64,000 nt of DNA from Nevskiales bacterium (GTDB taxonomy: Bacteria; Pseudomonadota; Gammaproteobacteria; Nevskiales; Nevskiaceae), in the NCBI GenBank assembly GCA_028698335.1, contig JAQVDP010000001.1:124001-188000 (forward strand). The letters run 5' to 3'. A program made the translations under genes and the position numbers. Within the stretch, counting starts at the first letter, position 1. Each line of letters begins with the position of its first letter. Shown here one piece after another: positions 1-64,000 of the stretch. The notes under the pieces were generated by a model. The model searched no databases, was not told where the DNA came from, and saw only the letters and a list, made by a program, of their open reading frames with translations.

Positions 1-14
1 ATAATGCGGATGTC

Positions 15-395
15 ATGTACTCGACTTTCCGACCCGCACGTCTGCACCTGATCGCGCTGCTCGCGGCGCTGATGCAGCTGTGGGTGGCCGTCGCCCAGGG
101 CGGCATGGCCACGGGATTCGAGGGCGGCCCGTTCTGCGGCGACGGCTACAGCGACCGCGGCGCCGCGCTGCGCGCCCAGTTGCCGCCCGAACTGCGCATC
201 GCCACCGACTTCGCGCAGCTCGTTCCCGAGGACTGCGAACTGTGCTGCCCGCTGTGCAGCCCGGTGGTTCCGAGCACTCCCGAGACGGCGTACCAGCCGT
301 CCGCGTCCACGCCGACAACGCCGGCCCCGATCGCCATCGGCGCGCCGGTCACGCGGACGGCACTGCGACCGCCCGTCCGCGGACCCCCAGCCTGA
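15..395 (+). CDS. Small Cys-rich secreted or membrane protein, DUF2946-like
   Basis: A 126-residue protein with a hydrophobic N-terminal segment (about residues 10-29) that could be a signal peptide or anchor. It has a central cysteine cluster, CELCCPLC, and a Pro/Thr-rich tail. Small DUF2946-type proteins with a CPxC-like cluster are often encoded beside copper-type TonB receptors, and this gene lies 147 bases ahead of one, which suggests a role in copper handling. No clear ribosome binding site is visible for ATG 15 and the frame stays open to the left edge, so the true start may lie outside the window. The family call is tentative; the function is inferred from context only. Confidence 0.5.
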   Translation: MYSTFRPARLHLIALLAALMQLWVAVAQGGMATGFEGGPFCGDGYSDRGAALRAQLPPELRIATDFAQLVPEDCELCCPLCSPVVPSTPETAYQPSASTPTTPAPIAIGAPVTRTALRPPVRGPPA

Positions 396-542
396 GCTGA
401 GCCCACGCTCTGTACCGCCCGCCCGCGCTTCCCGAGTGCGCGGGTGGGCGTGCATGCGCCTCCCGCACAGCCTTGTCCGGCAGTGGCGCTTCCGGTCCCG
501 CAACCCCCTCATTGATCAACACGCCCCTCAGGAGACGTGAAC

Positions 543-2618
543 ATGTCCCATCGGCACCTGCGCCCCTTCGCGCGTGCGATTCTTCCGCTGACCCTGGCCA
601 CCGCTCCGGCATTCGCCGAAGAGCCGGCCCGGCTGTCCGACGTCACCGTCGAGGCCGAAGCCTCCGACGCCTACACGATCGACCCCACGCATCAGGCCGA
701 ACCGTCCCCGGACGTCGGCGCCCTGCTCAACCGCGCGCCCGGCGCCCAGGTCAACCGCAACGGCTCGCTGACCGGCATCGCGCAGTACCGCGGCCTGTAC
801 GGCGATCGCGTCAACGTCGTCGTCGACGGCATGAATATCAATGCCGCCTGCACCAATTCGATGGACCCGCCGCTGTCGCACATCCCCGGCGCCCAGCTCG
901 AAAAGCTCACCGTGATCCGCGGCATCGCGCCGGTCAGCTCCGGTCTGGAGACGATGGGCGGCACGATCATCGCCGAGTCGCGCAACGGCGATTTCGGCGA
1001 CAGCGATGCGTTCGAGCAGCACGGTGAACTGAGCATGGGCGGCGCCAGCGTCAACGACGCCTATGACCTGTCCGGGCTCGGCTGGGTCGCCAACCGCAAC
1101 CACAAGCTCTACGGCGCCGCGAGCCGCGAGGTCGGCAGCGACGCCCGCTTCGCCGACGGCAAGATCACTCCGACCGAGTACGTCCGCAACCGCTATTCGC
1201 TTGGCTACGCGGTACGCTTCGGCACCCAGGAGCTGGCCGTCGACGTCGGCCGCAACGACACCGGCAAGTCCGGCACGCCGTCGCTGCCGATGGACATCAC
1301 CTTCGCCGACACCCATCTGGCCAAGGTCGACTGGCGCGGCGTGTTCGGCGAATACCAGCTGCACGCGTCGGTCGGCTATTCGCAGATCGACCACGAGATG
1401 GACAACTACACGCTGCGCACGCCGCCGAACAACGCGACGCGGCTGTCGGTCACCGACTCCAGCGGACTCGGCTACAAGTTCGAGACGACCTTCAAGGCCT
1501 TCGACGGCGACCTGAAGCTCGGTCTCGACGGCCACATGGCATCGCACAACGCGACGATCCACGACCCGGTCAACAATCCGAACTTCTACGTCGACAACTT
1601 CAACGACATCAGCCGCGACCGCTACGGCCTGTTCAGCGAGTGGAGCGGCCTGGTCGGCGAGCTGTGGACGATGGAACTGGGGCTGCGCTACACCCAGGTG
1701 CAGATGGACGCCGGCGAGGTCCGCCACTTCATGTACATGATGAACCCGGCGATCATGGCCCTGCAGGACCGTTTCAACGGCGCCGATCGCAGCCAGACCG
1801 ACAACAACGTCGACTGGGTCCTGCAGTTCGGCCGGCCGCTGACGCAGCAGACCGCGTTCGTCGCCGGCATCGCCCGCAAGACGCGTTCGCCGTCGTACCA
1901 GGAACGCTATCTGTGGCTGCCGATGCAGGCCACCGCCGGCCTCGCCGACGGCCACAACTATGTCGGCGACATCGGGCTGAACCCGGAAGTCTCGCACCAG
2001 ATCGAGCTGGGCCTGGACTGGACCGCGCAGCGGGCCTACGCCGCGCCGCGGCTGTTCTACCGCGAGGTCAGCGACTACATCCAGGGCACCCCGGCGACCG
2101 ACCCGACCGTGGTCATGGTGTCGACCGCCAACGGCGATCCGGATCCGCTGCAGTTCAGCAACGTCGACGCCAGGCTGTACGGTATCGACACCACCGCCGG
2201 CCTGCGCTTCGGCGAGCACTGGAGCGTCGACGGCGTGCTGAGCTACGTCCGCGGCGAACGCGATGACATCGACGACAACCTGTATCGCGTGTTCCCGCTG
2301 CACGGCACGCTCGGCCTGACCCACGACCGCGGCCGCTGGTCGGTCACCGCGCAGAGCCGCTTCGCCGCCCGCCAGGACAAGGTCTCCGCCACCAACAGCG
2401 AGACCGAGACCGCCGGCTACGCGGTGTTCGACCTGTTCGGCAACGCCACGCTGCCCGGCAATCTGGCCTTCAGCGCCGGCGTCTCGAACCTGTTCGACAC
2501 GCTGTACCGCGACCACACCTCCGGCATCAACCGCGTGATCGGCAGCGACGTCGCCGTCGGCGAGCGCGTGCCGGGCTTCGGCCGCAGCGTCTACGCCCGC
2601 CTGCGCTACAGCTGGTAG
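543..2618 (+). CDS. TonB-dependent outer-membrane copper receptor, OprC/NosA-like
   Basis: A 691-residue outer-membrane receptor with a signal peptide (about residues 1-25, ending AFA), a TonB-box-like stretch (LSDVTVEA, 31-38), a plug domain and a 22-strand-type barrel ending in an aromatic residue (SW). Two motifs match the copper site of Pseudomonas OprC: CxxxM at C103-M107 followed by DPP, and HxM at H284-M286 followed by DN. The spacing between them (181 residues) is almost that of OprC (C143 to H323). ATG 543 is preferred over GTG 537 because GGAG at 531-534 lies 8 bases ahead of it. Its likely role is copper uptake across the outer membrane, powered by TonB. The substrate is inferred from motif conservation. 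Confidence 0.85.
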   Translation: MSHRHLRPFARAILPLTLATAPAFAEEPARLSDVTVEAEASDAYTIDPTHQAEPSPDVGALLNRAPGAQVNRNGSLTGIAQYRGLYGDRVNVVVDGMNINAACTNSMDPPLSHIPGAQLEKLTVIRGIAPVSSGLETMGGTIIAESRNGDFGDSDAFEQHGELSMGGASVNDAYDLSGLGWVANRNHKLYGAASREVGSDARFADGKITPTEYVRNRYSLGYAVRFGTQELAVDVGRNDTGKSGTPSLPMDITFADTHLAKVDWRGVFGEYQLHASVGYSQIDHEMDNYTLRTPPNNATRLSVTDSSGLGYKFETTFKAFDGDLKLGLDGHMASHNATIHDPVNNPNFYVDNFNDISRDRYGLFSEWSGLVGELWTMELGLRYTQVQMDAGEVRHFMYMMNPAIMALQDRFNGADRSQTDNNVDWVLQFGRPLTQQTAFVAGIARKTRSPSYQERYLWLPMQATAGLADGHNYVGDIGLNPEVSHQIELGLDWTAQRAYAAPRLFYREVSDYIQGTPATDPTVVMVSTANGDPDPLQFSNVDARLYGIDTTAGLRFGEHWSVDGVLSYVRGERDDIDDNLYRVFPLHGTLGLTHDRGRWSVTAQSRFAARQDKVSATNSETETAGYAVFDLFGNATLPGNLAFSAGVSNLFDTLYRDHTSGINRVIGSDVAVGERVPGFGRSVYARLRYSW

Positions 2619-2624
2619 ACCCGT

Positions 2625-2654
2625 AAAAAAGCCCGCGCCTTTGCAGGCGCGGGC
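2625..2654 (-). terminator. Rho-independent terminator of the leftward RND operon
   Basis: A perfect 10-bp inverted repeat (2631-2640 and 2645-2654) with a TTGC loop is flanked by six A at 2625-2630. Read leftward this is a GC stem followed by a T-run, so it should terminate transcription arriving from the RND gene that stops at 2742. In the rightward direction the stem lacks a T-run and is a weaker terminator for the receptor gene. Confidence 0.8.
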
Positions 2655-2741
2655 CTCCTTCGGGTGCCGACCGCGGGAGCGGGGGGGAGTCGCGGCGGCA
2701 CCTGAAACCCTGGCTCCCGTGTGGGAGCCGCGTCGACGGGA

Positions 2742-5700
2742 TCACCCGGAAGGTGATTCCGGAGACGTTCCCGAAGATGTCCGATAGCGATACGCGTAGT
2801 AGACGACCGGAATCACGAACAGCGTCAGCAGCGTCGAGACGAAGATTCCGAAGATCAGCGCCACCGCCAGACCGCTGAAGATGGGGTCGTCGAGAATGAA
2901 GAAGGCGCCGAGCATCGCCGCCAGGCCGGTCAGCGCGATCGGACGGGCGCGGATCGCACCGGCCCGGATCACCGCATCCTGCAGCGCACGGCCCTGCGCG
3001 ACCTCCTGCTGGATGAAGTCGACCAGCAGGATCGAGTTGCGCACGATGATGCCGGCCAGCGCGATCATGCCGATCATCGAAGTCGCGGTGAACTGCTTAC
3101 CCAGCAGCGCGTGACCCGGCATGATGCCGATCATCGTCAGCGGAATCGGCGCCATGATGATCAGCGGGATCGAGTACGAGCGGAACTGCGCGACCACCAG
3201 CAGGTAGATCAGCACCAGTCCGACCGCATAGGCGGCGCCCATGTCGCGGAAGGTCTCGTAGGTGATCTGCCATTCGCCGTCCCACTTCAGACTCCAGTTC
3301 ACCGGCAGGTCCGGCTGCGAGGTCAGGTAGGTCTCGATCGGACGGCCGTCGATGCGCAGCTCCGACAGGCGCGACGCGATGTCGGCCATGCCGTACAGCG
3401 GCGAGTCGAGGGCGCCGGCGAGATCGCCGGTGACCATCACCATCGGCAGCAGATCCTTGTGGTAGATCGTGGTCTCGCGCGTCGCCGGCACGAAGCTCGC
3501 GACCTCCGAGATCGGCACCAGGCTGCCGCTGCTGGAGCGCACACGCAGACTCTTGAGCGTGTTCAGGTCGGCCTTGTCGCCCGGCGCGTACTCCAGCCGC
3601 ACCGGCACCGGGTAACGGCTGTTGGCGTCGTGCAGGTAGGACACGTCGCTGCCGCCGAGCACCGCCGCCAGCGCATCGGCGACCGTGGTCTGGGCCACGC
3701 CGAGCTTGGCCGCACGCGAGCGGTCGACCGCGACGATCCATTTGTCCTGCGGCGCTTCGAGGGTGTCGTCGATGTCGACGATGTCCGGCGTCGACGCGAA
3801 CACCTCGCGCACCCGGCGCGCGACCTCAGCCTGGCGGTCGTGGTCGAGACCGTAGATCTCGGCGACGATCGGCGAGATCACCGGCGGTCCCGGCGGCACC
3901 TCGACGATCTTGACGTTGGCACCCATCGCCTCGCCGATCGCCTGCAGCGGCGGCCGCACCGCCAGCGCCACCTCGTGCGACTTGCGCGAGCGGTCGTGCT
4001 TGTCGAGCAGCGTGACCTGGATGTCGCCCTGGTTCGGATACGACCGCAGGTAGTACTGCCGCACCAGGCCGTTGAAGTTGATCGGGCTCGCCGCGCCGGC
4101 GTAGCTCTGCCAGTGCAGCACTTCCGGAACCTTGTCCAGCTCGCTGCCCAGCGCGTCCAGCACCGCCTGGGTCTGTTCCAGCGTCGCGCCCTCCGGCATG
4201 TCGACGACCACCTGGAACTCGGACTTGTTGTCCAGCGGCAGCATCTTCAGCACCACCAGCTTGGCGACCGCCAGCCCCATCGACGCGGTGATCAGCACCA
4301 GGATGCCGACGAGCAGGCCGACGCGCATGCCGCGGCCCTCGCGGCCCTTGAGGAACGGCGTCATCGCGCGGCGGAACAGCTTGATCAGGCGGCTTTCGTC
4401 GGCATCGTCGCCCAGCGACTCGTGCGCCGCGTCGGTGCTGTGCCTGAGGAACACGCGCCGGTACAGCCACGGCGTGAACACGAAGGCGACCGCCAGCGAG
4501 ATCACCATGCCCATGCTGGCGTTGATCGGGATCGGCGCCATGTACGGCCCCATCAGGCCGGTAACGAAGGCCATCGGCAGCAACGCCGCGATCACCGTGA
4601 ACGTCGCCAGAATGGTCGGCCCGCCGACCTCGTCGACCGCGATCGGTATCGCCTCGGTCAGCGACTTGCCGCCGAGATGCATGTGGCGATGGATGTTCTC
4701 GACGACGACGATCGCGTCGTCGACGAGGATGCCGATCGAGAAGATCAGCGCGAACAGCGACACGCGGTTGAGCGTGAAGCCCCAGGCCCAGGACGCGAAC
4801 AGCGTCGCCGCCAGGGTCACGATCACCGCGGCGCCGACGACGAAGGCCTCGCGGCGGCCCAGCGTCAGCAGCACCAGGATCACCACCGACGCGGTCGCGA
4901 AGATCAGCTTCTTGATCAGCGTCTGCGCCTTGTCGTTGGCGGTTTCGCCGTAGTTGCGGGTCACCGTGACGTGCACGCCGTCCGGAATCACCACGCCCTC
5001 GAGCGCATCTGCGCGCTCGAGCACCTGGTCGGCCACCTGCACGGCGTTGGTGCCCGGCTTCTTCGAGATCGCGACGGTCACGGCGGGATGACGCCCGGGC
5101 GCGCCGATGCCGGCGTCGGCACCGACCGGCGTCACGCCCATGCGCACGTACTGCTGCGGCACATCCGGTCCCAGGCGCACGTCGGCGACGTCGCGCAGGA
5201 ACACCGGTGCGCCCTCGCGCATGCCGACGACGAGGTCGGCGACCTCTTCGGGACGGGTCAGGAAGTCGCCGGCCTGGACCAGGATCTCGTGATTGTTGGT
5301 GGCGTAGCCGCCGGCGTCGCGCGAGGCGTTGGCGGCCGCGAGCGCAGCGCTGAGGTCGTTGATGTCGAGGCCGTATCCGGCCAGCCGTTGCGGGTCGAGC
5401 AGCACGTGGACGACTCGATCGGGCCCGCCCAGCGTCTCGATGTCGCGCGTGCCGGGCACGCGCTGCAGCTCGGTTTCGAGCGCATGCGCCACGCGCAGCA
5501 GCTCGTTGCCGTTGAGGCTTTCGTCCTCGCTCCACAGGGTCAGCGAGACGATCGGCACGTCGTCGATGCCCTTGGGCTTGATCAGCGCCTGACCGACGCC
5601 GAGGTTCGACGGCAGCCAGTCCTGGTTCGAGTACATCGCGTTGTACAGCCGCACGATCGCCTCGGTGCGCGGCTCGCCGACCTCGAACTGCACGGTCAGC

Positions 5701-6011
5701 ACGCTCATGCCGGGACGCGACGCCGAATAGATGTGCTCGACGCCCTCGATCTCGGCGAAGATCTGCTCGGCGCGCGACGACACCAGCGTCTCGACTTCCT
5801 TCGCGGTCGCGCCCGGGAACGGAATGAAGACGTTGGCGAAGGTCACGTCGATCTGAGGTTCTTCCTCGCGCGGCGTGATCAGCACCGCGAAGAAGCCCAT
5901 CAGCAGTGCCACCAGCGCCAGCAGCGGCGTGATCTCGGTGGTCAGGAACGACCGCGCGATCGCGCCGGAGATGCCCAGACGCGGCGTCCTGTCGGCGTCG
6001 CTCGGGTTCAT
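2742..6011 (-). CDS. RND efflux permease (AcrB-type inner-membrane pump)
   Basis: A 1089-residue protein of the resistance-nodulation-division family. It has a first membrane helix at about residues 27-46, a large periplasmic loop, the proton-relay Asp pair in the fourth helix (GILVDDAIVVVEN, D431-D432), a second periplasmic loop and a C-terminal helix bundle. It should work as a proton-driven trimer with the adaptor encoded just upstream (ATGA overlap at 6008-6011) and an outer-membrane channel encoded elsewhere. The substrate is unknown. The operon begins with a persulfide-sensing repressor, so export of reactive sulfur species or of products formed under sulfide stress is a possible role, but this is inference. 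Confidence 0.9.
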   Translation of the reverse strand: MNPSDADRTPRLGISGAIARSFLTTEITPLLALVALLMGFFAVLITPREEEPQIDVTFANVFIPFPGATAKEVETLVSSRAEQIFAEIEGVEHIYSASRPGMSVLTVQFEVGEPRTEAIVRLYNAMYSNQDWLPSNLGVGQALIKPKGIDDVPIVSLTLWSEDESLNGNELLRVAHALETELQRVPGTRDIETLGGPDRVVHVLLDPQRLAGYGLDINDLSAALAAANASRDAGGYATNNHEILVQAGDFLTRPEEVADLVVGMREGAPVFLRDVADVRLGPDVPQQYVRMGVTPVGADAGIGAPGRHPAVTVAISKKPGTNAVQVADQVLERADALEGVVIPDGVHVTVTRNYGETANDKAQTLIKKLIFATASVVILVLLTLGRREAFVVGAAVIVTLAATLFASWAWGFTLNRVSLFALIFSIGILVDDAIVVVENIHRHMHLGGKSLTEAIPIAVDEVGGPTILATFTVIAALLPMAFVTGLMGPYMAPIPINASMGMVISLAVAFVFTPWLYRRVFLRHSTDAAHESLGDDADESRLIKLFRRAMTPFLKGREGRGMRVGLLVGILVLITASMGLAVAKLVVLKMLPLDNKSEFQVVVDMPEGATLEQTQAVLDALGSELDKVPEVLHWQSYAGAASPINFNGLVRQYYLRSYPNQGDIQVTLLDKHDRSRKSHEVALAVRPPLQAIGEAMGANVKIVEVPPGPPVISPIVAEIYGLDHDRQAEVARRVREVFASTPDIVDIDDTLEAPQDKWIVAVDRSRAAKLGVAQTTVADALAAVLGGSDVSYLHDANSRYPVPVRLEYAPGDKADLNTLKSLRVRSSSGSLVPISEVASFVPATRETTIYHKDLLPMVMVTGDLAGALDSPLYGMADIASRLSELRIDGRPIETYLTSQPDLPVNWSLKWDGEWQITYETFRDMGAAYAVGLVLIYLLVVAQFRSYSIPLIIMAPIPLTMIGIMPGHALLGKQFTATSMIGMIALAGIIVRNSILLVDFIQQEVAQGRALQDAVIRAGAIRARPIALTGLAAMLGAFFILDDPIFSGLAVALIFGIFVSTLLTLFVIPVVYYAYRYRTSSGTSPESPSG

Positions 6012-7126
6012 GCGCCGCTCCGCGCGTCGGATTCGGCCGTCGCGGCGTTCTTGAGGGTCTGCGCCGCGGCGATCGGGTCGGCGGCGACGCGATCGCCCTC
6101 ATCGAGACCGGACAGCACCGGAATCCGCCCGTCCTGCATCGGGCTGCCGACGCGCACGTAGCGCAGGGTCGGCCAGCCGTCGGCATCGAGCACGTACACC
6201 GCGGTCAGCTCGCTGCGATGGATCACCGCCGACGACGGCAGCAGCAATGCCTGACGTTCGTCGCGCACGAACGCGACCTTCACCAGCGTGCCCGGATAGA
6301 CGCCGTACTCGCCCTCCGGCAGCGTCACCAGTACGCGGAAGGTATGGGTGTTGGCATCGGCGGACGGCGGGATCCGCAGTTCGCTGGCGTCGACACTCTT
6401 GCCGTCCGGCAGGATCACCCGCGCCTGGCGCCGCGAATGCACCGCGCCGATGGCCTGCTGCGGCACCTCGACCACGGCCCGCAGGTGTTCCAGCGACAGC
6501 CCGGTCATCAACGGCTTGCCGACCGTGGCGGTCTCGCCCGGCTCGATGTGGCGCTGCACCACGATGCCGGCGTACGGCGCACGGACCTCGGTGTGCGCGA
6601 GCTGCTCGCTGGCCTCGCGCAGGGCCGCCTTGGCCGACTCGACCTGGGCCTGCACCGATTTCAGCGCCGCGGTCGCCTTGTCCAGCGCGGCCTTCGACAG
6701 CACGCCGCGCGCGGCCAGATCCTTGGTTCTGTTGTATTCGGAACGCGCATCGACCAGCCGCGCCTCGGCCTCGCGCACCGCGGCCTGGGCGCTGGACTCG
6801 CGCGCCTGCTGCTCGGTGGCGCGGAAGCGGACGATGAGCTGGCCCTTCTCGACGTAGTCGCCCACGTCGAACAGCACTTCCTCGACACGGGCGTTGGTCT
6901 GTGCCGCGACGGTGGCCTGATAGACCGCCTCGAGCGTGGCGTCGAAGCGCACCTCGTCGGCCACCGACTCCGCCGTCACCACGATGGCCTTCAGATCGGC
7001 GCTGCGCGCTTGCGCCGGCGCCGCGGAGTGATCCTGCGAGCAGGCCGCGAGCAGGGCCGTTCCCAGCGCCGCGGCCAGTGCGGCGGCACGCAGCTGTGCA
7101 ATCGAGGTCATCGTACGCAAGGCCAT
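6008..7126 (-). CDS. RND periplasmic adaptor lipoprotein (HlyD/AcrA family)
   Basis: A 372-residue membrane-fusion protein. A signal peptide with the lipobox LLAAC predicts a lipid-anchored periplasmic protein. It has the usual order of biotinyl-lipoyl half-motif, alpha-helical coiled-coil hairpin (Ala/Glu-rich, about residues 85-160), second lipoyl half, beta-barrel and membrane-proximal domain. It should bridge the RND permease to an outer-membrane channel. ATG 7126 is chosen because GGAG lies 8 bases upstream and the signal peptide starts there; the frame stays open further upstream without a convincing start. The gene lies 11 bases after the DUF2892 gene and overlaps the permease start by 4 bases. 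Confidence 0.9.
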   Translation of the reverse strand: MALRTMTSIAQLRAAALAAALGTALLAACSQDHSAAPAQARSADLKAIVVTAESVADEVRFDATLEAVYQATVAAQTNARVEEVLFDVGDYVEKGQLIVRFRATEQQARESSAQAAVREAEARLVDARSEYNRTKDLAARGVLSKAALDKATAALKSVQAQVESAKAALREASEQLAHTEVRAPYAGIVVQRHIEPGETATVGKPLMTGLSLEHLRAVVEVPQQAIGAVHSRRQARVILPDGKSVDASELRIPPSADANTHTFRVLVTLPEGEYGVYPGTLVKVAFVRDERQALLLPSSAVIHRSELTAVYVLDADGWPTLRYVRVGSPMQDGRIPVLSGLDEGDRVAADPIAAAQTLKNAATAESDARSGA

Positions 7127-7137
7127 CTGAACGCTCC

Positions 7138-7368
7138 TCAGCCGGCCTTCGGCGCCGCGTTGCAGAACGCCGCGCCCGAACGCACGCCGAGCTTGCCCAG
7201 GATCGTCGCCATCGGACAGAAGCCCGTGAACGATGCCTGGAACATATTGGCGCCGACGAAGGCGGTGAACCACAGCCAGTTGACGCTGTGCAGCTGCGAC
7301 AGCGCCACGGACAGCACCACGAACAGTCCGCCGATGCGGAAAACCAGCTTGTCGATGTTGGTCGTCAT
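7138..7368 (-). CDS. DUF2892 small membrane protein (YgaP C-terminal-like)
   Basis: A 76-residue inner-membrane protein with two hydrophobic segments and the family signature [14 protein letters not shown] followed by FTGFCP. DUF2892 domains occur alone or fused to rhodaneses such as YgaP, and typically sit in sulfide or persulfide operons controlled by BigR/SqrR-type repressors, as here. The conserved Cys in TGFCP may take part in sulfur chemistry at the membrane. ATG 7368 is preferred; an in-frame GTG lies directly before it. The biochemical role is not established. Confidence 0.85.
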
Positions 7369-7406
7369 CACTTCACCTCACAAAAAAACACGCCGCGCGG
7401 GCGCGG

Positions 7407-7445
7407 GCGGAGAAGCGATGGCCGGGTGGACCATCGCCTCTCCGC
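7407..7445 (-). other. Strong intercistronic hairpin followed by a T-run (attenuator candidate)
   Basis: Arms at 7407-7421 and 7431-7445 pair over 14 of 15 positions around a 9-base loop, between the DUF442 and DUF2892 genes. Read leftward, seven T (A at 7382-7388) follow 18 bases after the stem. That is too far for a textbook terminator, but a partial terminator or mRNA-processing site could set different levels for the repressor end and the pump end of the operon. Confidence 0.45.
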
Positions 7446-7454
7446 GCAGTTGAA

Positions 7455-7907
7455 TCAGGCGCCGAGCAGCTGCCGCACGACCGGCTCCATCGCCTTGAGG
7501 CCGTGCTCACGCCCGTCGACGATCGAGTCCTCGACCGGCTTGCCCTCGATGAAATGCGCCTTGAGCGCGAACAGCGCGCCGACGCGGTTGCCGCTGGCGC
7601 AGTGCACCAGGATCGGGCCACAGCAGGTGTCGGCGACGGCCTCGGCCAGTGCCCTGGCGTTGTCCTGCGTCAGATCCGCCGGCCCCGCGATCGGGATGTT
7701 CACGTACTCCATGCCGAGCTGCTTGACGATCGCCGCCTCGTCGTACCCCGGCGTTTCCGCCGGCGGGCACAGATTCACCACCTTGCGCACGCCCTTTTCC
7801 TTGGCCTGCATCAGGTGTTCCGGCTGCGGATGGCCGCCGGTGCACAGGCCGGTGGCCGGTGTACAGCAGTTGGGGATATCGAGCCAGAGGTCCTTGCTAT
7901 CGGTCAT
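7455..7907 (-). CDS. DUF442 phosphatase-like protein (BLH N-terminal-domain type)
   Basis: A 150-residue cytoplasmic protein with a tyrosine-phosphatase-like P-loop, HCASGNRVG (C103, R108). The family is known as the beta-lactamase-hydrolase-like phosphatase domain. In Blh/CstB-type proteins this domain is fused to a persulfide dioxygenase; here it is a separate gene next to the repressor, while dioxygenases are encoded at 14558 and 23386. The P-loop Cys could accept persulfide sulfur or act on a phospho-substrate; neither is proven. GGAG lies about 10 bases before ATG 7907. Four further cysteines (14, 15, 22, 47) lie in the N-terminal third. Confidence 0.8.
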   Translation of the reverse strand: MTDSKDLWLDIPNCCTPATGLCTGGHPQPEHLMQAKEKGVRKVVNLCPPAETPGYDEAAIVKQLGMEYVNIPIAGPADLTQDNARALAEAVADTCCGPILVHCASGNRVGALFALKAHFIEGKPVEDSIVDGREHGLKAMEPVVRQLLGA

Positions 7908-7947
7908 CGGTGGGGTGCTCCTGACAGTTGTGGTTGTGAGGCCGAGG

Positions 7948-8286
7948 CTATCGGCGGAAATTGCAGCAGTACATGTCGTGCATCAGCCGGACGATCCGCA
8001 ACGCGGGCCCTTCGACGACGCTGTAGTAAATCGTCTGCGCCTCGCGGCGCGTCTGCACCAGACCGTCCTCGCGCAGCACCGCCAGATGCTGCGACAGCGC
8101 GGACTGCGACAGCGGCACCCGCTCGTTGAGCGCGCGCACCGAGCTTTCGCCCTCCGACAGCGCGCACAGGATCATCAACCGGTGCTCGTTGCCCAGCGTC
8201 TTGAGCAGATGCGCGGCCTCGCCGGCGTGGCGCGCCATCTCGTCCACGTCCAGGGGCTGCATCGCGGTTTCGTTCTGCCTTGACAT
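7948..8286 (-). CDS. ArsR-family persulfide-sensing repressor (BigR/SqrR type)
   Basis: A 112-residue winged-helix repressor. The recognition region is SQSALSQHLAVLREDGLV (60-77). Cysteines sit at 41 (in RLMILC) and at 107-108 near the C-terminus. Cys41 and Cys107 are exactly the numbers of the redox pair in SqrR, and one off those of BigR (42/108), where persulfide forms a tetrasulfide link and releases DNA. The exact numbering supports the ATG at 8286 over the GTG at 8295. It heads the leftward operon with the DUF442, DUF2892 and RND genes, is divergent from sqr, and the TTAG-N6-CTAA palindrome at 8317-8330 overlaps its own predicted promoter, so autorepression is likely. Confidence 0.9.
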   Translation of the reverse strand: MSRQNETAMQPLDVDEMARHAGEAAHLLKTLGNEHRLMILCALSEGESSVRALNERVPLSQSALSQHLAVLREDGLVQTRREAQTIYYSVVEGPALRIVRLMHDMYCCNFRR

Positions 8287-8307
8287 TGATCGCACTATAA
8301 ATGAATA

Positions 8308-8358
8308 TTGCCTAAATTAGCTATTGCTAATATATAGGAGCCGATCATTCGTTTGCAA
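8308..8358. promoter_or_regulatory. Divergent repressor/sqr promoters with BigR-type operator
   Basis: The palindrome ATTAG-CTATTG-CTAAT at 8316-8331 lies inside two predicted sigma-70 promoters. Leftward: TTGCAA (8358-8353) and TATATT (8334-8329), 18-base spacer. Rightward: TTGCCT (8308-8313) and TATATA (8331-8336), 17-base spacer. Binding here would block both the repressor operon and sqr. The same TTAG-N6-CTAA pattern recurs at 13693 and 23298. The palindrome is seen directly; promoter assignment is by hexamer match. Confidence 0.65.
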
Positions 8359-8385
8359 GCATGCGCGATCCGCGCAATGCCGCGA

Positions 8386-8399
8386 TTGATCTGCATCAT
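8386..8399 (+). promoter_or_regulatory. FNR/ANR-like box upstream of sqr
   Basis: The sequence TTGAT-CTGC-ATCAT matches the FNR consensus TTGAT-N4-ATCAA at 9 of 10 half-site positions. Its centre lies about 90 bases before the sqr start codon. It could add oxygen control to sqr, but no strong -10 element sits at the matching distance, so this is a weak call. Confidence 0.35.
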
Positions 8400-8482
8400 C
8401 GTGAGTGGCCCGGATCACTGCCATGCTCTGATGGGCGCATGGCCCGCTCAGGGCTGATAAACACAATCAGGAGTGGAACGAA

Positions 8483-9763
8483 ATGGCACACGTCGTCGTG
8501 ATGGGTGCGGGTCTCGGCGGAACCCCCGCCGCCTACGACCTGCGCAAGGAGCTGGGCCCCGAGCACAAGATCACCCTGGTCAGCAGCCAGGACCACTTCC
8601 AGTTCACGCCGTCGAACCCCTGGGTCGCGGTGGGTTGGCGGACGCCGTCGCAGATCGTCGTTCCGCTGGCCGAGCCGATGAAGCGCAAGGGCATCGATTT
8701 CCTGCCCCAGGCGGTCACCCGGATCGACGCCGACAACAACAAGCTCGTCCTTGCCGACGACAGCACGGTGGACTACGACTACCTCGTCATCACCACCGGC
8801 CCGAAGCTGGCCTTCGACGAGATCCCGGGACTCGGTCCGCACGGCGGGTTCACCCAGTCGGTCTGCACCACGCCGCACGCCGAGGACGCGTGGATCGCCT
8901 ACCAGCAGTTCCTCGAGAATCCGGGCCCGGTGATCATCGGCGCCGCGCAGGGCGCGAGCTGCTTCGGTCCGGCCTACGAGACCGCGCTGATCATCGATGC
9001 CGACCTGCGCAAGCGCAAGATCCGCCACAAGGTGCCGATGACCTTCGTCACCAGCGAGCCGTACATCGGCCACATGGGCCTCGGCGGCGTCGGCGACTCC
9101 AAGGGCATGCTCGAGTCGGAGATGCGCCAGCGCCACATCAAGTGGATCGCCAACTCCAAGATCCTCAACGTCGAGGCCGGCAAGATGACCGTCGCCGAGC
9201 ACGACGCCAAGGGCCAGCAGACCGAAACCCACGAACTGCCGTTCGCCTACAGCATGGTGATTCCGGCGTTCAAGGGTGTCGACGCCGTCGCCGCGGTCAA
9301 GGAGATGTGCAATCCGCGCGGCTTCGTGATGATCGACGAACACCAGCGCAACCCGAAGTATCCGAACATCTATTCGGCCGGCGTCTGCGTCGCGATTCCG
9401 CCGGTGGAGCCGACCCCGGTGCCGACCGGCGCGCCGAAGACCGGCTACATGATCGAGTCGATGGTCACGGCGATCGTCGAGAACATCAAGGCCGACATCG
9501 AGAAAACCCCGGCGCAGGCCAAGGCCACGTGGAACGCGCTGTGCCTCGCCGACATGGGCGACACCGGCATGGCCTTCGTGGCGCTGCCGCAGATTCCGCC
9601 CCGCAACACCACCTGGGCCAAGCACGGCAAATGGGTGCATTGGGCCAAGATCGCGTTCGAGAAGTACTTCATCAGCAAGATGAAGTCCGGCAACACCGAG
9701 CCGCTGTACGAGAAGTACATCCTCAAGGCGCTCGGCATCGTGCGCTTGACCGACAAACACTGA
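8483..9763 (+). CDS. sqr: Sulfide:quinone oxidoreductase
   Basis: A 426-residue FAD protein that oxidises sulfide to polysulfide or persulfide at the membrane face and passes electrons to quinone. It opens with the dinucleotide-binding GAGLGG. The three redox cysteines of the Acidithiobacillus ferrooxidans enzyme are kept with almost the same numbers: C128 (SVCTTPHAE), C160 (GASCFGPAYE) and C354 (NALCLADMGD, C356 in the reference). The C-terminal part has amphipathic membrane-binding helices. GGAG lies 8 bases before ATG 8483. It is divergent from the persulfide-sensing repressor and shares its operator. The DUF3365-cyd operon follows 96 bases downstream and would provide a sulfide-tolerant quinol oxidase. 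Confidence 0.95.
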   Translation: MAHVVVMGAGLGGTPAAYDLRKELGPEHKITLVSSQDHFQFTPSNPWVAVGWRTPSQIVVPLAEPMKRKGIDFLPQAVTRIDADNNKLVLADDSTVDYDYLVITTGPKLAFDEIPGLGPHGGFTQSVCTTPHAEDAWIAYQQFLENPGPVIIGAAQGASCFGPAYETALIIDADLRKRKIRHKVPMTFVTSEPYIGHMGLGGVGDSKGMLESEMRQRHIKWIANSKILNVEAGKMTVAEHDAKGQQTETHELPFAYSMVIPAFKGVDAVAAVKEMCNPRGFVMIDEHQRNPKYPNIYSAGVCVAIPPVEPTPVPTGAPKTGYMIESMVTAIVENIKADIEKTPAQAKATWNALCLADMGDTGMAFVALPQIPPRNTTWAKHGKWVHWAKIAFEKYFISKMKSGNTEPLYEKYILKALGIVRLTDKH

Positions 9764-9771
9764 CACTCAGA

Positions 9772-9796
9772 AGCCGCCCTCCCCACGGGGGCGGCT
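9772..9796 (+). terminator. Weak hairpin after sqr
   Basis: An 8-bp inverted repeat (9772-9779 and 9789-9796) just after the sqr stop codon. No T-run follows, so it is at best an inefficient terminator or an mRNA 3'-end stabiliser; some read-through into the DUF3365-cyd genes is possible. Confidence 0.35.
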
Positions 9797-9859
9797 GATA
9801 TTCTGAAGGCGGGAGCGGCGAGTCAGGCCCGCCGCTCCGTCAGGAAAAAGGGGACGAAG

Positions 9860-10486
9860 ATGCCCAGGAACGCTGCGCGGCGGTTCAGCCGCGTCCTCGC
9901 AATCGTGCTGACCTGCACGTCCGGCGCCGCGGCGCATGCGGCCGGCCCGCCGACGGCCGACGCCGCACCGGCACTCGCATCCGAAGACGTCCGCCTGGTG
10001 CAGAGCCGCGCGCTGTCGATGCAGCTCGGCAAGGGCCTCAAGCAGGCGCTGATGGCGGCGATGGCCGAAGGCGGCCCGGTTGCGGCCATCGACGTCTGCC
10101 GCGTCGAGGCCCCGAAGATCGCCGCCGGCCTTAGCGACCGGAACGTCCGCGTCGGCCGCACCGCGCTGAAGGTCCGCAATCCGCTCAACAGTGCCGACTC
10201 CGAACAGCGGCGCGTCCTCGAATCCTTCGAGCAGCGCCTCGCCGACGGCGAGCCCGGCGCCCGGATCGAGCAGTTCGACCACACCTACCGCGGCGGCGCC
10301 CGCTACATGAAGGCGATCGTCACCCAGCCGATGTGCCTGGCCTGCCACGGCCCGTCGCTGGCGCCCGATATCGCCGCGGCGATCCGCGAGCGCTACCCGG
10401 ACGACGCCGCCACCGGCTTCGAGGCCGGCAGCCTGCGCGGCGCCTTCGTCGTCGACTGGTCCGGAGCCGAGCCGGGCACGCCATGA
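9860..10486 (+). CDS. Periplasmic c-type heme protein, DUF3365 family
   Basis: A 208-residue exported protein with a signal peptide (about residues 1-28, ending AHA) and one heme-c motif, CLACH (159-163). The conserved Cys in IDVCRVEAP (C80) is typical of DUF3365 (Tll0287-like) proteins, which are thought to be redox or gas sensors or small electron carriers. Its stop overlaps the cydP start (ATGA), so it is translationally coupled to the cytochrome bd genes; this points to a role in sensing or electron transfer linked to that oxidase. A GGGGA stretch precedes ATG 9860. Confidence 0.85.
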   Translation: MPRNAARRFSRVLAIVLTCTSGAAAHAAGPPTADAAPALASEDVRLVQSRALSMQLGKGLKQALMAAMAEGGPVAAIDVCRVEAPKIAAGLSDRNVRVGRTALKVRNPLNSADSEQRRVLESFEQRLADGEPGARIEQFDHTYRGGARYMKAIVTQPMCLACHGPSLAPDIAAAIRERYPDDAATGFEAGSLRGAFVVDWSGAEPGTP

Positions 10487-10689
10487 GCGCGCCCACGTCA
10501 CTGCCGCCGTCCGGCGAATGGCGGCCCAGGGTGCGCCGCCAGATCGCCTGGACCCTGCTGGTCAAGCTGCTGGCGCTGATCGCGCTGTGGGCGCTGTTCT
10601 TCTCGCCGGAGCACCGCGTCGAGGTGACCCCCGAGCGCGTGCAGGACCAGCTCATTCCCCCGTCTTCCCCTCCCGGAGTTGCTCCATGA
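10483..10689 (+). CDS. cydP: Cytochrome oxidase putative small subunit CydP
   Basis: A 68-residue protein with a cytoplasmic basic N-terminus (PRVRRQIAW) and one membrane helix (about residues 23-40, LLVKLLALIALWALFF), ending in FSPEHRVEV. CydP proteins are encoded directly ahead of cydA in many gammaproteobacteria and are regarded as accessory bd-oxidase components. It overlaps the upstream heme-protein gene and the downstream cydA gene by four bases each, so all three are coupled. The start was chosen from these overlaps and the family length. Confidence 0.8.
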   Translation: MSAPTSLPPSGEWRPRVRRQIAWTLLVKLLALIALWALFFSPEHRVEVTPERVQDQLIPPSSPPGVAP

Positions 10690-12260
10690 CCGATCTGACC
10701 GTCGTCGATCTGTCGCGGCTACAGTTCGCGCTGACCGCGTTGTATCACTTCCTGTTCGTTCCGCTGACGCTGGGCCTGTCGCTGCTGCTGGCGATCATGG
10801 AAAGCGTCTACGTGATGACCGGGCGCGAGATCTGGCGCCAGATGACCAAGTTCTGGGGCGTGCTGTTCGGCATCAACTTCGCGATGGGCGTCGCCACCGG
10901 CATCACGATGGAGTTCCAGTTCGGCACCAACTGGGCGTACTACTCGCACTACGTTGGCGACATCTTCGGCGCGCCGCTGGCGATCGAGGGCCTGATGGCC
11001 TTCTTCCTCGAATCGACCTTCGTCGGCCTGTTCTTCTTCGGCTGGGACCGGCTGTCCAAGGTCGGCCATCTGGTGGTGACCTGGCTGGTCGCGATCGGCT
11101 CGAACCTGTCGGCGCTGTGGATCCTGATCGCCAACGCCTGGATGCAGAACCCGGTCGGCTCCGAGTTCAACTTCGAGACGATGCGCATGGAGCTGACCTC
11201 GTTCGGCGAGGTCATCTTCAACCCGGTCGCGCAGTCCAAGTTCGTGCACACGGTTTCGGCCGGTTACGTGACCGGATCGGTGTTCGTGCTCGCGATCAGC
11301 GCCTGGTACCTGCTCAAGGGCCGCAACGTCGAGTTCGCCAAGCGCTCGATGACCGTCGCCGCATCCTTCGGCCTGGCCTCGGCGCTGTCGGTGGTGGTGC
11401 TGGGGGATGAATCCGGCTACACCGCAACCGAGCACCAGAAGATGAAGATCGCCGCGATCGAGGCGGCGTGGGAGACCGAGGAACCGCCGGCCGCGTTCAC
11501 CCTGTTCGGCATCCCCGACCTGGGCGACCGCAAGACCCACTACGAGGTGCAGATCCCCTACGCGCTGGGCCTGATCGCCACGCGTTCGATCGACACCGAG
11601 GTCCCCGGCATCCTCGATCTGGTCGAGCATGCCGAGACGCGCATCGAGTCCGGCATCCAGGCCCACGCCGCGCTGCAGGCGCTGCGCGCCAATCCCGACG
11701 ACGCCGCGGCCCGCGAGCGCTTCAAGGCGCACGAGGCCGACCTCGGCCACGGCCTGCTGCTGCTGCGCTACACCGACAATCCGGCCAACGCGACGCCGGA
11801 GCAGATCGAGCAGGCGGCATGGTCCACCGTGCCGAACGTGCCGGTCCTGTTCTGGGCCTTCCGCGTCATGGTCGCGCTGGGCTTCTACTTCATCGCCCTG
11901 TTCGGCGTGGCGTTCTGGCTGGCCTCGACCCACCGCCTGCAGAAGTACCGCTGGTTCCTGAAGGCGGCGCTGCTGACCCTGCCGCTGCCGTGGATCGCCG
12001 CGGAGCTGGGCTGGATCGTCGCCGAATACGGCCGCCAGCCGTGGGCGATCGAGGGCATCCTGCCGACCTTCCTCGGCGTCTCGACCCACTCGGTGACCAG
12101 CATCTCGCTGAGCCTGGGCGGCTTCGTACTGTTCTATTCGACGCTGGCGGTCGTCGATGTGTTCCTGATGGCGCGCTCGGTCCGGCGCGGCCCCGAGGGG
12201 CTCGGCTACTGGCCCGAATCCCGACCCGTCACGCCCGCCGCGCCTGCGGCGGCCCACTGA
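10686..12260 (+). CDS. cydA: Cytochrome bd ubiquinol oxidase subunit I
   Basis: A 524-residue inner-membrane subunit carrying hemes b558, b595 and d. The axial His of the N-terminal helix is H21 (ALYHFLF). The second His lies in SKFVHTVSAGYVTG, and the Met ligand region is FWAFRVMVALG. The length is close to E. coli CydA (522), consistent with the long Q-loop form. The enzyme oxidises quinol and reduces oxygen without proton pumping. Bd oxidases resist sulfide inhibition, which fits the position just after sqr. ATG 10686 overlaps the cydP stop codon. Confidence 0.95.
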   Translation: MTDLTVVDLSRLQFALTALYHFLFVPLTLGLSLLLAIMESVYVMTGREIWRQMTKFWGVLFGINFAMGVATGITMEFQFGTNWAYYSHYVGDIFGAPLAIEGLMAFFLESTFVGLFFFGWDRLSKVGHLVVTWLVAIGSNLSALWILIANAWMQNPVGSEFNFETMRMELTSFGEVIFNPVAQSKFVHTVSAGYVTGSVFVLAISAWYLLKGRNVEFAKRSMTVAASFGLASALSVVVLGDESGYTATEHQKMKIAAIEAAWETEEPPAAFTLFGIPDLGDRKTHYEVQIPYALGLIATRSIDTEVPGILDLVEHAETRIESGIQAHAALQALRANPDDAAARERFKAHEADLGHGLLLLRYTDNPANATPEQIEQAAWSTVPNVPVLFWAFRVMVALGFYFIALFGVAFWLASTHRLQKYRWFLKAALLTLPLPWIAAELGWIVAEYGRQPWAIEGILPTFLGVSTHSVTSISLSLGGFVLFYSTLAVVDVFLMARSVRRGPEGLGYWPESRPVTPAAPAAAH

Positions 12261-12271
12261 GGAGACCGGCC

Positions 12272-13405
12272 ATGTTCGACTATGAAGCTCTGCGGGTGAT
12301 CTGGTGGCTGCTGCTCGGCGTGCTGCTGATCGGCTTTGCCGTGATGGACGGTTTCGATCTGGGCGTCGGCGCCCTGTTCCGCTTCATCGGCAAGACCGAC
12401 GAGGAGCGCCGCGCGCTGCTCGAGACGATCGAGCCGGTCTGGGACGGCAACCAGGTCTGGTTCATCCTCGGCGGCGGCGCGATCTTCGCGGCGTGGCCGC
12501 TGCTCTACGCCGCGTCGTTCTCCGGCCTGTACTTCGCGATGCTGCTGATCCTGGTCGCGCTGATCCTGCGGCCGGTCGGCTTCGTGTTCCGCAACAAGCT
12601 CAGCGATCCGCGCTGGCGCAATCTCTGGGACTGGGCGCTGTTCGTCGGCGGCGCGGTGCCGTCGCTGCTGTTCGGCGTGGCCTTCGGCAACCTGTTCCTC
12701 GGCCTGCCGTTCCACATCGACGAAATGGCGCGCCCGGTCTACACCGGCAGCTTCTTCGGCCTGCTGCATCCGTTCGCGCTGGTCGCCGGGCTGGTCAGCC
12801 TGTCGATGCTGCTGATGCACGGCGGCAGCTACGCCGCGCTGAAGGCCGGTGAGCCGATGGCGCAGCGCGCCCGCGGCGCCGGCCAGCTCGCCGCGCTGCT
12901 GTTCATGGTGCTGTTCAGCGTCGCCGGGCTGTGGCTGGTGTTCGGCATCGACGGCCACCGCATCGTCGGCGAGCTGGACCCGAACGGCCCGTCGAACCCG
13001 CTGCGCAAGAGCGTCGAGGTCGTCAGCGGCGGCTGGATGCAGAACGCGTCGCAGTGGCCGCTGATCTGGCTGGCGCCGGTGGCGGCCTATGCCGCCGCGC
13101 TGCTGACGATCGTGCTGCTGCGCGCCAGGCGCGACGGCCTGGCCTTCATCACCAGCAGCCTCAGCGTGGCCTCGGTGATCCTGACCGCGGGCCTGAGCCT
13201 GTTCCCGTTCCTGATGCCGTCGTCCACCGAGCCCGGCCACGGCCTGACCGTGTGGGACGCATCGAGCAGCAAGCTGACGCTGGGCATCATGCTGGCGATG
13301 GCGCTGATCTTCGTGCCGATCATCCTCGCCTACACCGCCTGGGTGTTCCGCGTGCTGCGCGGCCGCGTGACCCTCGAACACGTGCGCAACAGCTCGCACT
13401 ACTGA
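12272..13405 (+). CDS. cydB: Cytochrome bd ubiquinol oxidase subunit II
   Basis: A 377-residue multi-helix membrane protein forming the second large subunit of the bd oxidase. The N-terminus MFDYEALRVIWWLLLGVLL and the segments GFDLGVG and EPVWDGNQVW are family hallmarks. The length matches E. coli CydB (379), so it is full length. AGGAG lies 8 bases before ATG 12272 and the gene follows cydA after 11 bases. Confidence 0.95.
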   Translation: MFDYEALRVIWWLLLGVLLIGFAVMDGFDLGVGALFRFIGKTDEERRALLETIEPVWDGNQVWFILGGGAIFAAWPLLYAASFSGLYFAMLLILVALILRPVGFVFRNKLSDPRWRNLWDWALFVGGAVPSLLFGVAFGNLFLGLPFHIDEMARPVYTGSFFGLLHPFALVAGLVSLSMLLMHGGSYAALKAGEPMAQRARGAGQLAALLFMVLFSVAGLWLVFGIDGHRIVGELDPNGPSNPLRKSVEVVSGGWMQNASQWPLIWLAPVAAYAAALLTIVLLRARRDGLAFITSSLSVASVILTAGLSLFPFLMPSSTEPGHGLTVWDASSSKLTLGIMLAMALIFVPIILAYTAWVFRVLRGRVTLEHVRNSSHY

Positions 13406-13423
13406 TCTGAAGGAGACGATGCC

Positions 13424-13570
13424 ATGTGGTACTTCTCGTGGATTCTCGGCCTCGGCCTCGCCGCCACCTTCGCGATCCTCAACGCGATGTGGCTGGAAGT
13501 GCAGGCCTGCCAGGACGAAAACGCGGCGCTGAGCGCCGAGAGCGGGGACGCGGGCTCCGACGCCCGCTGA
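13424..13570 (+). CDS. cydX: Cytochrome bd small subunit CydX
   Basis: A 48-residue single-helix protein beginning MWYFSWILGLGLAATFAI, the standard CydX start, with Trp/Glu after the helix (MWLEVQA). CydX stabilises the heme centres of the bd oxidase. It is longer than the E. coli protein (37) owing to an acidic Ser/Ala/Gly tail. A strong AAGGAGA site precedes ATG 13424, and the operon terminator follows 26 bases after the stop. Confidence 0.9.
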   Translation: MWYFSWILGLGLAATFAILNAMWLEVQACQDENAALSAESGDAGSDAR

Positions 13571-13595
13571 TCGCCGGCATTCCGCAGGCCCCAGG

Positions 13596-13631
13596 GGCCA
13601 CCCGCCGTTCGCGGCGGGCGGCCCTTTTTTT
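13596..13631 (+). terminator. Rho-independent terminator of the cyd operon
   Basis: Twelve-base arms (13596-13607 and 13612-13623) with a TTCG tetraloop and one mismatch, followed by seven T at 13625-13631. It ends the DUF3365-cydPABX transcript. Confidence 0.9.
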
Positions 13632-13675
13632 GTGGCCAGCGTCCGGCGCCCGGACCGGCGGAACAGGCCCGGGGT

Positions 13676-13707
13676 TTGATAGGGAAATTACATTAGGCTA
13701 TTCTAAA
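13676..13707 (+). promoter_or_regulatory. Peroxiredoxin-operon promoter with BigR-type operator
   Basis: A good sigma-70 promoter is visible: TTGATA at 13676-13681 and TATTCT at 13699-13704, 17-base spacer. The palindrome TTAG-GCTATT-CTAA at 13693-13706 covers the -10 element. It matches the sites at 8317 and 23298, so this operon is probably repressed by the same ArsR-family protein. The start codon is about 90 bases downstream. Confidence 0.65.
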
Positions 13708-13799
13708 TTAGTCATTGGACATATATAAGAGTTGTTGCGTATCGTTCTCATGTGGCCGACAGGACACACCCCCGACCCAACAGATGGAGTGACCCACAG

Positions 13800-14444
13800 A
13801 TGAACGATGCAACCGCCCCGCGCATGCCCGGCCTGAACCAGCCCGCCCCCGACTTCAAGGCGCCGACCACCCACGGCGAGAAGACGCTCGCCGACTACAA
13901 GGGCAAGTGGCTGGTGCTGTTCTCGCACCCGGCCGACTTCACGCCGGTGTGCACCACCGAATTCATGGCCTTCGCCCAGCGTCAGGACGAGTTCGCCAGG
14001 ATCAACTGCGAGCTGCTCGGCCTGTCGATCGACTCCACCCACTCGCACGTCGCGTGGACGCGCAACATCAAGGAGAAGTTCGGCGTCGAGATCGGCTTTC
14101 CGATCATCGCCGACCTGTCGATGAACGTCGCCACGGCCTACGGCATGATCCAGCCGGGCGCCTCGGACACCTCCGCGGTGCGCGCGACCTTCATCATCGA
14201 CGACAAGGGCATCCTCCGCGCGATGATCTACTATCCGATGTCCAACGGCCGTTCGATCGACGAAGTGCTGCGCCTCGTCACCGCGCTGCAGACCTCGGAC
14301 GGCAACGGCGTCGCCACGCCGGAAGGCTGGAAGCCCGGCGACAAGGTCATCGTGCCGCCGCCGAAGACGGTGGCCGAAGCCGAGCAGCGCATGAACGAAG
14401 GTTACGAATGCGTCGACTGGTACTTCTGCAAGAAGGCGCTGTAA
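13800..14444 (+). CDS. Peroxiredoxin, Prx6-like with archaeal-type C-terminal cysteines
   Basis: A 214-residue AhpC/TSA-family peroxidase. The peroxidatic cysteine is C51 in HPADFTPVCTTE. The C-terminus carries C204 and C210 in CVDWYFC, the same C-x5-C spacing as the resolving pair of Aeropyrum pernix thioredoxin peroxidase, so it probably cycles through a disulfide rather than acting as a pure 1-Cys enzyme. GGAG precedes ATG 13800 by about 10 bases; the frame is open further upstream but without a better start. First gene of a presumed operon with persulfide dioxygenase and rhodanese; it could reduce peroxides or persulfides formed during sulfide oxidation. Confidence 0.9.
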   Translation: MNDATAPRMPGLNQPAPDFKAPTTHGEKTLADYKGKWLVLFSHPADFTPVCTTEFMAFAQRQDEFARINCELLGLSIDSTHSHVAWTRNIKEKFGVEIGFPIIADLSMNVATAYGMIQPGASDTSAVRATFIIDDKGILRAMIYYPMSNGRSIDEVLRLVTALQTSDGNGVATPEGWKPGDKVIVPPPKTVAEAEQRMNEGYECVDWYFCKKAL

Positions 14445-14491
14445 TCACACCCCATAACCGCTGACGCCCGACGTCAGGCGCAAAGAGGGAT

Positions 14492-14521
14492 GCCCGGTGC
14501 GGTCGCACGGCCGCACCGGGC
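14492..14521 (+). other. Intergenic perfect hairpin between peroxiredoxin and dioxygenase genes
   Basis: Eleven-base perfect arms (14492-14502 and 14511-14521) with an 8-base loop. No T-run follows, so it is more likely an mRNA-processing or stability element than a terminator. Confidence 0.4.
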
Positions 14522-14557
14522 CATACCCCCACCCCCACCGACACAGGAGCCCGAACC

Positions 14558-15262
14558 ATGATGTTCCGACAATTGATCGACTCGACTTCGAGCACCTACA
14601 CCTACCTGCTGGCCGCGCGCCGCGGCGGCGAGGCGCTGATCATCGACCCGGTCAAGGAGAAGCTGCCGCAATACCTGCAGCTGATCGAACAGCTCGACGT
14701 GAAGCTGGTCAAGGCGATCGACACCCACACCCACGCCGACCACGTCACCGCGCTCGGCGACCTGCGCGACGAGACCGGCTGCGTGACGCTGATGGGCGAA
14801 TACACCAAGGCCGAATGCGTCTCCGCGCAGCTGCGCGAGGGCGAGATCGTCGACGTCGACGGCGTGAAGCTCAAGGCGCTGTACACGCCGGGCCACACCG
14901 ACGAATCGTTCAGCTTCGTGCTCAACCCGGACAAGCCGGAAGCCGTGTTCACCGGCGACGTGCTGCTGATCCGCGGCACCGGCCGCACCGACTTCCAGGC
15001 CGGCGATCCGGAAAAGTCCTGGGACTCGATCGTCAACAAGCTGTTCAGGCTGCCCGACGACACGCTGCTCTACCCCGGCCACGACTACAAGGGCTGGACC
15101 GTCTCCTCCATCGGCGAGGAGCGCCAGTACAACCCGCGCCTGGCCGGCAAGACCCGCGAGGAGTACGTGCAGATCATGCGGAACCTGAACCTGCCCAACC
15201 CCAAGCTGATGGACATCGCGGTACCGGCCAACCTCTCCTGCGGCCAGCCGCGCGCGGCCTGA
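14558..15262 (+). CDS. Persulfide dioxygenase, ETHE1-like (metallo-beta-lactamase fold)
   Basis: A 234-residue mononuclear-iron protein of the ETHE1 group. The metal motif is THTHADH (H57, H59, D61, H62), with later ligands in TPGHTDESF, FTGDVLLI and YPGHDY. ETHE1 enzymes oxidise glutathione persulfide to sulfite using oxygen. The gene lies between a peroxiredoxin and a rhodanese, downstream of a BigR-type operator, matching a role in clearing persulfide made by SQR. AGGAG precedes two adjacent ATGs (14558 and 14561). The C-terminal motif YNPRLAGKTREEY is typical of the family. Confidence 0.9.
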   Translation: MMFRQLIDSTSSTYTYLLAARRGGEALIIDPVKEKLPQYLQLIEQLDVKLVKAIDTHTHADHVTALGDLRDETGCVTLMGEYTKAECVSAQLREGEIVDVDGVKLKALYTPGHTDESFSFVLNPDKPEAVFTGDVLLIRGTGRTDFQAGDPEKSWDSIVNKLFRLPDDTLLYPGHDYKGWTVSSIGEERQYNPRLAGKTREEYVQIMRNLNLPNPKLMDIAVPANLSCGQPRAA

Positions 15263-15320
15263 ACCGCGCGCCCGGCCCGGCTTCGACTCCCTTCACCCCC
15301 ACCCCCACGCATCGACCCTC

Positions 15321-15710
15321 ATGAGCTCACCCATGCTGCAGTACGGCCTGATCGCCGTCGCCCTCGTCGCCCTGTACGTCTGGAAGAGCGGCGTCTTCAG
15401 CGACCGCCCCACCGCCGAGGCGGTCAAGCCCCTCTACGAACAAGGCACCCTGTTCCTCGACGTGCGCTCGGCCGGCGAATGGCGCTCCGGCCACCTGCAG
15501 CGCGCCAGGCACCTGCCGCTCGACCAGATCCAGGCCCAGGCCGCACGCGTGCTACCGGACCGCGACCAGAAAATCGTGATCTACTGCCAGTCCGGCTCGC
15601 GCTCGGTCAGCGCCGAGCGCATCCTCAAACAGCTCGGCTACAGCCAGGCCGTGGCGATGCGCGGCGGCATCGGCAACCTGGCCCGCGCCGGCTATCCCCT
15701 CACCCGCTGA
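15321..15710 (+). CDS. Membrane-anchored rhodanese-like sulfurtransferase
   Basis: A 129-residue protein with one N-terminal membrane helix (about residues 6-21) followed by a single rhodanese domain. The catalytic loop is CQSGSRS with C89, the charge pattern expected for sulfur transfer rather than phosphatase activity. It follows the persulfide dioxygenase by 58 bases and could move sulfane sulfur between glutathione, thiosulfate and the dioxygenase product sulfite. The helix topology decides the side of the membrane on which it works; Lys/Ser after the helix leave this open. Confidence 0.85.
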   Translation: MSSPMLQYGLIAVALVALYVWKSGVFSDRPTAEAVKPLYEQGTLFLDVRSAGEWRSGHLQRARHLPLDQIQAQAARVLPDRDQKIVIYCQSGSRSVSAERILKQLGYSQAVAMRGGIGNLARAGYPLTR

Positions 15711-15755
15711 TGGCGCCCACTGGCGCCACCCGCTGACTGCCCCGCCAAGATCCCG

Positions 15756-16364
15756 ATGAGCACCACCGACACCCCCGCCCTGGGCCGCGAATTCTGGGAA
15801 GGCCGCTACCAGTCCGGCCAGACCGGCTGGGACCGCGGCGACGCCAGCCCGGCGCTGCGCCAGTGGCTCGAACAACAGGCCCTGCCCCAGGGCCGCGCGC
15901 TCGTGCCCGGCTGCGGCCGCGGCCATGAAGTCCTGGCGCTGGCGCAGGCCGGCTACGCCGTCACCGCCGTCGACCTCGCACCCAGCGCGCTCGAAGCCGC
16001 CGGCGCCCAGCTCGACGCCCACGGCCTCACAGCCGAGCTGATCCAGGCCGACCTGCTCGAATGGATGCCGGCGCAGCCATTCGATCTGATCTACGAACAG
16101 ACCTGCCTGTGCGCCCTCAATCCCGGGCTGTGGCCGGCCTACACCGCGCAGCTGGCGCAATGGCTGCGCCCCGGCGGCGTCCTCGCGATCCTGTTCATGC
16201 AGACCGGTCGCGAAGGCGGCCCACCGTTCCACTGCCGCATGGCCCGCATGCACGAACTGTTCGATCCCGAACACTGGCAATGGCGCGACGACGCCGACCG
16301 CCTCACCGTCGAGCATCCCAACGGCGGCACCGAACTCGGCTACCGGCTGACCCGGCGCCCCTGA
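15756..16364 (+). CDS. SAM-dependent methyltransferase, TPMT-like family
   Basis: A 202-residue class I methyltransferase. The SAM-binding loop is VPGCGRGHEVLALAQ, followed by the acidic strand end VTAVDLAPSALE and the motif QADLLEW. The N-terminal FWEGRYQSGQTGWDRG is the thiopurine S-methyltransferase family signature. Some members methylate thiols or chalcogenides. Its place 45 bases after a rhodanese gene suggests a thiol or sulfide-derived substrate, but this is inference. No strong ribosome binding site precedes ATG 15756. Confidence 0.85.
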   Translation: MSTTDTPALGREFWEGRYQSGQTGWDRGDASPALRQWLEQQALPQGRALVPGCGRGHEVLALAQAGYAVTAVDLAPSALEAAGAQLDAHGLTAELIQADLLEWMPAQPFDLIYEQTCLCALNPGLWPAYTAQLAQWLRPGGVLAILFMQTGREGGPPFHCRMARMHELFDPEHWQWRDDADRLTVEHPNGGTELGYRLTRRP

Positions 16365-16541
16365 CCCCGGACCGAAGGAAAATCATGCTTATCAGACACC
16401 CCGCATCGCGGGGCGTCGTCGTTTCGAGATTGCGCGACAGCGATACCGGGCGTTAAATGCGGACATGAGCCTCCCTGGGAACGATTCGCATCCCCAGCAG
16501 GTCTGATGGGTCTGCCCGGCACTGGCCGCATCGGAACGCAC

Positions 16542-17042
16542 ATGGACCTGAAGCTGACCCATCTCAGCGAAGTCGACCCCGCCGACATCGTCGCGCTGCA
16601 CAACGACCCCAGGGTCATCCGTCATATGCCGCTGGCGCCCGGCCACTTCGACGCGACGCAGTGCGCGCAATGGGTTACCGACAAGGAACAGCAGTGGGCG
16701 CAGAACGGCTACGGCCCCTGGGCGATCCTGATCGACGGCGCCTTCGCCGGATGGGGCGGCCTGCAGCTGGAGGCCGGCGATGCCGATCTGGCGCTGGTGC
16801 TGTCGCCCGGATACTGGGGCCACGGTCAGGCGATCTGCCGCGAGATCATCCGGATCGCCTTCGACGACATGGGCCTGGAATCAGTGACGGCATTGCTGCC
16901 GCCGAGCCGCGTCCGCACCAGCGGCATGCTGCGCCTGGGCTTCGAGCCCGACGGCGAGCTGCAGATTGCGGACAAACGTTTCCTGCGCTACCGGCTCAGA
17001 GCTCCGAACGATTCGATGCAAAGCCGCCATCCCACCGGATAG
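16542..17042 (+). CDS. GNAT-family N-acetyltransferase
   Basis: A 166-residue acetyltransferase-like protein. It has HNDPRVIRHMP near the N-terminus, a substrate strand (GPWAILIDGAFAGWGGLQL), and the helix region SPGYWGHGQAICREIIRIA replacing the usual RxxGxG loop, as in RimJ-like members. It probably acetylates a small amine or protein N-terminus; the substrate is unknown. ATG 16542 is chosen because homology begins there; an in-frame ATG at 16506 is possible. The gene converges with the leftward octaheme operon. Confidence 0.75.
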   Translation: MDLKLTHLSEVDPADIVALHNDPRVIRHMPLAPGHFDATQCAQWVTDKEQQWAQNGYGPWAILIDGAFAGWGGLQLEAGDADLALVLSPGYWGHGQAICREIIRIAFDDMGLESVTALLPPSRVRTSGMLRLGFEPDGELQIADKRFLRYRLRAPNDSMQSRHPTG

Positions 17043-17078
17043 GCGCCGGCGCGCCGGCATCGCCGTTGCGGCTTGCGC

Positions 17079-17732
17079 TCAACGGATGTGGCGGGGCTCG
17101 TCGCGCTCCAGATAGGCCTCTTCTTCCGGCGTCAGGTCCACCGTATCGAACCCGGTGATCATCGGCTTGACGTGCTCAGCAAAGGAATGCCCCGTCGTCA
17201 GCAGATAGACGTGGATGATGATGAACGCGAGGATTGCGAACGCCACCAACGTATGCGCCAGCGCGACCCCTTCGAGCATTGTGGAGGCACCGGGAATCGC
17301 GGACCAGAGCGAGTAGAACAGGTAGGCCAGCCCCGTCGCCCAGATCAGCGGGAACAGCATCAGCTTGAGTGCAAGATAGCTCAGCGCCTGCAGCGGATTG
17401 TGCTTGCGCCAGTAGGCCTTGCGGTAGGGATGGCGTTCTCCGTGGAAGATCCCCCATGCATAGAAGCGGGCGACCTGCCACAGGCCATTGGCCGTGGGCA
17501 CGTAGTGCCGCCAGTTGCCGGTGGTCAGGTGCCAGAAGATCGCAAAAATCCACAGCACGATCAACGCGAGCGCGCCGGCGGTATGCAGCACCACGGCGTT
17601 GTAAAAATCGAGCGCCGGATTGAATCCGTGCACCGCGAAACCCGAAAACAGCAGGGCCACGATCAGCAGCATCTGTGTCCAGTGCCAGAATCGCTCGAAG
17701 CGGGTATACAGCATCACCTGACGAACGCTCAT
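17079..17732 (-). CDS. Cytochrome b membrane subunit partnering the octaheme cytochrome
   Basis: A 217-residue integral membrane protein with four to five helices and the histidines expected for two b hemes (RFERFWHW, VVLHTAG, VALAHTLVAF, FIIIHVYLL). It belongs to the cytochrome b/b6, Ni-hydrogenase cytb-like group. Its start overlaps the octaheme gene stop (ATGA at 17729-17732), so the two are coupled; it should carry electrons from quinol to the periplasmic octaheme protein. Last gene of the FNR-controlled leftward operon. Confidence 0.85.
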   Translation of the reverse strand: MSVRQVMLYTRFERFWHWTQMLLIVALLFSGFAVHGFNPALDFYNAVVLHTAGALALIVLWIFAIFWHLTTGNWRHYVPTANGLWQVARFYAWGIFHGERHPYRKAYWRKHNPLQALSYLALKLMLFPLIWATGLAYLFYSLWSAIPGASTMLEGVALAHTLVAFAILAFIIIHVYLLTTGHSFAEHVKPMITGFDTVDLTPEEEAYLERDEPRHIR

Positions 17733-19405
17733 GCCTGCTTCCTCCGGCGGCGCGAAATCGCCCTGAGTGCGCCGTGGCCCGCCACACCACCGATCGAGCC
17801 GACCAGCATCAGCAGGCCGAGTCCGTCGACCCAGCGGTTACGGTCGCGGCCGGGCATGTAGAACCCGTTCAGTTCGGCGAGGCGGCCTTGCGGCCGATGG
17901 CACTCGGCGCAGTCGAGTGCCTGCTCAGCCGGCGCCACCATGTGCGTGATCGGCCAGTACGAGCGGGTTTCGATGAATCCATATTGGCCGCTGTACTCGA
18001 TGCCATTGTTCGTCATTCCCGTCTCGATCGCGTTGGCGAAATCGTAGTTGCCCCAGAACGCGTCGTTGTCGTCGCCCCACAGGTGCATGTAGACCAGCGT
18101 GTTCCGACCCTTGTCGTAGGGCTGGATCGTGTGCATGCGCTTGAACGGCCAGATCCTGGAATTCGGGTCGTCACGCGAGCCCTTGAAGTGGTTGATCTCG
18201 ATCGGCGCCTTGGACGGATCGAACTGGGTCTCGATCGTGGTGTAGACCATCTGTCCGTCGAACCATGCGTAGGACGGGGGCAGGTCCTCGGCGTACTTGA
18301 AGTCTCCCTTGATCGACTTGTACGTCGCACGGTGCTCGCCGTTGCCCTGCGTATAGTTTTTCTCCTTGTATCCTTCGCCATCGCGGGTCTTGCCCGCCGT
18401 GCGCCAATCCCAATCGACCATCGTGGCGACTCCGCCCCGGGCCATGCTGGGAATATGGCAGGTCTGGCAGGCAACCCGATCGACGTGATTGTTCAGCTTG
18501 ATGCCGGTCAGGCGATCCTTAGGATGCGGTGCGATGCCATGGCAGGACTCGCAGGTCGCGACATCGCGCCGCTGTCCGGGCAGGCCGGTACCCTCGGTGT
18601 CGTGGGCGACGACGTTGTAGCGGCTGCCGGCCCACTGATGCTGATGGCTGACATGACACTCGGTACAGCTGAAGTTCAGGCCGTCCTCGTCCATGTGCAC
18701 GTCGAGCGCCCGGCTCGCATGCGTGAGCGAGGAGTCCAGATCTCCGTGCTTGACGCCGTCACCGCCACCACCGAAGAAATGACAGCTTCCGCAGTTCTCG
18801 CGACCGGGCAGCCCGACGCTCTGCGCGACGCCGGCCCAGTCGATCGGATCACGACCCTCGAACATGATCGTGCACGCCTCGTTGCCTTCCGAGTTCGGGG
18901 TCTTGTAGTAGGTCCCAGTCCGATCGTGGCAGACGAGGCAATCGATATTGGCCTGATCACCGAAGTCGAAACTATTGTCCTTCCAGCCGTAACCGGCATG
19001 GCATTGCGCGCACATGCCTTCGTTGCCCCGGGCATTGGTGCAGTAGTTGTTGATCAGCGTTTTCTTGCCAAGCGTCTGCCCCGTTTCCGGATGAACGTAT
19101 TCCCATGTCCAGTGGATCGAGTGCATGAACTGCTTGCCGGCTTCGGTGTGGCAGCTCAGGCAGGCCTGCGTCACTTCCGGGCCGCTGCTGAACGGCCCGC
19201 GCAGAATCTCGTACTTGCTGTGATCGGCGGTGGAGTCACTGTCGGTGCGAGCGCTCGGCGCAACCCCCGGCTCGAGGCGGAAGTTCATGTCGACATCGTC
19301 CGCGGCCGTCCCGGCCGCAGGGGACGCGTATCCCGCAGTCCCCCAGAACAAAGCCGCCGCCACCGCTACCGCAAGCCATGACCCTTGCCGTCGCCATGGC
19401 CGCAT
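17729..19405 (-). CDS. Octaheme c-type cytochrome, tetrathionate-reductase (Otr) family
   Basis: A 558-residue periplasmic multiheme protein with a signal peptide (after MRPWRRQ, ending GYA). Eight CxxCH motifs are visible: CLSCH, CAQCH, CLVCH, CGSCH, CTECH, CESCH, CQTCH and CAECH. The insert NNYCTNARGNEGMCAQCH is typical of the Otr family, whose Shewanella member reduces tetrathionate, nitrite and hydroxylamine in vitro. A C-terminal hydrophobic segment plus basic tail (RRRRKQA) suggests a membrane anchor. ATG 19405 is preferred because the signal peptide begins there and it leaves a 10-base gap to the upstream gene; 19453 is an in-frame alternative. The true substrate here is unknown. Confidence 0.9.
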   Translation of the reverse strand: MRPWRRQGSWLAVAVAAALFWGTAGYASPAAGTAADDVDMNFRLEPGVAPSARTDSDSTADHSKYEILRGPFSSGPEVTQACLSCHTEAGKQFMHSIHWTWEYVHPETGQTLGKKTLINNYCTNARGNEGMCAQCHAGYGWKDNSFDFGDQANIDCLVCHDRTGTYYKTPNSEGNEACTIMFEGRDPIDWAGVAQSVGLPGRENCGSCHFFGGGGDGVKHGDLDSSLTHASRALDVHMDEDGLNFSCTECHVSHQHQWAGSRYNVVAHDTEGTGLPGQRRDVATCESCHGIAPHPKDRLTGIKLNNHVDRVACQTCHIPSMARGGVATMVDWDWRTAGKTRDGEGYKEKNYTQGNGEHRATYKSIKGDFKYAEDLPPSYAWFDGQMVYTTIETQFDPSKAPIEINHFKGSRDDPNSRIWPFKRMHTIQPYDKGRNTLVYMHLWGDDNDAFWGNYDFANAIETGMTNNGIEYSGQYGFIETRSYWPITHMVAPAEQALDCAECHRPQGRLAELNGFYMPGRDRNRWVDGLGLLMLVGSIGGVAGHGALRAISRRRRKQA

Positions 19406-19415
19406 CGCGATGGGC

Positions 19416-19793
19416 TCAATGCCCACAGTTACACCCGGACCGCGCATCAGCACCCCGGTCTGCTTGGGCAGGGGGCGCCAAGGTACCGTCGAGCCAGCCT
19501 GCGACGGCCGCGTCCGGATCGGCGCAGGCGGTGGTCACGGCCCGGATGCCGCGGCCGGCGAGCTTGCGGCGCACGCCGTCGCCCATGCTGCCGCTGATGA
19601 GCACGTCGACACCGTCCAGCGGATGCGCGACGGTGGGCGCGGTCTCATGCATGGACTGCTCTTTGGGTAGTTCCAGCATTGTCTTGCCGGACACCTTGCG
19701 ATCAGCGTCGACATCGTAGATCCAGAAGCGGCGACAGCGGCCGGCATGGTCGGTAACTTCGCGGCGGTTCTGGCTGGTGACGGCAATCTTCAT
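19416..19793 (-). CDS. NifX/NifB-type iron-molybdenum cofactor-binding domain protein
   Basis: A 125-residue protein beginning MKIAVTSQNRREVTDHAGRC, a dinitrogenase FeMo-cofactor biosynthesis-type fold, with motifs HPLDGVDVLISGSMGDG and a C-terminal SGCNCGH that can bind metal. No nitrogenase genes are present. Stand-alone members may carry metal or sulfur clusters or act in redox regulation. It is the first gene of an operon with the octaheme cytochrome and cytochrome b, so assembly or regulation of that system is a fair guess. CGGAG lies 8 bases before ATG 19793. Confidence 0.8.
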   Translation of the reverse strand: MKIAVTSQNRREVTDHAGRCRRFWIYDVDADRKVSGKTMLELPKEQSMHETAPTVAHPLDGVDVLISGSMGDGVRRKLAGRGIRAVTTACADPDAAVAGWLDGTLAPPAQADRGADARSGCNCGH

Positions 19794-19819
19794 GACGGAA
19801 CTCCGGATGACAGGCACAC

Positions 19820-19837
19820 CTTTTCCATGTGGAAAAG
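19820..19837. promoter_or_regulatory. Palindrome CTTTTCCA-TG-TGGAAAAG, operator candidate
   Basis: Perfect 8-base arms around a 2-base centre, 27-44 bases ahead of the NifX-like start codon. If the FNR site at 19881-19894 acts at -41.5, this palindrome falls at about +10 to +27, a place typical of repressor sites. One arm, CTTTTCCA, recurs at 19870-19877, exactly 50 bases away (about five helical turns). The binding protein is unknown. Confidence 0.5.
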
Positions 19838-19852
19838 CACTGAAACATTCAG

Positions 19853-19894
19853 AGCCTAGACGCTGCCCTCTTTTCCAGCATTGATCGTCATCAA
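19853..19894 (-). promoter_or_regulatory. FNR/ANR-dependent promoter of the octaheme operon
   Basis: TTGAT-CGTC-ATCAA at 19881-19894 is a perfect FNR/ANR consensus. Reading leftward, a -10-like TAGGCT lies at 19858-19853. This puts the transcription start near 19846 and the FNR site centre at about -41.5, the standard class II activator position. It implies that NifX-like, octaheme cytochrome and cytochrome b genes are induced without oxygen. Confidence 0.75.
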
Positions 19895-19948
19895 TTCCGG
19901 AAGCGATACCCCGAGCCGAACCCGCCGGGCGGACTGACCCGTTCGGCT

Positions 19949-20695
19949 TCAGCTGTGGTGCAGACGTCGAACCACGGCGATGGTGGCTATTCCGGCCAGC
20001 ATCAGCAGCACCTGTCGCAGCGATGCAGCCGGCCGCGTCGTGCGGTGCAGGTGAGGGATCAGATCGGCGACTGCGACGTAGATGAAGCTCGCGGCCGATA
20101 GCGCCAGCATGTACGGCACCGCCTCGCGCGTCCGCTCCAGCCAGAGATAGCCCATCAACGCGCCCGGCAGGGTCGCGGCGGACGACAGGCCGTTGAGCAG
20201 CAGGGCCCTCATGCGGCTGTAGCCGCTCTCGAGCAGGATTGCGAAGTCGCCGATCTCCTGCGGCAGTTCATGGGCAATGACCGCAATTGCGGTCGCCACT
20301 CCCAGCGGCACGGATACCAGAAACGCGGCGGCGATGACGACACCGTCGACGAAATTGTGGAACGCGTCGCCGATCAGGATGACCGGCGCCGGACGTCCGT
20401 GGACCTGGCAGTGTTCCTCGTGGCAATGGCGCCACAATGCCCATTTCTCCAACAGGAAGAACAGCACCAGCCCGGCGAGCACCGCCGGCATCAGCGCCGA
20501 TGCCGGCGCCTGGGCCAGCCCTGCGGGCAACATGCCGAGAAATGCGGCACCCAGCAACGTGCCGGCGGAATAGCTCACGAGTTCCGGCACCAGCCTGCGG
20601 CGCAGGCCGGGCGGCGCGATCAGGATCAGAGCGGCGCCGACGATGGCGCCGATGCTGCCCAGAATCGCGAATCCGGCGACCCAGAGCATCAGCAT
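19949..20695 (-). CDS. ZIP-family divalent metal transporter
   Basis: A 248-residue membrane protein with about eight helices. The two metal-binding helices carry HNFVDG and HELPQEIGDF, the ZIP signatures. A His/Cys/Glu-rich cytoplasmic loop (HCHEEHCQVHG) could bind zinc or a similar metal. It should take up Zn, Fe or Mn. It lies 48 bases downstream of the SQR-like flavoprotein gene in the same direction, so the two may be co-transcribed. Confidence 0.9.
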   Translation of the reverse strand: MLMLWVAGFAILGSIGAIVGAALILIAPPGLRRRLVPELVSYSAGTLLGAAFLGMLPAGLAQAPASALMPAVLAGLVLFFLLEKWALWRHCHEEHCQVHGRPAPVILIGDAFHNFVDGVVIAAAFLVSVPLGVATAIAVIAHELPQEIGDFAILLESGYSRMRALLLNGLSSAATLPGALMGYLWLERTREAVPYMLALSAASFIYVAVADLIPHLHRTTRPAASLRQVLLMLAGIATIAVVRRLHHS

Positions 20696-20743
20696 GGCCG
20701 GCCCTGCCGACAGACGGGATATTTGCTGCGGCGACGCATCGGA

Positions 20744-21886
20744 CTAGGCCCGATACGGCCGCAGATACCACCATTCAAACAGGCGTTTGAGCCAGTGCAG
20801 GATGCGCAGGCGCGGGATGACCCAGGCGCGCTTCGAATCGCGATAGACCAGAATGCCACCGTCCAGCGTGTCGACGATGCAGACCAGTTCGTTGCGAAAT
20901 GTCGCCTGTGGTGTCTTGCCGTCGAGCATATCCAGGATGTTGACGGCCGCGGCCTTGGCCTGCAGGTCGGCCATGTGCGCCTGCTTGGGCGCCCAGTCCG
21001 GCCCCGGAAAACTCCCCGAATCACCTGCGACGAACACGGCCTCGGCCCCCTGCACCCGGCAGTGGGCATCCGCCTGAAAGAAACCGCCCGGCGACAACGG
21101 CAAGCCGCTGGCTTCGGCCCACGCCGGCCCCGTCATGCCCGGCATGAACAGGGTCAGATCCGCCTCGACCCGGCCGTTGGCCGTCTCGACACCATCGTCG
21201 GTGAACGCAGTGATCGGATGTCCCAGATGCAGTTCGATGCCCCGCCGCTTCATCTCGCCAACCAGCCCGACGACTGCCTTGGGACCGAGGCGCTTGCCCG
21301 GCTCGGCCGCGGCACTGACGAAATGCAGCTTGAACCGATCGCGCACACCGCGTCGGCGCAGCCATGTATCGATGCCGAAGCTCAGCTCGAACATCGGCCC
21401 GCCGCGCATCGCCGCCGGCTCCTTGGGATTGGCGCCGAAGCCGAAGGCGATGCTGCCGCCGTCGAGCCTCTCCAGACGTTCACGAATCCGCTGCGCCGCG
21501 CCGACGCCCTCGCACACCGTCATCACCTTGTCGGCACCGGGCAAGCCTTTGAGAAAGCGTCCACCGCTTGCGATCAGCAACGCATCGTAGGCGACATCAC
21601 CCTGATCGGTTTTCAGGGTCCGTGCAGCAGCGTCCAGCCCTACAACGCTCGCGAGCTTGAGTTGTACGTTGTGCCGCTGCAGAAAATTCCACAGGGGCAC
21701 GACCAGGTCGCGCCCCTCCCGCAGGCCGGTCGGCACCCAGATCAGACTCGGCAAATAGACGAAGTCCTGACGTGGGGCGACCATCGTGATGCGATGCGCG
21801 GCCCCTTGTTTGCGCAGGACACGGATGGCAGTCAATGCCGCAAACCCGGCGCCGACTACCACGATATCGCGAGGATTCGAGACCAC
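20744..21886 (-). CDS. SQR-like FAD oxidoreductase with incomplete redox cysteines
   Basis: A 380-residue flavoprotein of the SQR/FCSD/NDH-2 superfamily: GAGFAALTA FAD loop, second motif DALLIASGGRF, and the PKQAHMADLQAKAAA helix near the C-terminal FAD site. Aligned by eye with the SQR at 8483, it keeps equivalents of C128 (C125, VMTVCEGVG) and C356 (ELVCIVDT) but has no counterpart of C160. It may act on another sulfur compound or be an NADH or quinone reductase. The start is set at GTG 21886, where AAGGAG lies 6 bases upstream; an upstream ATG (21952) would add 22 unrelated residues. Confidence 0.75.
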   Translation of the reverse strand: MVSNPRDIVVVGAGFAALTAIRVLRKQGAAHRITMVAPRQDFVYLPSLIWVPTGLREGRDLVVPLWNFLQRHNVQLKLASVVGLDAAARTLKTDQGDVAYDALLIASGGRFLKGLPGADKVMTVCEGVGAAQRIRERLERLDGGSIAFGFGANPKEPAAMRGGPMFELSFGIDTWLRRRGVRDRFKLHFVSAAAEPGKRLGPKAVVGLVGEMKRRGIELHLGHPITAFTDDGVETANGRVEADLTLFMPGMTGPAWAEASGLPLSPGGFFQADAHCRVQGAEAVFVAGDSGSFPGPDWAPKQAHMADLQAKAAAVNILDMLDGKTPQATFRNELVCIVDTLDGGILVYRDSKRAWVIPRLRILHWLKRLFEWWYLRPYRA

Positions 21887-22102
21887 ATCCCACTCCTTGC
21901 ATTCGTCAATGAGCCGTTTCGCAGCTGACCACTTGCGAAGGGGATTGCACAATACGGAATATCGCTATGGCCGCAGATATGATTGTCGGCGCCGGACGGT
22001 TCTGTCAGCACTGACGCACATCAACCGGATCTGCGGGCAAGCCGAGATTCCCCTTCGTGCGGACACCATCCGGCGCAACGCCCAGCGGGCGCTGTCGGAC
22101 GC

Positions 22103-22360
22103 TCAGGGCAGGTGCACCCAGCGCGCGACAAGGCGGCGCACCTGCGGCACCAGGAAGAAGATCAGCGGCGCGGCGATGACGTAGGCGACGGCGAAGGCGT
22201 GTCGCCACAGCGCGAGGAAGTCTTCGGTGAAGCCGACGTTCACGAAGGTGATGACGCCGGTCATGATGAACACCATCAGCGCCGCCATCAGCCCCGAGAA
22301 CACCAGGTGGAAGTAGCGCGCCGGCAGCTTGCGGCGAATGGGCAGCGTCACCGCGCTCAT
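22103..22360 (-). CDS. DUF2798 small membrane protein
   Basis: An 85-residue protein with two membrane helices separated by a short loop, and a basic N-terminus (RRKLPARYFHLVFSGLMAALM) matching DUF2798. Its start overlaps the TSUP gene stop (ATGA at 22357-22360), so it is translated with the exporter. The function is unknown; it might form a small partner subunit of the exporter. Confidence 0.8.
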   Translation of the reverse strand: MSAVTLPIRRKLPARYFHLVFSGLMAALMVFIMTGVITFVNVGFTEDFLALWRHAFAVAYVIAAPLIFFLVPQVRRLVARWVHLP

Positions 22361-23217
22361 GCGCCGGCTCCGAAGGTTTCCCACAGCACCTGGCCGAGCA
22401 TCAGCACGGCGATGATGCCCATGATCATCGCGAAGCCCTGTTGCAGGCGCGCGCCGGCCACGCGCGCGGCGAAGCGCCGGCCGGCGAGCATGCCGACGAC
22501 CGCGCCGATCACGAACGGCAGCGCCACCACCAGCGGCAGTTCGCGGCCGTGCAGCAGCGCGATGACGACGGTGCCGGCGCTGGTCAGGCTGATCGTCATC
22601 AGCGAGGTGGCGACGGCGGCATGCATGCTCATGTCGCTGATCGCGCGCAGCGCCGGCACGATGACGAAGCCGCCGCCGACGCCGAGCATGCCGGACAGGA
22701 AGCCGGTCATCGCGCCGGTGCCGCTGACCGCGGCGATGCAGTTGCGCGTCCACGAGATGCGGCCGGTGTCCTCGCGGATGCGGCAGACCGCGCCGGCGTC
22801 GCCGGCCGGGGTGCCGCCGACGTTGGCGCGCACCACCGAGGCCTCGTCCGGGTTCTGCCGCGCGCGGCCGTACATGCGCAGCGCGACGATCACCAGCACC
22901 GCGGCGAACAAGCCGCTGAGCCACTGCACCGGGAGCCGGTCCGCCGCCATCAGTCCCAGCGGGGCGAACAGCAGGCCGATGCCCGACATCAGCATCGCGG
23001 CGCGGTAGCGCACGACGGCGACGTCCCAGGCGGCGACGGTGCCGATGCCGGCCGACATCGCCACCGCGATCAGCGCCACCGGCGCGGCCTGCGGCAGCGT
23101 CCAGCCCAGACCCCACATCAGCATCGGCACCGCGAGCACCGATCCGCCGGCGCCGGTGAGCCCGAGCACCAGCCCGACGATGCCGCCAAGTACCACTGCG
23201 ATTGCGGATTCGACCAC
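22357..23217 (-). CDS. TSUP-family sulfur-compound exporter (TauE/SafE)
   Basis: A membrane protein of about 286 residues with two four-helix halves, each with a Gly-rich motif (GLVLGLTGAGGS and GFLSGMLGVGGGF). TSUP proteins move sulfite, thiosulfate or other sulfur anions; in BigR-type operons they are thought to export sulfite made by persulfide dioxygenase. It is divergent from such a dioxygenase gene with a BigR-type operator between. GTG 23217 is preferred (GGAG 8 bases upstream, start at the usual family N-terminus); ATG 23259 is an in-frame alternative without a ribosome binding site. Confidence 0.85.
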   Translation of the reverse strand: MVESAIAVVLGGIVGLVLGLTGAGGSVLAVPMLMWGLGWTLPQAAPVALIAVAMSAGIGTVAAWDVAVVRYRAAMLMSGIGLLFAPLGLMAADRLPVQWLSGLFAAVLVIVALRMYGRARQNPDEASVVRANVGGTPAGDAGAVCRIREDTGRISWTRNCIAAVSGTGAMTGFLSGMLGVGGGFVIVPALRAISDMSMHAAVATSLMTISLTSAGTVVIALLHGRELPLVVALPFVIGAVVGMLAGRRFAARVAGARLQQGFAMIMGIIAVLMLGQVLWETFGAGA

Positions 23218-23296
23218 CTTCACCACTCCGAACAGCCGGAACCCGGCGAAGCCGGCCATTGACGCATGTCATTGGCAAACTGCCGGGAATTGTTTA

Positions 23297-23338
23297 TTTA
23301 GACCTATCTAATATACCGCCCGCAGTATAGGGACACAA
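23297..23338. promoter_or_regulatory. TSUP promoter with BigR-type operator, divergent region
   Basis: Leftward promoter: TTGTGT (23338-23333) and TATATT (23315-23310) with a 17-base spacer. The palindrome TTAG-ACCTAT-CTAA at 23298-23311 overlaps its -10/+1 region. It matches the sites at 8317 and 13693. A rightward promoter for the dioxygenase gene is less clear. One repressor could control both directions. Confidence 0.65.
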
Positions 23339-23385
23339 TAACAGCGGGCGTGATCGAGCATTCCATCCTGTCGGAGGATTCACTG

Positions 23386-24264
23386 ATGAAACCCGAGGTT
23401 ACCGCGTTCTACGACCCCGCCACCTACACCGTCAGCTATGTGGTGCGCGACCCCAGCGGCGACGCCTGCGCCATCGTCGACCCGGTGCTGGACTACGATC
23501 CGAAATCCGGCCGTACCGGCACCGCGTCCGCCGACGCGCTGATCGAATTCGTCGAGACCAAGGGCCTGCGCGTGCAGTGGATCCTGGAGACCCACGCCCA
23601 TGCCGACCATCTCACCGGCGCGCATTATCTGAAGGAACGCGTCGGCGGCACCGTCGCGATCGGCGAGCACATCCGCACGGTGCAGAAGACCTTCGCCCCG
23701 CTGTTCGACATGGGCGAGGACTTTGCCACCGACGGCTCGCAGTTCGACCGCCTGTTCGCCGACAACGACAGCTTCGACATCGGCGCGCTCAAGTGCAGCG
23801 TGATGCACACGCCCGGCCACACGCCGGCCTGCATCACCTATGTGATCGGCGACGCCGCGTTCGTCGGCGACACGCTGTTCATGCCGGACTACGGCACGGC
23901 GCGCGCGGATTTCCCGGGCGGCGACGCGCAGACCCTGTACCGCTCGATCCGGCGCATTCTCGATCTGCCGCCCGAGACGCGACTGTTCATGTGCCACGAC
24001 TACCAGCCGGGCGGGCGCGAAGTGCTGTGGGAGACCAGCGTCGCCGCCGAACGTGCCGGCAACGTGATGATCCGCGACGGCATCGACGAGGCCGCCTACA
24101 CCGCCGCCCGCAAGGAGCGCGACGCCAGACTCGCGGCACCGGTGCTGATCCTGCCGTCGCTGCAGGTCAACATCCGCGCCGGCGCGCTGCCGGAGCCGGC
24201 GGCCAATGGCATTCGCTATCTGAAGATCCCGCTCGACCAGCTCGGCGGACGCCGCAAGACCTGA
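23386..24264 (+). CDS. Persulfide dioxygenase-like MBL-fold enzyme (Blh/ETHE1 type)
   Basis: A 292-residue metallo-beta-lactamase-fold protein. The metal motif is THAHADH (H70, H72, D74, H75), with later ligands in HTPGHTPA, VGDTLF and CHDYQPGG. It is longer than the ETHE1-like enzyme at 14558 and resembles the C-terminal part of Blh proteins in BigR operons. It should oxidise a low-molecular-weight persulfide to sulfite. GGAGG lies before ATG 23386; an upstream in-frame ATG (23350) lacks a site. Two dioxygenases in one regulon suggest different thiol carriers. Confidence 0.88.
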   Translation: MKPEVTAFYDPATYTVSYVVRDPSGDACAIVDPVLDYDPKSGRTGTASADALIEFVETKGLRVQWILETHAHADHLTGAHYLKERVGGTVAIGEHIRTVQKTFAPLFDMGEDFATDGSQFDRLFADNDSFDIGALKCSVMHTPGHTPACITYVIGDAAFVGDTLFMPDYGTARADFPGGDAQTLYRSIRRILDLPPETRLFMCHDYQPGGREVLWETSVAAERAGNVMIRDGIDEAAYTAARKERDARLAAPVLILPSLQVNIRAGALPEPAANGIRYLKIPLDQLGGRRKT

Positions 24265-24334
24265 GGCTGGCGGCCACGCGACGAATGCGGCACCCTCGCG
24301 CCCTGGATTCCACGCAGATCAGGAGACCCACGCG

Positions 24335-25177
24335 ATGAGCAGCAGCCCGGACTCGCTACTGGCCACGGCCGAGATTGTCGACGTCGTCGACTTCCCGCGG
24401 GAAGTCCTCGAACGCTCGCAGCAGATCCCGGTGCTGGTCGACTTCTGGGCGCCGTGGTGCGGACCGTGCAAGGCGCTGACGCCGGCGATCGAGGCCGCGG
24501 TGCGGCGCTTCGCCGGCCGCGTCGTGCTGGCCAAGGTCAACAGCGACGAACAGCCGGAGTGGGCGCAGCGCTGCGGCGTGCGCGGCATCCCCAACGTGAA
24601 GCTGTTCATCGACGGCAGCATCGTCGACGAATTCACCGGCGCGCTGCCGCAATCGGCGATCGAACAGTGGCTGGAGCGGGCGCTGCCGGCGTCGATGGGC
24701 GACGTGCTCGAGGACATCGACCGTCTGATCGCAGAAGGCCACAGCGCGGACGCCGCCGCACTGCTGATGCGCGCCGCCGCCGATCCGCAGGCACCGCCGG
24801 GCGTCTGGCTGCGCCTGGCACGGCTCAAGCTGTTCGAGGACCCGCAGGCGGCGCGCCAGATGCTGCAGCATATTCCGCCGGACGCCCGCGAGGCCGACGA
24901 CGCGGCCGCGATGCTGCGCGTGCTGAGCTTCGCCGCGGAGGCCGGATCGACCGAGCTGGCGGCGTCGCCGGCGCGGGCGCCGTACCTGGAAGCCGCGCGG
25001 CTGCTCGCCGCCGGGCAGATCGAGCCGGCGATGGACCAGCTGATCGAGTCGGTGCGCCTGGACCGCAAGTTCGAGGACGACGCCGCGCGCAAGCGTCTGG
25101 TCGACCTGTTCGACTGGCTCGGCTCCGCCGACGAGCGCACCCGCGACTACCGCATGCGCCTGTACGACGTGCTCTGA
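24335..25177 (+). CDS. cnoX: CnoX/YbbN-type thioredoxin-TPR co-chaperone
   Basis: A 280-residue cytoplasmic protein: thioredoxin domain (residues 15-115) with an intact WCGPC centre (C42, C45), then an Ala-rich TPR-like helical domain (about 120-280). The E. coli homologue CnoX (YbbN) has SxxC and works as a holdase that protects oxidised proteins and hands them to DnaK and GroEL. The full CGPC here suggests thiol-reductase activity too, perhaps on persulfides given the neighbours. It lies 70 bases after the dioxygenase gene. Confidence 0.88.
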   Translation: MSSSPDSLLATAEIVDVVDFPREVLERSQQIPVLVDFWAPWCGPCKALTPAIEAAVRRFAGRVVLAKVNSDEQPEWAQRCGVRGIPNVKLFIDGSIVDEFTGALPQSAIEQWLERALPASMGDVLEDIDRLIAEGHSADAAALLMRAAADPQAPPGVWLRLARLKLFEDPQAARQMLQHIPPDAREADDAAAMLRVLSFAAEAGSTELAASPARAPYLEAARLLAAGQIEPAMDQLIESVRLDRKFEDDAARKRLVDLFDWLGSADERTRDYRMRLYDVL

Positions 25178-25202
25178 CGCAGGCCGCTGCCCGTTCAAAC
25201 GC

Positions 25203-25228
25203 AACAGGCCGCCGGATGGCGGCCTGTT
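25203..25228. terminator. Bidirectional hairpin terminator between convergent genes
   Basis: A perfect 11-base inverted repeat (25203-25213 and 25218-25228) with a GGAT loop lies between the CnoX-type gene and the leftward lipoprotein gene. The stem ends in AA/TT but lacks a long T-run. Confidence 0.6.
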
Positions 25229-25249
25229 CGTCTGCGCCGCAGCCGAAGA

Positions 25250-25864
25250 TCAGTTCAGCGCGTAGATCGTCTTGAAGTTGCCGATGGTCTGCGCCGGCAC
25301 GGTGCTGGCGCTGGACTTGTTGAGGACGAACACCACCGTCTCGCGCTCCGGGCCGGCGCCGATCCGCGTCACCGCGTAGGCGGCCTCGTGGGTCTGCTTG
25401 TACGCCTGCAGGTCGGCCCAGTCGTTGAACACGTAGATGCGGCCGTCGCGATGGATCTCGCCGTAGAAGTCGTTGGCGTCGCCCTCGACGTCGCCCTCGT
25501 ACAGTCGCTGGGCGCTGCCCTTGTAGCCGACGATCTTGGCCATCGTCTTGGCTTCCTTCCTGGTGAGCCCGAAACGCAGCGTCTCGCCGTTGGGGCCGCC
25601 GCCGATCCGGGTGACCACCAGCGGGATCTCGCCGGTCTGGCGGAACAGCTCGTAATCCTCGGCGTCGGCGATCACCTGAATGCGGCCGTCGCGATGGATT
25701 TCCCAGTAGCGGTCGTGCACGAGCTGCTCGTCCAGACGCGCGGCGGCGAGCTGTTGTTCGTAGGTCCGCTCGGCGTCCGTTCCCATCCAGCCGCCTTTGA
25801 CAGCACAGCCGGTGGTCGCCACCATCGCGACTGCAATCGCGCCGATACGCAACATCTTGTACAT
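25250..25864 (-). CDS. Lipoprotein with two copies of a conserved module
   Basis: A 204-residue predicted lipoprotein: signal peptide with lipobox-like ATTGC, then two related modules of about 60 residues. Each starts EIHRDGRI (about residues 58 and 127), followed by a D/E-Y or D-L stretch and VTRIGxGPxxET. The repeat points to an internal duplication. No known family or function is recognised. GGAGAGGG precedes ATG 25864. It is divergent from the GST gene. Confidence 0.7.
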
Positions 25865-25940
25865 CGGTCCCTCTCCAGCAAGTTCGGCAAATCCCTGCAA
25901 GGATGCAGCTTGTCCTTTGCACTACAGTGACAGGTGTCCC

Positions 25941-26612
25941 ATGGCCCAGCCGCAGATCGCGCTCTATACCGCCCCGACCCCCAACGGCCACAAGGTCTCG
26001 GTCATGCTCGAGGAACTGGGCGTGCCGTATCAGGTGATTCCGGTCAATCTCGGCGCGGGTGACCAGAAACGGCCCGAGTACATCGCCCTGAATCCGAACG
26101 GCCGCATCCCGACCATCGTCGACCTGAGCGCCGACAACTTCGCGGTGTTCGAATCCGGCGCGATCATGATCTATCTGGCCGAGAAGTACGGCCAGCTGCT
26201 GCCGACAGAGGCCAAGGCCCGCTCGCAGGTCCTGCAGTGGCTGATGTTCCAGATGGGCGGCGTCGGCCCGATGCAGGGACAGGCCAATGTCTTCTTCCGC
26301 TATTTCCCCGAGAAGATTCCGGCGGTGATCGAGCGCTATCAGCACGAGACCAAGCGCCTGTACGGCGTGCTCGACGCGCGCCTGAAGGATCGCGAGTTCC
26401 TGTGCGACGCCTACTCGATCGCCGACATCGCGCATTTCACCTGGGTCAACATCCACGGCTGGGCCGGCGTGGACATCGACGACCTGCCGCATCTGTCGGC
26501 GTGGCGCGAGCGCATCCGCCAGCGCCCCGCGGTGCAGCGCGGCCTTGCGGTGCCGGGCGACGTGCCGGCGGCGGACGTGGTGACGATGGCGCAGTCGATG
26601 CTGCAGCGCTGA
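25941..26612 (+). CDS. Glutathione S-transferase, YfcG/YghU (Nu)-like
   Basis: A 223-residue GST. The N-terminal thioredoxin-like domain begins [20 protein letters not shown], with Thr/Asn rather than Cys near the active site, and has [11 protein letters not shown] and [15 protein letters not shown] for glutathione binding. The all-alpha C-terminal domain has [16 protein letters not shown]. Nu-class enzymes of this kind reduce disulfide bonds and organic peroxides with glutathione. ATG 25941 is the natural start; the longer open frame upstream overlaps the divergent lipoprotein gene. Confidence 0.9.
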
Positions 26613-26624
26613 GAGGCCAGCCCG

Positions 26625-26999
26625 CTAAGCGCCACCCGACACCGCCCGCATCGCCACGGCCGCCAACCCCAGGGCAAGGATCAAATCGATCCACCACAGG
26701 CGCCGCAACGGCGGGCTGAGCGAACCCGGACGACCGGCCAGGCCGCAGTAGGCCGCGGTGCTGATCAGGCCGGCGACCGCGCCCGGCAGGCGCCACTGGG
26801 GCACGGCCGCCGCGGCCAGCAGCAGCAGACCGAGTGCGGCGAACATCGCCGCGCGGTGACGCATCAGCAGCAGGGTGTCGGCATCGCTCAGATCGATCCC
26901 GTACAGCCGCCGCAGACGCATCCGTCCCGCCATTCCCGCAACCGGCAGCAGATGGAGGATGCCGGCCGCGGTCAGGACGGCCGTATCGAACAGGGCCAT
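26625..26999 (-). CDS. Four-helix integral membrane protein of unknown function
   Basis: A 124-residue hydrophobic protein with about four membrane helices. Conserved-looking features are GILHLLPVAG in the first helix, RRLYGIDLSDADTLLLMRHRA after it, and a final RLWWIDL segment. The pattern matches a family of small membrane proteins without assigned role. It follows the DUF2834 gene in the same direction after 7 bases, so they are probably an operon. No strong ribosome binding site is seen. Confidence 0.65.
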   Translation of the reverse strand: MALFDTAVLTAAGILHLLPVAGMAGRMRLRRLYGIDLSDADTLLLMRHRAAMFAALGLLLLAAAAVPQWRLPGAVAGLISTAAYCGLAGRPGSLSPPLRRLWWIDLILALGLAAVAMRAVSGGA

Positions 27000-27006
27000 C
27001 GCGGAG

Positions 27007-27324
27007 TCAGGCGACCAGCGCCCGCCGCGATGGCGTCGGCTGCAGGGTGCCGACGAACAGGTACAGCAGGGGTCCGAATGATCCCAGGACCAGCGTGATC
27101 AGCAGATACGGCCAGGCACTGCGTCCGCTGCGACGGGCATCGGCGACCATCCAGATCATCGCCAGACTGCAGGCGATGACCAGATCGACGCCGATCTGCC
27201 AGCCGGCGCTGCTGCCGAGCAGAAACGAGAAAAACCCCAGGTAACCGTGTTCGAGCAGCGCGTAGGCGGTCAACGCGCCGAAGTCGACCAGCACCAGGCC
27301 CAATGCAATCATTCTCCAGTTCAT
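27007..27324 (-). CDS. DUF2834 membrane protein
   Basis: A 105-residue protein with three hydrophobic segments and the DUF2834 pattern: DFGALTAYALLEHGYLGFF, DLVIACSLAMIWMVADAR and a final LVLGSFGPLLYLF. AGGAG lies 8 bases before ATG 27324. It is divergent from the XRE regulator gene with an inverted repeat in between, which suggests that the regulator controls it. The function is unknown. Confidence 0.8.
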   Translation of the reverse strand: MNWRMIALGLVLVDFGALTAYALLEHGYLGFFSFLLGSSAGWQIGVDLVIACSLAMIWMVADARRSGRSAWPYLLITLVLGSFGPLLYLFVGTLQPTPSRRALVA

Positions 27325-27406
27325 CGTGCGACTCCTGTTGGGATGAGCAGCGCCGCGACGCCAACGCGCGGCAGTCGCAGACTGCGGCCGCACCGGACCC
27401 GATTCA

Positions 27407-27423
27407 ATTACGCGCGAGGTAAT
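27407..27423. promoter_or_regulatory. Inverted repeat ATTAC-N7-GTAAT between divergent genes
   Basis: A 5+5 inverted repeat sits between the DUF2834 gene (start 27324) and the XRE regulator (start 27457). It is a natural candidate for autoregulation by the XRE protein. Evidence is position and symmetry only. Confidence 0.4.
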
Positions 27424-27456
27424 CGACCCCGCGAAACCGCGTGCCACAATGCCGCC

Positions 27457-28278
27457 ATGCACACGCATTCCGACCACGCGCCGTTCGGCCGCCTGCTGCG
27501 GGATCGCCGGCGGGCCCTGCGGCTGTCGCAGCTCGACCTGTCGCTGCAGGCAGAGGTGTCGCAACGTCACGTGAGCTTTCTCGAATCGGGGCGCGCCCGG
27601 CCCAGTCGCGAGATGGTGTTGCAGCTCGCGGCGAGCCTCGACCTGCCGATGCGCGACCGCAACCACTGGCTGCAGAGCGCCGGCTACGCCGGCATCTACC
27701 CGCAGCGACCGCTCGACGCCGCCGACATGGAACCGGTGCGCGCCGCGCTGGAACTGATGCTTCGGCACCACGAGCCGTTGCCGGCCGTGGTCTGCGACCG
27801 GGCCTGGAACCTGTTCATGGCCAACGATGCGGTCGGACGCGTATTCGGACTGCTCGGCGAGCTCGACGCGATCTGGGACGCGGTCTGCGGCGAAGCGCCG
27901 CGCAATCTGCTCAAGCTGACGTTTCACGAGAAGGGGATGCGGCCGTACATCGTCAACTTCGACGAGGTCGCCCGGGCCCTGCTGGCCCATACCGCCCGTG
28001 AGGCGCTGACGCATCCGCGCGTGCAGGATGTCCTCGACGAGATCCTGCGCTACCCCGACCTGCCCGCCGACCTGCGCAGGATCGACCTCGATCATCGCGC
28101 GCCGCCGGTCCTGCCGACGCACTTCCGTGTGCACGGGGTCGACCTGCATCTGTTTTCGATGGTCACGACCTTTGGCACGCCGCAGGATCTGACCACCGAC
28201 GAACTGCGCGTCGAGAGTTTCTTTCCCGCCGATGCCGCCAGCGATCGACTGCTGCGTTCGCTCGCCGGCAGCAACTAG
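27457..28278 (+). CDS. XRE-family transcriptional regulator with MmyB-like ligand domain
   Basis: A 273-residue regulator. The N-terminal helix-turn-helix (about residues 9-65) includes RRALRLSQLDLSLQAEVSQR and FLESGRARPSREM. The C-terminal domain (about 85-270), with VVCDRAWNLFMANDA and HFRVHGVDLHLFSMVTTFGTP, matches the MmyB-like ligand-binding fold of PAS type, which binds fatty acids or similar ligands in some members. It is divergent from two membrane-protein genes and followed by a MAPEG gene, its likely targets. Confidence 0.85.
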   Translation: MHTHSDHAPFGRLLRDRRRALRLSQLDLSLQAEVSQRHVSFLESGRARPSREMVLQLAASLDLPMRDRNHWLQSAGYAGIYPQRPLDAADMEPVRAALELMLRHHEPLPAVVCDRAWNLFMANDAVGRVFGLLGELDAIWDAVCGEAPRNLLKLTFHEKGMRPYIVNFDEVARALLAHTAREALTHPRVQDVLDEILRYPDLPADLRRIDLDHRAPPVLPTHFRVHGVDLHLFSMVTTFGTPQDLTTDELRVESFFPADAASDRLLRSLAGSN

Positions 28279-28323
28279 GCACGGCGGACGTCGCAGCGTG
28301 CGGGATCACCACCGGAGCCCTCC

Positions 28324-28746
28324 ATGACGACCGCCGCCTGCTACGCCCTGTGCTGTGTCGCGCTGTTCGCGAAGATGTTCGCGCTGTCGCTGTATCAGGG
28401 CTACTACCGGATCAGCCGCCTGCAGTTCCAGGTACCGGAGGACGCCCGCCTCGTCGGCAGGGCGCCGGCACCCGAGGAACTGCCGCAGGTCCAGCGCGCC
28501 GCCCGAGCGTGGCGCAACGACCTGGAAAGCATCCCGGTCTTTTTCGGCCTCGGCGCCGCCTACGTGCTGCTGGATGCACCGGCGACACCCGCGCAGTGGC
28601 TGTTCGGCGGCTTCGTCGCCGCCCGCATCGCACACTCGCTCTGCTACCTGCTCGGACTGCAGCCGTGGCGCACGATCAGCTACCTGATCGCCATCGGCAC
28701 GCTGTTCGGCATCAGCGGCGTGATCCTGCAGACACTCCCCGCCTAG
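28324..28746 (+). CDS. MAPEG-family membrane protein
   Basis: A 140-residue protein with four membrane helices. The loop after the second region, RAARAWRNDLESIPVFFGLG, and the later RIAHSLCYLLGLQPWRT are MAPEG signatures. Family members are glutathione-dependent transferases or peroxidases acting on lipophilic substrates. It follows the XRE gene by 45 bases. A tandem repeat array begins about 8 bases after its stop. Confidence 0.88.
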   Translation: MTTAACYALCCVALFAKMFALSLYQGYYRISRLQFQVPEDARLVGRAPAPEELPQVQRAARAWRNDLESIPVFFGLGAAYVLLDAPATPAQWLFGGFVAARIAHSLCYLLGLQPWRTISYLIAIGTLFGISGVILQTLPA

Positions 28747-28751
28747 ACCTC

Positions 28752-29388
28752 GGGATCGGCCCGCCGCGCCGCTCGCGGCGCGGTTCAGACGGTCGAATAC
28801 GCTGGCGCCGTGGACGCGGAGTGTGGGCGATCCGAACGCGCCGGATCGAGTCGTCCATGCCCAGTTCTTTGATCTTGCGCGTCAGCCCGCCGCGTCGCTC
28901 GCGGCGCGGTTCAACGGTCGAATACGCTGGCGCCGTGGACGCGGGGTGTGGGCGATCCGAACGCGCCGGATCGAGTCGTCCATACCCGGTTCTTTGATCT
29001 TGCGCGTCGGCCCGCCGCGTCGCTCGCGGCGCGGTTCAACGGTCGAATACGCTGGCGCCGTGGACGCGGGGTGTGGGCGATCCGAACGCGCCGGATCGAG
29101 TCGTCCATGCCCAGTTCTTTGATCTTGCGGGTCAGCCCGCCGTGCCGCTTGCGGCGCGGTTCAGATGGTCGAATACGCTGGCGCCGTGGACGTGGGGTGT
29201 GGGCGATCCGAACGCGCCGGACCTAGTCGTCCATGCCCAGTTCTTTGATCTTGCGCGTCAGCCCGCCGCGTCGCTTGCGGCGCGGTTCAGACCATCGAAT
29301 ACGCTGACGCCGTGGACGCGGGGCGTGGGCGATCCGAACGCGCCGGACCTAGTCGTCCATGCCCAGTTCTTTGATCTTGCGCGTCAGC
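28752..29388. repeat. 125-126 bp tandem repeat array carrying copies of the ntrC 3' end
   Basis: About five copies of a 125-126 base unit fill the space between the MAPEG gene and ntrC. The landmark CAGTTCTTTGATCTTG (or CGGTTCTTTG) starts at 28862, 28987, 29112, 29238 and 29364, the last one inside ntrC. Each unit holds, on the minus strand, the last 12 ntrC codons (to GMDD), then a GC hairpin (CCGCG-TCGCT-CGCGG type) and about 80 bases of spacer. The two units nearest ntrC keep TAG after the GMDD codons; the three outer units have TCG there. No gene is credible in this stretch. Confidence 0.9.
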
Positions 29389-30839
29389 GTATTGCGCCCC
29401 CAGCCCAAACGCTTCGCCGCCTCCTGGCGCTGCCCGCGGGTCGCCTCCAGCGCGGTCTCGATCATGGTGCGCTCGAACATCGGGACGGCGTCGTCCAGCA
29501 GTCCGCTGTGTCCTGACGCCAGCTCGGCCTTGGCCCACTGCCGCAGGCATTCGTTCCACGACAGCGCCGCCGGAGCGGCACTCTGGACCACCGCCGCCGC
29601 GGGCGCTGCCCCGACCTGTTCACCGGGTCCGCCGACGGCCGTCTGCTCCGCAGTCGATGCCGGCGCAACCGGCGGCGGCGCGGCCTCGGTCGCATCCAGC
29701 TCGGGCGGGAGATCCTCGACATGCACGTCCTGCCCCGGCGCCATGACGGTCAGCCAGCGGCAGATGTTCTCCAGCTGCCGGACGTTGCCGGGCCACGGGA
29801 ACTGCTTGAACCGGGTCAGCACTTCCGGCAGCAGGCGCTTGGGTTCGGCGTTGAGTTCGGTTGCGGCGCGCGCCAGGAAATGACGCGCCAGCTGCGGAAC
29901 GTCCTCCGGGCGTTCGCGCAGCGAGGGAATGCGCACGCGAATGACGTTGAGGCGGTGGTACAGATCCTCGCGGAAACGCCCTTCGGAGACGAGCTTGTCC
30001 AGGTTCTGGTGCGTCGCCGCGATGACGCGGACGTCGACCTTGATCGGCGAGACGCCACCGACGCGGTAGAACTCGCCGTTCTGCAGCACGCGCAGCAGTC
30101 GCGTCTGCAGGTCGGCCGGCATGTCACCGATTTCATCGAGGAACAGCGTGCCGCCATCGGCCTGTTCGAAGCGCCCCTTGCGCTGCGCCGCCGCACCGGT
30201 GAACGACCCACGTTCGTGGCCGAAGAACTCGCTTTCGAGCAGATCCTTCGGGATCGCCGCGGTGTTGATCGCGATGAACGGCTTGTTCGCCCGCGGGCTG
30301 TTGACGTGCAACGCGCGGGCGACGAGCTCCTTGCCGGTCCCGGACTCGCCGGTGATCAGCACGGTGATGTGCGAGTGGCTCAAGCGTCCGATCGCACGGA
30401 ACACGTCCTGCATCGCCGGCGCCTCGCCGATGATGGCGGCCCCTTCCTCGGACGGCAGGTCCTCGGCCGCCTCGCGCTTCTTCGCCGCACGGCGCACCAG
30501 TTCGGCGACGCCGTCGACGTCGAAAGGCTTGGGCAGGTATTCGAAGGCGCCACCCTTGTAGGCCGCGACCGCTGCGTCGAGATCGGAATGCGCGGTCATG
30601 ATGATGACCGGCAGATCCGGCTTGGCGGCGTGAACCCGGCCCATCAGGGTCAGGCCGTCGACGCCCGGCATGCGGATGTCGGAGATCAGGACGTCCGGGG
30701 CATCGTCGGCGATCGCGTCGAGCAATTCGGCTGCGCCCGGGAAGCTGGTGACGGTCATGCCCTCGCGAACGAGCGACTTCTCCAGCACCCAGCGGATCGA
30801 CTCATCGTCGTCCACGACCCAGACCTTGAGCGGACTCAT
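29349..30839 (-). CDS. ntrC: Nitrogen regulation response regulator NtrC (sigma-54 activator)
   Basis: A 496-residue protein: receiver domain with the phosphorylated D54 (ISDIRMPG), AAA+ domain with Walker A GESGTGKE, the sigma-54 contact loop as GSFTGA (instead of GAFTGA) and Walker [10 protein letters not shown], then a Pro/Ala-rich linker (about residues 395-440) and a Fis-type helix-turn-helix ending KIKELGMDD. It activates sigma-54 promoters such as glnA when phosphorylated by NtrB. Its start overlaps the ntrB stop (ATGA). Its last 12 codons are repeated downstream in a tandem array. Confidence 0.95.
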
Positions 30840-31906
30840 AGCGTTTCCAGCGGCAGTAGGATTGTGAATATCGTGCAGCCCGGCCGGCTCCGGCACTCGA
30901 TCAGTCCGCCGTGGCTGTGGATGAGGTACTGTGCAATTGGCAGGCCAAGCCCGCTGCCCTGCGCCCGCGTCGTCACCATCGGGAAGAAGATCTTCTCCAG
31001 CATCGCCGGCTCGATCCCCGCGCCGCTGTCCTCGATATCGATCTGCACCACCAGCTTGTGCCGCTTCGCGCCGATCGTGAACTGGCGCCGGGTGCGCGTG
31101 CGCAGCAGGATCGTGCCCTGCTCGCCGACCGCCTGCAGCGCGTTGCGCAGCAGGTTCAGGACCGCCTGGATCAGCTGTTCGCGGTCGGCCGTCAGCTCCG
31201 GAATGCTGGGGTCGTAGTCGCGCAGCACGCTGATGCCTTCGGGCGCCTCGGCCTGAACCAGGCGACGCACGTGCTCCAGCACTTCATGAACGTTGAGCAG
31301 GCTCTTCTGCGGCGCCCGGTTGGGCCCGAGCAGACGGTTGACGAGATTCTGCAGCCGGTCGGCCTCGCGGATGATGACCCGGGTGTACTCGCGGTGGCTT
31401 TCGTCCGGATACTCGCGTTCGAGCAGCTGCGCCGCGCCGCGGATACCGCCGAGCGGATTCTTGATCTCGTGCGCGAGGCCACGGATCAGCTCGCGGCTGG
31501 CGTCGAAGTGGGCCTGGAGCTGCTCATCGCGCGAGATCCGCAGATGCCGCTGCAGCGGCAGGATCTCCATCAGCAGGCCCGGCTTCTTGCCGCCGATGAC
31601 GAAGGGGGTGACGGTCCAGTCCACCGGAATCGGCGGATCGCCGTTGCGCTGCAGATCGAGTTCGCGCTCGATGAAGCCGGTTGCGGTTTCCAGCGCGGTG
31701 CGCAGCCGCGGCTCGTAGGGTTTGAAATGCGGGATCGCCTCGATCAGCGGCATGCCGACCGCCATGCGCCGGGACACCCCGAACAGACTCTCGAAAGCCG
31801 AATTGATGGTCGATACGCGCAGACCGTCGTCGACCGCCAGAACCGCGTTGGTCAGTCCGTCGAGGACGTCATCCGCCGTAACGCGACTTCTGGGCACAAG
31901 TTTCAT
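30836..31906 (-). CDS. ntrB: Nitrogen regulation sensor kinase NtrB
   Basis: A 356-residue cytoplasmic histidine kinase: N-terminal PAS domain (about residues 10-120), HisKA with H146 in GLAHEIKNPLGG, and an ATPase domain with NLLRNALQA, DSGAGIE and GSGLGLPIA. It phosphorylates or dephosphorylates NtrC under control of the PII protein. GGGAGG lies just before ATG 31906. Three TTGGTGC half-sites lie 75-115 bases upstream, so NtrC probably controls its own operon. Confidence 0.95.
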   Translation of the reverse strand: MKLVPRSRVTADDVLDGLTNAVLAVDDGLRVSTINSAFESLFGVSRRMAVGMPLIEAIPHFKPYEPRLRTALETATGFIERELDLQRNGDPPIPVDWTVTPFVIGGKKPGLLMEILPLQRHLRISRDEQLQAHFDASRELIRGLAHEIKNPLGGIRGAAQLLEREYPDESHREYTRVIIREADRLQNLVNRLLGPNRAPQKSLLNVHEVLEHVRRLVQAEAPEGISVLRDYDPSIPELTADREQLIQAVLNLLRNALQAVGEQGTILLRTRTRRQFTIGAKRHKLVVQIDIEDSGAGIEPAMLEKIFFPMVTTRAQGSGLGLPIAQYLIHSHGGLIECRSRPGCTIFTILLPLETL

Positions 31907-31971
31907 GACCTCCCAAACGCAAGATGCAGGCCAGCGGGCGGAAGGCCACCGAGGCCGATCCCCGCACCGAA

Positions 31972-32020
31972 AGCACTATCTTGGTGCGCACAATGTTGGT
32001 GCGCAAGTCTAATTTGGTGC
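31972..32020 (-). promoter_or_regulatory. NtrC binding sites upstream of ntrBC
   Basis: GCAC-TATCT-TGGTGC at 31973-31986 resembles the enterobacterial NtrC box. It is followed by two more TTGGTGC half-sites at 31996-32002 and 32014-32020; the second half-site pairs with an upstream GCGCA. The last one lies inside the 3' end of the DUF4124 gene. This suggests autoregulation of ntrBC by phospho-NtrC. Confidence 0.55.
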
Positions 32021-32533
32021 AGGTGCGCGCACGTGGAACACGACGCCGGCGGAGCGGGCGCGCTCGCGGCCATCGGCCCCGATCAGGGCGACGACCAGCT
32101 CGTGCGCGCCGGGCGCCAGCCCGGACAGTTCGATGCTCAGATCGTCGACCGGCGTCGCCGTGACGGCGGCACCGTCGACCCGGTACGACAGCCCGAATCC
32201 GGTCACCAGCCCCGGCATCACGCTGGCCGCGGCCACCACCGGCAACTGCGCCGCGTCGAACTGCTGGCCGGGTGTCGGCGACTCGATGCTCACCGCAAAG
32301 CGCGCGGCGGCCTGCAGCGCCGCCAGCGAATAGAAGGGGCGCCGCGCCGGCGGGGTCGCGCCGGACAGGGGCTCGAGCTTGAGCGGCCTGGCGCGCGGAT
32401 CGGGCGGCTGGTCGGTGTAGTGCACGCTGCCGTCCGGCGCGACATAGCGGTAGACCTCGTCGGCCGCCATCGCGGCCGCCGCGATCCCGCACGCGAGCAC
32501 CGGCACCACCATCATCCGTTTCCTGGGCATCAT
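32009..32533 (-). CDS. Secreted DUF4124-domain protein
   Basis: A protein of about 174 residues with a signal peptide (ending AMA) followed by a DUF4124 domain (EVYRYVAPDGSVHYTDQPP), then a beta-sandwich-like region with ESPTPGQQFDAAQLPVVAA and VDDLSIELSGLAPGAHELVVALIG. Proteins like this commonly lie between glnA and ntrBC in gammaproteobacteria; their function is unknown. ATG 32533 is used; the ATGs at 32515 or 32512, with AGGA in front, are equally possible. The 3' end overlaps an NtrC half-site. Confidence 0.75.
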   Translation of the reverse strand: MMPRKRMMVVPVLACGIAAAAMAADEVYRYVAPDGSVHYTDQPPDPRARPLKLEPLSGATPPARRPFYSLAALQAAARFAVSIESPTPGQQFDAAQLPVVAAASVMPGLVTGFGLSYRVDGAAVTATPVDDLSIELSGLAPGAHELVVALIGADGRERARSAGVVFHVRAPAPN

Positions 32534-32601
32534 CGCGGCAGCATAGCGGCAGGACCGCCGGCGCACCTGTCGCATCCGGCGAACGGCCGCTCCGGGAAGC
32601 A

Positions 32602-32633
32602 AAAAAGAACCCCGCCGGAGCGGGGTTCTTTTT
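32602..32633. terminator. Bidirectional terminator after glnA
   Basis: AAAAAGAACCCCGC (32602-32615), CGGA loop, and the exact complement at 32620-32633. The stem is flanked by A and T runs, so it works in both directions; it ends the leftward glnA transcript. Confidence 0.9.
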
Positions 32634-32646
32634 GCATCGGAATGCC

Positions 32647-34056
<1,410 letters not shown>

Positions 34057-34125
34057 GGGTCTCTCCTTGGTGGGACTTTGACTGGGTTCGCTGCGGGCCG
34101 TCCCGCATCGCGTGCCCCGAAATGA

Positions 34126-34141
34126 AGCATGAACCATGCCA
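34126..34141 (-). promoter_or_regulatory. Sigma-54 promoter of glnA
   Basis: Reading leftward: TGGCATG-GTTC-ATGCT, which keeps the GG and GC pairs at exact -24/-12 spacing and differs from TGGCACG-N4-TTGCW at two positions. Transcription would begin near 34115, about 59 bases before the start codon. An NtrC half-site TGCACCA lies at 34196-34202, in enhancer range. Confidence 0.7.
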
Positions 34142-34212
34142 CGCCGCGCATTCGGATCAGCCGGTGTGGCCGGAGGCTATCCTAGCCCCTTGCCGTGCAC
34201 CACGGCAGTCCT

Positions 34213-34869
34213 TCAGGCCGCCGGCGCAAATACGCCGTTGATTGCGCTGCGATATACGGAGCTGATTTCGTCGGGCCCGTTGATGGTCATGCCCAGATCG
34301 CGCAGCCGCCCGTCGTGCAGGTCGTAGACCCAGCCGTGCACGCTCAGAGTCTGGCCCCGGCGCCACGCGGCATCGATCACGGTCGAATGGCAGACGTTGG
34401 CCGCCTGCTCGATCACGTTGAGCAGACACAACCGGTCGTGGCGCTCGTGCGGATCGGTCACCGCTTCCAGGCGCTCGGCATGCAGGTCGTGCACGTCGCG
34501 GATGTGTCGCAGCCAGTTGTCGGCGATGCCGATGCGGGCGCCGTTCATCGCCGCTTCGACGCCGGAGCACCCGAGGTGGCCCACGACCATGATGTGCTTG
34601 ACCTGCAGCATGTCGACCGCGAACTGCATCACCGACAGGCAGTTGAAGTCGGTATGGACGACGACATTGGCGATGTTGCGGTGGACGAAGACCTCGCCCG
34701 GCGGCAGCCCCAGGATCTGGTTGGCCGGCACGCGCGAGTCGGCACAGCCGATCCACAGATACTCGGGCTTCTGGCCGTGGGTCAGGCGCTCGAAGTACTC
34801 GGGGTCGGCCTCGACCTGGGCGTCGGCCCAGGCCCGGTTCTGTTCGAAGAGGTGTTTGAGGGTTCTCAT
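34213..34869 (-). CDS. can: Beta-class carbonic anhydrase
   Basis: A 218-residue cytosolic zinc enzyme converting CO2 to bicarbonate. Zinc ligands are C42, H98 and C101, with D44-R46 (CADSR) and GHLGCSG, the exact numbering of E. coli Can. Bicarbonate binding residues typical of the type II regulated form (V/R/Y region) are plausible. Gene order places it between glnA and glyQ, transcribed leftward and divergent from glyQ. Confidence 0.95.
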   Translation of the reverse strand: MRTLKHLFEQNRAWADAQVEADPEYFERLTHGQKPEYLWIGCADSRVPANQILGLPPGEVFVHRNIANVVVHTDFNCLSVMQFAVDMLQVKHIMVVGHLGCSGVEAAMNGARIGIADNWLRHIRDVHDLHAERLEAVTDPHERHDRLCLLNVIEQAANVCHSTVIDAAWRRGQTLSVHGWVYDLHDGRLRDLGMTINGPDEISSVYRSAINGVFAPAA

Positions 34870-34925
34870 AGCCTTGGGAATATAGCCTTGCTCGGCAATC
34901 CACCGGAAGCCCCGCGCGGGGGCAT

Positions 34926-34934
34926 TGCTATACT
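34926..34934 (+). promoter_or_regulatory. Extended -10 promoter for glyQ
   Basis: TG-C-TATACT at 34926-34934 forms an extended -10 element, about 35 bases before the glyQ start codon. No good -35 hexamer is present at 17 bases, consistent with an extended -10 type. Confidence 0.5.
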
Positions 34935-34969
34935 CGCCGCCCGATTCTCACCGCCTTGGCGACGCGCTA

Positions 34970-35884
34970 ATGACTTTCCAGGAACTCATTCTGAAGCTCC
35001 AGTCCTTCTGGGCCGGGCACGGCTGCGTGCTGGTCCAGCCGATGGATATGGAAATGGGTGCCGGCACCTTCCACTGGTCGACCTTCCTGCGCGCGATCGG
35101 CCCGGAACCCTGGAACACCGCGTACGTGCAGCCCAGCCGCCGCCCCACCGACGGCCGCTATGGCGACAATCCCAACCGCCTGCAGCACTACTACCAGTTC
35201 CAGGTCCTGATGAAGCCGAGCCCGCCGAACATCCAGGAGCTGTACCTGGAGTCGCTGAAGATGCTCGGCTTCGACCCGCTGGTCCACGACATCCGCTTCG
35301 TCGAGGACAACTGGGAGTCGCCGACGCTCGGCGCCTGGGGACTCGGCTGGGAAGTCTGGCTCAACGGCATGGAAGTCACCCAGTTCACTTACTTCCAGCA
35401 GGTCGGCGGACTCGAATGCCGGCCGGTGTCGGGCGAGATCACCTATGGCCTCGAACGCCTGGCGATGTACATCCAGGGCGTCGAGAGCGTCTACGATCTG
35501 GTGTGGTCGCGCACCCCGCTGCCCGGCGGTGGCGAGCGCGTGGTGACCTACGGCGACGTCTACCACCAGAACGAGGTCGAGCAGAGCACCTATAACTTCG
35601 AGCACGCCGACACCGCGGCGCTGTTCGAACGCTTCAACAAAGCCGAGGCCGAATGCACGCACCTGCTCGGCCTGGAGACGCCGCTGCCGCTGCCGGCCTA
35701 CGAACGCGCCGTGCAGGCCTCGCACGCGTTCAACCTGCTCGACGCGCGCGGCGCGATCTCAGTCACCGAGCGCCAGGCCTATATCCTGCGGGTGCGGACC
35801 ATGGCGCGCGGCTGCGCCGAGGCGTACTACAAGGCGCGCGAGGCCCTCGGCTTTCCGATGCTGCGGCAGGCGCAGGCCGCCTGA
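34970..35884 (+). CDS. glyQ: Glycyl-tRNA synthetase alpha subunit
   Basis: A 304-residue catalytic subunit of the tetrameric bacterial GlyRS. Family hallmarks are [37 protein letters not shown] and [13 protein letters not shown]. It charges tRNA-Gly with glycine together with GlyS. ATG 34970 starts at the usual family N-terminus. Unusually, an antisense VOC gene lies between glyQ and glyS. Confidence 0.97.
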
Positions 35885-35898
35885 AGGCGCCCCCGACG

Positions 35899-36297
35899 TC
35901 AGCGCGGCGCCTTGAGTTCGATCGTGTTGCCGTCCGGATCGCGGGTATACAGCGAGTCGCTCTCGCCCACCGCGCCGTAGCGCCGCGCCACCTCGCCGAC
36001 CGGCGCGCCCGCGGCACGCAGGCGCGCGGCGATCGCAGCCACATCGAAAGGCTCGACCAGCAGACAGACGTGGTCGACGTTGCGCCCGGACTCCCCCGGT
36101 GGCGGACCGCCACTGCGCCCCAGGGCGCCGTCCACCGGCACCAGGTCGATCAGGGCGCTGCCGGCGCGCAGCTGCAGCAACCCGATGTCGTCCCGGCGGC
36201 GCTCGACGGCGCAGCCCAGCGCGCCGCAATAGAAATCCAGCGCGCGCTGCAGTTCAGCCACGCGCAGGACGACATGATCGATCCCCAGAATCCGCAC
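35899..36297 (-). CDS. VOC-family (glyoxalase/bleomycin-resistance fold) protein
   Basis: A 132-residue metal-binding fold of two beta-alpha-beta-beta-beta units. It begins RILGIDHVVLRVAEL and has NVDHVCLLVEPFD in the middle and RDPDGNTIELK at the end, giving His, His and Glu ligands. The substrate is unknown. GTG 36297 has GGAGG 8 bases upstream; the open frame continues further without a better start. It is encoded antisense between glyQ and glyS. Confidence 0.85.
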   Translation of the reverse strand: MRILGIDHVVLRVAELQRALDFYCGALGCAVERRRDDIGLLQLRAGSALIDLVPVDGALGRSGGPPPGESGRNVDHVCLLVEPFDVAAIAARLRAAGAPVGEVARRYGAVGESDSLYTRDPDGNTIELKAPR

Positions 36298-36451
36298 CGG
36301 TTGCGCCTCCACCGCTGGTCCACCATCCGCCGGCAACGACGGGCCAAGCCCCGATGATGCGCCGCAAACGCCCCCGATCGCACGCGGAGAGTTGGCGAAA
36401 CCCCCACGATCCCGGACAATTGCGCGCTCTTTTTCAGTTGCCGTGAACCGC

Positions 36452-38521
36452 ATGTCCCGCGATCTGTTGCTCGAAATTGGAACCGAAGACCTGCCGGCGC
36501 GCTACGTGCGCCCGTTGGCCGATGCGCTCAGCGAAGGGATCGGCGGCGGCCTGGAGAAGCGCGGCATCACCTTTGCCGCGACCCGCGTCTTCGCGACGCC
36601 GCGCCGGATCGCGGTCCGCGTCGAGCAGGTTGCCGAACATCAGCCGGACCAGACGCTGGAGCGGCTCGGCCCGGCGCTGACCGTCGCACTCAAGGACGGC
36701 CAGCCGACCCCGGCCGGCCTGGGCTTCGCCCGCTCCTGCGGCGTCGATTTCGCCGAGCTGGGCGAACAGGACGGCAAGCTGCACTTCGTCAGGACCGCGC
36801 CGGGACGGGACACCACCGAACTGCTGCCGGAGATCTTTGCCGACACGCTCAAGCAGATGGACACGCTGGTGCCCAAGCGCATGCGCTGGGGCGACGGCGA
36901 AGCGACCTTCGTCCGCCCGGTGCAATGGCTGCTGTGCCTGTTCGGCCACGACGTGATCGACATCGAACACTTCGGCCTCGGCGCCGGCCGCAGGACCTAC
37001 GGCCACCGCTTCCATGCGCCGGACGCCATCGAACTGCAGCAACCGGGCGACTACGAGGACGCTCTGCGCGCCGCCAGGGTCTGGGCCGACTTCGACAGCC
37101 GCAAGGCGGAGATCCGCGAGCAGGTGGAGCGCGAGGCGTCCAGGCTCGGCGGCACCGCGCGCATCTCGGACGATCTGCTCGAGGAAGTCGCCGCGCTGGT
37201 CGAGTGGCCGGTCGCGATCACCGGCCGCATGGAGGATCGCTTCATGCAGTTGCCACCGGAAGTGATCGTCTCGACCGTCGAAATCAACCAGCGCTACTTC
37301 ACCGTCTTCACCGACGCCGGCTACCGCGAGCTGCTGCCGAACTTCATCACCCTCGCCAACATCGAGTCGAAGGATCCGGCGCAGGTCGTCGCCGGCAACG
37401 AGCGCGTGGTGCGCCCGCGGCTGAGCGACGCACTGTTCTTCTGGGAGCAGGATCTCAAGCAACCACTCGAGGCCTATGGCATCAAGCTCGCCGACGTGAC
37501 CTTCCAGAAGGCGCTCGGCAGCATCGCCGACAAGGTCGCGCGCATCCGCAAGCTCGCCGAGCACGTCGCCCGCCAGACCGACGCGGACGTCGATCTGGCC
37601 GAGCGCACCGCCGCGCTGTGCAAGAACGATCTGGTCACGCGGATGGTGTTCGAGTTCCCGGAGCTGCAGGGCCTGATGGGCGGCTATTACGCGGCCCGAT
37701 CGGGCGAGCCGGCCGCGGTCGGCGCAGCAATCGCCGAGCACTATCTCCCGACCCAGCATGGCACGCCGATTCCGTCGACACCGGAAGGACGCTGCGTCGC
37801 CCTGGCCGACAAACTCGACACCCTCACGGGCATCTTCGCGATCGGCCAGAAGCCGAGCGCCAGCAAGGACCCCTTCGCGCTGCGGCGCGCGGCGTTGGGC
37901 GTCCTGCGCATCTGCCTGGAAGCGGAGCTGCCGCTGGACCTGAGGGATCTGCTGGAGACGGCGCTGATGCAGCAGCCGGCCGGCACCCGCGACGATGCGA
38001 TGCTGCGCGAGCTGCTGGACTTCGCGATCGAGCGCCTGCGCGCCCATCTGGTCGGCGAGGTCGTCGACGGCCGCGCGATCAGCGCGGAGATGTTCGAATC
38101 CGTCGCTGCGCTCGGCGTCACCCGCCCGCTGGAGTTCGTGCAGCGCCTGCACGCGGTGCATGCCTTCGTCGAGGACCCGGCCGCCGCGCGCCTCGCCGGC
38201 GCCAACAAGCGCATCCGCAACATCCTGCGCCAGGCCGGCGGGGACGGGTCCGGCGCGGTCGATCCGGACCGCTTCGAGGATGCCGCCGAACGCAAGCTGC
38301 ACGCCGACCTGCTCGCGCTGGAAGCCCGCGCCGCGGAGACCGCCGATTTCCGCAGCCGCCTGACCCAGCTCGCGGAACTCGCCGATCCGGTCGACGCCTT
38401 CTTCGATGCGGTGATGGTCAACGCCGAGGACCCCGCGGTGCGTCACAACCGTCTGGCGCTGCTGGGCCAGCTCGACCGCCTGTGCCGCTCCGTGGTCGAT
38501 CTGTCGCAGCTGCCGGGCTGA
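36452..38521 (+). CDS. glyS: Glycyl-tRNA synthetase beta subunit
   Basis: A 689-residue subunit, the same length as in E. coli. It begins SRDLLLEIGTEDLPARYVRP and contains an HD-like domain and a C-terminal anticodon-binding DALR domain (ending near FDAVMVNAEDP). It binds tRNA-Gly and works with GlyQ. No Shine-Dalgarno is evident, but ATG 36452 matches the family start. Because the antisense VOC gene separates it from glyQ, it needs either read-through or its own promoter. Confidence 0.96.
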   Translation: MSRDLLLEIGTEDLPARYVRPLADALSEGIGGGLEKRGITFAATRVFATPRRIAVRVEQVAEHQPDQTLERLGPALTVALKDGQPTPAGLGFARSCGVDFAELGEQDGKLHFVRTAPGRDTTELLPEIFADTLKQMDTLVPKRMRWGDGEATFVRPVQWLLCLFGHDVIDIEHFGLGAGRRTYGHRFHAPDAIELQQPGDYEDALRAARVWADFDSRKAEIREQVEREASRLGGTARISDDLLEEVAALVEWPVAITGRMEDRFMQLPPEVIVSTVEINQRYFTVFTDAGYRELLPNFITLANIESKDPAQVVAGNERVVRPRLSDALFFWEQDLKQPLEAYGIKLADVTFQKALGSIADKVARIRKLAEHVARQTDADVDLAERTAALCKNDLVTRMVFEFPELQGLMGGYYAARSGEPAAVGAAIAEHYLPTQHGTPIPSTPEGRCVALADKLDTLTGIFAIGQKPSASKDPFALRRAALGVLRICLEAELPLDLRDLLETALMQQPAGTRDDAMLRELLDFAIERLRAHLVGEVVDGRAISAEMFESVAALGVTRPLEFVQRLHAVHAFVEDPAAARLAGANKRIRNILRQAGGDGSGAVDPDRFEDAAERKLHADLLALEARAAETADFRSRLTQLAELADPVDAFFDAVMVNAEDPAVRHNRLALLGQLDRLCRSVVDLSQLPG

Positions 38522-38592
38522 TCGCCCCCGACCGGACCCGCCGCGCGCAAACGCGCTAGAGTCGTCGACGACCGCCCGCCACGTAAAATTCG

Positions 38593-39162
38593 ATGATGAA
38601 GAATGTGATCCTGGATCGCGATGGCGTGATCAACGAGGACTCCGCCGCGTACATCAAGTCGGTCGCGGAATGGAAGCCGGTGCCCGGCAGCCTCGAGGCG
38701 ATCGCGCGGCTGTGTCAGGCCGGCTTTAGGGTCTTCGTCGCCAGCAATCAGTCCGGCCTCGGCCGCGGACTGTTCGACTACGATGCGTTCTCCGCGATGA
38801 ACGACCACATGCAGCAGCGACTCGCCGAACTCGGCGGTCGCATCGACGGCATCGCCTTCGCGCCGGATCATCCGGACCGGGCCACCGACCAGCGCAAACC
38901 GGCGCCGGGCATGCTGCTGGACCTCGCGCGGCGACTCAACGTGTCCGCCGAACTGATCCCGGTGGTGGGCGACTCCTGGCGCGACATCGAGGCCGCGCGC
39001 GCCGCCAAGGCCCGGCCGGTCCTGGTGCGCACCGGCAACGGCCGCAAGACCGAGACCGAACACGCCGACGAACTGCGTGACGTCGTCGTCTACGACGATC
39101 TGGCGGCCTTCGCCAATGCCCTGATCGCGGCCCAGCAGGCGCTGCCGCCGGTACAGGCCTGA
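38593..39162 (+). CDS. gmhB: GmhB-type HAD phosphatase lacking the zinc site
   Basis: A 189-residue HAD enzyme, likely D-glycero-D-manno-heptose 1,7-bisphosphate 7-phosphatase of LPS core synthesis. The nucleophile motif is LDRDGVIN, motif II is ASNQSGLGRG, and VVGDSWRDIEAA is motif IV. In typical GmhB a loop holds a Cys/His zinc site (CPHHP...CDCRKP in E. coli); here it reads FAPDHPDRATDQRKP, shorter and without any Cys. The protein is otherwise standard, so activity may persist, but substrate specificity could differ. It follows glyS by 71 bases. Confidence 0.85.
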   Translation: MMKNVILDRDGVINEDSAAYIKSVAEWKPVPGSLEAIARLCQAGFRVFVASNQSGLGRGLFDYDAFSAMNDHMQQRLAELGGRIDGIAFAPDHPDRATDQRKPAPGMLLDLARRLNVSAELIPVVGDSWRDIEAARAAKARPVLVRTGNGRKTETEHADELRDVVVYDDLAAFANALIAAQQALPPVQA

Positions 39163-39171
39163 ACCGGCCGC

Positions 39172-39600
39172 TCAGCCGCGCTGGTAGAGGTCCGGAACGT
39201 AGCGCTCCATCAGCGTCTGCGGCCGCAGCGGCGCAGTGAACCCGAACTGCGCATACAGGCCATGGGCATCGGCCGTCGCCAGCGTGAAGCGGCGCAGCCC
39301 CTGCAACTGCGGGTGCGCCATCACCGCCGCCATCAGATCCCTGGCGTAGCCACGGCCGCGCTGTGGCGGCAGCACGAACACGTCGACCAGATTGGCGAAG
39401 GTCGCGTAGTCCGAAATCACGCGGGCAAACGCGATCTGCCGGCCATCCAGATAGCCGCCGAAGCACAGCGAATGCCGCAACGACCGCTCCACGCGCACGC
39501 GGTCGATTCCCCGCGCCCAGGCCGAGTGCTCGCTCAGGAAACGGTGAATCAGCCCGACGTCGAGTTCGGCCGGATCGGTGCTGATCCGGAATGCGTTCAT
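39172..39600 (-). CDS. GNAT-family N-acetyltransferase
   Basis: A 142-residue acetyltransferase with the acetyl-CoA loop PPQRGRGYARDLMAAV, upstream strand LVDVFVLP and the late motif HGLYAQFGF. It starts with RISTDPAELDVGLIHRFLSEHSAWARG, typical of a group of small GNATs with unknown substrates. Its start overlaps the folB stop by four bases (39597-39600), so it is translated after folB. Confidence 0.85.
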   Translation of the reverse strand: MNAFRISTDPAELDVGLIHRFLSEHSAWARGIDRVRVERSLRHSLCFGGYLDGRQIAFARVISDYATFANLVDVFVLPPQRGRGYARDLMAAVMAHPQLQGLRRFTLATADAHGLYAQFGFTAPLRPQTLMERYVPDLYQRG

Positions 39601-39971
39601 TGTCCGCAGGCCGCGTAGTCTTCGCGCCGGCGCTCGATCTGGACCCCGACCGCCTTGACCTTGGCCACCGCGCCCGGCTTGTTGATGCGGATCCGCAGCT
39701 GCTGAACCGGAAACTCCTCGAACAGCCGCCGCGCGACCGTCTCTGCCAGCGTCTCGAGCAGACCCGGTTGCAGCTCGCGCGCGATCGCGGTCACGCGCTC
39801 GGCCACCGCCGCGTAGTCGACCGCGTCGCGGACCCGGTCGCTGCTGGCGGCCTCGCGCGTGTCCACCCCCAGCTCCAGGTCGAAGATCAGCGGCCGCGGC
39901 AACTGCCGCTCCCACCCGTGGATGCCGATGATCGCCTCGACTTCCAGACCCTGCAGAAAAACCGTGTCCAT
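39597..39971 (-). CDS. folB: Dihydroneopterin aldolase
   Basis: A 124-residue enzyme of folate synthesis that cleaves dihydroneopterin. Family signatures are VFLQGLEVEAIIGIHGWERQ, VDYAAVAE, ETLAETVARRLFEEF and the final RINKPGAV. It lies 4 bases after the tsaD stop and overlaps the GNAT gene, forming a tsaD-folB-GNAT leftward operon. In many gammaproteobacteria folB sits beside the same tsaD-rpsU region. Confidence 0.95.
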   Translation of the reverse strand: MDTVFLQGLEVEAIIGIHGWERQLPRPLIFDLELGVDTREAASSDRVRDAVDYAAVAERVTAIARELQPGLLETLAETVARRLFEEFPVQQLRIRINKPGAVAKVKAVGVQIERRREDYAACGQ

Positions 39972-39975
39972 TGCC

Positions 39976-41025
39976 TCAGTTCCCTTGGTGCCGCGGCGGC
40001 TGCAGCTCGGTGAGCGGCCAGCGCGGCGTGACGAACAGCTTGCCGCCCGGCGCCACGCCCTCGGCGCGGCGCGCCCAGCCGGCATAGGCGACCATCGCGG
40101 CGTTGTCGGTACAGAACGCCTGGCGGGGAAAGAACAACTGCAGCCCGCGACGTGACGCCAGTTCGCCGAGGCGCTCACGCAGGCGCCGGTTGGCGCCGAC
40201 GCCACCGGCGACGACCAGACGCTCGAAGCCGGTCGCGTCGACCGCCCGCTGCACCTTGATCGCCAGGGTCTCGGTCACCGCCTCCTGGAAGGCATGCGCC
40301 AGATCGGCACGACCCTGCTCGTCCCCGGCCTGCGGCAACGCCGTCAGCACCGCGGTCTTCAGCCCGCTGAAGCTGAACTCCAGACCGGGACGGTCGGTCA
40401 TCGGTCGCGGCAGGCGGAAGCATCCAGCCCGACCCGAGTCGGCCAGGCGTGCCAGCTCCGGGCCGCCGGGGTACGGCAGGCCCAGCATCTTGGCGGTCTT
40501 GTCGAAAGCCTCGCCGACGGCGTCGTCGAGGCTCTCACCGAGCAGTTCGTAACGACCGAGCCCCCGCACCGCGACCAGCAGGGTATGCCCGCCGGACACC
40601 AGCAGCGCCAGAAACGGAAACGTCGGCGCCGGCGATTCGAGCATCGGCGCCAGCAGATGCGCCTCCATGTGATGAACCGGAATCAGCGGCACATCCAGCG
40701 CCGTCGCCAGTCCGGCCGCGACCGACGCTCCGACCATCAATGCACCGATGAGTCCGGGGCCGGCGGTGTAGGCGATCCCGCCGAGCTGAGCCGGCACGAC
40801 GCCCGCCTGGTCGAGGGCGGCTCGGACCAGATCGTTGATCCGGCGCACGTGATCGCGCGACGCCAGTTCGGGGACGACACCGCCGTACTCGGCGTGCAGG
40901 CGGATCTGGCTGTGCAAGGCGTGCGCGGCCAGGCCGCGCGCACCGTCGTATACGGCCGCGGCGGTTTCGTCGCAGGAGGTCTCGATCCCGAGGATCGGTC
41001 GGGCATCAGCTTCGCGGGGGAACAT
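39976..41025 (-). CDS. tsaD: tRNA threonylcarbamoyladenosine transferase
   Basis: A 349-residue ASKHA-fold enzyme that, with TsaB, TsaC and TsaE, makes the t6A37 modification of tRNAs that read ANN codons. It begins [17 protein letters not shown]. The metal-binding HHMEAH and the nucleotide loop LVSGGHTLL are present, and the C-terminal [16 protein letters not shown] is typical. It is divergent from rpsU, as in E. coli. Its partner TsaC is encoded at 62651. Confidence 0.96.
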
Positions 41026-41056
41026 GGCGGTATTGTAGCGGCGAGCGATGGGGGAT

Positions 41057-41085
41057 TTGCGCACTCGGACCAGTCCGGATAGAAT
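41057..41085 (+). promoter_or_regulatory. Sigma-70 promoter of the rpsU-dnaG-rpoD operon
   Basis: TTGCGC (41057-41062) and TAGAAT (41080-41085) with a 17-base spacer, about 70 bases before rpsU. The placement agrees with a long-leader macromolecular-synthesis operon promoter. Confidence 0.65.
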
Positions 41086-41155
41086 CCTCGCCCTTTTTGT
41101 GGGCCGGACGTTTGAAGGACGCCGTCCCGAACCGCCAATAAGAGAGTGAGTCTCT

Positions 41156-41371
41156 ATGCCTTCTGTACGCGTTCGCGAGAACGAGCCCTTCGAGGTCGCC
41201 ATCCGCCGCTTCAAGCGCACCTGTGAAAAAGCCGGTGTGCTGACCGACGTGCGCAAGCACGAGTACTTCGAGAAGCCGAGCCAGGAGCGCAAGCGCAAGC
41301 GCGCTGCGGCCGTGAAGCGCCAGGCGAAGAAGGTCCAGCGCGAGTCGAATCGCCGTATTCGCCTCTTCTAA
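41156..41371 (+). CDS. rpsU: 30S ribosomal protein S21
   Basis: A 71-residue, strongly basic protein matching S21 along its whole length ([20 protein letters not shown] at the start, ESNRRIRLF at the end). It assists translation initiation on the 30S subunit. First gene of the macromolecular-synthesis operon that continues with yqeY, dnaG and rpoD. Confidence 0.97.
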
Positions 41372-41462
41372 GAGGCGTTTTCAGCAGTAGGTAACACCCC
41401 GGCGCGGCCCTGATCGGTCGCGCTGGTCGTGTTGGTCCGATCTTTGTAAACAGGCAGCCACC

Positions 41463-41909
41463 GTGTCCGATCTGAGTTCCCGCATTGCCGAAGACGTCAA
41501 AGCCGCCATGCGCGCGGGCGACAAGCCGCGACTGTCGGTCCTGCGCATGCTCCAGGCCGAACTCAAGCAGCGCGAGGTCGTCGAATCGACCGAGCTGACC
41601 GACGCCGTGGTCCAGGCCGTCGTCGAGAAGATGGTCAAGCAGCGCCGCGACGCGGAGCAGCAGTTCCGCGCCGGACAGCGCCCGGACCTGGCCGACAAGG
41701 AAGCCGACGAAATCACCGTGCTGATGGGTTATCTGCCGGCGCAGATGACCGACGACGAGGTCGGCGCGCTGATCGCTCAGGCCATTGCGGAGACCGGCGC
41801 CGCCGGCCCCAAGGACATGGGCAAGGTGATGGGGTGGATCAAGCCCAAGGCACAGGGGCGCACCGACATGGGCAAGCTGTCCGGCCTGATCAAGGCCCGC
41901 CTGTCCTGA
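41463..41909 (+). CDS. GatB/YqeY domain protein
   Basis: A 148-residue helical protein of the YqeY family (GatB tail-like), with VLRMLQAELKQREV, IAEDVKAAMRAGDK and the C-terminal DMGKVMGWIKPKAQGR, TDMGKLSGL. The related tail of GatB binds tRNA in the amidotransferase, but the role of the free protein is not established. GTG 41463 is the start. It is a regular member between rpsU and dnaG in many proteobacteria. Confidence 0.92.
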   Translation: MSDLSSRIAEDVKAAMRAGDKPRLSVLRMLQAELKQREVVESTELTDAVVQAVVEKMVKQRRDAEQQFRAGQRPDLADKEADEITVLMGYLPAQMTDDEVGALIAQAIAETGAAGPKDMGKVMGWIKPKAQGRTDMGKLSGLIKARLS

Positions 41910-41950
41910 CACCCCGCCCGCCCCGCGCAAGCGTCTAAACTCCGGCAACC

Positions 41951-43720
41951 ATGGCCGGACGCATCCCCGACGCCTTCATCCACGATCTGCTCGCACGCAC
42001 GGATATCGTCGAGCTGATCGGCGCGCGCGTCGAGCTCAAGCGCGCCGGCAAGGAACTCAAGGGCCTGTCGCCGTTCACCGCCGAGAAGAGCCCGTCGTTC
42101 TTCGTCTCGCCGGCCAAGCAGATGTTCTTCGACTTCAGCTCCGGCAAGAACGGCAACGCCATCGGCTTCCTGATGGAATACGAACGGCTCAGCTTCGTCG
42201 AAGCGGTCGAGGAGCTGGCGCGCCGCCATGGCCTCGAGGTGCCGCGCGAAGGCGGCGGCCACGAACACCGCGTGGTGATGGACGGACCGCTCGACGCGCT
42301 GGCCGCCGCGCAGCGCTTCTTCGCCGAGCAGCTGCGCAAATCCCCGACCGCAATCGACTACCTGAAAAAGCGCGGCGTCAGCGGCGAGACCGCCAGGCAG
42401 TTCGGCGTTGGCTACGCGCCCGACAGCTGGAACGCGCTGACCGGCTTCCTGCAGCAGACGCGCCACGCGATCGATGCCGGCCTGCTGATCGAAAAGGAAC
42501 CCGGGCAGGCCGGCACCCGCGTCTACGACCGTTTCCGCAATCGCGTGATGTTCCCGATCCGCGACCCGCGCGGGCGGGTCATCGGCTTCGGCGGGCGCAC
42601 CCTCGGCAACGATCCGGCCAAGTACCTGAACTCGCCGGAAACGGCGCTGTTCCACAAGGGCCGCAATCTCTACGGGCTTTACGAAGCACGCCTGGCCAGC
42701 ACCGCGGCGGCGTTGCCGTACCTGATCGTCGTCGAGGGTTATATGGACGTGGTGATGCTGGCCGAGCACGGCATCCGCGAAGCGGTCGCCACGCTCGGCA
42801 CCGCAACGACGCGCGATCACCTGCAGCTGATCTTCAAATCGACCCGCAAGATCGTGTTCTGCTTCGACGGCGACCGCGCCGGCCGTGCCGCGGCCTGGCG
42901 CGCACTGGACCAGATCCTGCCCGAGCTGTACGAGGATCGGGAGTGCGTGTTCATGTTCCTGCCCGAGGGGCACGACCCCGACAGCCTCGTACAGGAGATC
43001 GGCGAGGCCGCGTTCCGCGAGCTGATCGGCAAGGCCATTCCGGTGACCGACTACCTCGTCGAACAGCTCGCGCGCGAAGTGGACCTGACGACCTACGCCG
43101 GCCGCGGCAAGCTGGTGGAGCTGGCACGCCCGCATCTGGCACGCCTGCGCGAAGGTCCGGTCCTGGCGTCGACGCTGGAGCGACTGCACCGCCTGTCCGG
43201 CATCTCCCACGACCAGTTCCAGCGCAGCGTCGCCGACGTCGCCGCGCTGCCGCCGACCGCGCGCATGCACGACGAGGGCTCCGGTCCGCCGCAGACGCGG
43301 GCGGTGCGGCGGGCGATGCGCCTGCTGCTCGAACATCCGCGCCTTGCCGACACGGTGCACAACGTGCAGCTCCTGCTCGAGGCCGGCCTGCCGGGTTGCG
43401 ACGTCCTGGTCGAAGCGCTCGACTTCTTCCAGGAACGCCCCGGGGCGTCCGCCGCCCACCTTATGGCGGCCTGGCAGGGAACCAAGAAGGGCGAAGCGAT
43501 CGGCCGGCTCGCCGCCGAGGCCTTGCCTCCCCTGGAAGACGAGGATCTCGCCCGCGAATTCGGGCAGGTCATGTCGCACCTGAGTGAACGCGGCCTGCGC
43601 CGGCGGGTCCAATACCTCATGGCACAGGCCCGTGAGCGCGATCTCACCGAATCGGAGATGCGCGAGGCCGAAGCGATCACCCGGCAACTGGCCACACGCT
43701 CGACCGCCGGCGGCGGTTGA
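41951..43720 (+). CDS. dnaG: DNA primase with degenerate zinc-binding domain
   Basis: A 589-residue primase that makes RNA primers for replication. The N-terminal domain, RNA polymerase/Toprim core (IVVEGYMDVVML; FCFDGDRAGRAA) and C-terminal DnaB-binding domain are all present. The CHC2 zinc ligands are all replaced: S40, T43, D61 and S64 stand where E. coli has C40, H43, C61 and C64 (GLSPFTAEKSPSF; FFDFSSGKNG). The surrounding fold residues are kept, so a zinc-free version is likely. Similar SPFT...DFSSG variants are known from Bacteroidetes primases, as I recall. Confidence 0.95.
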   Translation: MAGRIPDAFIHDLLARTDIVELIGARVELKRAGKELKGLSPFTAEKSPSFFVSPAKQMFFDFSSGKNGNAIGFLMEYERLSFVEAVEELARRHGLEVPREGGGHEHRVVMDGPLDALAAAQRFFAEQLRKSPTAIDYLKKRGVSGETARQFGVGYAPDSWNALTGFLQQTRHAIDAGLLIEKEPGQAGTRVYDRFRNRVMFPIRDPRGRVIGFGGRTLGNDPAKYLNSPETALFHKGRNLYGLYEARLASTAAALPYLIVVEGYMDVVMLAEHGIREAVATLGTATTRDHLQLIFKSTRKIVFCFDGDRAGRAAAWRALDQILPELYEDRECVFMFLPEGHDPDSLVQEIGEAAFRELIGKAIPVTDYLVEQLAREVDLTTYAGRGKLVELARPHLARLREGPVLASTLERLHRLSGISHDQFQRSVADVAALPPTARMHDEGSGPPQTRAVRRAMRLLLEHPRLADTVHNVQLLLEAGLPGCDVLVEALDFFQERPGASAAHLMAAWQGTKKGEAIGRLAAEALPPLEDEDLAREFGQVMSHLSERGLRRRVQYLMAQARERDLTESEMREAEAITRQLATRSTAGGG

Positions 43721-43789
43721 GCGTATAATGACCAGTTCTCTTACCTCCTCTTGGCCCTTCCGTGAAGGGCCCGCCCCGAGAATCACTGC

Positions 43790-45682
<1,893 letters not shown>

Positions 45683-45706
45683 GTCGCAAGCCCGCTGCAA
45701 CGATGC

Positions 45707-45744
45707 AAAAAAGAAACCCCGCCATCAAGGCGGGGTTTCTTTTT
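45707..45744. terminator. Bidirectional terminator after rpoD
   Basis: GAAACCCCGCC (45713-45723) and GGCGGGGTTTC (45729-45739) around ATCAA, flanked by six A on the left and five T on the right. It serves rpoD and the convergent barrel gene. Confidence 0.92.
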
Positions 45745-45763
45745 GAGCGGTGCCGCGCAGCAA

Positions 45764-46381
45764 TCAGAACGAGAACCGCACGCCGGTGAGGAAGTCCCCG
45801 AGGTCGGCTTCGTCCCCACCGTCCTCAAGCTGCGTGTAACGATAGTCGGCGAACAGACCGACCGACTCGCCGAGCGCAAAGAGCGCGCCGAACTGCAGCT
45901 CGAAGCCGTCGCCGAAGTCACCGACGTCGAGATAGCCCACTTCACCACGCAGATGCAGGACGTCGCTGACCGGCGCCGCTGCGCCGACATGGACGCCGAA
46001 TCCGGAGTCGTCGGTGTCATCGGACACCCCGTTGGCCTTGAGCTCGAACTGCGCGTCGACGTATTCCACCCGTCCGTAGAACGGCGTGTTGTCGAAACGC
46101 AGGCCGGCGCCGAGGCGCAGCCAGTCGAGGCTGCCGTCGATGATCGACCCCTCGAGATTGTCGTACTCGTTCTGCTGGTATTCCCCGGACAGGAATACGT
46201 TGGGCGCAACGTCGAACTGGGCGCGGATGCCGTATCCGTCGCCATCGTCGAACGACGCGTCCTCGATGTCGAGGTCGGCGACCGGCACGTAGTACAGGTC
46301 GACCGAATTCGGGCCGAGCGCGTACGCAGCGAGCGGCGCACTCAGCAGTCCGGCAACGATGATGCGCTTGAAGCTATGCAT
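45764..46381 (-). CDS. Outer-membrane beta-barrel protein, paralog 1
   Basis: A 205-residue exported protein: signal peptide (ending AYA), alternating hydrophobic strands and a terminal Phe (GVRFSF) as in barrel proteins inserted by BamA. It resembles YfaZ-like small porin-type barrels with acidic loops. A paralog of similar length lies directly upstream in the same direction (46540-47172); both share the pattern GDGxGxR, VFLxGEYQxNxYD and GLFADYRxTxLE. AGGAG lies before ATG 46381. The function is unknown. Confidence 0.75.
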
Positions 46382-46539
46382 GAGGATCTCCTGTGGGCTT
46401 GTTATTCCACCGCAACGCCGCGGATACGGCATCGCGATGGGTTTGTGGTTGAACTGAGACAGACGAACCTAGCTTGCCGCGCGCGCCTGAATGTCGCCTG
46501 AAAAACACACGCGCGCTGCAGCTCCGGCGGGCGCGGGCG

Positions 46540-47172
46540 TCAGAACCGGAAACGCAATCCGGCGCGGATGTCGCTGACCTTGACCGACTGGTCGTCGTCG
46601 TTTTCCAGGTCGGTCACGCGGTAGTCGGCGAAGATGCCGAAATTCTGATCGAGGCGAATCCCCGCGCCCACCAGATACTCCAGGCCGCTGCCGGCATCGC
46701 CGATATCGAGATAGCCGACGTTGGCCTCGACCGTGAACAGCTCGCCGAGATCGTGCCGGAAGCCCAGATGCGCGGCGTAACCGGAGTCGGTCGCCGAGTC
46801 GTTCGGGATCTGCAGTTCGCTGCGCACGTACTGGATCTGCAGGTAGACCGGAACGGTCTGCCCGGCGTACCCGAGGCCGATGCGCGTCTCGTCGAGATCG
46901 GTATTGAGATCGGCGCCGTCGAAGCCGTCGTAATTGTTCGACTGATATTCGCCCGCCAGGAAGACATTGTCGCCGAGCATGGCGGATAGCCTCAGCCCGA
47001 AGCCGTCACCGCCGTCGGAGTCGACGCTGCCGACAACCGGCCCCTGCAGCTCCATGCTGCTGTCCGGGACGTAATAACCGTCGAGAAAATCGAAGCTGCC
47101 CGCGTGCGCCGTCAGCGGTCCGGCCACCATCCAGGCCCCGGCCAGCGCCGCCCCCATCCGAATCCTGTTCAT
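46540..47172 (-). CDS. Outer-membrane beta-barrel protein, paralog 2
   Basis: A 210-residue exported barrel-like protein: signal peptide ending AHA, strand-rich body and terminal Phe (GLRFRF). It shares GDGFGLRLSA, VFLAGEYQSNNYD and FGIFADYRVTDLEND with the downstream gene, so the pair arose by duplication. GGAG lies before ATG 47172. A 158-base gap separates the two, so each may have its own promoter. The function is unknown. Confidence 0.75.
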   Translation of the reverse strand: MNRIRMGAALAGAWMVAGPLTAHAGSFDFLDGYYVPDSSMELQGPVVGSVDSDGGDGFGLRLSAMLGDNVFLAGEYQSNNYDGFDGADLNTDLDETRIGLGYAGQTVPVYLQIQYVRSELQIPNDSATDSGYAAHLGFRHDLGELFTVEANVGYLDIGDAGSGLEYLVGAGIRLDQNFGIFADYRVTDLENDDDQSVKVSDIRAGLRFRF

Positions 47173-47273
47173 TGTGCTCTCCAATGCTTTGTCGCGCCTC
47201 GCGGCCCGCACAGCCGCAGCAACGCGTTGTCTTATGCCGGCAAGTATAGCGATGCCGACACCGCTGCGCCCCC

Positions 47274-47303
47274 AAAAAAAACGCGGCGCCGTGGGGCGCC
47301 GCG
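47274..47303 (-). terminator. Terminator of the cytochrome c pair
   Basis: A 9-base stem (47282-47290 and 47295-47303) with a GTGG loop; read leftward it is followed by eight T (A at 47274-47281). It ends the transcript of the two cytochrome c genes. Confidence 0.9.
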
Positions 47304-47331
47304 CGATCGATCACAGTCGGATCGTTACGCT

Positions 47332-47670
47332 TCAGTTCTGCGCCGCGGCATCACCCAGCGACGGCGTGTACAGCGGTCCCTCCTGCTCGGAGAAGTACTG
47401 CGCCAGGACCTGGATATCCGCGTCGGTCAGGGTTGCGGCCTGTGCCGCCATGACCGGATTCTTGCGCCCGCCGGAGCGGTACTCGTTCAGGGCCTGCGCG
47501 AGGTAGTTCGCGTACTGGCCGGCCAGGATCGGGTAGTTCGGCGCAATCGGCTTGGCACCGCCCTCGCCGTGGCATGCGGCGCAGGCCGCCGCCTTCTCGG
47601 GCACGGCGCTCTGCGCGAAAGCTGCGATCGGGGCAAGGCCCAGCAACACAATGGTGGCAATTCGCTTCAT
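47332..47670 (-). CDS. Monoheme cytochrome c (c553/c4-half type)
   Basis: A 112-residue periplasmic protein with a signal peptide (ending AFA) and one heme site, CAACH, plus a downstream Met region (RSGGRKNPVMAAQAATL) supplying the axial ligand. It should carry electrons to a terminal oxidase or reductase. GAGG lies 6 bases before ATG 47670. Its start slightly follows the upstream cytochrome gene, so the two are co-transcribed; together they resemble the two halves of cytochrome c4 on separate chains. Confidence 0.9.
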   Translation of the reverse strand: MKRIATIVLLGLAPIAAFAQSAVPEKAAACAACHGEGGAKPIAPNYPILAGQYANYLAQALNEYRSGGRKNPVMAAQAATLTDADIQVLAQYFSEQEGPLYTPSLGDAAAQN

Positions 47671-47678
47671 CGTTGGCC

Positions 47679-48002
47679 TCACTTCGCCGGAGCGGTGGAC
47701 AGAAACGCCGCAATGTCGGCGATATCGGCATCCGACAGCGTCGACGCCTGCGCCGCCATCGTCGGATGGCTGCGCTCACCCGAGCGATAGCCCTTCAGCG
47801 CCGCCTCGATGTAGCCGGCGGACTGTCCGCCGAGCATCGGCACGCGATAGGTCGGATACGCATTGTTGTACTTCGGAATGCCGTGGCACCCCATGCAGGT
47901 GTTGGCTTTGACGCGACCCGCAGCGGCATCACCTTGCGCAAACGCGGCGGGCGCGGTCAGCGCAGCGGCGAGGGCGACAACGCCCCAACGCGCATTCTTC
48001 AT
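47679..48002 (-). CDS. Monoheme cytochrome c (c553/c4-half type)
   Basis: A 107-residue periplasmic protein with a signal peptide (ending AFA), heme motif CMGCH and axial-Met region RSGERSHPTMAAQASTL. Its similarity to the next gene (RSGxRxxPxMAAQAxTLxDADI) shows a gene duplication. It probably carries electrons in the respiratory chain. First gene of the pair, divergent from ppx. Confidence 0.9.
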   Translation of the reverse strand: MKNARWGVVALAAALTAPAAFAQGDAAAGRVKANTCMGCHGIPKYNNAYPTYRVPMLGGQSAGYIEAALKGYRSGERSHPTMAAQASTLSDADIADIAAFLSTAPAK

Positions 48003-48225
48003 ATCTGGGACTCCCCGAAAAGGCCAGAAAAGCTGGCAAAAATGCTCAAACAAAGGCGCGATATGTTCCGAGAATTCACGCCGCTGGTCAACGCGTGCGC
48101 ACACCGGCGCGATTCGGCGCTGGGCGCACCTCGATCGACCTGATAGTCTTCGCGCACCGCCGCGCGCCGGAAAGAGCCTCCCCGGCGGCGACCTCGCACC
48201 GCACCTTCATCCGGCCATTCGCCCC

Positions 48226-49743
48226 ATGAGCGCCGTCATCCCGCCCGAAAACGCGCCGCGCGCCAACGAGATTGCAGCGGTCGATCTCGGCTCCAACAGC
48301 TTTCACATGCTGGTCGCCCGCGCCGATGGCGCCAACCTGCAGATCATGGATCGATTGCGGGAACCGGTCCGGCTCGCCGCGGGCCTGGACGCCGACAAGC
48401 GCCTCGAACCGGACGCCGCACTGCGCGCGCTGGAATGCCTGCAGCGTTTCGGCCAGCGCCTGCGCGGCATTCCACCGCATCGCGTCCGTGCGGTCGGCAC
48501 CAACACCATGCGCAGGCTGCGCCGCAGCAGCGACTTCCATGCCGCCGCCGAGGCGGCGCTGGGCCATCCGATCGAGGTCATCGCCGGAATGGAAGAGGCG
48601 CGCCTGGTCTACGGCGGCGTCACCCACGGCATGGGCCTGCAGCAACCCCGGCGTCTGGTCATCGACATCGGCGGCGGCAGCACCGAGCTGATCATCGGCC
48701 GTGGCACCCAGCCGCGCATCATGGAGTCGGTCTCGCTCGGCTGCGTGGTGCATACACAGCGCTTCTTCGAGGACGGCGAGATCTCGCCGTCGCGCTTCAA
48801 GCGTGCGCGCCTTGCGGCGCGCGTCGAGCTGGAGTTCCTTGAGCGCCGATACCGCAAGGCCGGCTGGGACCGCGCGATCGGATCGTCGGGCACCATCCGC
48901 GGCATCTGGCGGGTCATGATGGCGCGTGGCTGGAGCGACCAGCACATCACCCGCAGCGGCCTGGAAAAAGTCGTCGATCTGGTCACCTCGTGCCGGCGCA
49001 TCGAGGACATCGACTTCGAGGGCCTGCGCGAGGACCGGCGACCGGTATTCGCCGGCGGCCTCGCGGTGCTCGCCGGCATTTTCGACTCCCTCGATCTCAA
49101 GGTGCTCGAGACGTCCGACCGCGCGCTGCGCGAGGGCCTGCTCTTCGACCTGCTCGGGCGCCTGTCGAATCACGACGTCCGCGACGACGCCGTCGCATCC
49201 ATGGCCCAGCGGTATGCCATCGACGCCAGGCACGCCGCTGACATCGCGCGCACCGCCGAGCGCATCCTCGATCAGGTCGCCAAGCCCTGGAACCTGGACC
49301 CGCAGGGCGCCCGACAGTTTCTGAGGTGGGCGGCCCAGCTCCACGAGGTCGGGCTGGTCATCACGCACAACGGCTATCACAAGCACAGCGGCTATATCCT
49401 GCGGCACAGCGACCTGCAGGGTTTTTCGCAAACGGACCAGAAGCTGCTGGCGGCGCTGGTGCGCCTGCATCGGGGTCGGTTCGCGCTGGAGATGCTCGAC
49501 GACCTGCCGACGATCTGGGTCGAACCGATCAAGCGCATGGCGATGATCCTGCGCCTGTCCTATCTGCTGCACCGGGCCCGCACGCCCGATCTGAAACCGC
49601 CGATCCGGATCGGCGTCAGCCGGCGCGGATACGAACTGACCTTCACCCAGAAGACCTGGCTGGCGCGCCACCCGCTGACGCAGGCCGATCTCGAACGCGA
49701 AGCCGAATACCTCGCGGCGGCGGGCCTCAAGCTCAAGCTGTAG
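48226..49743 (+). CDS. ppx: Exopolyphosphatase / pppGpp phosphohydrolase
   Basis: A 505-residue ASKHA-fold enzyme that removes phosphate from polyphosphate and may hydrolyse pppGpp. Motifs are AAVDLGSNSFHMLVAR (P-loop 1), DIGGGSTELI and the HD-like C-terminal helical domain with HEVGLVITHNGYHKHSGYIL. Ppk1, the enzyme making polyphosphate, is encoded convergently just downstream, so synthesis and degradation are paired. ATG 48226 is chosen by family start; no strong ribosome site. Confidence 0.95.
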   Translation: MSAVIPPENAPRANEIAAVDLGSNSFHMLVARADGANLQIMDRLREPVRLAAGLDADKRLEPDAALRALECLQRFGQRLRGIPPHRVRAVGTNTMRRLRRSSDFHAAAEAALGHPIEVIAGMEEARLVYGGVTHGMGLQQPRRLVIDIGGGSTELIIGRGTQPRIMESVSLGCVVHTQRFFEDGEISPSRFKRARLAARVELEFLERRYRKAGWDRAIGSSGTIRGIWRVMMARGWSDQHITRSGLEKVVDLVTSCRRIEDIDFEGLREDRRPVFAGGLAVLAGIFDSLDLKVLETSDRALREGLLFDLLGRLSNHDVRDDAVASMAQRYAIDARHAADIARTAERILDQVAKPWNLDPQGARQFLRWAAQLHEVGLVITHNGYHKHSGYILRHSDLQGFSQTDQKLLAALVRLHRGRFALEMLDDLPTIWVEPIKRMAMILRLSYLLHRARTPDLKPPIRIGVSRRGYELTFTQKTWLARHPLTQADLEREAEYLAAAGLKLKL

Positions 49744-49767
49744 CGGCGCGCGGCTGCCCGCCGCGCC

Positions 49768-51873
49768 TCAGCCGTCCTCCATGAACTGCAGCTGCACCGG
49801 CTTGCGATCACCTCCGGCCGCGGCCGGGCGCTGGTAGGACCCATCCGGCTGCAGGACCCAGCTCTGGGCGGTGCCCGCCAGATATGCGTCGAGGTGCGCC
49901 ATCACGCGCTCGCGCAGTTTCTTGTCGAGCACCGGGAACGCGACTTCGACGCGACGGAACAGATTGCGCTCCATCCAGTCCGCGCTGGACAGATACAGCT
50001 CCGGATCGCCGCCGTTCTCGAAATAGTTCACCCGGTGGTGCTCGAGAAAGCGGCCGACGATCGAGCGGACATGAATCTGCTCCGACAAGCCCGGCACACC
50101 CGGACGCAGGCAGCACATGCCGCGGATGATCAGGTCGACGCGCACGCCGGCCTGCGACGCCCGATACAGCGCCTGGATGATTTCCGGCTCCACCAACGCG
50201 TTCATCTTGGCGATGATCCGCGCCGGCTTGCCGGCCCTGGCGTTGGCGATCTCGCGGTCGATCTTGGCGTGCATCGCCTTGGCCAGGGTGAAGGGCGACT
50301 GCAGCAGGCGGTGCAGCTTGGTGACCTTGCCGAGGCTGGTCAGCTGCAGGAAGACCGCGTGAACGTCCTTGCAGATCTGCGGATCGGCGGTGAACAGACC
50401 GTAGTCGGTATACAGACGCGCAGTCCGTGGGTGGTAGTTGCCGGTCCCGAGGTGCGCGTAGTGGCGCAAGCCGGCGCCGGCGGCAGCGCCGGGCGCTGAC
50501 GGTGCCGTGTCCTCGCGCCGCACCACCAGCGACATCTTGGCGTGGGTCTTGTAGCCGACGACGCCATAGACCACATGCGCGCCGACGTCCTGCAACTGCT
50601 CGGCCAGATCGATGTTGGCCTCCTCGTCGAAGCGCGCACGCAGCTCGACGACGACGGTGACCTCCTTGCCGTTGCGCGCCGCCTCGATCAGCGCCTCGAC
50701 CACCGCCGACTTGTCACCGGTCCGGTACAGCGTCTGCTTGATCGCCAGCACCTTCGGATCGCGCGCCGCATGCCGCAGGAAATCCACCACCGGCATGAAC
50801 GAATCATAGGGATGGTGCAGAAGATGGTCGCGCTCGCGGATCGCGGCGAACACGTCGGTCCCGGACAGCGCCTTCGGGACCCGCGGCGTATACGGCGCGT
50901 ATTTCAGCTCGGGCCGGTCGACCATGTCCGGAATCGCCATCAGGCGATGCAGATTGACCGGACCGTTGACCTGGTAGACGTCGGCCGGCGTCAGCTGCGC
51001 CACGTCCATCAGGTACTGCCACAGCCCTTCCGGACAGTTGTGCGCCACCTCGAGGCGGACGATGTCGCCCCACTGGCGCTGCGACAGTTCGCCCTCGAGC
51101 GCCTCCATCAGGTCCTTGACCTCTTCCTCGTCGACCAGCAGGTCGGAGTTGCGGGTCAACCGGAACTGGTAGCAGCCACGCGCCTCCATGCCCGGGAACA
51201 GGTCGTCGACATAGGCATGGATCACCGACGACAGGAACACGAAATCGTGCGGGCCGGTGCCGGCGACCTCGGACGGGATCTGGATCAGCCGCGGCAGGGC
51301 GCGCGGCGCCTGCACGATCGCAAAGCCGGTGTTGCGGCCGAACGCGTCCTTGCCCGAGAGCTGCACGATGAAGTTCAGGGACTTGTTGAGGATCCGCGGG
51401 AACGGATGCGCCGGATCGAGCCCGATCGGCGACAGCACCGGCATCAGCTCGTTCTGGAAATAGGTCTTGAGCCATGCATCCTGGTCGGGTGTCCATTCCG
51501 AGCGACGCAGGAAGCGGATGCGCTCCTGTTCGAGCGCCGGGATGACCTCGTCGTTGAACACCCGGTACTGCTCCTCGACCAGCTCGTGCGTGCGCTTGCT
51601 GATCGCGGCGAGCGTCTCGCCCGGCGTCATGCCGTCGGCGCCTCGCTGCATCGGGTTGAGCTCGGCCATCTGTTGCAGGCCGGCGACGCGGATCTCGAAA
51701 AATTCGTCGAGGTTCGAGCTGGAGATGCACAGGAACTTGAGCCGCTCGAGCAGCGGCACCGATGCATCCTTGGCCTGTTCCAGCACGCGCCGATTGAACT
51801 CCAGCAGCGAAAGCTCCCGGTTCAGGAACAGATCTGCCTGCGGCAGCTCCAGCTCCGGGGGTTTGTTGCTCAT
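49768..51873 (-). CDS. ppk1: Polyphosphate kinase 1
   Basis: A 701-residue enzyme that builds polyphosphate from ATP. It has the N-terminal NRELSLLEFNRRVLEQA, the head domain and two catalytic C-terminal domains with HAKMSLVVRRE (autophosphorylated His region), GTGNYHPRTARLYTD and CCLRPGVPGLSE, RVEVAFPV. It is convergent with ppx. The start ATG 51873 fits the family. Confidence 0.96.
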   Translation of the reverse strand: MSNKPPELELPQADLFLNRELSLLEFNRRVLEQAKDASVPLLERLKFLCISSSNLDEFFEIRVAGLQQMAELNPMQRGADGMTPGETLAAISKRTHELVEEQYRVFNDEVIPALEQERIRFLRRSEWTPDQDAWLKTYFQNELMPVLSPIGLDPAHPFPRILNKSLNFIVQLSGKDAFGRNTGFAIVQAPRALPRLIQIPSEVAGTGPHDFVFLSSVIHAYVDDLFPGMEARGCYQFRLTRNSDLLVDEEEVKDLMEALEGELSQRQWGDIVRLEVAHNCPEGLWQYLMDVAQLTPADVYQVNGPVNLHRLMAIPDMVDRPELKYAPYTPRVPKALSGTDVFAAIRERDHLLHHPYDSFMPVVDFLRHAARDPKVLAIKQTLYRTGDKSAVVEALIEAARNGKEVTVVVELRARFDEEANIDLAEQLQDVGAHVVYGVVGYKTHAKMSLVVRREDTAPSAPGAAAGAGLRHYAHLGTGNYHPRTARLYTDYGLFTADPQICKDVHAVFLQLTSLGKVTKLHRLLQSPFTLAKAMHAKIDREIANARAGKPARIIAKMNALVEPEIIQALYRASQAGVRVDLIIRGMCCLRPGVPGLSEQIHVRSIVGRFLEHHRVNYFENGGDPELYLSSADWMERNLFRRVEVAFPVLDKKLRERVMAHLDAYLAGTAQSWVLQPDGSYQRPAAAGGDRKPVQLQFMEDG

Positions 51874-51940
51874 CTTGATCTTCCGGTCACCGGTCGGTTG
51901 ACCAGTCTATGCCAGACCGATGTCCCGCGGGTGACAGCGC

Positions 51941-53287
51941 TCAGCCCGCCCCGGCGTCAGCCGTCCCGGACTGCGCGGCCTGATGGGCCCGGCGCAGATC
52001 CCGTGTCTGCGGGGGACTGCCGGTGATCAGACGATCGCCTTCCTTGCGCGTGAAGTACTTCCAGCTCCACTGCAGGAACACGCGCACCCGCTGCTCGGCG
52101 TCGATCAGCGACATCACGTGAATGAACGCCCAGACCAGCCACGCGAAGATGCCGCTGACGCGGACGATGCGCAGATCGCCGATCGCGCGGTTCATACCGA
52201 TCACCGCCATGCTGCCGTAGTCGCGATAGCGGAACGGCGCCGGCGCGCTGCGACCGGCGAAGCGGCGCTTGAGCAGGCGCGCCACGTACCGCCCCTCCTG
52301 GATCGCGGCCTGGGCCAGCCCCGGCACGTCGCGGCCGCGGGCGTCGGTCAGGCGCGCCAGATCACCGATCACGAAGATCTCGGGGTGCTGCGGCAGCGAG
52401 CAGTCCGGATTGACCCGCACCCGCCCGCCGCGATCGAGCTCGGCACCGGTGCGCTCGGCCAGAATCTCGCCGAAATACGACGCGCGCACGCCGGCCGCCC
52501 ACAGAATCGTCGCGGTGCGGATGCGCTCCACCGCCTCGCCGCTGCGCATGCGCACGAAATCCGGACCGACCTCCTCGACCATCGTCGACGTCCGCACCTC
52601 CACGCCCAGCTCCTCGAGATGGCGGTGGGCCGCAGTGCGCAACGAGTCGCGATAGGGCGGCAGCACATGGGGCGCGCCCTCGACCAGCACGATCCGTGCA
52701 TCGCGCGGATCGATGCGGCGGAAATCCTTGACCATCGTCTTGTGCGCCAGTTCGCCGATGGCACCGGCCAGCTCGACCCCGGTCGGACCGGCGCCGACCA
52801 CGACGAAGGTCATCAGGCGGCGGCGCTCGGCCGGGTCTTCACAGGCCTCGGCCAGCTCGAAGGCCTGGAACAGCTTGCGGCGGATCTCCAGCGCGTGTTC
52901 CACCGTCTTCAGCCCCGGTGCGTACGCACGCCACGCGTCATTGCCGAAATAGTGGTGCTTGACGCCGGTGGACACGATCAACGTGTCGTAACGGGTCTCG
53001 CCGTGCTCATGGCGCACCACGCGGCGCTCGGGGTCGAGCTCGTAGACCGTCGAGGCCAGGCACTCGACGTTGCGGTACTTGCGCAGCACCACCCGGTGCG
53101 GAATTGCGATGTCCCCGGGCGGAATCGCACCGGTCGCCACCTGATACAGCAAGGGCTGAAACAGCTGGAAGTTCCGCTTGTCGAGCAGCGTCACGCGGCA
53201 GTTCGCACGGCCCAGCGCCTTGGCGGCATGCAGCCCGCCGAAACCGCCGCCGACGATCACGACATGGTGTTGTGACTCCAAATCCAA
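51941..53287 (-). CDS. ndh: NADH dehydrogenase type II (NDH-2)
   Basis: A 448-residue FAD enzyme passing electrons from NADH to quinone without pumping protons. It has FAD motif VIVGGGFGGLHAAKAL, NADH motif VVVGAGPTGVELAGAI, the QLFQPLLYQVATG segment and the C-terminal FAD site VIGDLA. C-terminal amphipathic helices mediate membrane binding. The start TTG 53287 is used because no better in-frame ATG or GTG exists near the FAD motif. It lies 67 bases upstream of ppk1 on the same strand. Confidence 0.92.
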   Translation of the reverse strand: MDLESQHHVVIVGGGFGGLHAAKALGRANCRVTLLDKRNFQLFQPLLYQVATGAIPPGDIAIPHRVVLRKYRNVECLASTVYELDPERRVVRHEHGETRYDTLIVSTGVKHHYFGNDAWRAYAPGLKTVEHALEIRRKLFQAFELAEACEDPAERRRLMTFVVVGAGPTGVELAGAIGELAHKTMVKDFRRIDPRDARIVLVEGAPHVLPPYRDSLRTAAHRHLEELGVEVRTSTMVEEVGPDFVRMRSGEAVERIRTATILWAAGVRASYFGEILAERTGAELDRGGRVRVNPDCSLPQHPEIFVIGDLARLTDARGRDVPGLAQAAIQEGRYVARLLKRRFAGRSAPAPFRYRDYGSMAVIGMNRAIGDLRIVRVSGIFAWLVWAFIHVMSLIDAEQRVRVFLQWSWKYFTRKEGDRLITGSPPQTRDLRRAHQAAQSGTADAGAG

Positions 53288-53382
53288 TCCGTCCCGAAAT
53301 TATGTTGCAGTGCGGCAAAGCCTATCCGGGAGCCGCCGGGACCACAATCACAGGCACCTGTTAGGTCATGTTTTTCAGAAGC

Positions 53383-54240
53383 TTACATGGCATCCAGATC
53401 GAGTCCGGGATAGCGCCGCCGCAACCAGCGCTCCTGCAGGACGTAGCGGGTGATCCGGGCGACATCGTGGACGTAGCCGGCGTTGACCGCGCCGCCGATG
53501 ACGGCTCCGAGCAGCGGCGCGAGACCGCGGCTCTTGCGCAGCCCCAGATGGCCGCCGATACGGCCGGCCAGGGTCTGCAGACTGAACTGGGTCGCATCCT
53601 TGGCCAGCTCCCGCTCGGCCACGCGCTCGACGCCGTCGCGCCATGCCGCGTCGAGCAGATCATGACGCTGGCGGATCGCCAGCAGCGCGTCCTGCTTCTC
53701 GCCGGCACTGTTGGCCGAGGCCAGCGCGAACACCCCCAGGGACAGCGCGCGCGCTCCAGGCTGCGTCCAGTCCTCGCCATAGCAATAGGCGGTCCGGTGG
53801 ATCGCGCGCAGCGCCATGGTCAGCAGGGTGGGAATGTCGACCATCATCGACGCGGCACCGCCGACGCCGAACACCGCGCCACCGGCACCGGCCATGGCCA
53901 TGGCGCGCCGCTCGACGCGCCCGGCCAGCCGGTCGCAATCCTCCAGCGGCAGGCGCCCGACGTCGGCGAGCGCATCCAGCCCGGCGGCGCGCAACACCTC
54001 CCGCTGCCCGGACAGACGGCCGGCCACCTGATCGAGCGCGCGCAGGCTGGCGCGCAGGACCCCGACCGGCACCAGCCGCTGCGCCGCCATCGCGGCCACG
54101 CGGCCGGGCTGCGCCATCACCCGGGTGCCCCAGTCGGGAGGCGCGGACTGCCACGCATAGATCTCGCTGAGGCGATCCAGTTCATAGGCGCTCAGGCGCG
54201 AGACGGGAACGAGATCGGTGGAGGTGCCGGCGGTATTCAT
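53383..54240 (-). CDS. EcsC-family protein
   Basis: A 285-residue protein with Ala/Gly-rich helices, a hydrophobic centre (GAGGAVFGVGGAASMMVDIPTLLTMALRAIHRTAYCYGE) (split family core), and the late LAPLLGAVIGGAVNAGY segment typical of EcsC proteins (PF12787). The Bacillus EcsC gene is in an ABC-transporter operon, but the function of the family is unclear. ATG 54240 is used; the ribosome site is weak. It is divergent from the NRDE-family gene with 38 bases between. Confidence 0.8.
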   Translation of the reverse strand: MNTAGTSTDLVPVSRLSAYELDRLSEIYAWQSAPPDWGTRVMAQPGRVAAMAAQRLVPVGVLRASLRALDQVAGRLSGQREVLRAAGLDALADVGRLPLEDCDRLAGRVERRAMAMAGAGGAVFGVGGAASMMVDIPTLLTMALRAIHRTAYCYGEDWTQPGARALSLGVFALASANSAGEKQDALLAIRQRHDLLDAAWRDGVERVAERELAKDATQFSLQTLAGRIGGHLGLRKSRGLAPLLGAVIGGAVNAGYVHDVARITRYVLQERWLRRRYPGLDLDAM

Positions 54241-54278
54241 GGTTGACGGAAGTCTGACCGGATCAGCATGCTTTTGCC

Positions 54279-55049
54279 ATGTGCCTGATTGCCCTCGCGC
54301 TGGACGCGCACCCCCGCTACCGTCTCGTTCTCGCGGCCAACCGCGACGAGTTTCACGAACGCCCGACCGCGCCCGCCAGCTACTGGGACGATGCACCGCG
54401 CGTGTTCGGTGGCCGCGACCTGCGCCAGCATGGCAGCTGGCTCGCGCTCGATACCGGCGGCCGCTGGGCGGCGGTGACCAACGTCCGGCGCATGGTGCCG
54501 GCGAATCCGGAGGCGCCCAGCCGCGGCGGCCTGGTTGCCGAATTCGTGCGCGGCGACACCGGCGCCCACGACTACGCCGCCGACCTCGCCGTCCGCGCCA
54601 GCCACTATGCGGGCTTCAACCTGCTGGTCGGTGATACACAGCGGGTGACCTACGTGACCAACCAGCCGGGCGGCTATCGCAGTCAGGTTCTCAGCCCCGG
54701 CGTGCACGCCGTCAGCAACGCCACGCTGGACACGCCGTGGCCGAAGCTCGTCCGCCTCCGCCGGACGCTCACGCAGTGGTGCGAACGCGCCGACCATTCC
54801 GTACTGCCGCTGTTCGAGGCCCTGGCCGACACCGCCGCGGCCACCGACGCCGAGCTGCCCGACACCGGTGTCGGCCTGGAGCTGGAGCGCTTCCTGTCGC
54901 CGACGTTCATCCGCGGTGGCGAATACGGGACCCGCGCCAGCACCATCATCGCGGTCACCCGCGACGGGGTCGCGCGCTTCCACGAGCGCCGCTTCGGACC
55001 GCTCGGCCAGGAGCAGGGCGAAACCGTCGAGACCCTGCAGCTCGGCTAG
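54279..55049 (+). CDS. NRDE/TANGO2-family protein
   Basis: A 256-residue protein with the family name motif LAANRDEFHERPT (residues 18-30), an N-terminal-nucleophile-like start (MCLIALAL, Cys2 may become N-terminal) and GGRDLRQHGSWLALD, FRVP-like AVTNVR. In eukaryotes TANGO2 is linked to heme and lipid handling; the bacterial role is not settled. Complete length for the family. Confidence 0.88.
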   Translation: MCLIALALDAHPRYRLVLAANRDEFHERPTAPASYWDDAPRVFGGRDLRQHGSWLALDTGGRWAAVTNVRRMVPANPEAPSRGGLVAEFVRGDTGAHDYAADLAVRASHYAGFNLLVGDTQRVTYVTNQPGGYRSQVLSPGVHAVSNATLDTPWPKLVRLRRTLTQWCERADHSVLPLFEALADTAAATDAELPDTGVGLELERFLSPTFIRGGEYGTRASTIIAVTRDGVARFHERRFGPLGQEQGETVETLQLG

Positions 55050-55123
55050 GGCCGCGCAGGCGAGGCAATGCCCTTTCGAGGCAGGTCCGGAACCGATATT
55101 GGCAATAGCAGTGACTAAGAGCC

Positions 55124-55861
55124 TCAGCTCAGGCGCAGCCCGCCGTCGACCGGGATGACCGCGCCGTTGAGGTAGCTCCCGCCGTCCGACAGCAGGAAGC
55201 GGACGGCACGGGCGATCTCCTCCCTGCCGCCAAGGCGCTGTACCGGAATGCGTGCGACTTCGGCCGCCTGCTGCTCGGCACTCATGCTGCTGTTCGTCGC
55301 CCAGATCATGTGCCCCGGCGCCACCGCGTTGACGCGGACGCGCGGCGCGAGTTCCTGCGCCAGTGATTCGGTCAGGGCCCACAGACCGGCCTTCGCCGCG
55401 CAATACGCCGCATAGCCCGGCAACGGGCGGCGCGCATGCACGTCGATGATGTTGATCACCTGCGCGCCTTCACCCATCAACGCCGCGCAGGCCTGGGTCA
55501 GCAGCAGCGGCGCACGCAGATTGCTGGCGACGAGATCGTCGATCTGCGCGGCAGTGATCGTGCCGAGGGGTGTCGGGTAATAGGTCGACGCGTTGTTGAC
55601 CAGCGCATCGAGCCGCCCCCAGCGCGCCTGCGCGGCCTGCGCCAACGCGTCGATCTGCGCGGGGTCGTTGAGGTCGGCCGCCAGCGCCGTCGCCGAATCG
55701 GCGCGCCGCGCGCACAGCTCCGCGACCAGCTCGCGCGCCACGTCGATCGAGCGATGGGCATGAACCACCACGCGCCAGCCGTCGGCGTGGAGCATCCGCG
55801 CCGTCGCCGCGCCGATGCGCCGTGCGGCGCCCGTGATCAGCACTACCGGGGGCATCGTCAT
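55124..55861 (-). CDS. SDR-family pteridine reductase (FolM-like)
   Basis: A 245-residue short-chain dehydrogenase. The cofactor loop is TGAARRIGAATAR, the Arg-containing form seen in NADPH-dependent pteridine reductases. Catalytic residues are in NNASTYYPTP and YAAYCAAKAGL (Tyr-x3-Lys), followed by NAVAPGHMIW. It should reduce dihydropterins. AGGA lies 6 bases before ATG 55861. It is divergent from uppP. Confidence 0.88.
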   Translation of the reverse strand: MTMPPVVLITGAARRIGAATARMLHADGWRVVVHAHRSIDVARELVAELCARRADSATALAADLNDPAQIDALAQAAQARWGRLDALVNNASTYYPTPLGTITAAQIDDLVASNLRAPLLLTQACAALMGEGAQVINIIDVHARRPLPGYAAYCAAKAGLWALTESLAQELAPRVRVNAVAPGHMIWATNSSMSAEQQAAEVARIPVQRLGGREEIARAVRFLLSDGGSYLNGAVIPVDGGLRLS

Positions 55862-55909
55862 GCGTCGTCCTATATCCTTGCGCGTCGCTTCAATTGTGAA
55901 TCCATCATC

Positions 55910-56701
55910 GTGGACAGCCTGCTGCAAGCCATCCTGCTCGGCGTCATCGAAGGCTTGACCGAGTTTCTGCCGATTTCCAGCACCGGCCATCTGCTGATCG
56001 TCCAGACCTGGCTGGAACGCCGCTCGGACCTGTTCAACATCGCGATCCAGGCCGGCGCGATCCTGGCGGTCTCGCTAGTGTATCGCCAGCGCCTGATCGG
56101 ACTGCTGACGCAGTGGCCGCGCAACCTCGCGGCGCGCGACGACCTGTTCAAGATCAGCGTGTCGTTCCTGGTCACCGCGGTGCTGGGCCTGACCGCCAAG
56201 AAGCTCGGCGTGGAACTGCCGGAGACCGCCGTGCCGGTGGCGATCGCCCTGATCATCGGCGGCTTCGTGATCTTCGCGGTCGAGCACTGGCTCAAGGGGC
56301 AGGAGCCGCGCGACCACCTTGGCTGGGGCGTGGCCATCGCGGTCGGCGTCGCCCAGGTGCTGGCGGGCGTGTTCCCCGGAACCTCGCGCTCGGCTGCGGC
56401 GATCTTCGCCGCACTGCTGTTCGGCCTGCGCCATCGCGCCCGCGCGGCCGAGTTCGCGTTCATCGTCGGCATCCCCACGATGTTCGCCGCCACCGGCTAC
56501 GAACTGCTCAAGACCGCGGGCGACCCCGATGCCTGGGCCGCCGAGGCATGGACCGAACTGCTGGTCGCATTCGTCGTCTCGGCCGTGGTCGGCTTCGCCG
56601 CCGTCAAATGGCTGCTGCGCTACATCTCCGGACACAGCTTCGTCCCGTTCGCGTGGTACCGCATCGCGCTCGGCGTCGTGCTACTGGTGGTCCTGCTCTG
56701 A
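55910..56701 (+). CDS. uppP: Undecaprenyl-diphosphatase
   Basis: A 263-residue membrane enzyme that dephosphorylates undecaprenyl pyrophosphate for cell-wall synthesis. Active-site motifs are [15 protein letters not shown] near the start and PGTSRSAAA in the middle, with about eight helices. GTG 55910 is the start, matching the family N-terminus ([20 protein letters not shown]). The end overlaps the 3' end of the convergent cca gene by 21 bases. Confidence 0.95.
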
Positions 56702-57946
56702 ACCCGCGTCCGGATCGGCCCCGGTCTGCGCGACGTACAGCTCGCGGAGCGCCTTGATCCGCCGCCGTCGCAGCTCGACGCCGACCGCCGGGCCGCGGTA
56801 ACCGGCCTGCACGATCGGGCCGGCCACGATCGCGGCCGCTGCGCGCTGCGCCGCGCGCAGCCAGTCGGTCTGCGGATACGCACAGCGCTCCTGTCCCAGG
56901 CGCCCGCGCGCATCCGCCTCGCAGGCCTGCAGCGCCTGCTCGAAACGCTCCGGCGCGCGAAAACCGCCGAGACGGTCGACCAGATCGTGCAGGGTCGCCG
57001 GGCGCAGCTGGCGGGCACGGTGTACGTTCAGATGTTCGGCGGTGACAACCAGCGCCAGATCGCGGCAGACGGCCGGGACGCGCAGGCGCTCTGAAACCGC
57101 GCGCACCAGGGACACCCCGCGCTGCTCGTGCATGCGGTGTGACGGCCACTCGTTGCGCGGCGTCAGCGCCTTGCCCAGATCGTGCACGAGCGCGGCATAG
57201 CGCACCGGCAGCTCGGAGCCGGCCCGCGCAGCGGCGTCGACACACATCAGCGTGTGCACGCCGCTATCCACCTCGGGGTGATAGTCGGCACGCTGGGGCA
57301 CGCCGAACAGCGCATCGACCTCGGGCAGGATGCGCGCCAGCGCGCCGCATGCACGCAACACCTCGAAGAAACGGCTGGGTTGCGGCAGCATCAGCGCCCG
57401 CCCCATTTCCTTCCAGACCCGCTCCGGCACCAGGTGATCGACCTCGCCGTCCTCGACCATGCGGCGCATCAACGCCAGCGTCTCCCCGGCCACGGTGAAG
57501 CCCAGCGGCGCGAAGCGCGCGGCGAAGCGCGCGATGCGCAGCACCCGCACCGGATCCTCGACGAAGGCATCCGAAACGTGCCGCAACACCCGGGCCTGAA
57601 GGTCCGCGGCGCCGCCGTAGGGATCGACCAGGTTGCCGTCATCGTCCTCCGCCATCGCGTTGACGGTCAGATCGCGGCGGCGCAGATCCTCTTCCAGCGT
57701 GACCTCCGGGCCGGCGTGGAACTGGAAGCCGTGATAGCCCCGGCCGGACTTGCGCTCGGTCCGGGCCAGGGCGTACTCCTCAGCGGTCTGCGGATGCAGG
57801 AACACCGGAAAGTCCTTGCCGACCGGGCGATACCCCGCCGCTCGCATCTGCTCGGGGGTGGCGCCGACCACGACCCAGTCGCGCTCGCCCACCGCCAGAC
57901 CCAGGAGGCGGTCGCGAACGGCGCCGCCGACGAGATAACACTTCAT
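56681..57946 (-). CDS. cca: CCA tRNA nucleotidyltransferase (with HD domain)
   Basis: A 421-residue enzyme that adds or repairs the CCA end of tRNA. Class II signature: [13 protein letters not shown], then [13 protein letters not shown] and [17 protein letters not shown]-terminal HD domain ([13 protein letters not shown]) gives phosphatase or 2',3'-cyclic phosphodiesterase activity in related enzymes. Start ATG 57946 overlaps the slt stop (ATGA). The 3' end overlaps the convergent uppP gene. Confidence 0.95.
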
Positions 57947-59877
57947 TGATCGGTCTGGCGCACCGGTGTCAGCAGCGGCCCCAGCGCCTGCGGCTCCCCG
58001 GTCGTCTGCCAGCGATGCGCCGCGATGTGCCAGACCACCTTCTGCACGTAGCCACGGGTCTGGTTGTACGGGACGTTCTCGATCCAGGCGTCGGCCGCCA
58101 TCGGCTGTTCCGGCAGCCAGCGCGCGACCGCGTTCGGACCGGCGTTGTAGGCGGCGACCGCGGGCGCGAACTGGCCGTCGAAACGCTGCCGCATGCGGCT
58201 CAGGTACGTCGCCCCCAGCGGAATGTTGACCTCGGGCCGGTACAGATCGTCGCTGCTCGGTCGGGGCTGACCGAGGCGGCGCGCGACTTCCCGCGCCGTC
58301 GGCAGCAACAGCTGCATCAGGCCGTAGGCGTTCGACGGCGAAGTCGCCCTCGGATTGAACAGGCTCTCCTGCCGCATCAGGCCATAGATCCAGTCCGCAG
58401 GCAGATTGAGATCCTGCGCGGTCTCGGCGATCTGCGGGGCATAGGGATCGGGATAGCTCAGGTCGAGCATGTCCAGGGAATCCAGCGCGTTGAGCATCGA
58501 CACGGCCTGGACATGCCAGCCCCAGTGCGACGCCAGACGCGCGGCCTGCAACTGCTGCGCCCGGTCCAGATCACGCGTCGCCTTGCGCCATTCGGCATTG
58601 GCCCACAATGGCCGCTGCGCGAAGTGCAGCTCGCGCGCCCGGATGACATCCGGCTGTTCGAGCAGCTCGCTCTGCACGATCAGATCCTCGGTGAAGCCGC
58701 GCGAACGGGGGCGGTACGGCTGGCCCAGGCGCCAGGCGGCGAGCACGCTGTAGTACCCGTTCTGCCCCGCCAGGGTCTCGTAGATGCGCTGTGCCTGGCG
58801 TTCACGGCCAAGCTGCTCGAGAGTGCGCGCCCGCCAGTACGACCAGCGCGCTTCGGCGGCCATGTCGGGCGGCAATGCGTGCAGCCACTCCGATGCCTGC
58901 TCGAGGTCATGCGCCCACAGCGCGGCCCGGATGCGCCACTCGTGCACATCGGCGTCCACCAACGCCTCCGGTACGCGCTTGAACCAACCGACCGCCTCGT
59001 CCCGGCGGTCCCAGGCCAACCCGAGCGCGGTCAATCGGCGCATCTCGGCGAGCACGTCGGCACTCAAGCGCGACCCCTGCGCCAGCTTGGCGTACAGCTC
59101 GACTGCCGCGTCGGGGTTGCGACGCACCAGCTTCTTGTAACCGGCCAACAGCGCCTCGGGCTCGACCCCGCGTTGCGGATCGCGGGCGACGGCCCGCAGC
59201 TCGCGCTCGGGATCCTTGAGCAGGCGCAGCCATACCCGCATCGGTTCGGCTGCGGGATCCGTCCGCATCCGCAGCAGCCATTCGGCCAGCTCGGTATTGC
59301 CGTCGTCCAGCGCCTTGCGGATCCGTTTCCCGACAATATCCGGAGTCAACAGCCCCTGTGCCTTGAGCCAGTCGAACGGCGGCACGCAGGCCTGCGGCAT
59401 CTGCGGCGCCTCGGCCCAGAACCGCTGCAGCGCGGGGCCGATCCGCGTGGCCTCGCCGTCCTCGATCAGCGCCTGGAATTCGTGGCAGACCAGCGCCGGC
59501 TCCCCCAGGTCGTCGACAAAATGGCTGCGGAACGACCGCCATTGCTCGCGGCGCGCCAGATCCAGCAACCAGGCACGGTGCACCCCCCGCTCGATCGGCT
59601 CCGGCGGTGCGGCGCCGAGGAACGCGATGACGGCACGATCGAGGGCCGCGTCGTCGCGATCGTCGGTGGCGTCGATCCGCGTCAGCAGGCGCTGGCCCTG
59701 GAGGTACGGGTAGAGGATGTATGCCCGCAGCGCGTCGTCGTCCGCCGACGCATCGGCCGATTGCTCGGCCCGGTCGAGCGCCTCGCGGAAGCGTTCGCGC
59801 AGCGCGTCATCCTGCGCAAGCCCCACGCCGGACCAAAGTCCCAGCAGGATCGGCAGCAGTTTCCAGCGCATTCGCAT
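57943..59877 (-). CDS. slt: Soluble lytic murein transglycosylase
   Basis: A 644-residue periplasmic enzyme: signal peptide (ending GLA), a long helical superhelix domain (U and L regions) and a C-terminal lysozyme-like domain with catalytic Glu in [19 protein letters not shown] and the motifs [10 protein letters not shown] and [12 protein letters not shown]. It cleaves peptidoglycan to give 1,6-anhydromuramyl ends. ATG 59877 (GGAACCG before it) is preferred; ATGs at 59895 and 59871 are alternatives. Coupled to cca by ATGA overlap. Confidence 0.93.
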
Positions 59878-59942
59878 CGGTTCCGGAATCCTCATCCTGT
59901 AGCATGCCCGCGACCCATTGTAGAGAACTTACGGGCGGGACC

Positions 59943-60746
59943 ATGGAGCAGATTCTGATCTTCCTGATCACGGGCGCGGTCGCCGGCATTCTGGCCGGAC
60001 TGTTCGGCGTCGGCGGCGGCCTGATCATGGTCCCGGCTCTGGCCTTCGTGCTGCCCGGGCTCGATGTTCCGAAATCGGTCTACATGCAGGTCGCCATCGG
60101 CACCTCGCTGGCGGTCATCGCGGTCACGTCGATCTCTTCGACACTGGCGCACCACCGGCGCAGCGGCGTGGAGTGGCGGGTATTCGCGCGCTTCGCGCCC
60201 GGACTCGCGGTCGGCGCCGTGCTCGGCGCCTTCGTCGCCGACATGCTCAGCGGCCCGACCCTGAAGCGCATCGTCGGCATCGGCGCGTGCCTGGTATCGG
60301 TCCAGATGGCGATCAAGAGCTTTGCCCACGCCGGCACCGAACCCGCCCACGGCACGCGTCCGCATGCCGGCGAACTGGCCGGCGTCGGCGGGGTGATCGG
60401 TCTGCTGTCGGCAGTCGTCGGCATCGGCGGCGGCTCGCTGACGGTCCCTTACCTGAGCTGGCGCGGCCTGCCGGTGCAGCGCGCCGTCGGTACCGCCGCC
60501 GCCTGTGGCGTGCCGATCGCCTGGGCCGGCGCCGCCGGCTTCGTCGTTTCGGGCCTCGACGCATCCGGCATCCCGGCACCGCATCTCGGCTATATCAGTC
60601 TGGCGGCGTTCCTGGGCATCGCCGTGGCCAGCGTCAGCTGTGCGCCGCTGGGCGCGCACCTGGCACACCGACTGTCGCCGCGCGTTCTCAAACAGCTGTT
60701 CGCGCTGCTCCTGGCCGGCGTCGGGCTGCGGATGCTGCTGGCCTGA
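59943..60746 (+). CDS. TSUP-family sulfur-compound exporter
   Basis: A 267-residue membrane protein of the TauE/SafE family with two four-helix halves, each holding a Gly-rich motif (AGLFGVGGGLIMVP and LSAVVGIGGGSLTVP). It probably transports sulfite, thiosulfate or a related anion. It lies far from the sulfide island and is not preceded by a TTAG-N6-CTAA site, so its control is likely different from the paralog at 22357. It is convergent with oxyR. Confidence 0.9.
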   Translation: MEQILIFLITGAVAGILAGLFGVGGGLIMVPALAFVLPGLDVPKSVYMQVAIGTSLAVIAVTSISSTLAHHRRSGVEWRVFARFAPGLAVGAVLGAFVADMLSGPTLKRIVGIGACLVSVQMAIKSFAHAGTEPAHGTRPHAGELAGVGGVIGLLSAVVGIGGGSLTVPYLSWRGLPVQRAVGTAAACGVPIAWAGAAGFVVSGLDASGIPAPHLGYISLAAFLGIAVASVSCAPLGAHLAHRLSPRVLKQLFALLLAGVGLRMLLA

Positions 60747-60769
60747 GTGCCGGCCGTAGGCAACAGGCT

Positions 60770-61705
60770 CTACTCGGCGGGCTCCGGCTCGTCCGGAAGA
60801 TAGGTGACCCCTTTCATCCCGGACTCGAGGATCGCCGTGCGCAGTTCCGCGATCGCCTTGCGCCGCGGAAAGGTCTTGCGCCACACCAGCGCGATGCGGC
60901 GCTGCGGTGCGGGCGGCAGGAACGGCTTGGCCAGCAACAGCGAATCCTCGGGCCGGTTGTCGACCGAGGAGCGGGGCAGCACGGTGATCCCCAGGCCGCT
61001 GACGACCATGTGGCGGATCGTTTCCAGCGAACTTCCGGTCTGGGGGCGTGGACCGTCTCCGTCCGGTTCGACGCATTTGGGACAGGCCTCGATCACCTGT
61101 TCGCGGAAGCAGTGCCCGGCCCCCAGCAGCAGCAGCTTCTCGCCGGCGAGCTGCTTGGCGGCGACCTGCTCGGCGCCGGCCCAGTGATGCTCGGGCGGCA
61201 CCAGTACGACGAATTCCTCGTCGTACAGCGGCCATGCCTGCAAGCCGTTGAGCTCCACCGGCAGGGCCACGATGATCACGTCGAGTTCGTTGTCGCGCAG
61301 CTGTTCGAGCAGTCTCGCGGTGAAGTTCTCCTCGATCACCAGCGGCATCTGCGGGCTGCGCTGACGCAGCTTCGGCACCAGCCCCGGCAGCAGATACGGA
61401 CCAACCGTGTAGATCGCGCCGATCCGCAGGGGGCCCGACAGTTCGTCCTGCCCGCTGCGGGCGAGGTCCTGGATCAGGTTGGCTTCCAGCAGCACGCGCC
61501 GTGCCTGGGCAATGATGCGCTCGCCGACCGGCGTCGGCCGCGCTTCACCGCGATTGCGCTCGAACAGGGTCACGCCCAGTTCGTCCTCGAGCTTCTTCAG
61601 CGCCACCGAAAGGGTCGGCTGCGACACGAACGAGCGCTCGGCCGCCCGGCCGAAATGGCGCTCCTTGTCGAGATTCACCAGGTACCGCAGTTCCGTCAGC
61701 GTCAT
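60770..61705 (-). CDS. oxyR: LysR-family peroxide regulator OxyR
   Basis: A 311-residue LysR regulator: N-terminal helix-turn-helix (MTLTELRYLVNLDKERHFGR and SFVSQPTLSVALKKLE) and a sensing domain with C199 (GAGHCFREQ) and C208 (EACPKC), the exact numbers of the E. coli redox pair. A third Cys at 211 lies close by. Oxidised OxyR activates peroxide-defence genes. Such sensors also react with persulfides, relevant to the sulfur genes of this genome. Confidence 0.93.
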   Translation of the reverse strand: MTLTELRYLVNLDKERHFGRAAERSFVSQPTLSVALKKLEDELGVTLFERNRGEARPTPVGERIIAQARRVLLEANLIQDLARSGQDELSGPLRIGAIYTVGPYLLPGLVPKLRQRSPQMPLVIEENFTARLLEQLRDNELDVIIVALPVELNGLQAWPLYDEEFVVLVPPEHHWAGAEQVAAKQLAGEKLLLLGAGHCFREQVIEACPKCVEPDGDGPRPQTGSSLETIRHMVVSGLGITVLPRSSVDNRPEDSLLLAKPFLPPAPQRRIALVWRKTFPRRKAIAELRTAILESGMKGVTYLPDEPEPAE

Positions 61706-61739
61706 GCGGCAAGGATAGCGGATCGCAGCCGCGGCGGAT

Positions 61740-63211
<1,472 letters not shown>

Positions 63212-63262
63212 CGGCTCAGCGACACTCCCTCGTCCGCGATCGCGCCGTATCCGCCGTCCGCT

Positions 63263-64000
63263 TCATTCGGGAGACGCGGTCTTCGGCGCAGCCTTCTTCG
63301 CGGTCGCCTTTTTGGTCGCGGCTTTCTTGGTGGCGGCTTTCTTGGTCGCCTTCTTCGCCGCAGCCTTCTTGGTCGCGCCCTTCTTCGGCGCGGCCTTTTC
63401 GGCTTCGGCCAGATAGGCCTCGCACTCGAACACGCTCAAATCTTCCGCGGTCTTGCCCTTCGGAATCCGGGCGCGCCGCTTGCCGTCGGTGATGTAGGGG
63501 CCGAAACGGCCCTTGATGATCTTGATGCCGGTATCGCCGAAGGTCTTGAGGGTCGCCGCTTCCAGCGCCGCTTTCTTCTGCTCGATCAGCTCGATCGCGC
63601 GCGGCAGCTCGATCGTGTACGGGTCGTCGTCCTTCTTCAGCGACACGAAGGTCGAGCCGTAACGCACATAGGGGCCGAAACGGCCGATGTTGACCTGCAC
63701 GTCCTCACCGCTGGGCAGCTGGCCGAGCGTGCGCGGCAGCGAGAACAGCGCCAGCGCGTCGTCGAGGGTGATCGTGTCGATCCGCTGGTTGGCGCGCAGA
63801 CTGGCAAAGCGCGGCTTGTCCGGATCTTCCTTGGTGCCGATCTGCACGAACGGACCGAACCGGCCCAGGCGCGCGGACACCGGCTTGCCGGACACCGGGT
63901 CGGTGCCGAGCTGGCGCGCCTCCGAGACCTCGGAACGGCTCAGTTCCTGCTTTTCGTCGACGCGCTGTTTGAACGCTGTCCAGAAGTCGGCCAGCAGCGG
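63263..64000 (-). CDS. topA: DNA topoisomerase I, C-terminal part (cut by window edge)
   Basis: The gene runs off the right edge; only about 245 C-terminal residues are visible, in one open frame to base 64000. They include the end of the core (LLADFWTAFKQRVDEK), then repeated modules G-R-F-G-P-F/Y (at GRFGPFVQIG, GRFGPYVRYG and GRFGPYITDG) of the Toprim C-terminal repeat type, and a final Lys/Ala-rich, histone-like tail (about 50 residues of KKAA repeats). No Cys4 zinc finger is visible in this part. The enzyme relaxes negative supercoils. Confidence 0.92.
   Translation of the reverse strand, partial: PLLADFWTAFKQRVDEKQELSRSEVSEARQLGTDPVSGKPVSARLGRFGPFVQIGTKEDPDKPRFASLRANQRIDTITLDDALALFSLPRTLGQLPSGEDVQVNIGRFGPYVRYGSTFVSLKKDDDPYTIELPRAIELIEQKKAALEAATLKTFGDTGIKIIKGRFGPYITDGKRRARIPKGKTAEDLSVFECEAYLAEAEKAAPKKGATKKAAAKKATKKAATKKAATKKATAKKAAPKTASPE

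Follow-up and report, generated by a model that had tools for sequence, protein, structure and literature searches.

The cofactors of OTR-family octaheme cytochromes are c-type hemes, which are attached in the periplasm, and the enzymes are not known to contain a cluster. The OTR of Shewanella oneidensis interacts with a soluble partner, the small tetraheme cytochrome (STC), and also reduces nitrite and hydroxylamine (PMC4484225); thus, the substrate of such an enzyme cannot be read from its sequence. A second member of the family, BOGUAY_2386 of the Beggiatoaceae, is a nitrite/tetrathionate reductase, and the activities given for this Beggiatoa relative reach up to 93 umol/min/mg with tetrathionate and 1.3 umol/min/mg with nitrite (PMC6449678). 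Membrane helices are predicted at both its N- and its C-terminus, and the gene for a thiosulfate-reductase-type cytochrome b lies downstream of it, as in the arrangement studied here. However, the excerpted account mentions no NifX-like leader or FNR box, and further thiosulfate/polysulfide reductase genes follow (PMC6449678).

The locus considered here lies in a stretch of 64,000 nucleotides from a Nevskiales bacterium (the window), in which three tightly packed minus-strand genes are found 3' of an FNR-type box. A preliminary description had reported a perfect FNR box ahead of genes for a NifX-type protein, an eight-heme cytochrome and a quinol-linked cytochrome b. The box, which is exact, and the three genes are present at those positions, and profile matches bear out the assignment of an OTR-family octaheme cytochrome with a membrane cytochrome b partner. 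The features are as follows.

19881..19894, minus strand: FNR-type box, TTGATGACGATCAA; an exact pattern match, one of six in the genome, with none for the reversed control pattern.
19853..19858, minus strand: possible -10 element, TAGGCT, read from the sequence; it would give a class II (-41.5) promoter that starts (+1) near 19846.
19416..19793, minus strand: NifX-like protein of 125 aa, PF02579, in which the end is Cys-rich (SGCNCGH) and H16 takes the place of the cluster ligand; from Pfam, the family alignment and a PDB profile match.
17729..19405, minus strand: OTR octaheme c-type cytochrome, 558 aa from the preferred ATG, with a signal peptide, eight CxxCH motifs and a C-terminal membrane tail; from TIGR04315 and 1SP3.
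17079..17732, minus strand: cytochrome b561-type membrane subunit of 217 aa with four predicted helices; from PF01292 (79 bits, Pfam) and hydropathy.

The box is the sole exact FNR-type box within the window. About 0.2 exact copies would be expected in the genome of 4,298,632 bases (a hand estimate from base composition), and all six that occur lie in intergenic gaps or just upstream of a probable gene start. The other five (G000:C11:101770, C22:57575, C23:269866, C40:35511 and C40:132527) precede, among others, a fatty-acid-desaturase-like gene, a molbindin-like gene near nifB and a DksA/TraR-like gene, all named by eye. The centre of the box is about 94 nt upstream of the start codon of the NifX-like gene, an ATG at 19793 with a GGAG about 7 nt 5' of it. 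If the usual class II spacing of -41.5 applies, transcription would start at 19846, and the -10 element TAGGCT would keep the pattern T-A---T. A perfect inverted repeat, CTTTTCC-ACAT-GGAAAAG (19820-19837), is also present in the leader, downstream of the box and ahead of the NifX-like gene, and may act as another operator or form a hairpin. The listed start of the OTR gene, a GTG at 19453, overlaps the NifX-like gene; the ATG at 19405, which opens a Sec-type signal, MRPWRRQGSWLAVAVAAALFWG, is probably the better start. The OTR and cytochrome b genes overlap by 4 nt.

A candidate regulator is encoded elsewhere in the genome. At G000:C40:48700, an Fnr homologue contains CKPNCAMCPAGSRC, in which the cysteines follow the C-x3-C-x2-C-x5-C spacing of E. 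coli FNR, together with a further (fifth) Cys in VCVIP. With 159 bits it stays below the family cut-off of 228, and it has ETVCR in the recognition helix, where E..SR is typical. Boxes with at most one mismatch are enriched upstream of both gene families in other genomes: they are found within 350 nt of the OTR gene at 11 of 103 other loci, where shuffles predict 1.6, and within 300 nt of the NifX-like gene at 6 of 40, where 0.5 is expected, although three of these six loci belong to close relatives. Together with the exact box, this enrichment upholds the idea of FNR-type control, and these sequence patterns make induction of the operon at low oxygen probable.

The octaheme cytochrome matches TIGR04315 with 617 bits (cut-off 375), covering all profile positions 1-440, and PDB 1SP3 with an E-value of 2.7e-106. 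Like the Shewanella enzyme of that structure, it has eight CxxCH hemes and the active-site Asn, Cys and Lys; these residues (N135, C138 and K235) do not vary in any of 104 aligned OTRs. A C-terminal hydrophobic tail and an adjacent cytochrome b (PF01292) occur together at 91 of the 101 usable OTR loci from other genomes, neither is present at 6, and 4 are mixed; among the latter, at least L166 and L167 seem to be artefacts of the reading frame or the ORF call. The window OTR has the common, membrane-anchored form, with tail and adjacent cytochrome b, unlike the Shewanella-like OTRs of this sample, which have neither. The tail-less OTRs (L238, L240, L246 and L251) also lack the adjacent cytochrome b, so that two forms can be separated by tail and neighbour. 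In a quick FastTree phylogeny, the window OTR clusters with those of Thiodiazotropha and lucinid symbionts, with support of 0.64 for the group of nine and 0.87 for the next. Among 61 relatives, this genome alone has an OTR above the cut-off, a pattern consistent with lateral gain or patchy loss. Besides cytochrome b, a search for conserved OTR neighbours yielded none that were convincing, most clusters being antisense ORFs or lineage synteny. Judged by these matches, the OTR and cytochrome b pair is an already known, ordinary and widespread kind of respiratory enzyme, and the NifX-like leader behind the FNR-type box is a local variant of it.

The NifX-like protein belongs to PF02579 (49.6 bits, Pfam cut-off 26.3). 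Like NifX, NafY and the C-terminal domain of NifB, it has a His at the cofactor-ligand position, but in the context HAG rather than the HFG of NafY, and its relatives share a signature of their own, TSQN[FR]RT[IV]TxHAGKxRRF. A true nitrogenase NifX was considered and rejected: the match to TIGR02663 reaches 22 bits against an equivalog cut-off of 112, and the gene lies outside the nif cluster. The best NCBIfam match is to the MrpORP/orange protein domain (NF041136), in the C-terminal third of the profile; at 46 bits it is far below the cut-off of 450, and, unlike MrpORP, the protein has no ATPase domain. A profile of the NifX-like family finds the NafY core (1P90), NifX (9IAN) and other PF02579 structures with E-values of 1e-4 to 2e-3. 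In these comparisons, H16 aligns with the histidine of the His-Phe-Gly motif in NafY 1P90 and, from the residue ranges of the match (2-90 on 21-110), would align with position 35 of NifX, where H35 has been named as a cluster ligand (PMC13128457). All but one of 41 family members retain H16 (40 of 41), and many have a Cys- or His-rich stretch at the end. By these sequence criteria the protein is a member of a separate PF02579 subfamily, not NifX, and H16 would be its ligand for an Fe-S-type cluster or a metal. The open-access literature that was searched yielded no paper on the subfamily, and nothing relevant on DUF6858 or on NifX with OTR or cytochrome bd.

The absence of a nitrogenase nearby, which had made a NifX-type protein seem unexpected here, is true of the window but not of the genome: NifH, NifD, NifK and NifB score above their cut-offs on another contig (C22), so that the organism is diazotrophic, and the NifX-like gene lies on contig C44. 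Two better-scoring PF02579 genes are present on the nif contig, and 5 of 14 control genomes have PF02579 proteins outside nitrogenase clusters. Since such proteins are common and the organism has a nitrogenase, the leader gene is less surprising than first thought.

The operon is surrounded by a sulfur/redox island (window 7455-25177) with genes for a BLH-phosphatase-type protein, ArsR, two SQR-like proteins, CydA, a peroxiredoxin, two MBL proteins, a rhodanese, DUF2798, TauE and a thioredoxin; among the annotated proteins of the window, none is encoded by a nitrogen-oxide gene. In other genomes, the recurrent neighbours of the NifX-like family are a Crp/Fnr regulator, SLAC1, DUF6858, CydAB and SQR-like FAD proteins. 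A Crp/Fnr regulator - SLAC1 - DUF6858 - NifX-like module is seen, for instance, at L153:4122-6860 and similarly at L129, L130 and L135; this module often adjoins cydAB, and the genomes are those of sulfur oxidisers. The same-genus relative G004 keeps the block around the operon, with peroxiredoxin, MBL, rhodanese and methyltransferase genes, then the NifX-like gene, DUF2798 and TauE, but genes for OTR, cytochrome b, ZIP and an SQR-like protein are missing from within it. Its NifX-like copy (L201:7744-9460, G004:C20) has an ATC start, has H16 replaced by Gln and G18 by Arg, and is frameshifted ahead of the Cys-rich end; the homologous box, ctaatgagggtcaa, has three mismatches. In this one case, both copy and box look like they have decayed where OTR is absent. 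The overall dN/dS, 0.17, is not raised, and any decay would thus be recent. An exact FNR-type box precedes TauE in G004, and there is none ahead of TauE in the window.

Whether the three genes form a general unit was followed by searching with one sequence, with a profile of the family and with Pfam, over flanks of about 6 kb at named loci and 1.5 kb in sampled genomes. No other OTR locus among the 47 named loci and the class and phylum samples has a NifX-like gene directly beside it, and the triplet is therefore not a general unit. Looser linkage is seen in G345, where NifX, CydD, CydC, OTR and cytochrome b follow one another on one strand; in Terasakiella pusilla, where about 8 kb separate OTR from NifX-CydABDC, which is on the opposite strand; and in a Thiosymbion MAG, where the NifX-like gene and OTR are about 12 kb apart. 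The presence of the two genes is nevertheless correlated. In the class sample (n=369), 29 genomes have OTR, 26 the NifX-like gene and 11 both (Fisher p 3.5e-7; 1.9e-6 without the genome studied here; 2.5e-4 with families collapsed by hand). In the phylum sample (n=398), the numbers are 45, 17 and 9 (p 1.7e-5; 8e-5 without this genome). The E-value cut for the NifX-like gene was set by eye, at about 1e-12 in the class sample and 1e-8 in the phylum sample. An oddity of this strain was rejected as an explanation, given that 36 of the 47 genomes found through their OTR sequence have NifX-like relatives, in most cases without linkage, and that 26 of the 369 class genomes have strong matches. The direct adjacency, seen at this locus alone among those examined, is not clearly due to chance, because the presence of the two genes is correlated. 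The correlation and the one decayed-looking relative suggest a coupling of the NifX-like protein with OTR, although the correlation could also come from the shared ecology of sulfur bacteria.

The reading that we favor, with a probability of roughly 0.55, is an FNR-controlled respiration from quinol to tetrathionate (or nitrite) with a cytoplasmic, cluster-binding NifX-like accessory. At low oxygen, the FNR-type regulator of the genome would activate the operon from the box at 19881-19894. Cytochrome b561 would oxidise membrane quinol and pass the electrons to the octaheme cytochrome, which the C-terminal helix would hold at the periplasmic face. There, the active-site heme, with lysine as its distal ligand, would reduce a small oxyanion. 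The most likely reaction would be that of tetrathionate to thiosulfate, with nitrite or hydroxylamine reduced on the side or in its place. The NifX-like protein, made from the same transcript and remaining in the cytoplasm, would hold a cluster or metal through H16 and perhaps the Cys-rich end, and would have its role in the sulfur and respiratory programme at low oxygen, not in the building of OTR.

Part of this reading could hold with another substrate. The preliminary description had left the choice among tetrathionate, nitrite, hydroxylamine or something new, and the same enzyme under the same control might act physiologically in the ammonification or detoxification of nitrite or hydroxylamine. 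The Beggiatoa enzyme does reduce nitrite as well, but it is far faster on tetrathionate (PMC6449678), and the window is related to sulfur and lacks annotated nitrogen-oxide genes. This version is unlikely, though to be taken seriously; by family resemblance and gene context, tetrathionate appears the likeliest substrate of the window OTR and nitrite the main alternative. A stronger contender, which we would put somewhat short of even odds, is that the NifX-like gene is a hitchhiker from an FNR/cytochrome bd/sulfide programme of its own, behind which OTR and cytochrome b have landed, so that a promoter is shared with no functional coupling. The lack of an adjacent NifX-like gene at every other OTR locus examined, the usual neighbours of the family (Crp/Fnr, SLAC1, DUF6858, CydAB and SQR-like) and the patchiness of OTR among relatives all agree with this. 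However, it leaves aside that the presence of the NifX-like gene tracks that of OTR in two genome samples, that the two are loosely linked in G345 and Terasakiella, and that the copy and box of G004, where OTR is absent, look decayed.

The role of the NifX-like protein itself can be viewed in other ways, of which the preliminary description had raised two, maturation and sensing. As a maturation factor for the octaheme reductase it would share the operon of its client, and it keeps the cluster-ligand His of the nitrogenase cofactor carriers. Yet the protein has no signal peptide, the hemes of OTR are of the periplasmic c type with no known cluster to be delivered, and most OTR operons lack a NifX-like gene; such a role is therefore very improbable. 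Alternatively, it might sense oxygen, sulfide or iron-sulfur status in the cytoplasm through its cluster and adjust the expression of OTR or cytochrome bd. The kept histidine and the neighbouring Crp/Fnr regulators and oxygen- or sulfide-related genes are in line with this, but a protein of 125 aa with no DNA-binding or signalling domain makes it doubtful.

A broader idea, also improbable but a shade less so, is that the whole subfamily may act as cytoplasmic Fe-S (or Mo/Fe-S) carriers or sensors that go with OTR and cytochrome bd in a response to sulfide at low oxygen. If true, the fold of a nitrogenase cofactor carrier would have been reused outside nitrogen fixation, linking sulfur status to respiration. 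The subfamily keeps the cofactor-ligand His, yet it is found in neighbourhoods of cytochrome bd, SQR-like proteins and anion exporters, and both its ligand and its client are directly testable. The OTR and cytochrome b pair is a widespread module, and the copy behind an FNR-type box in this organism offers a testable case for its substrate in living cells.
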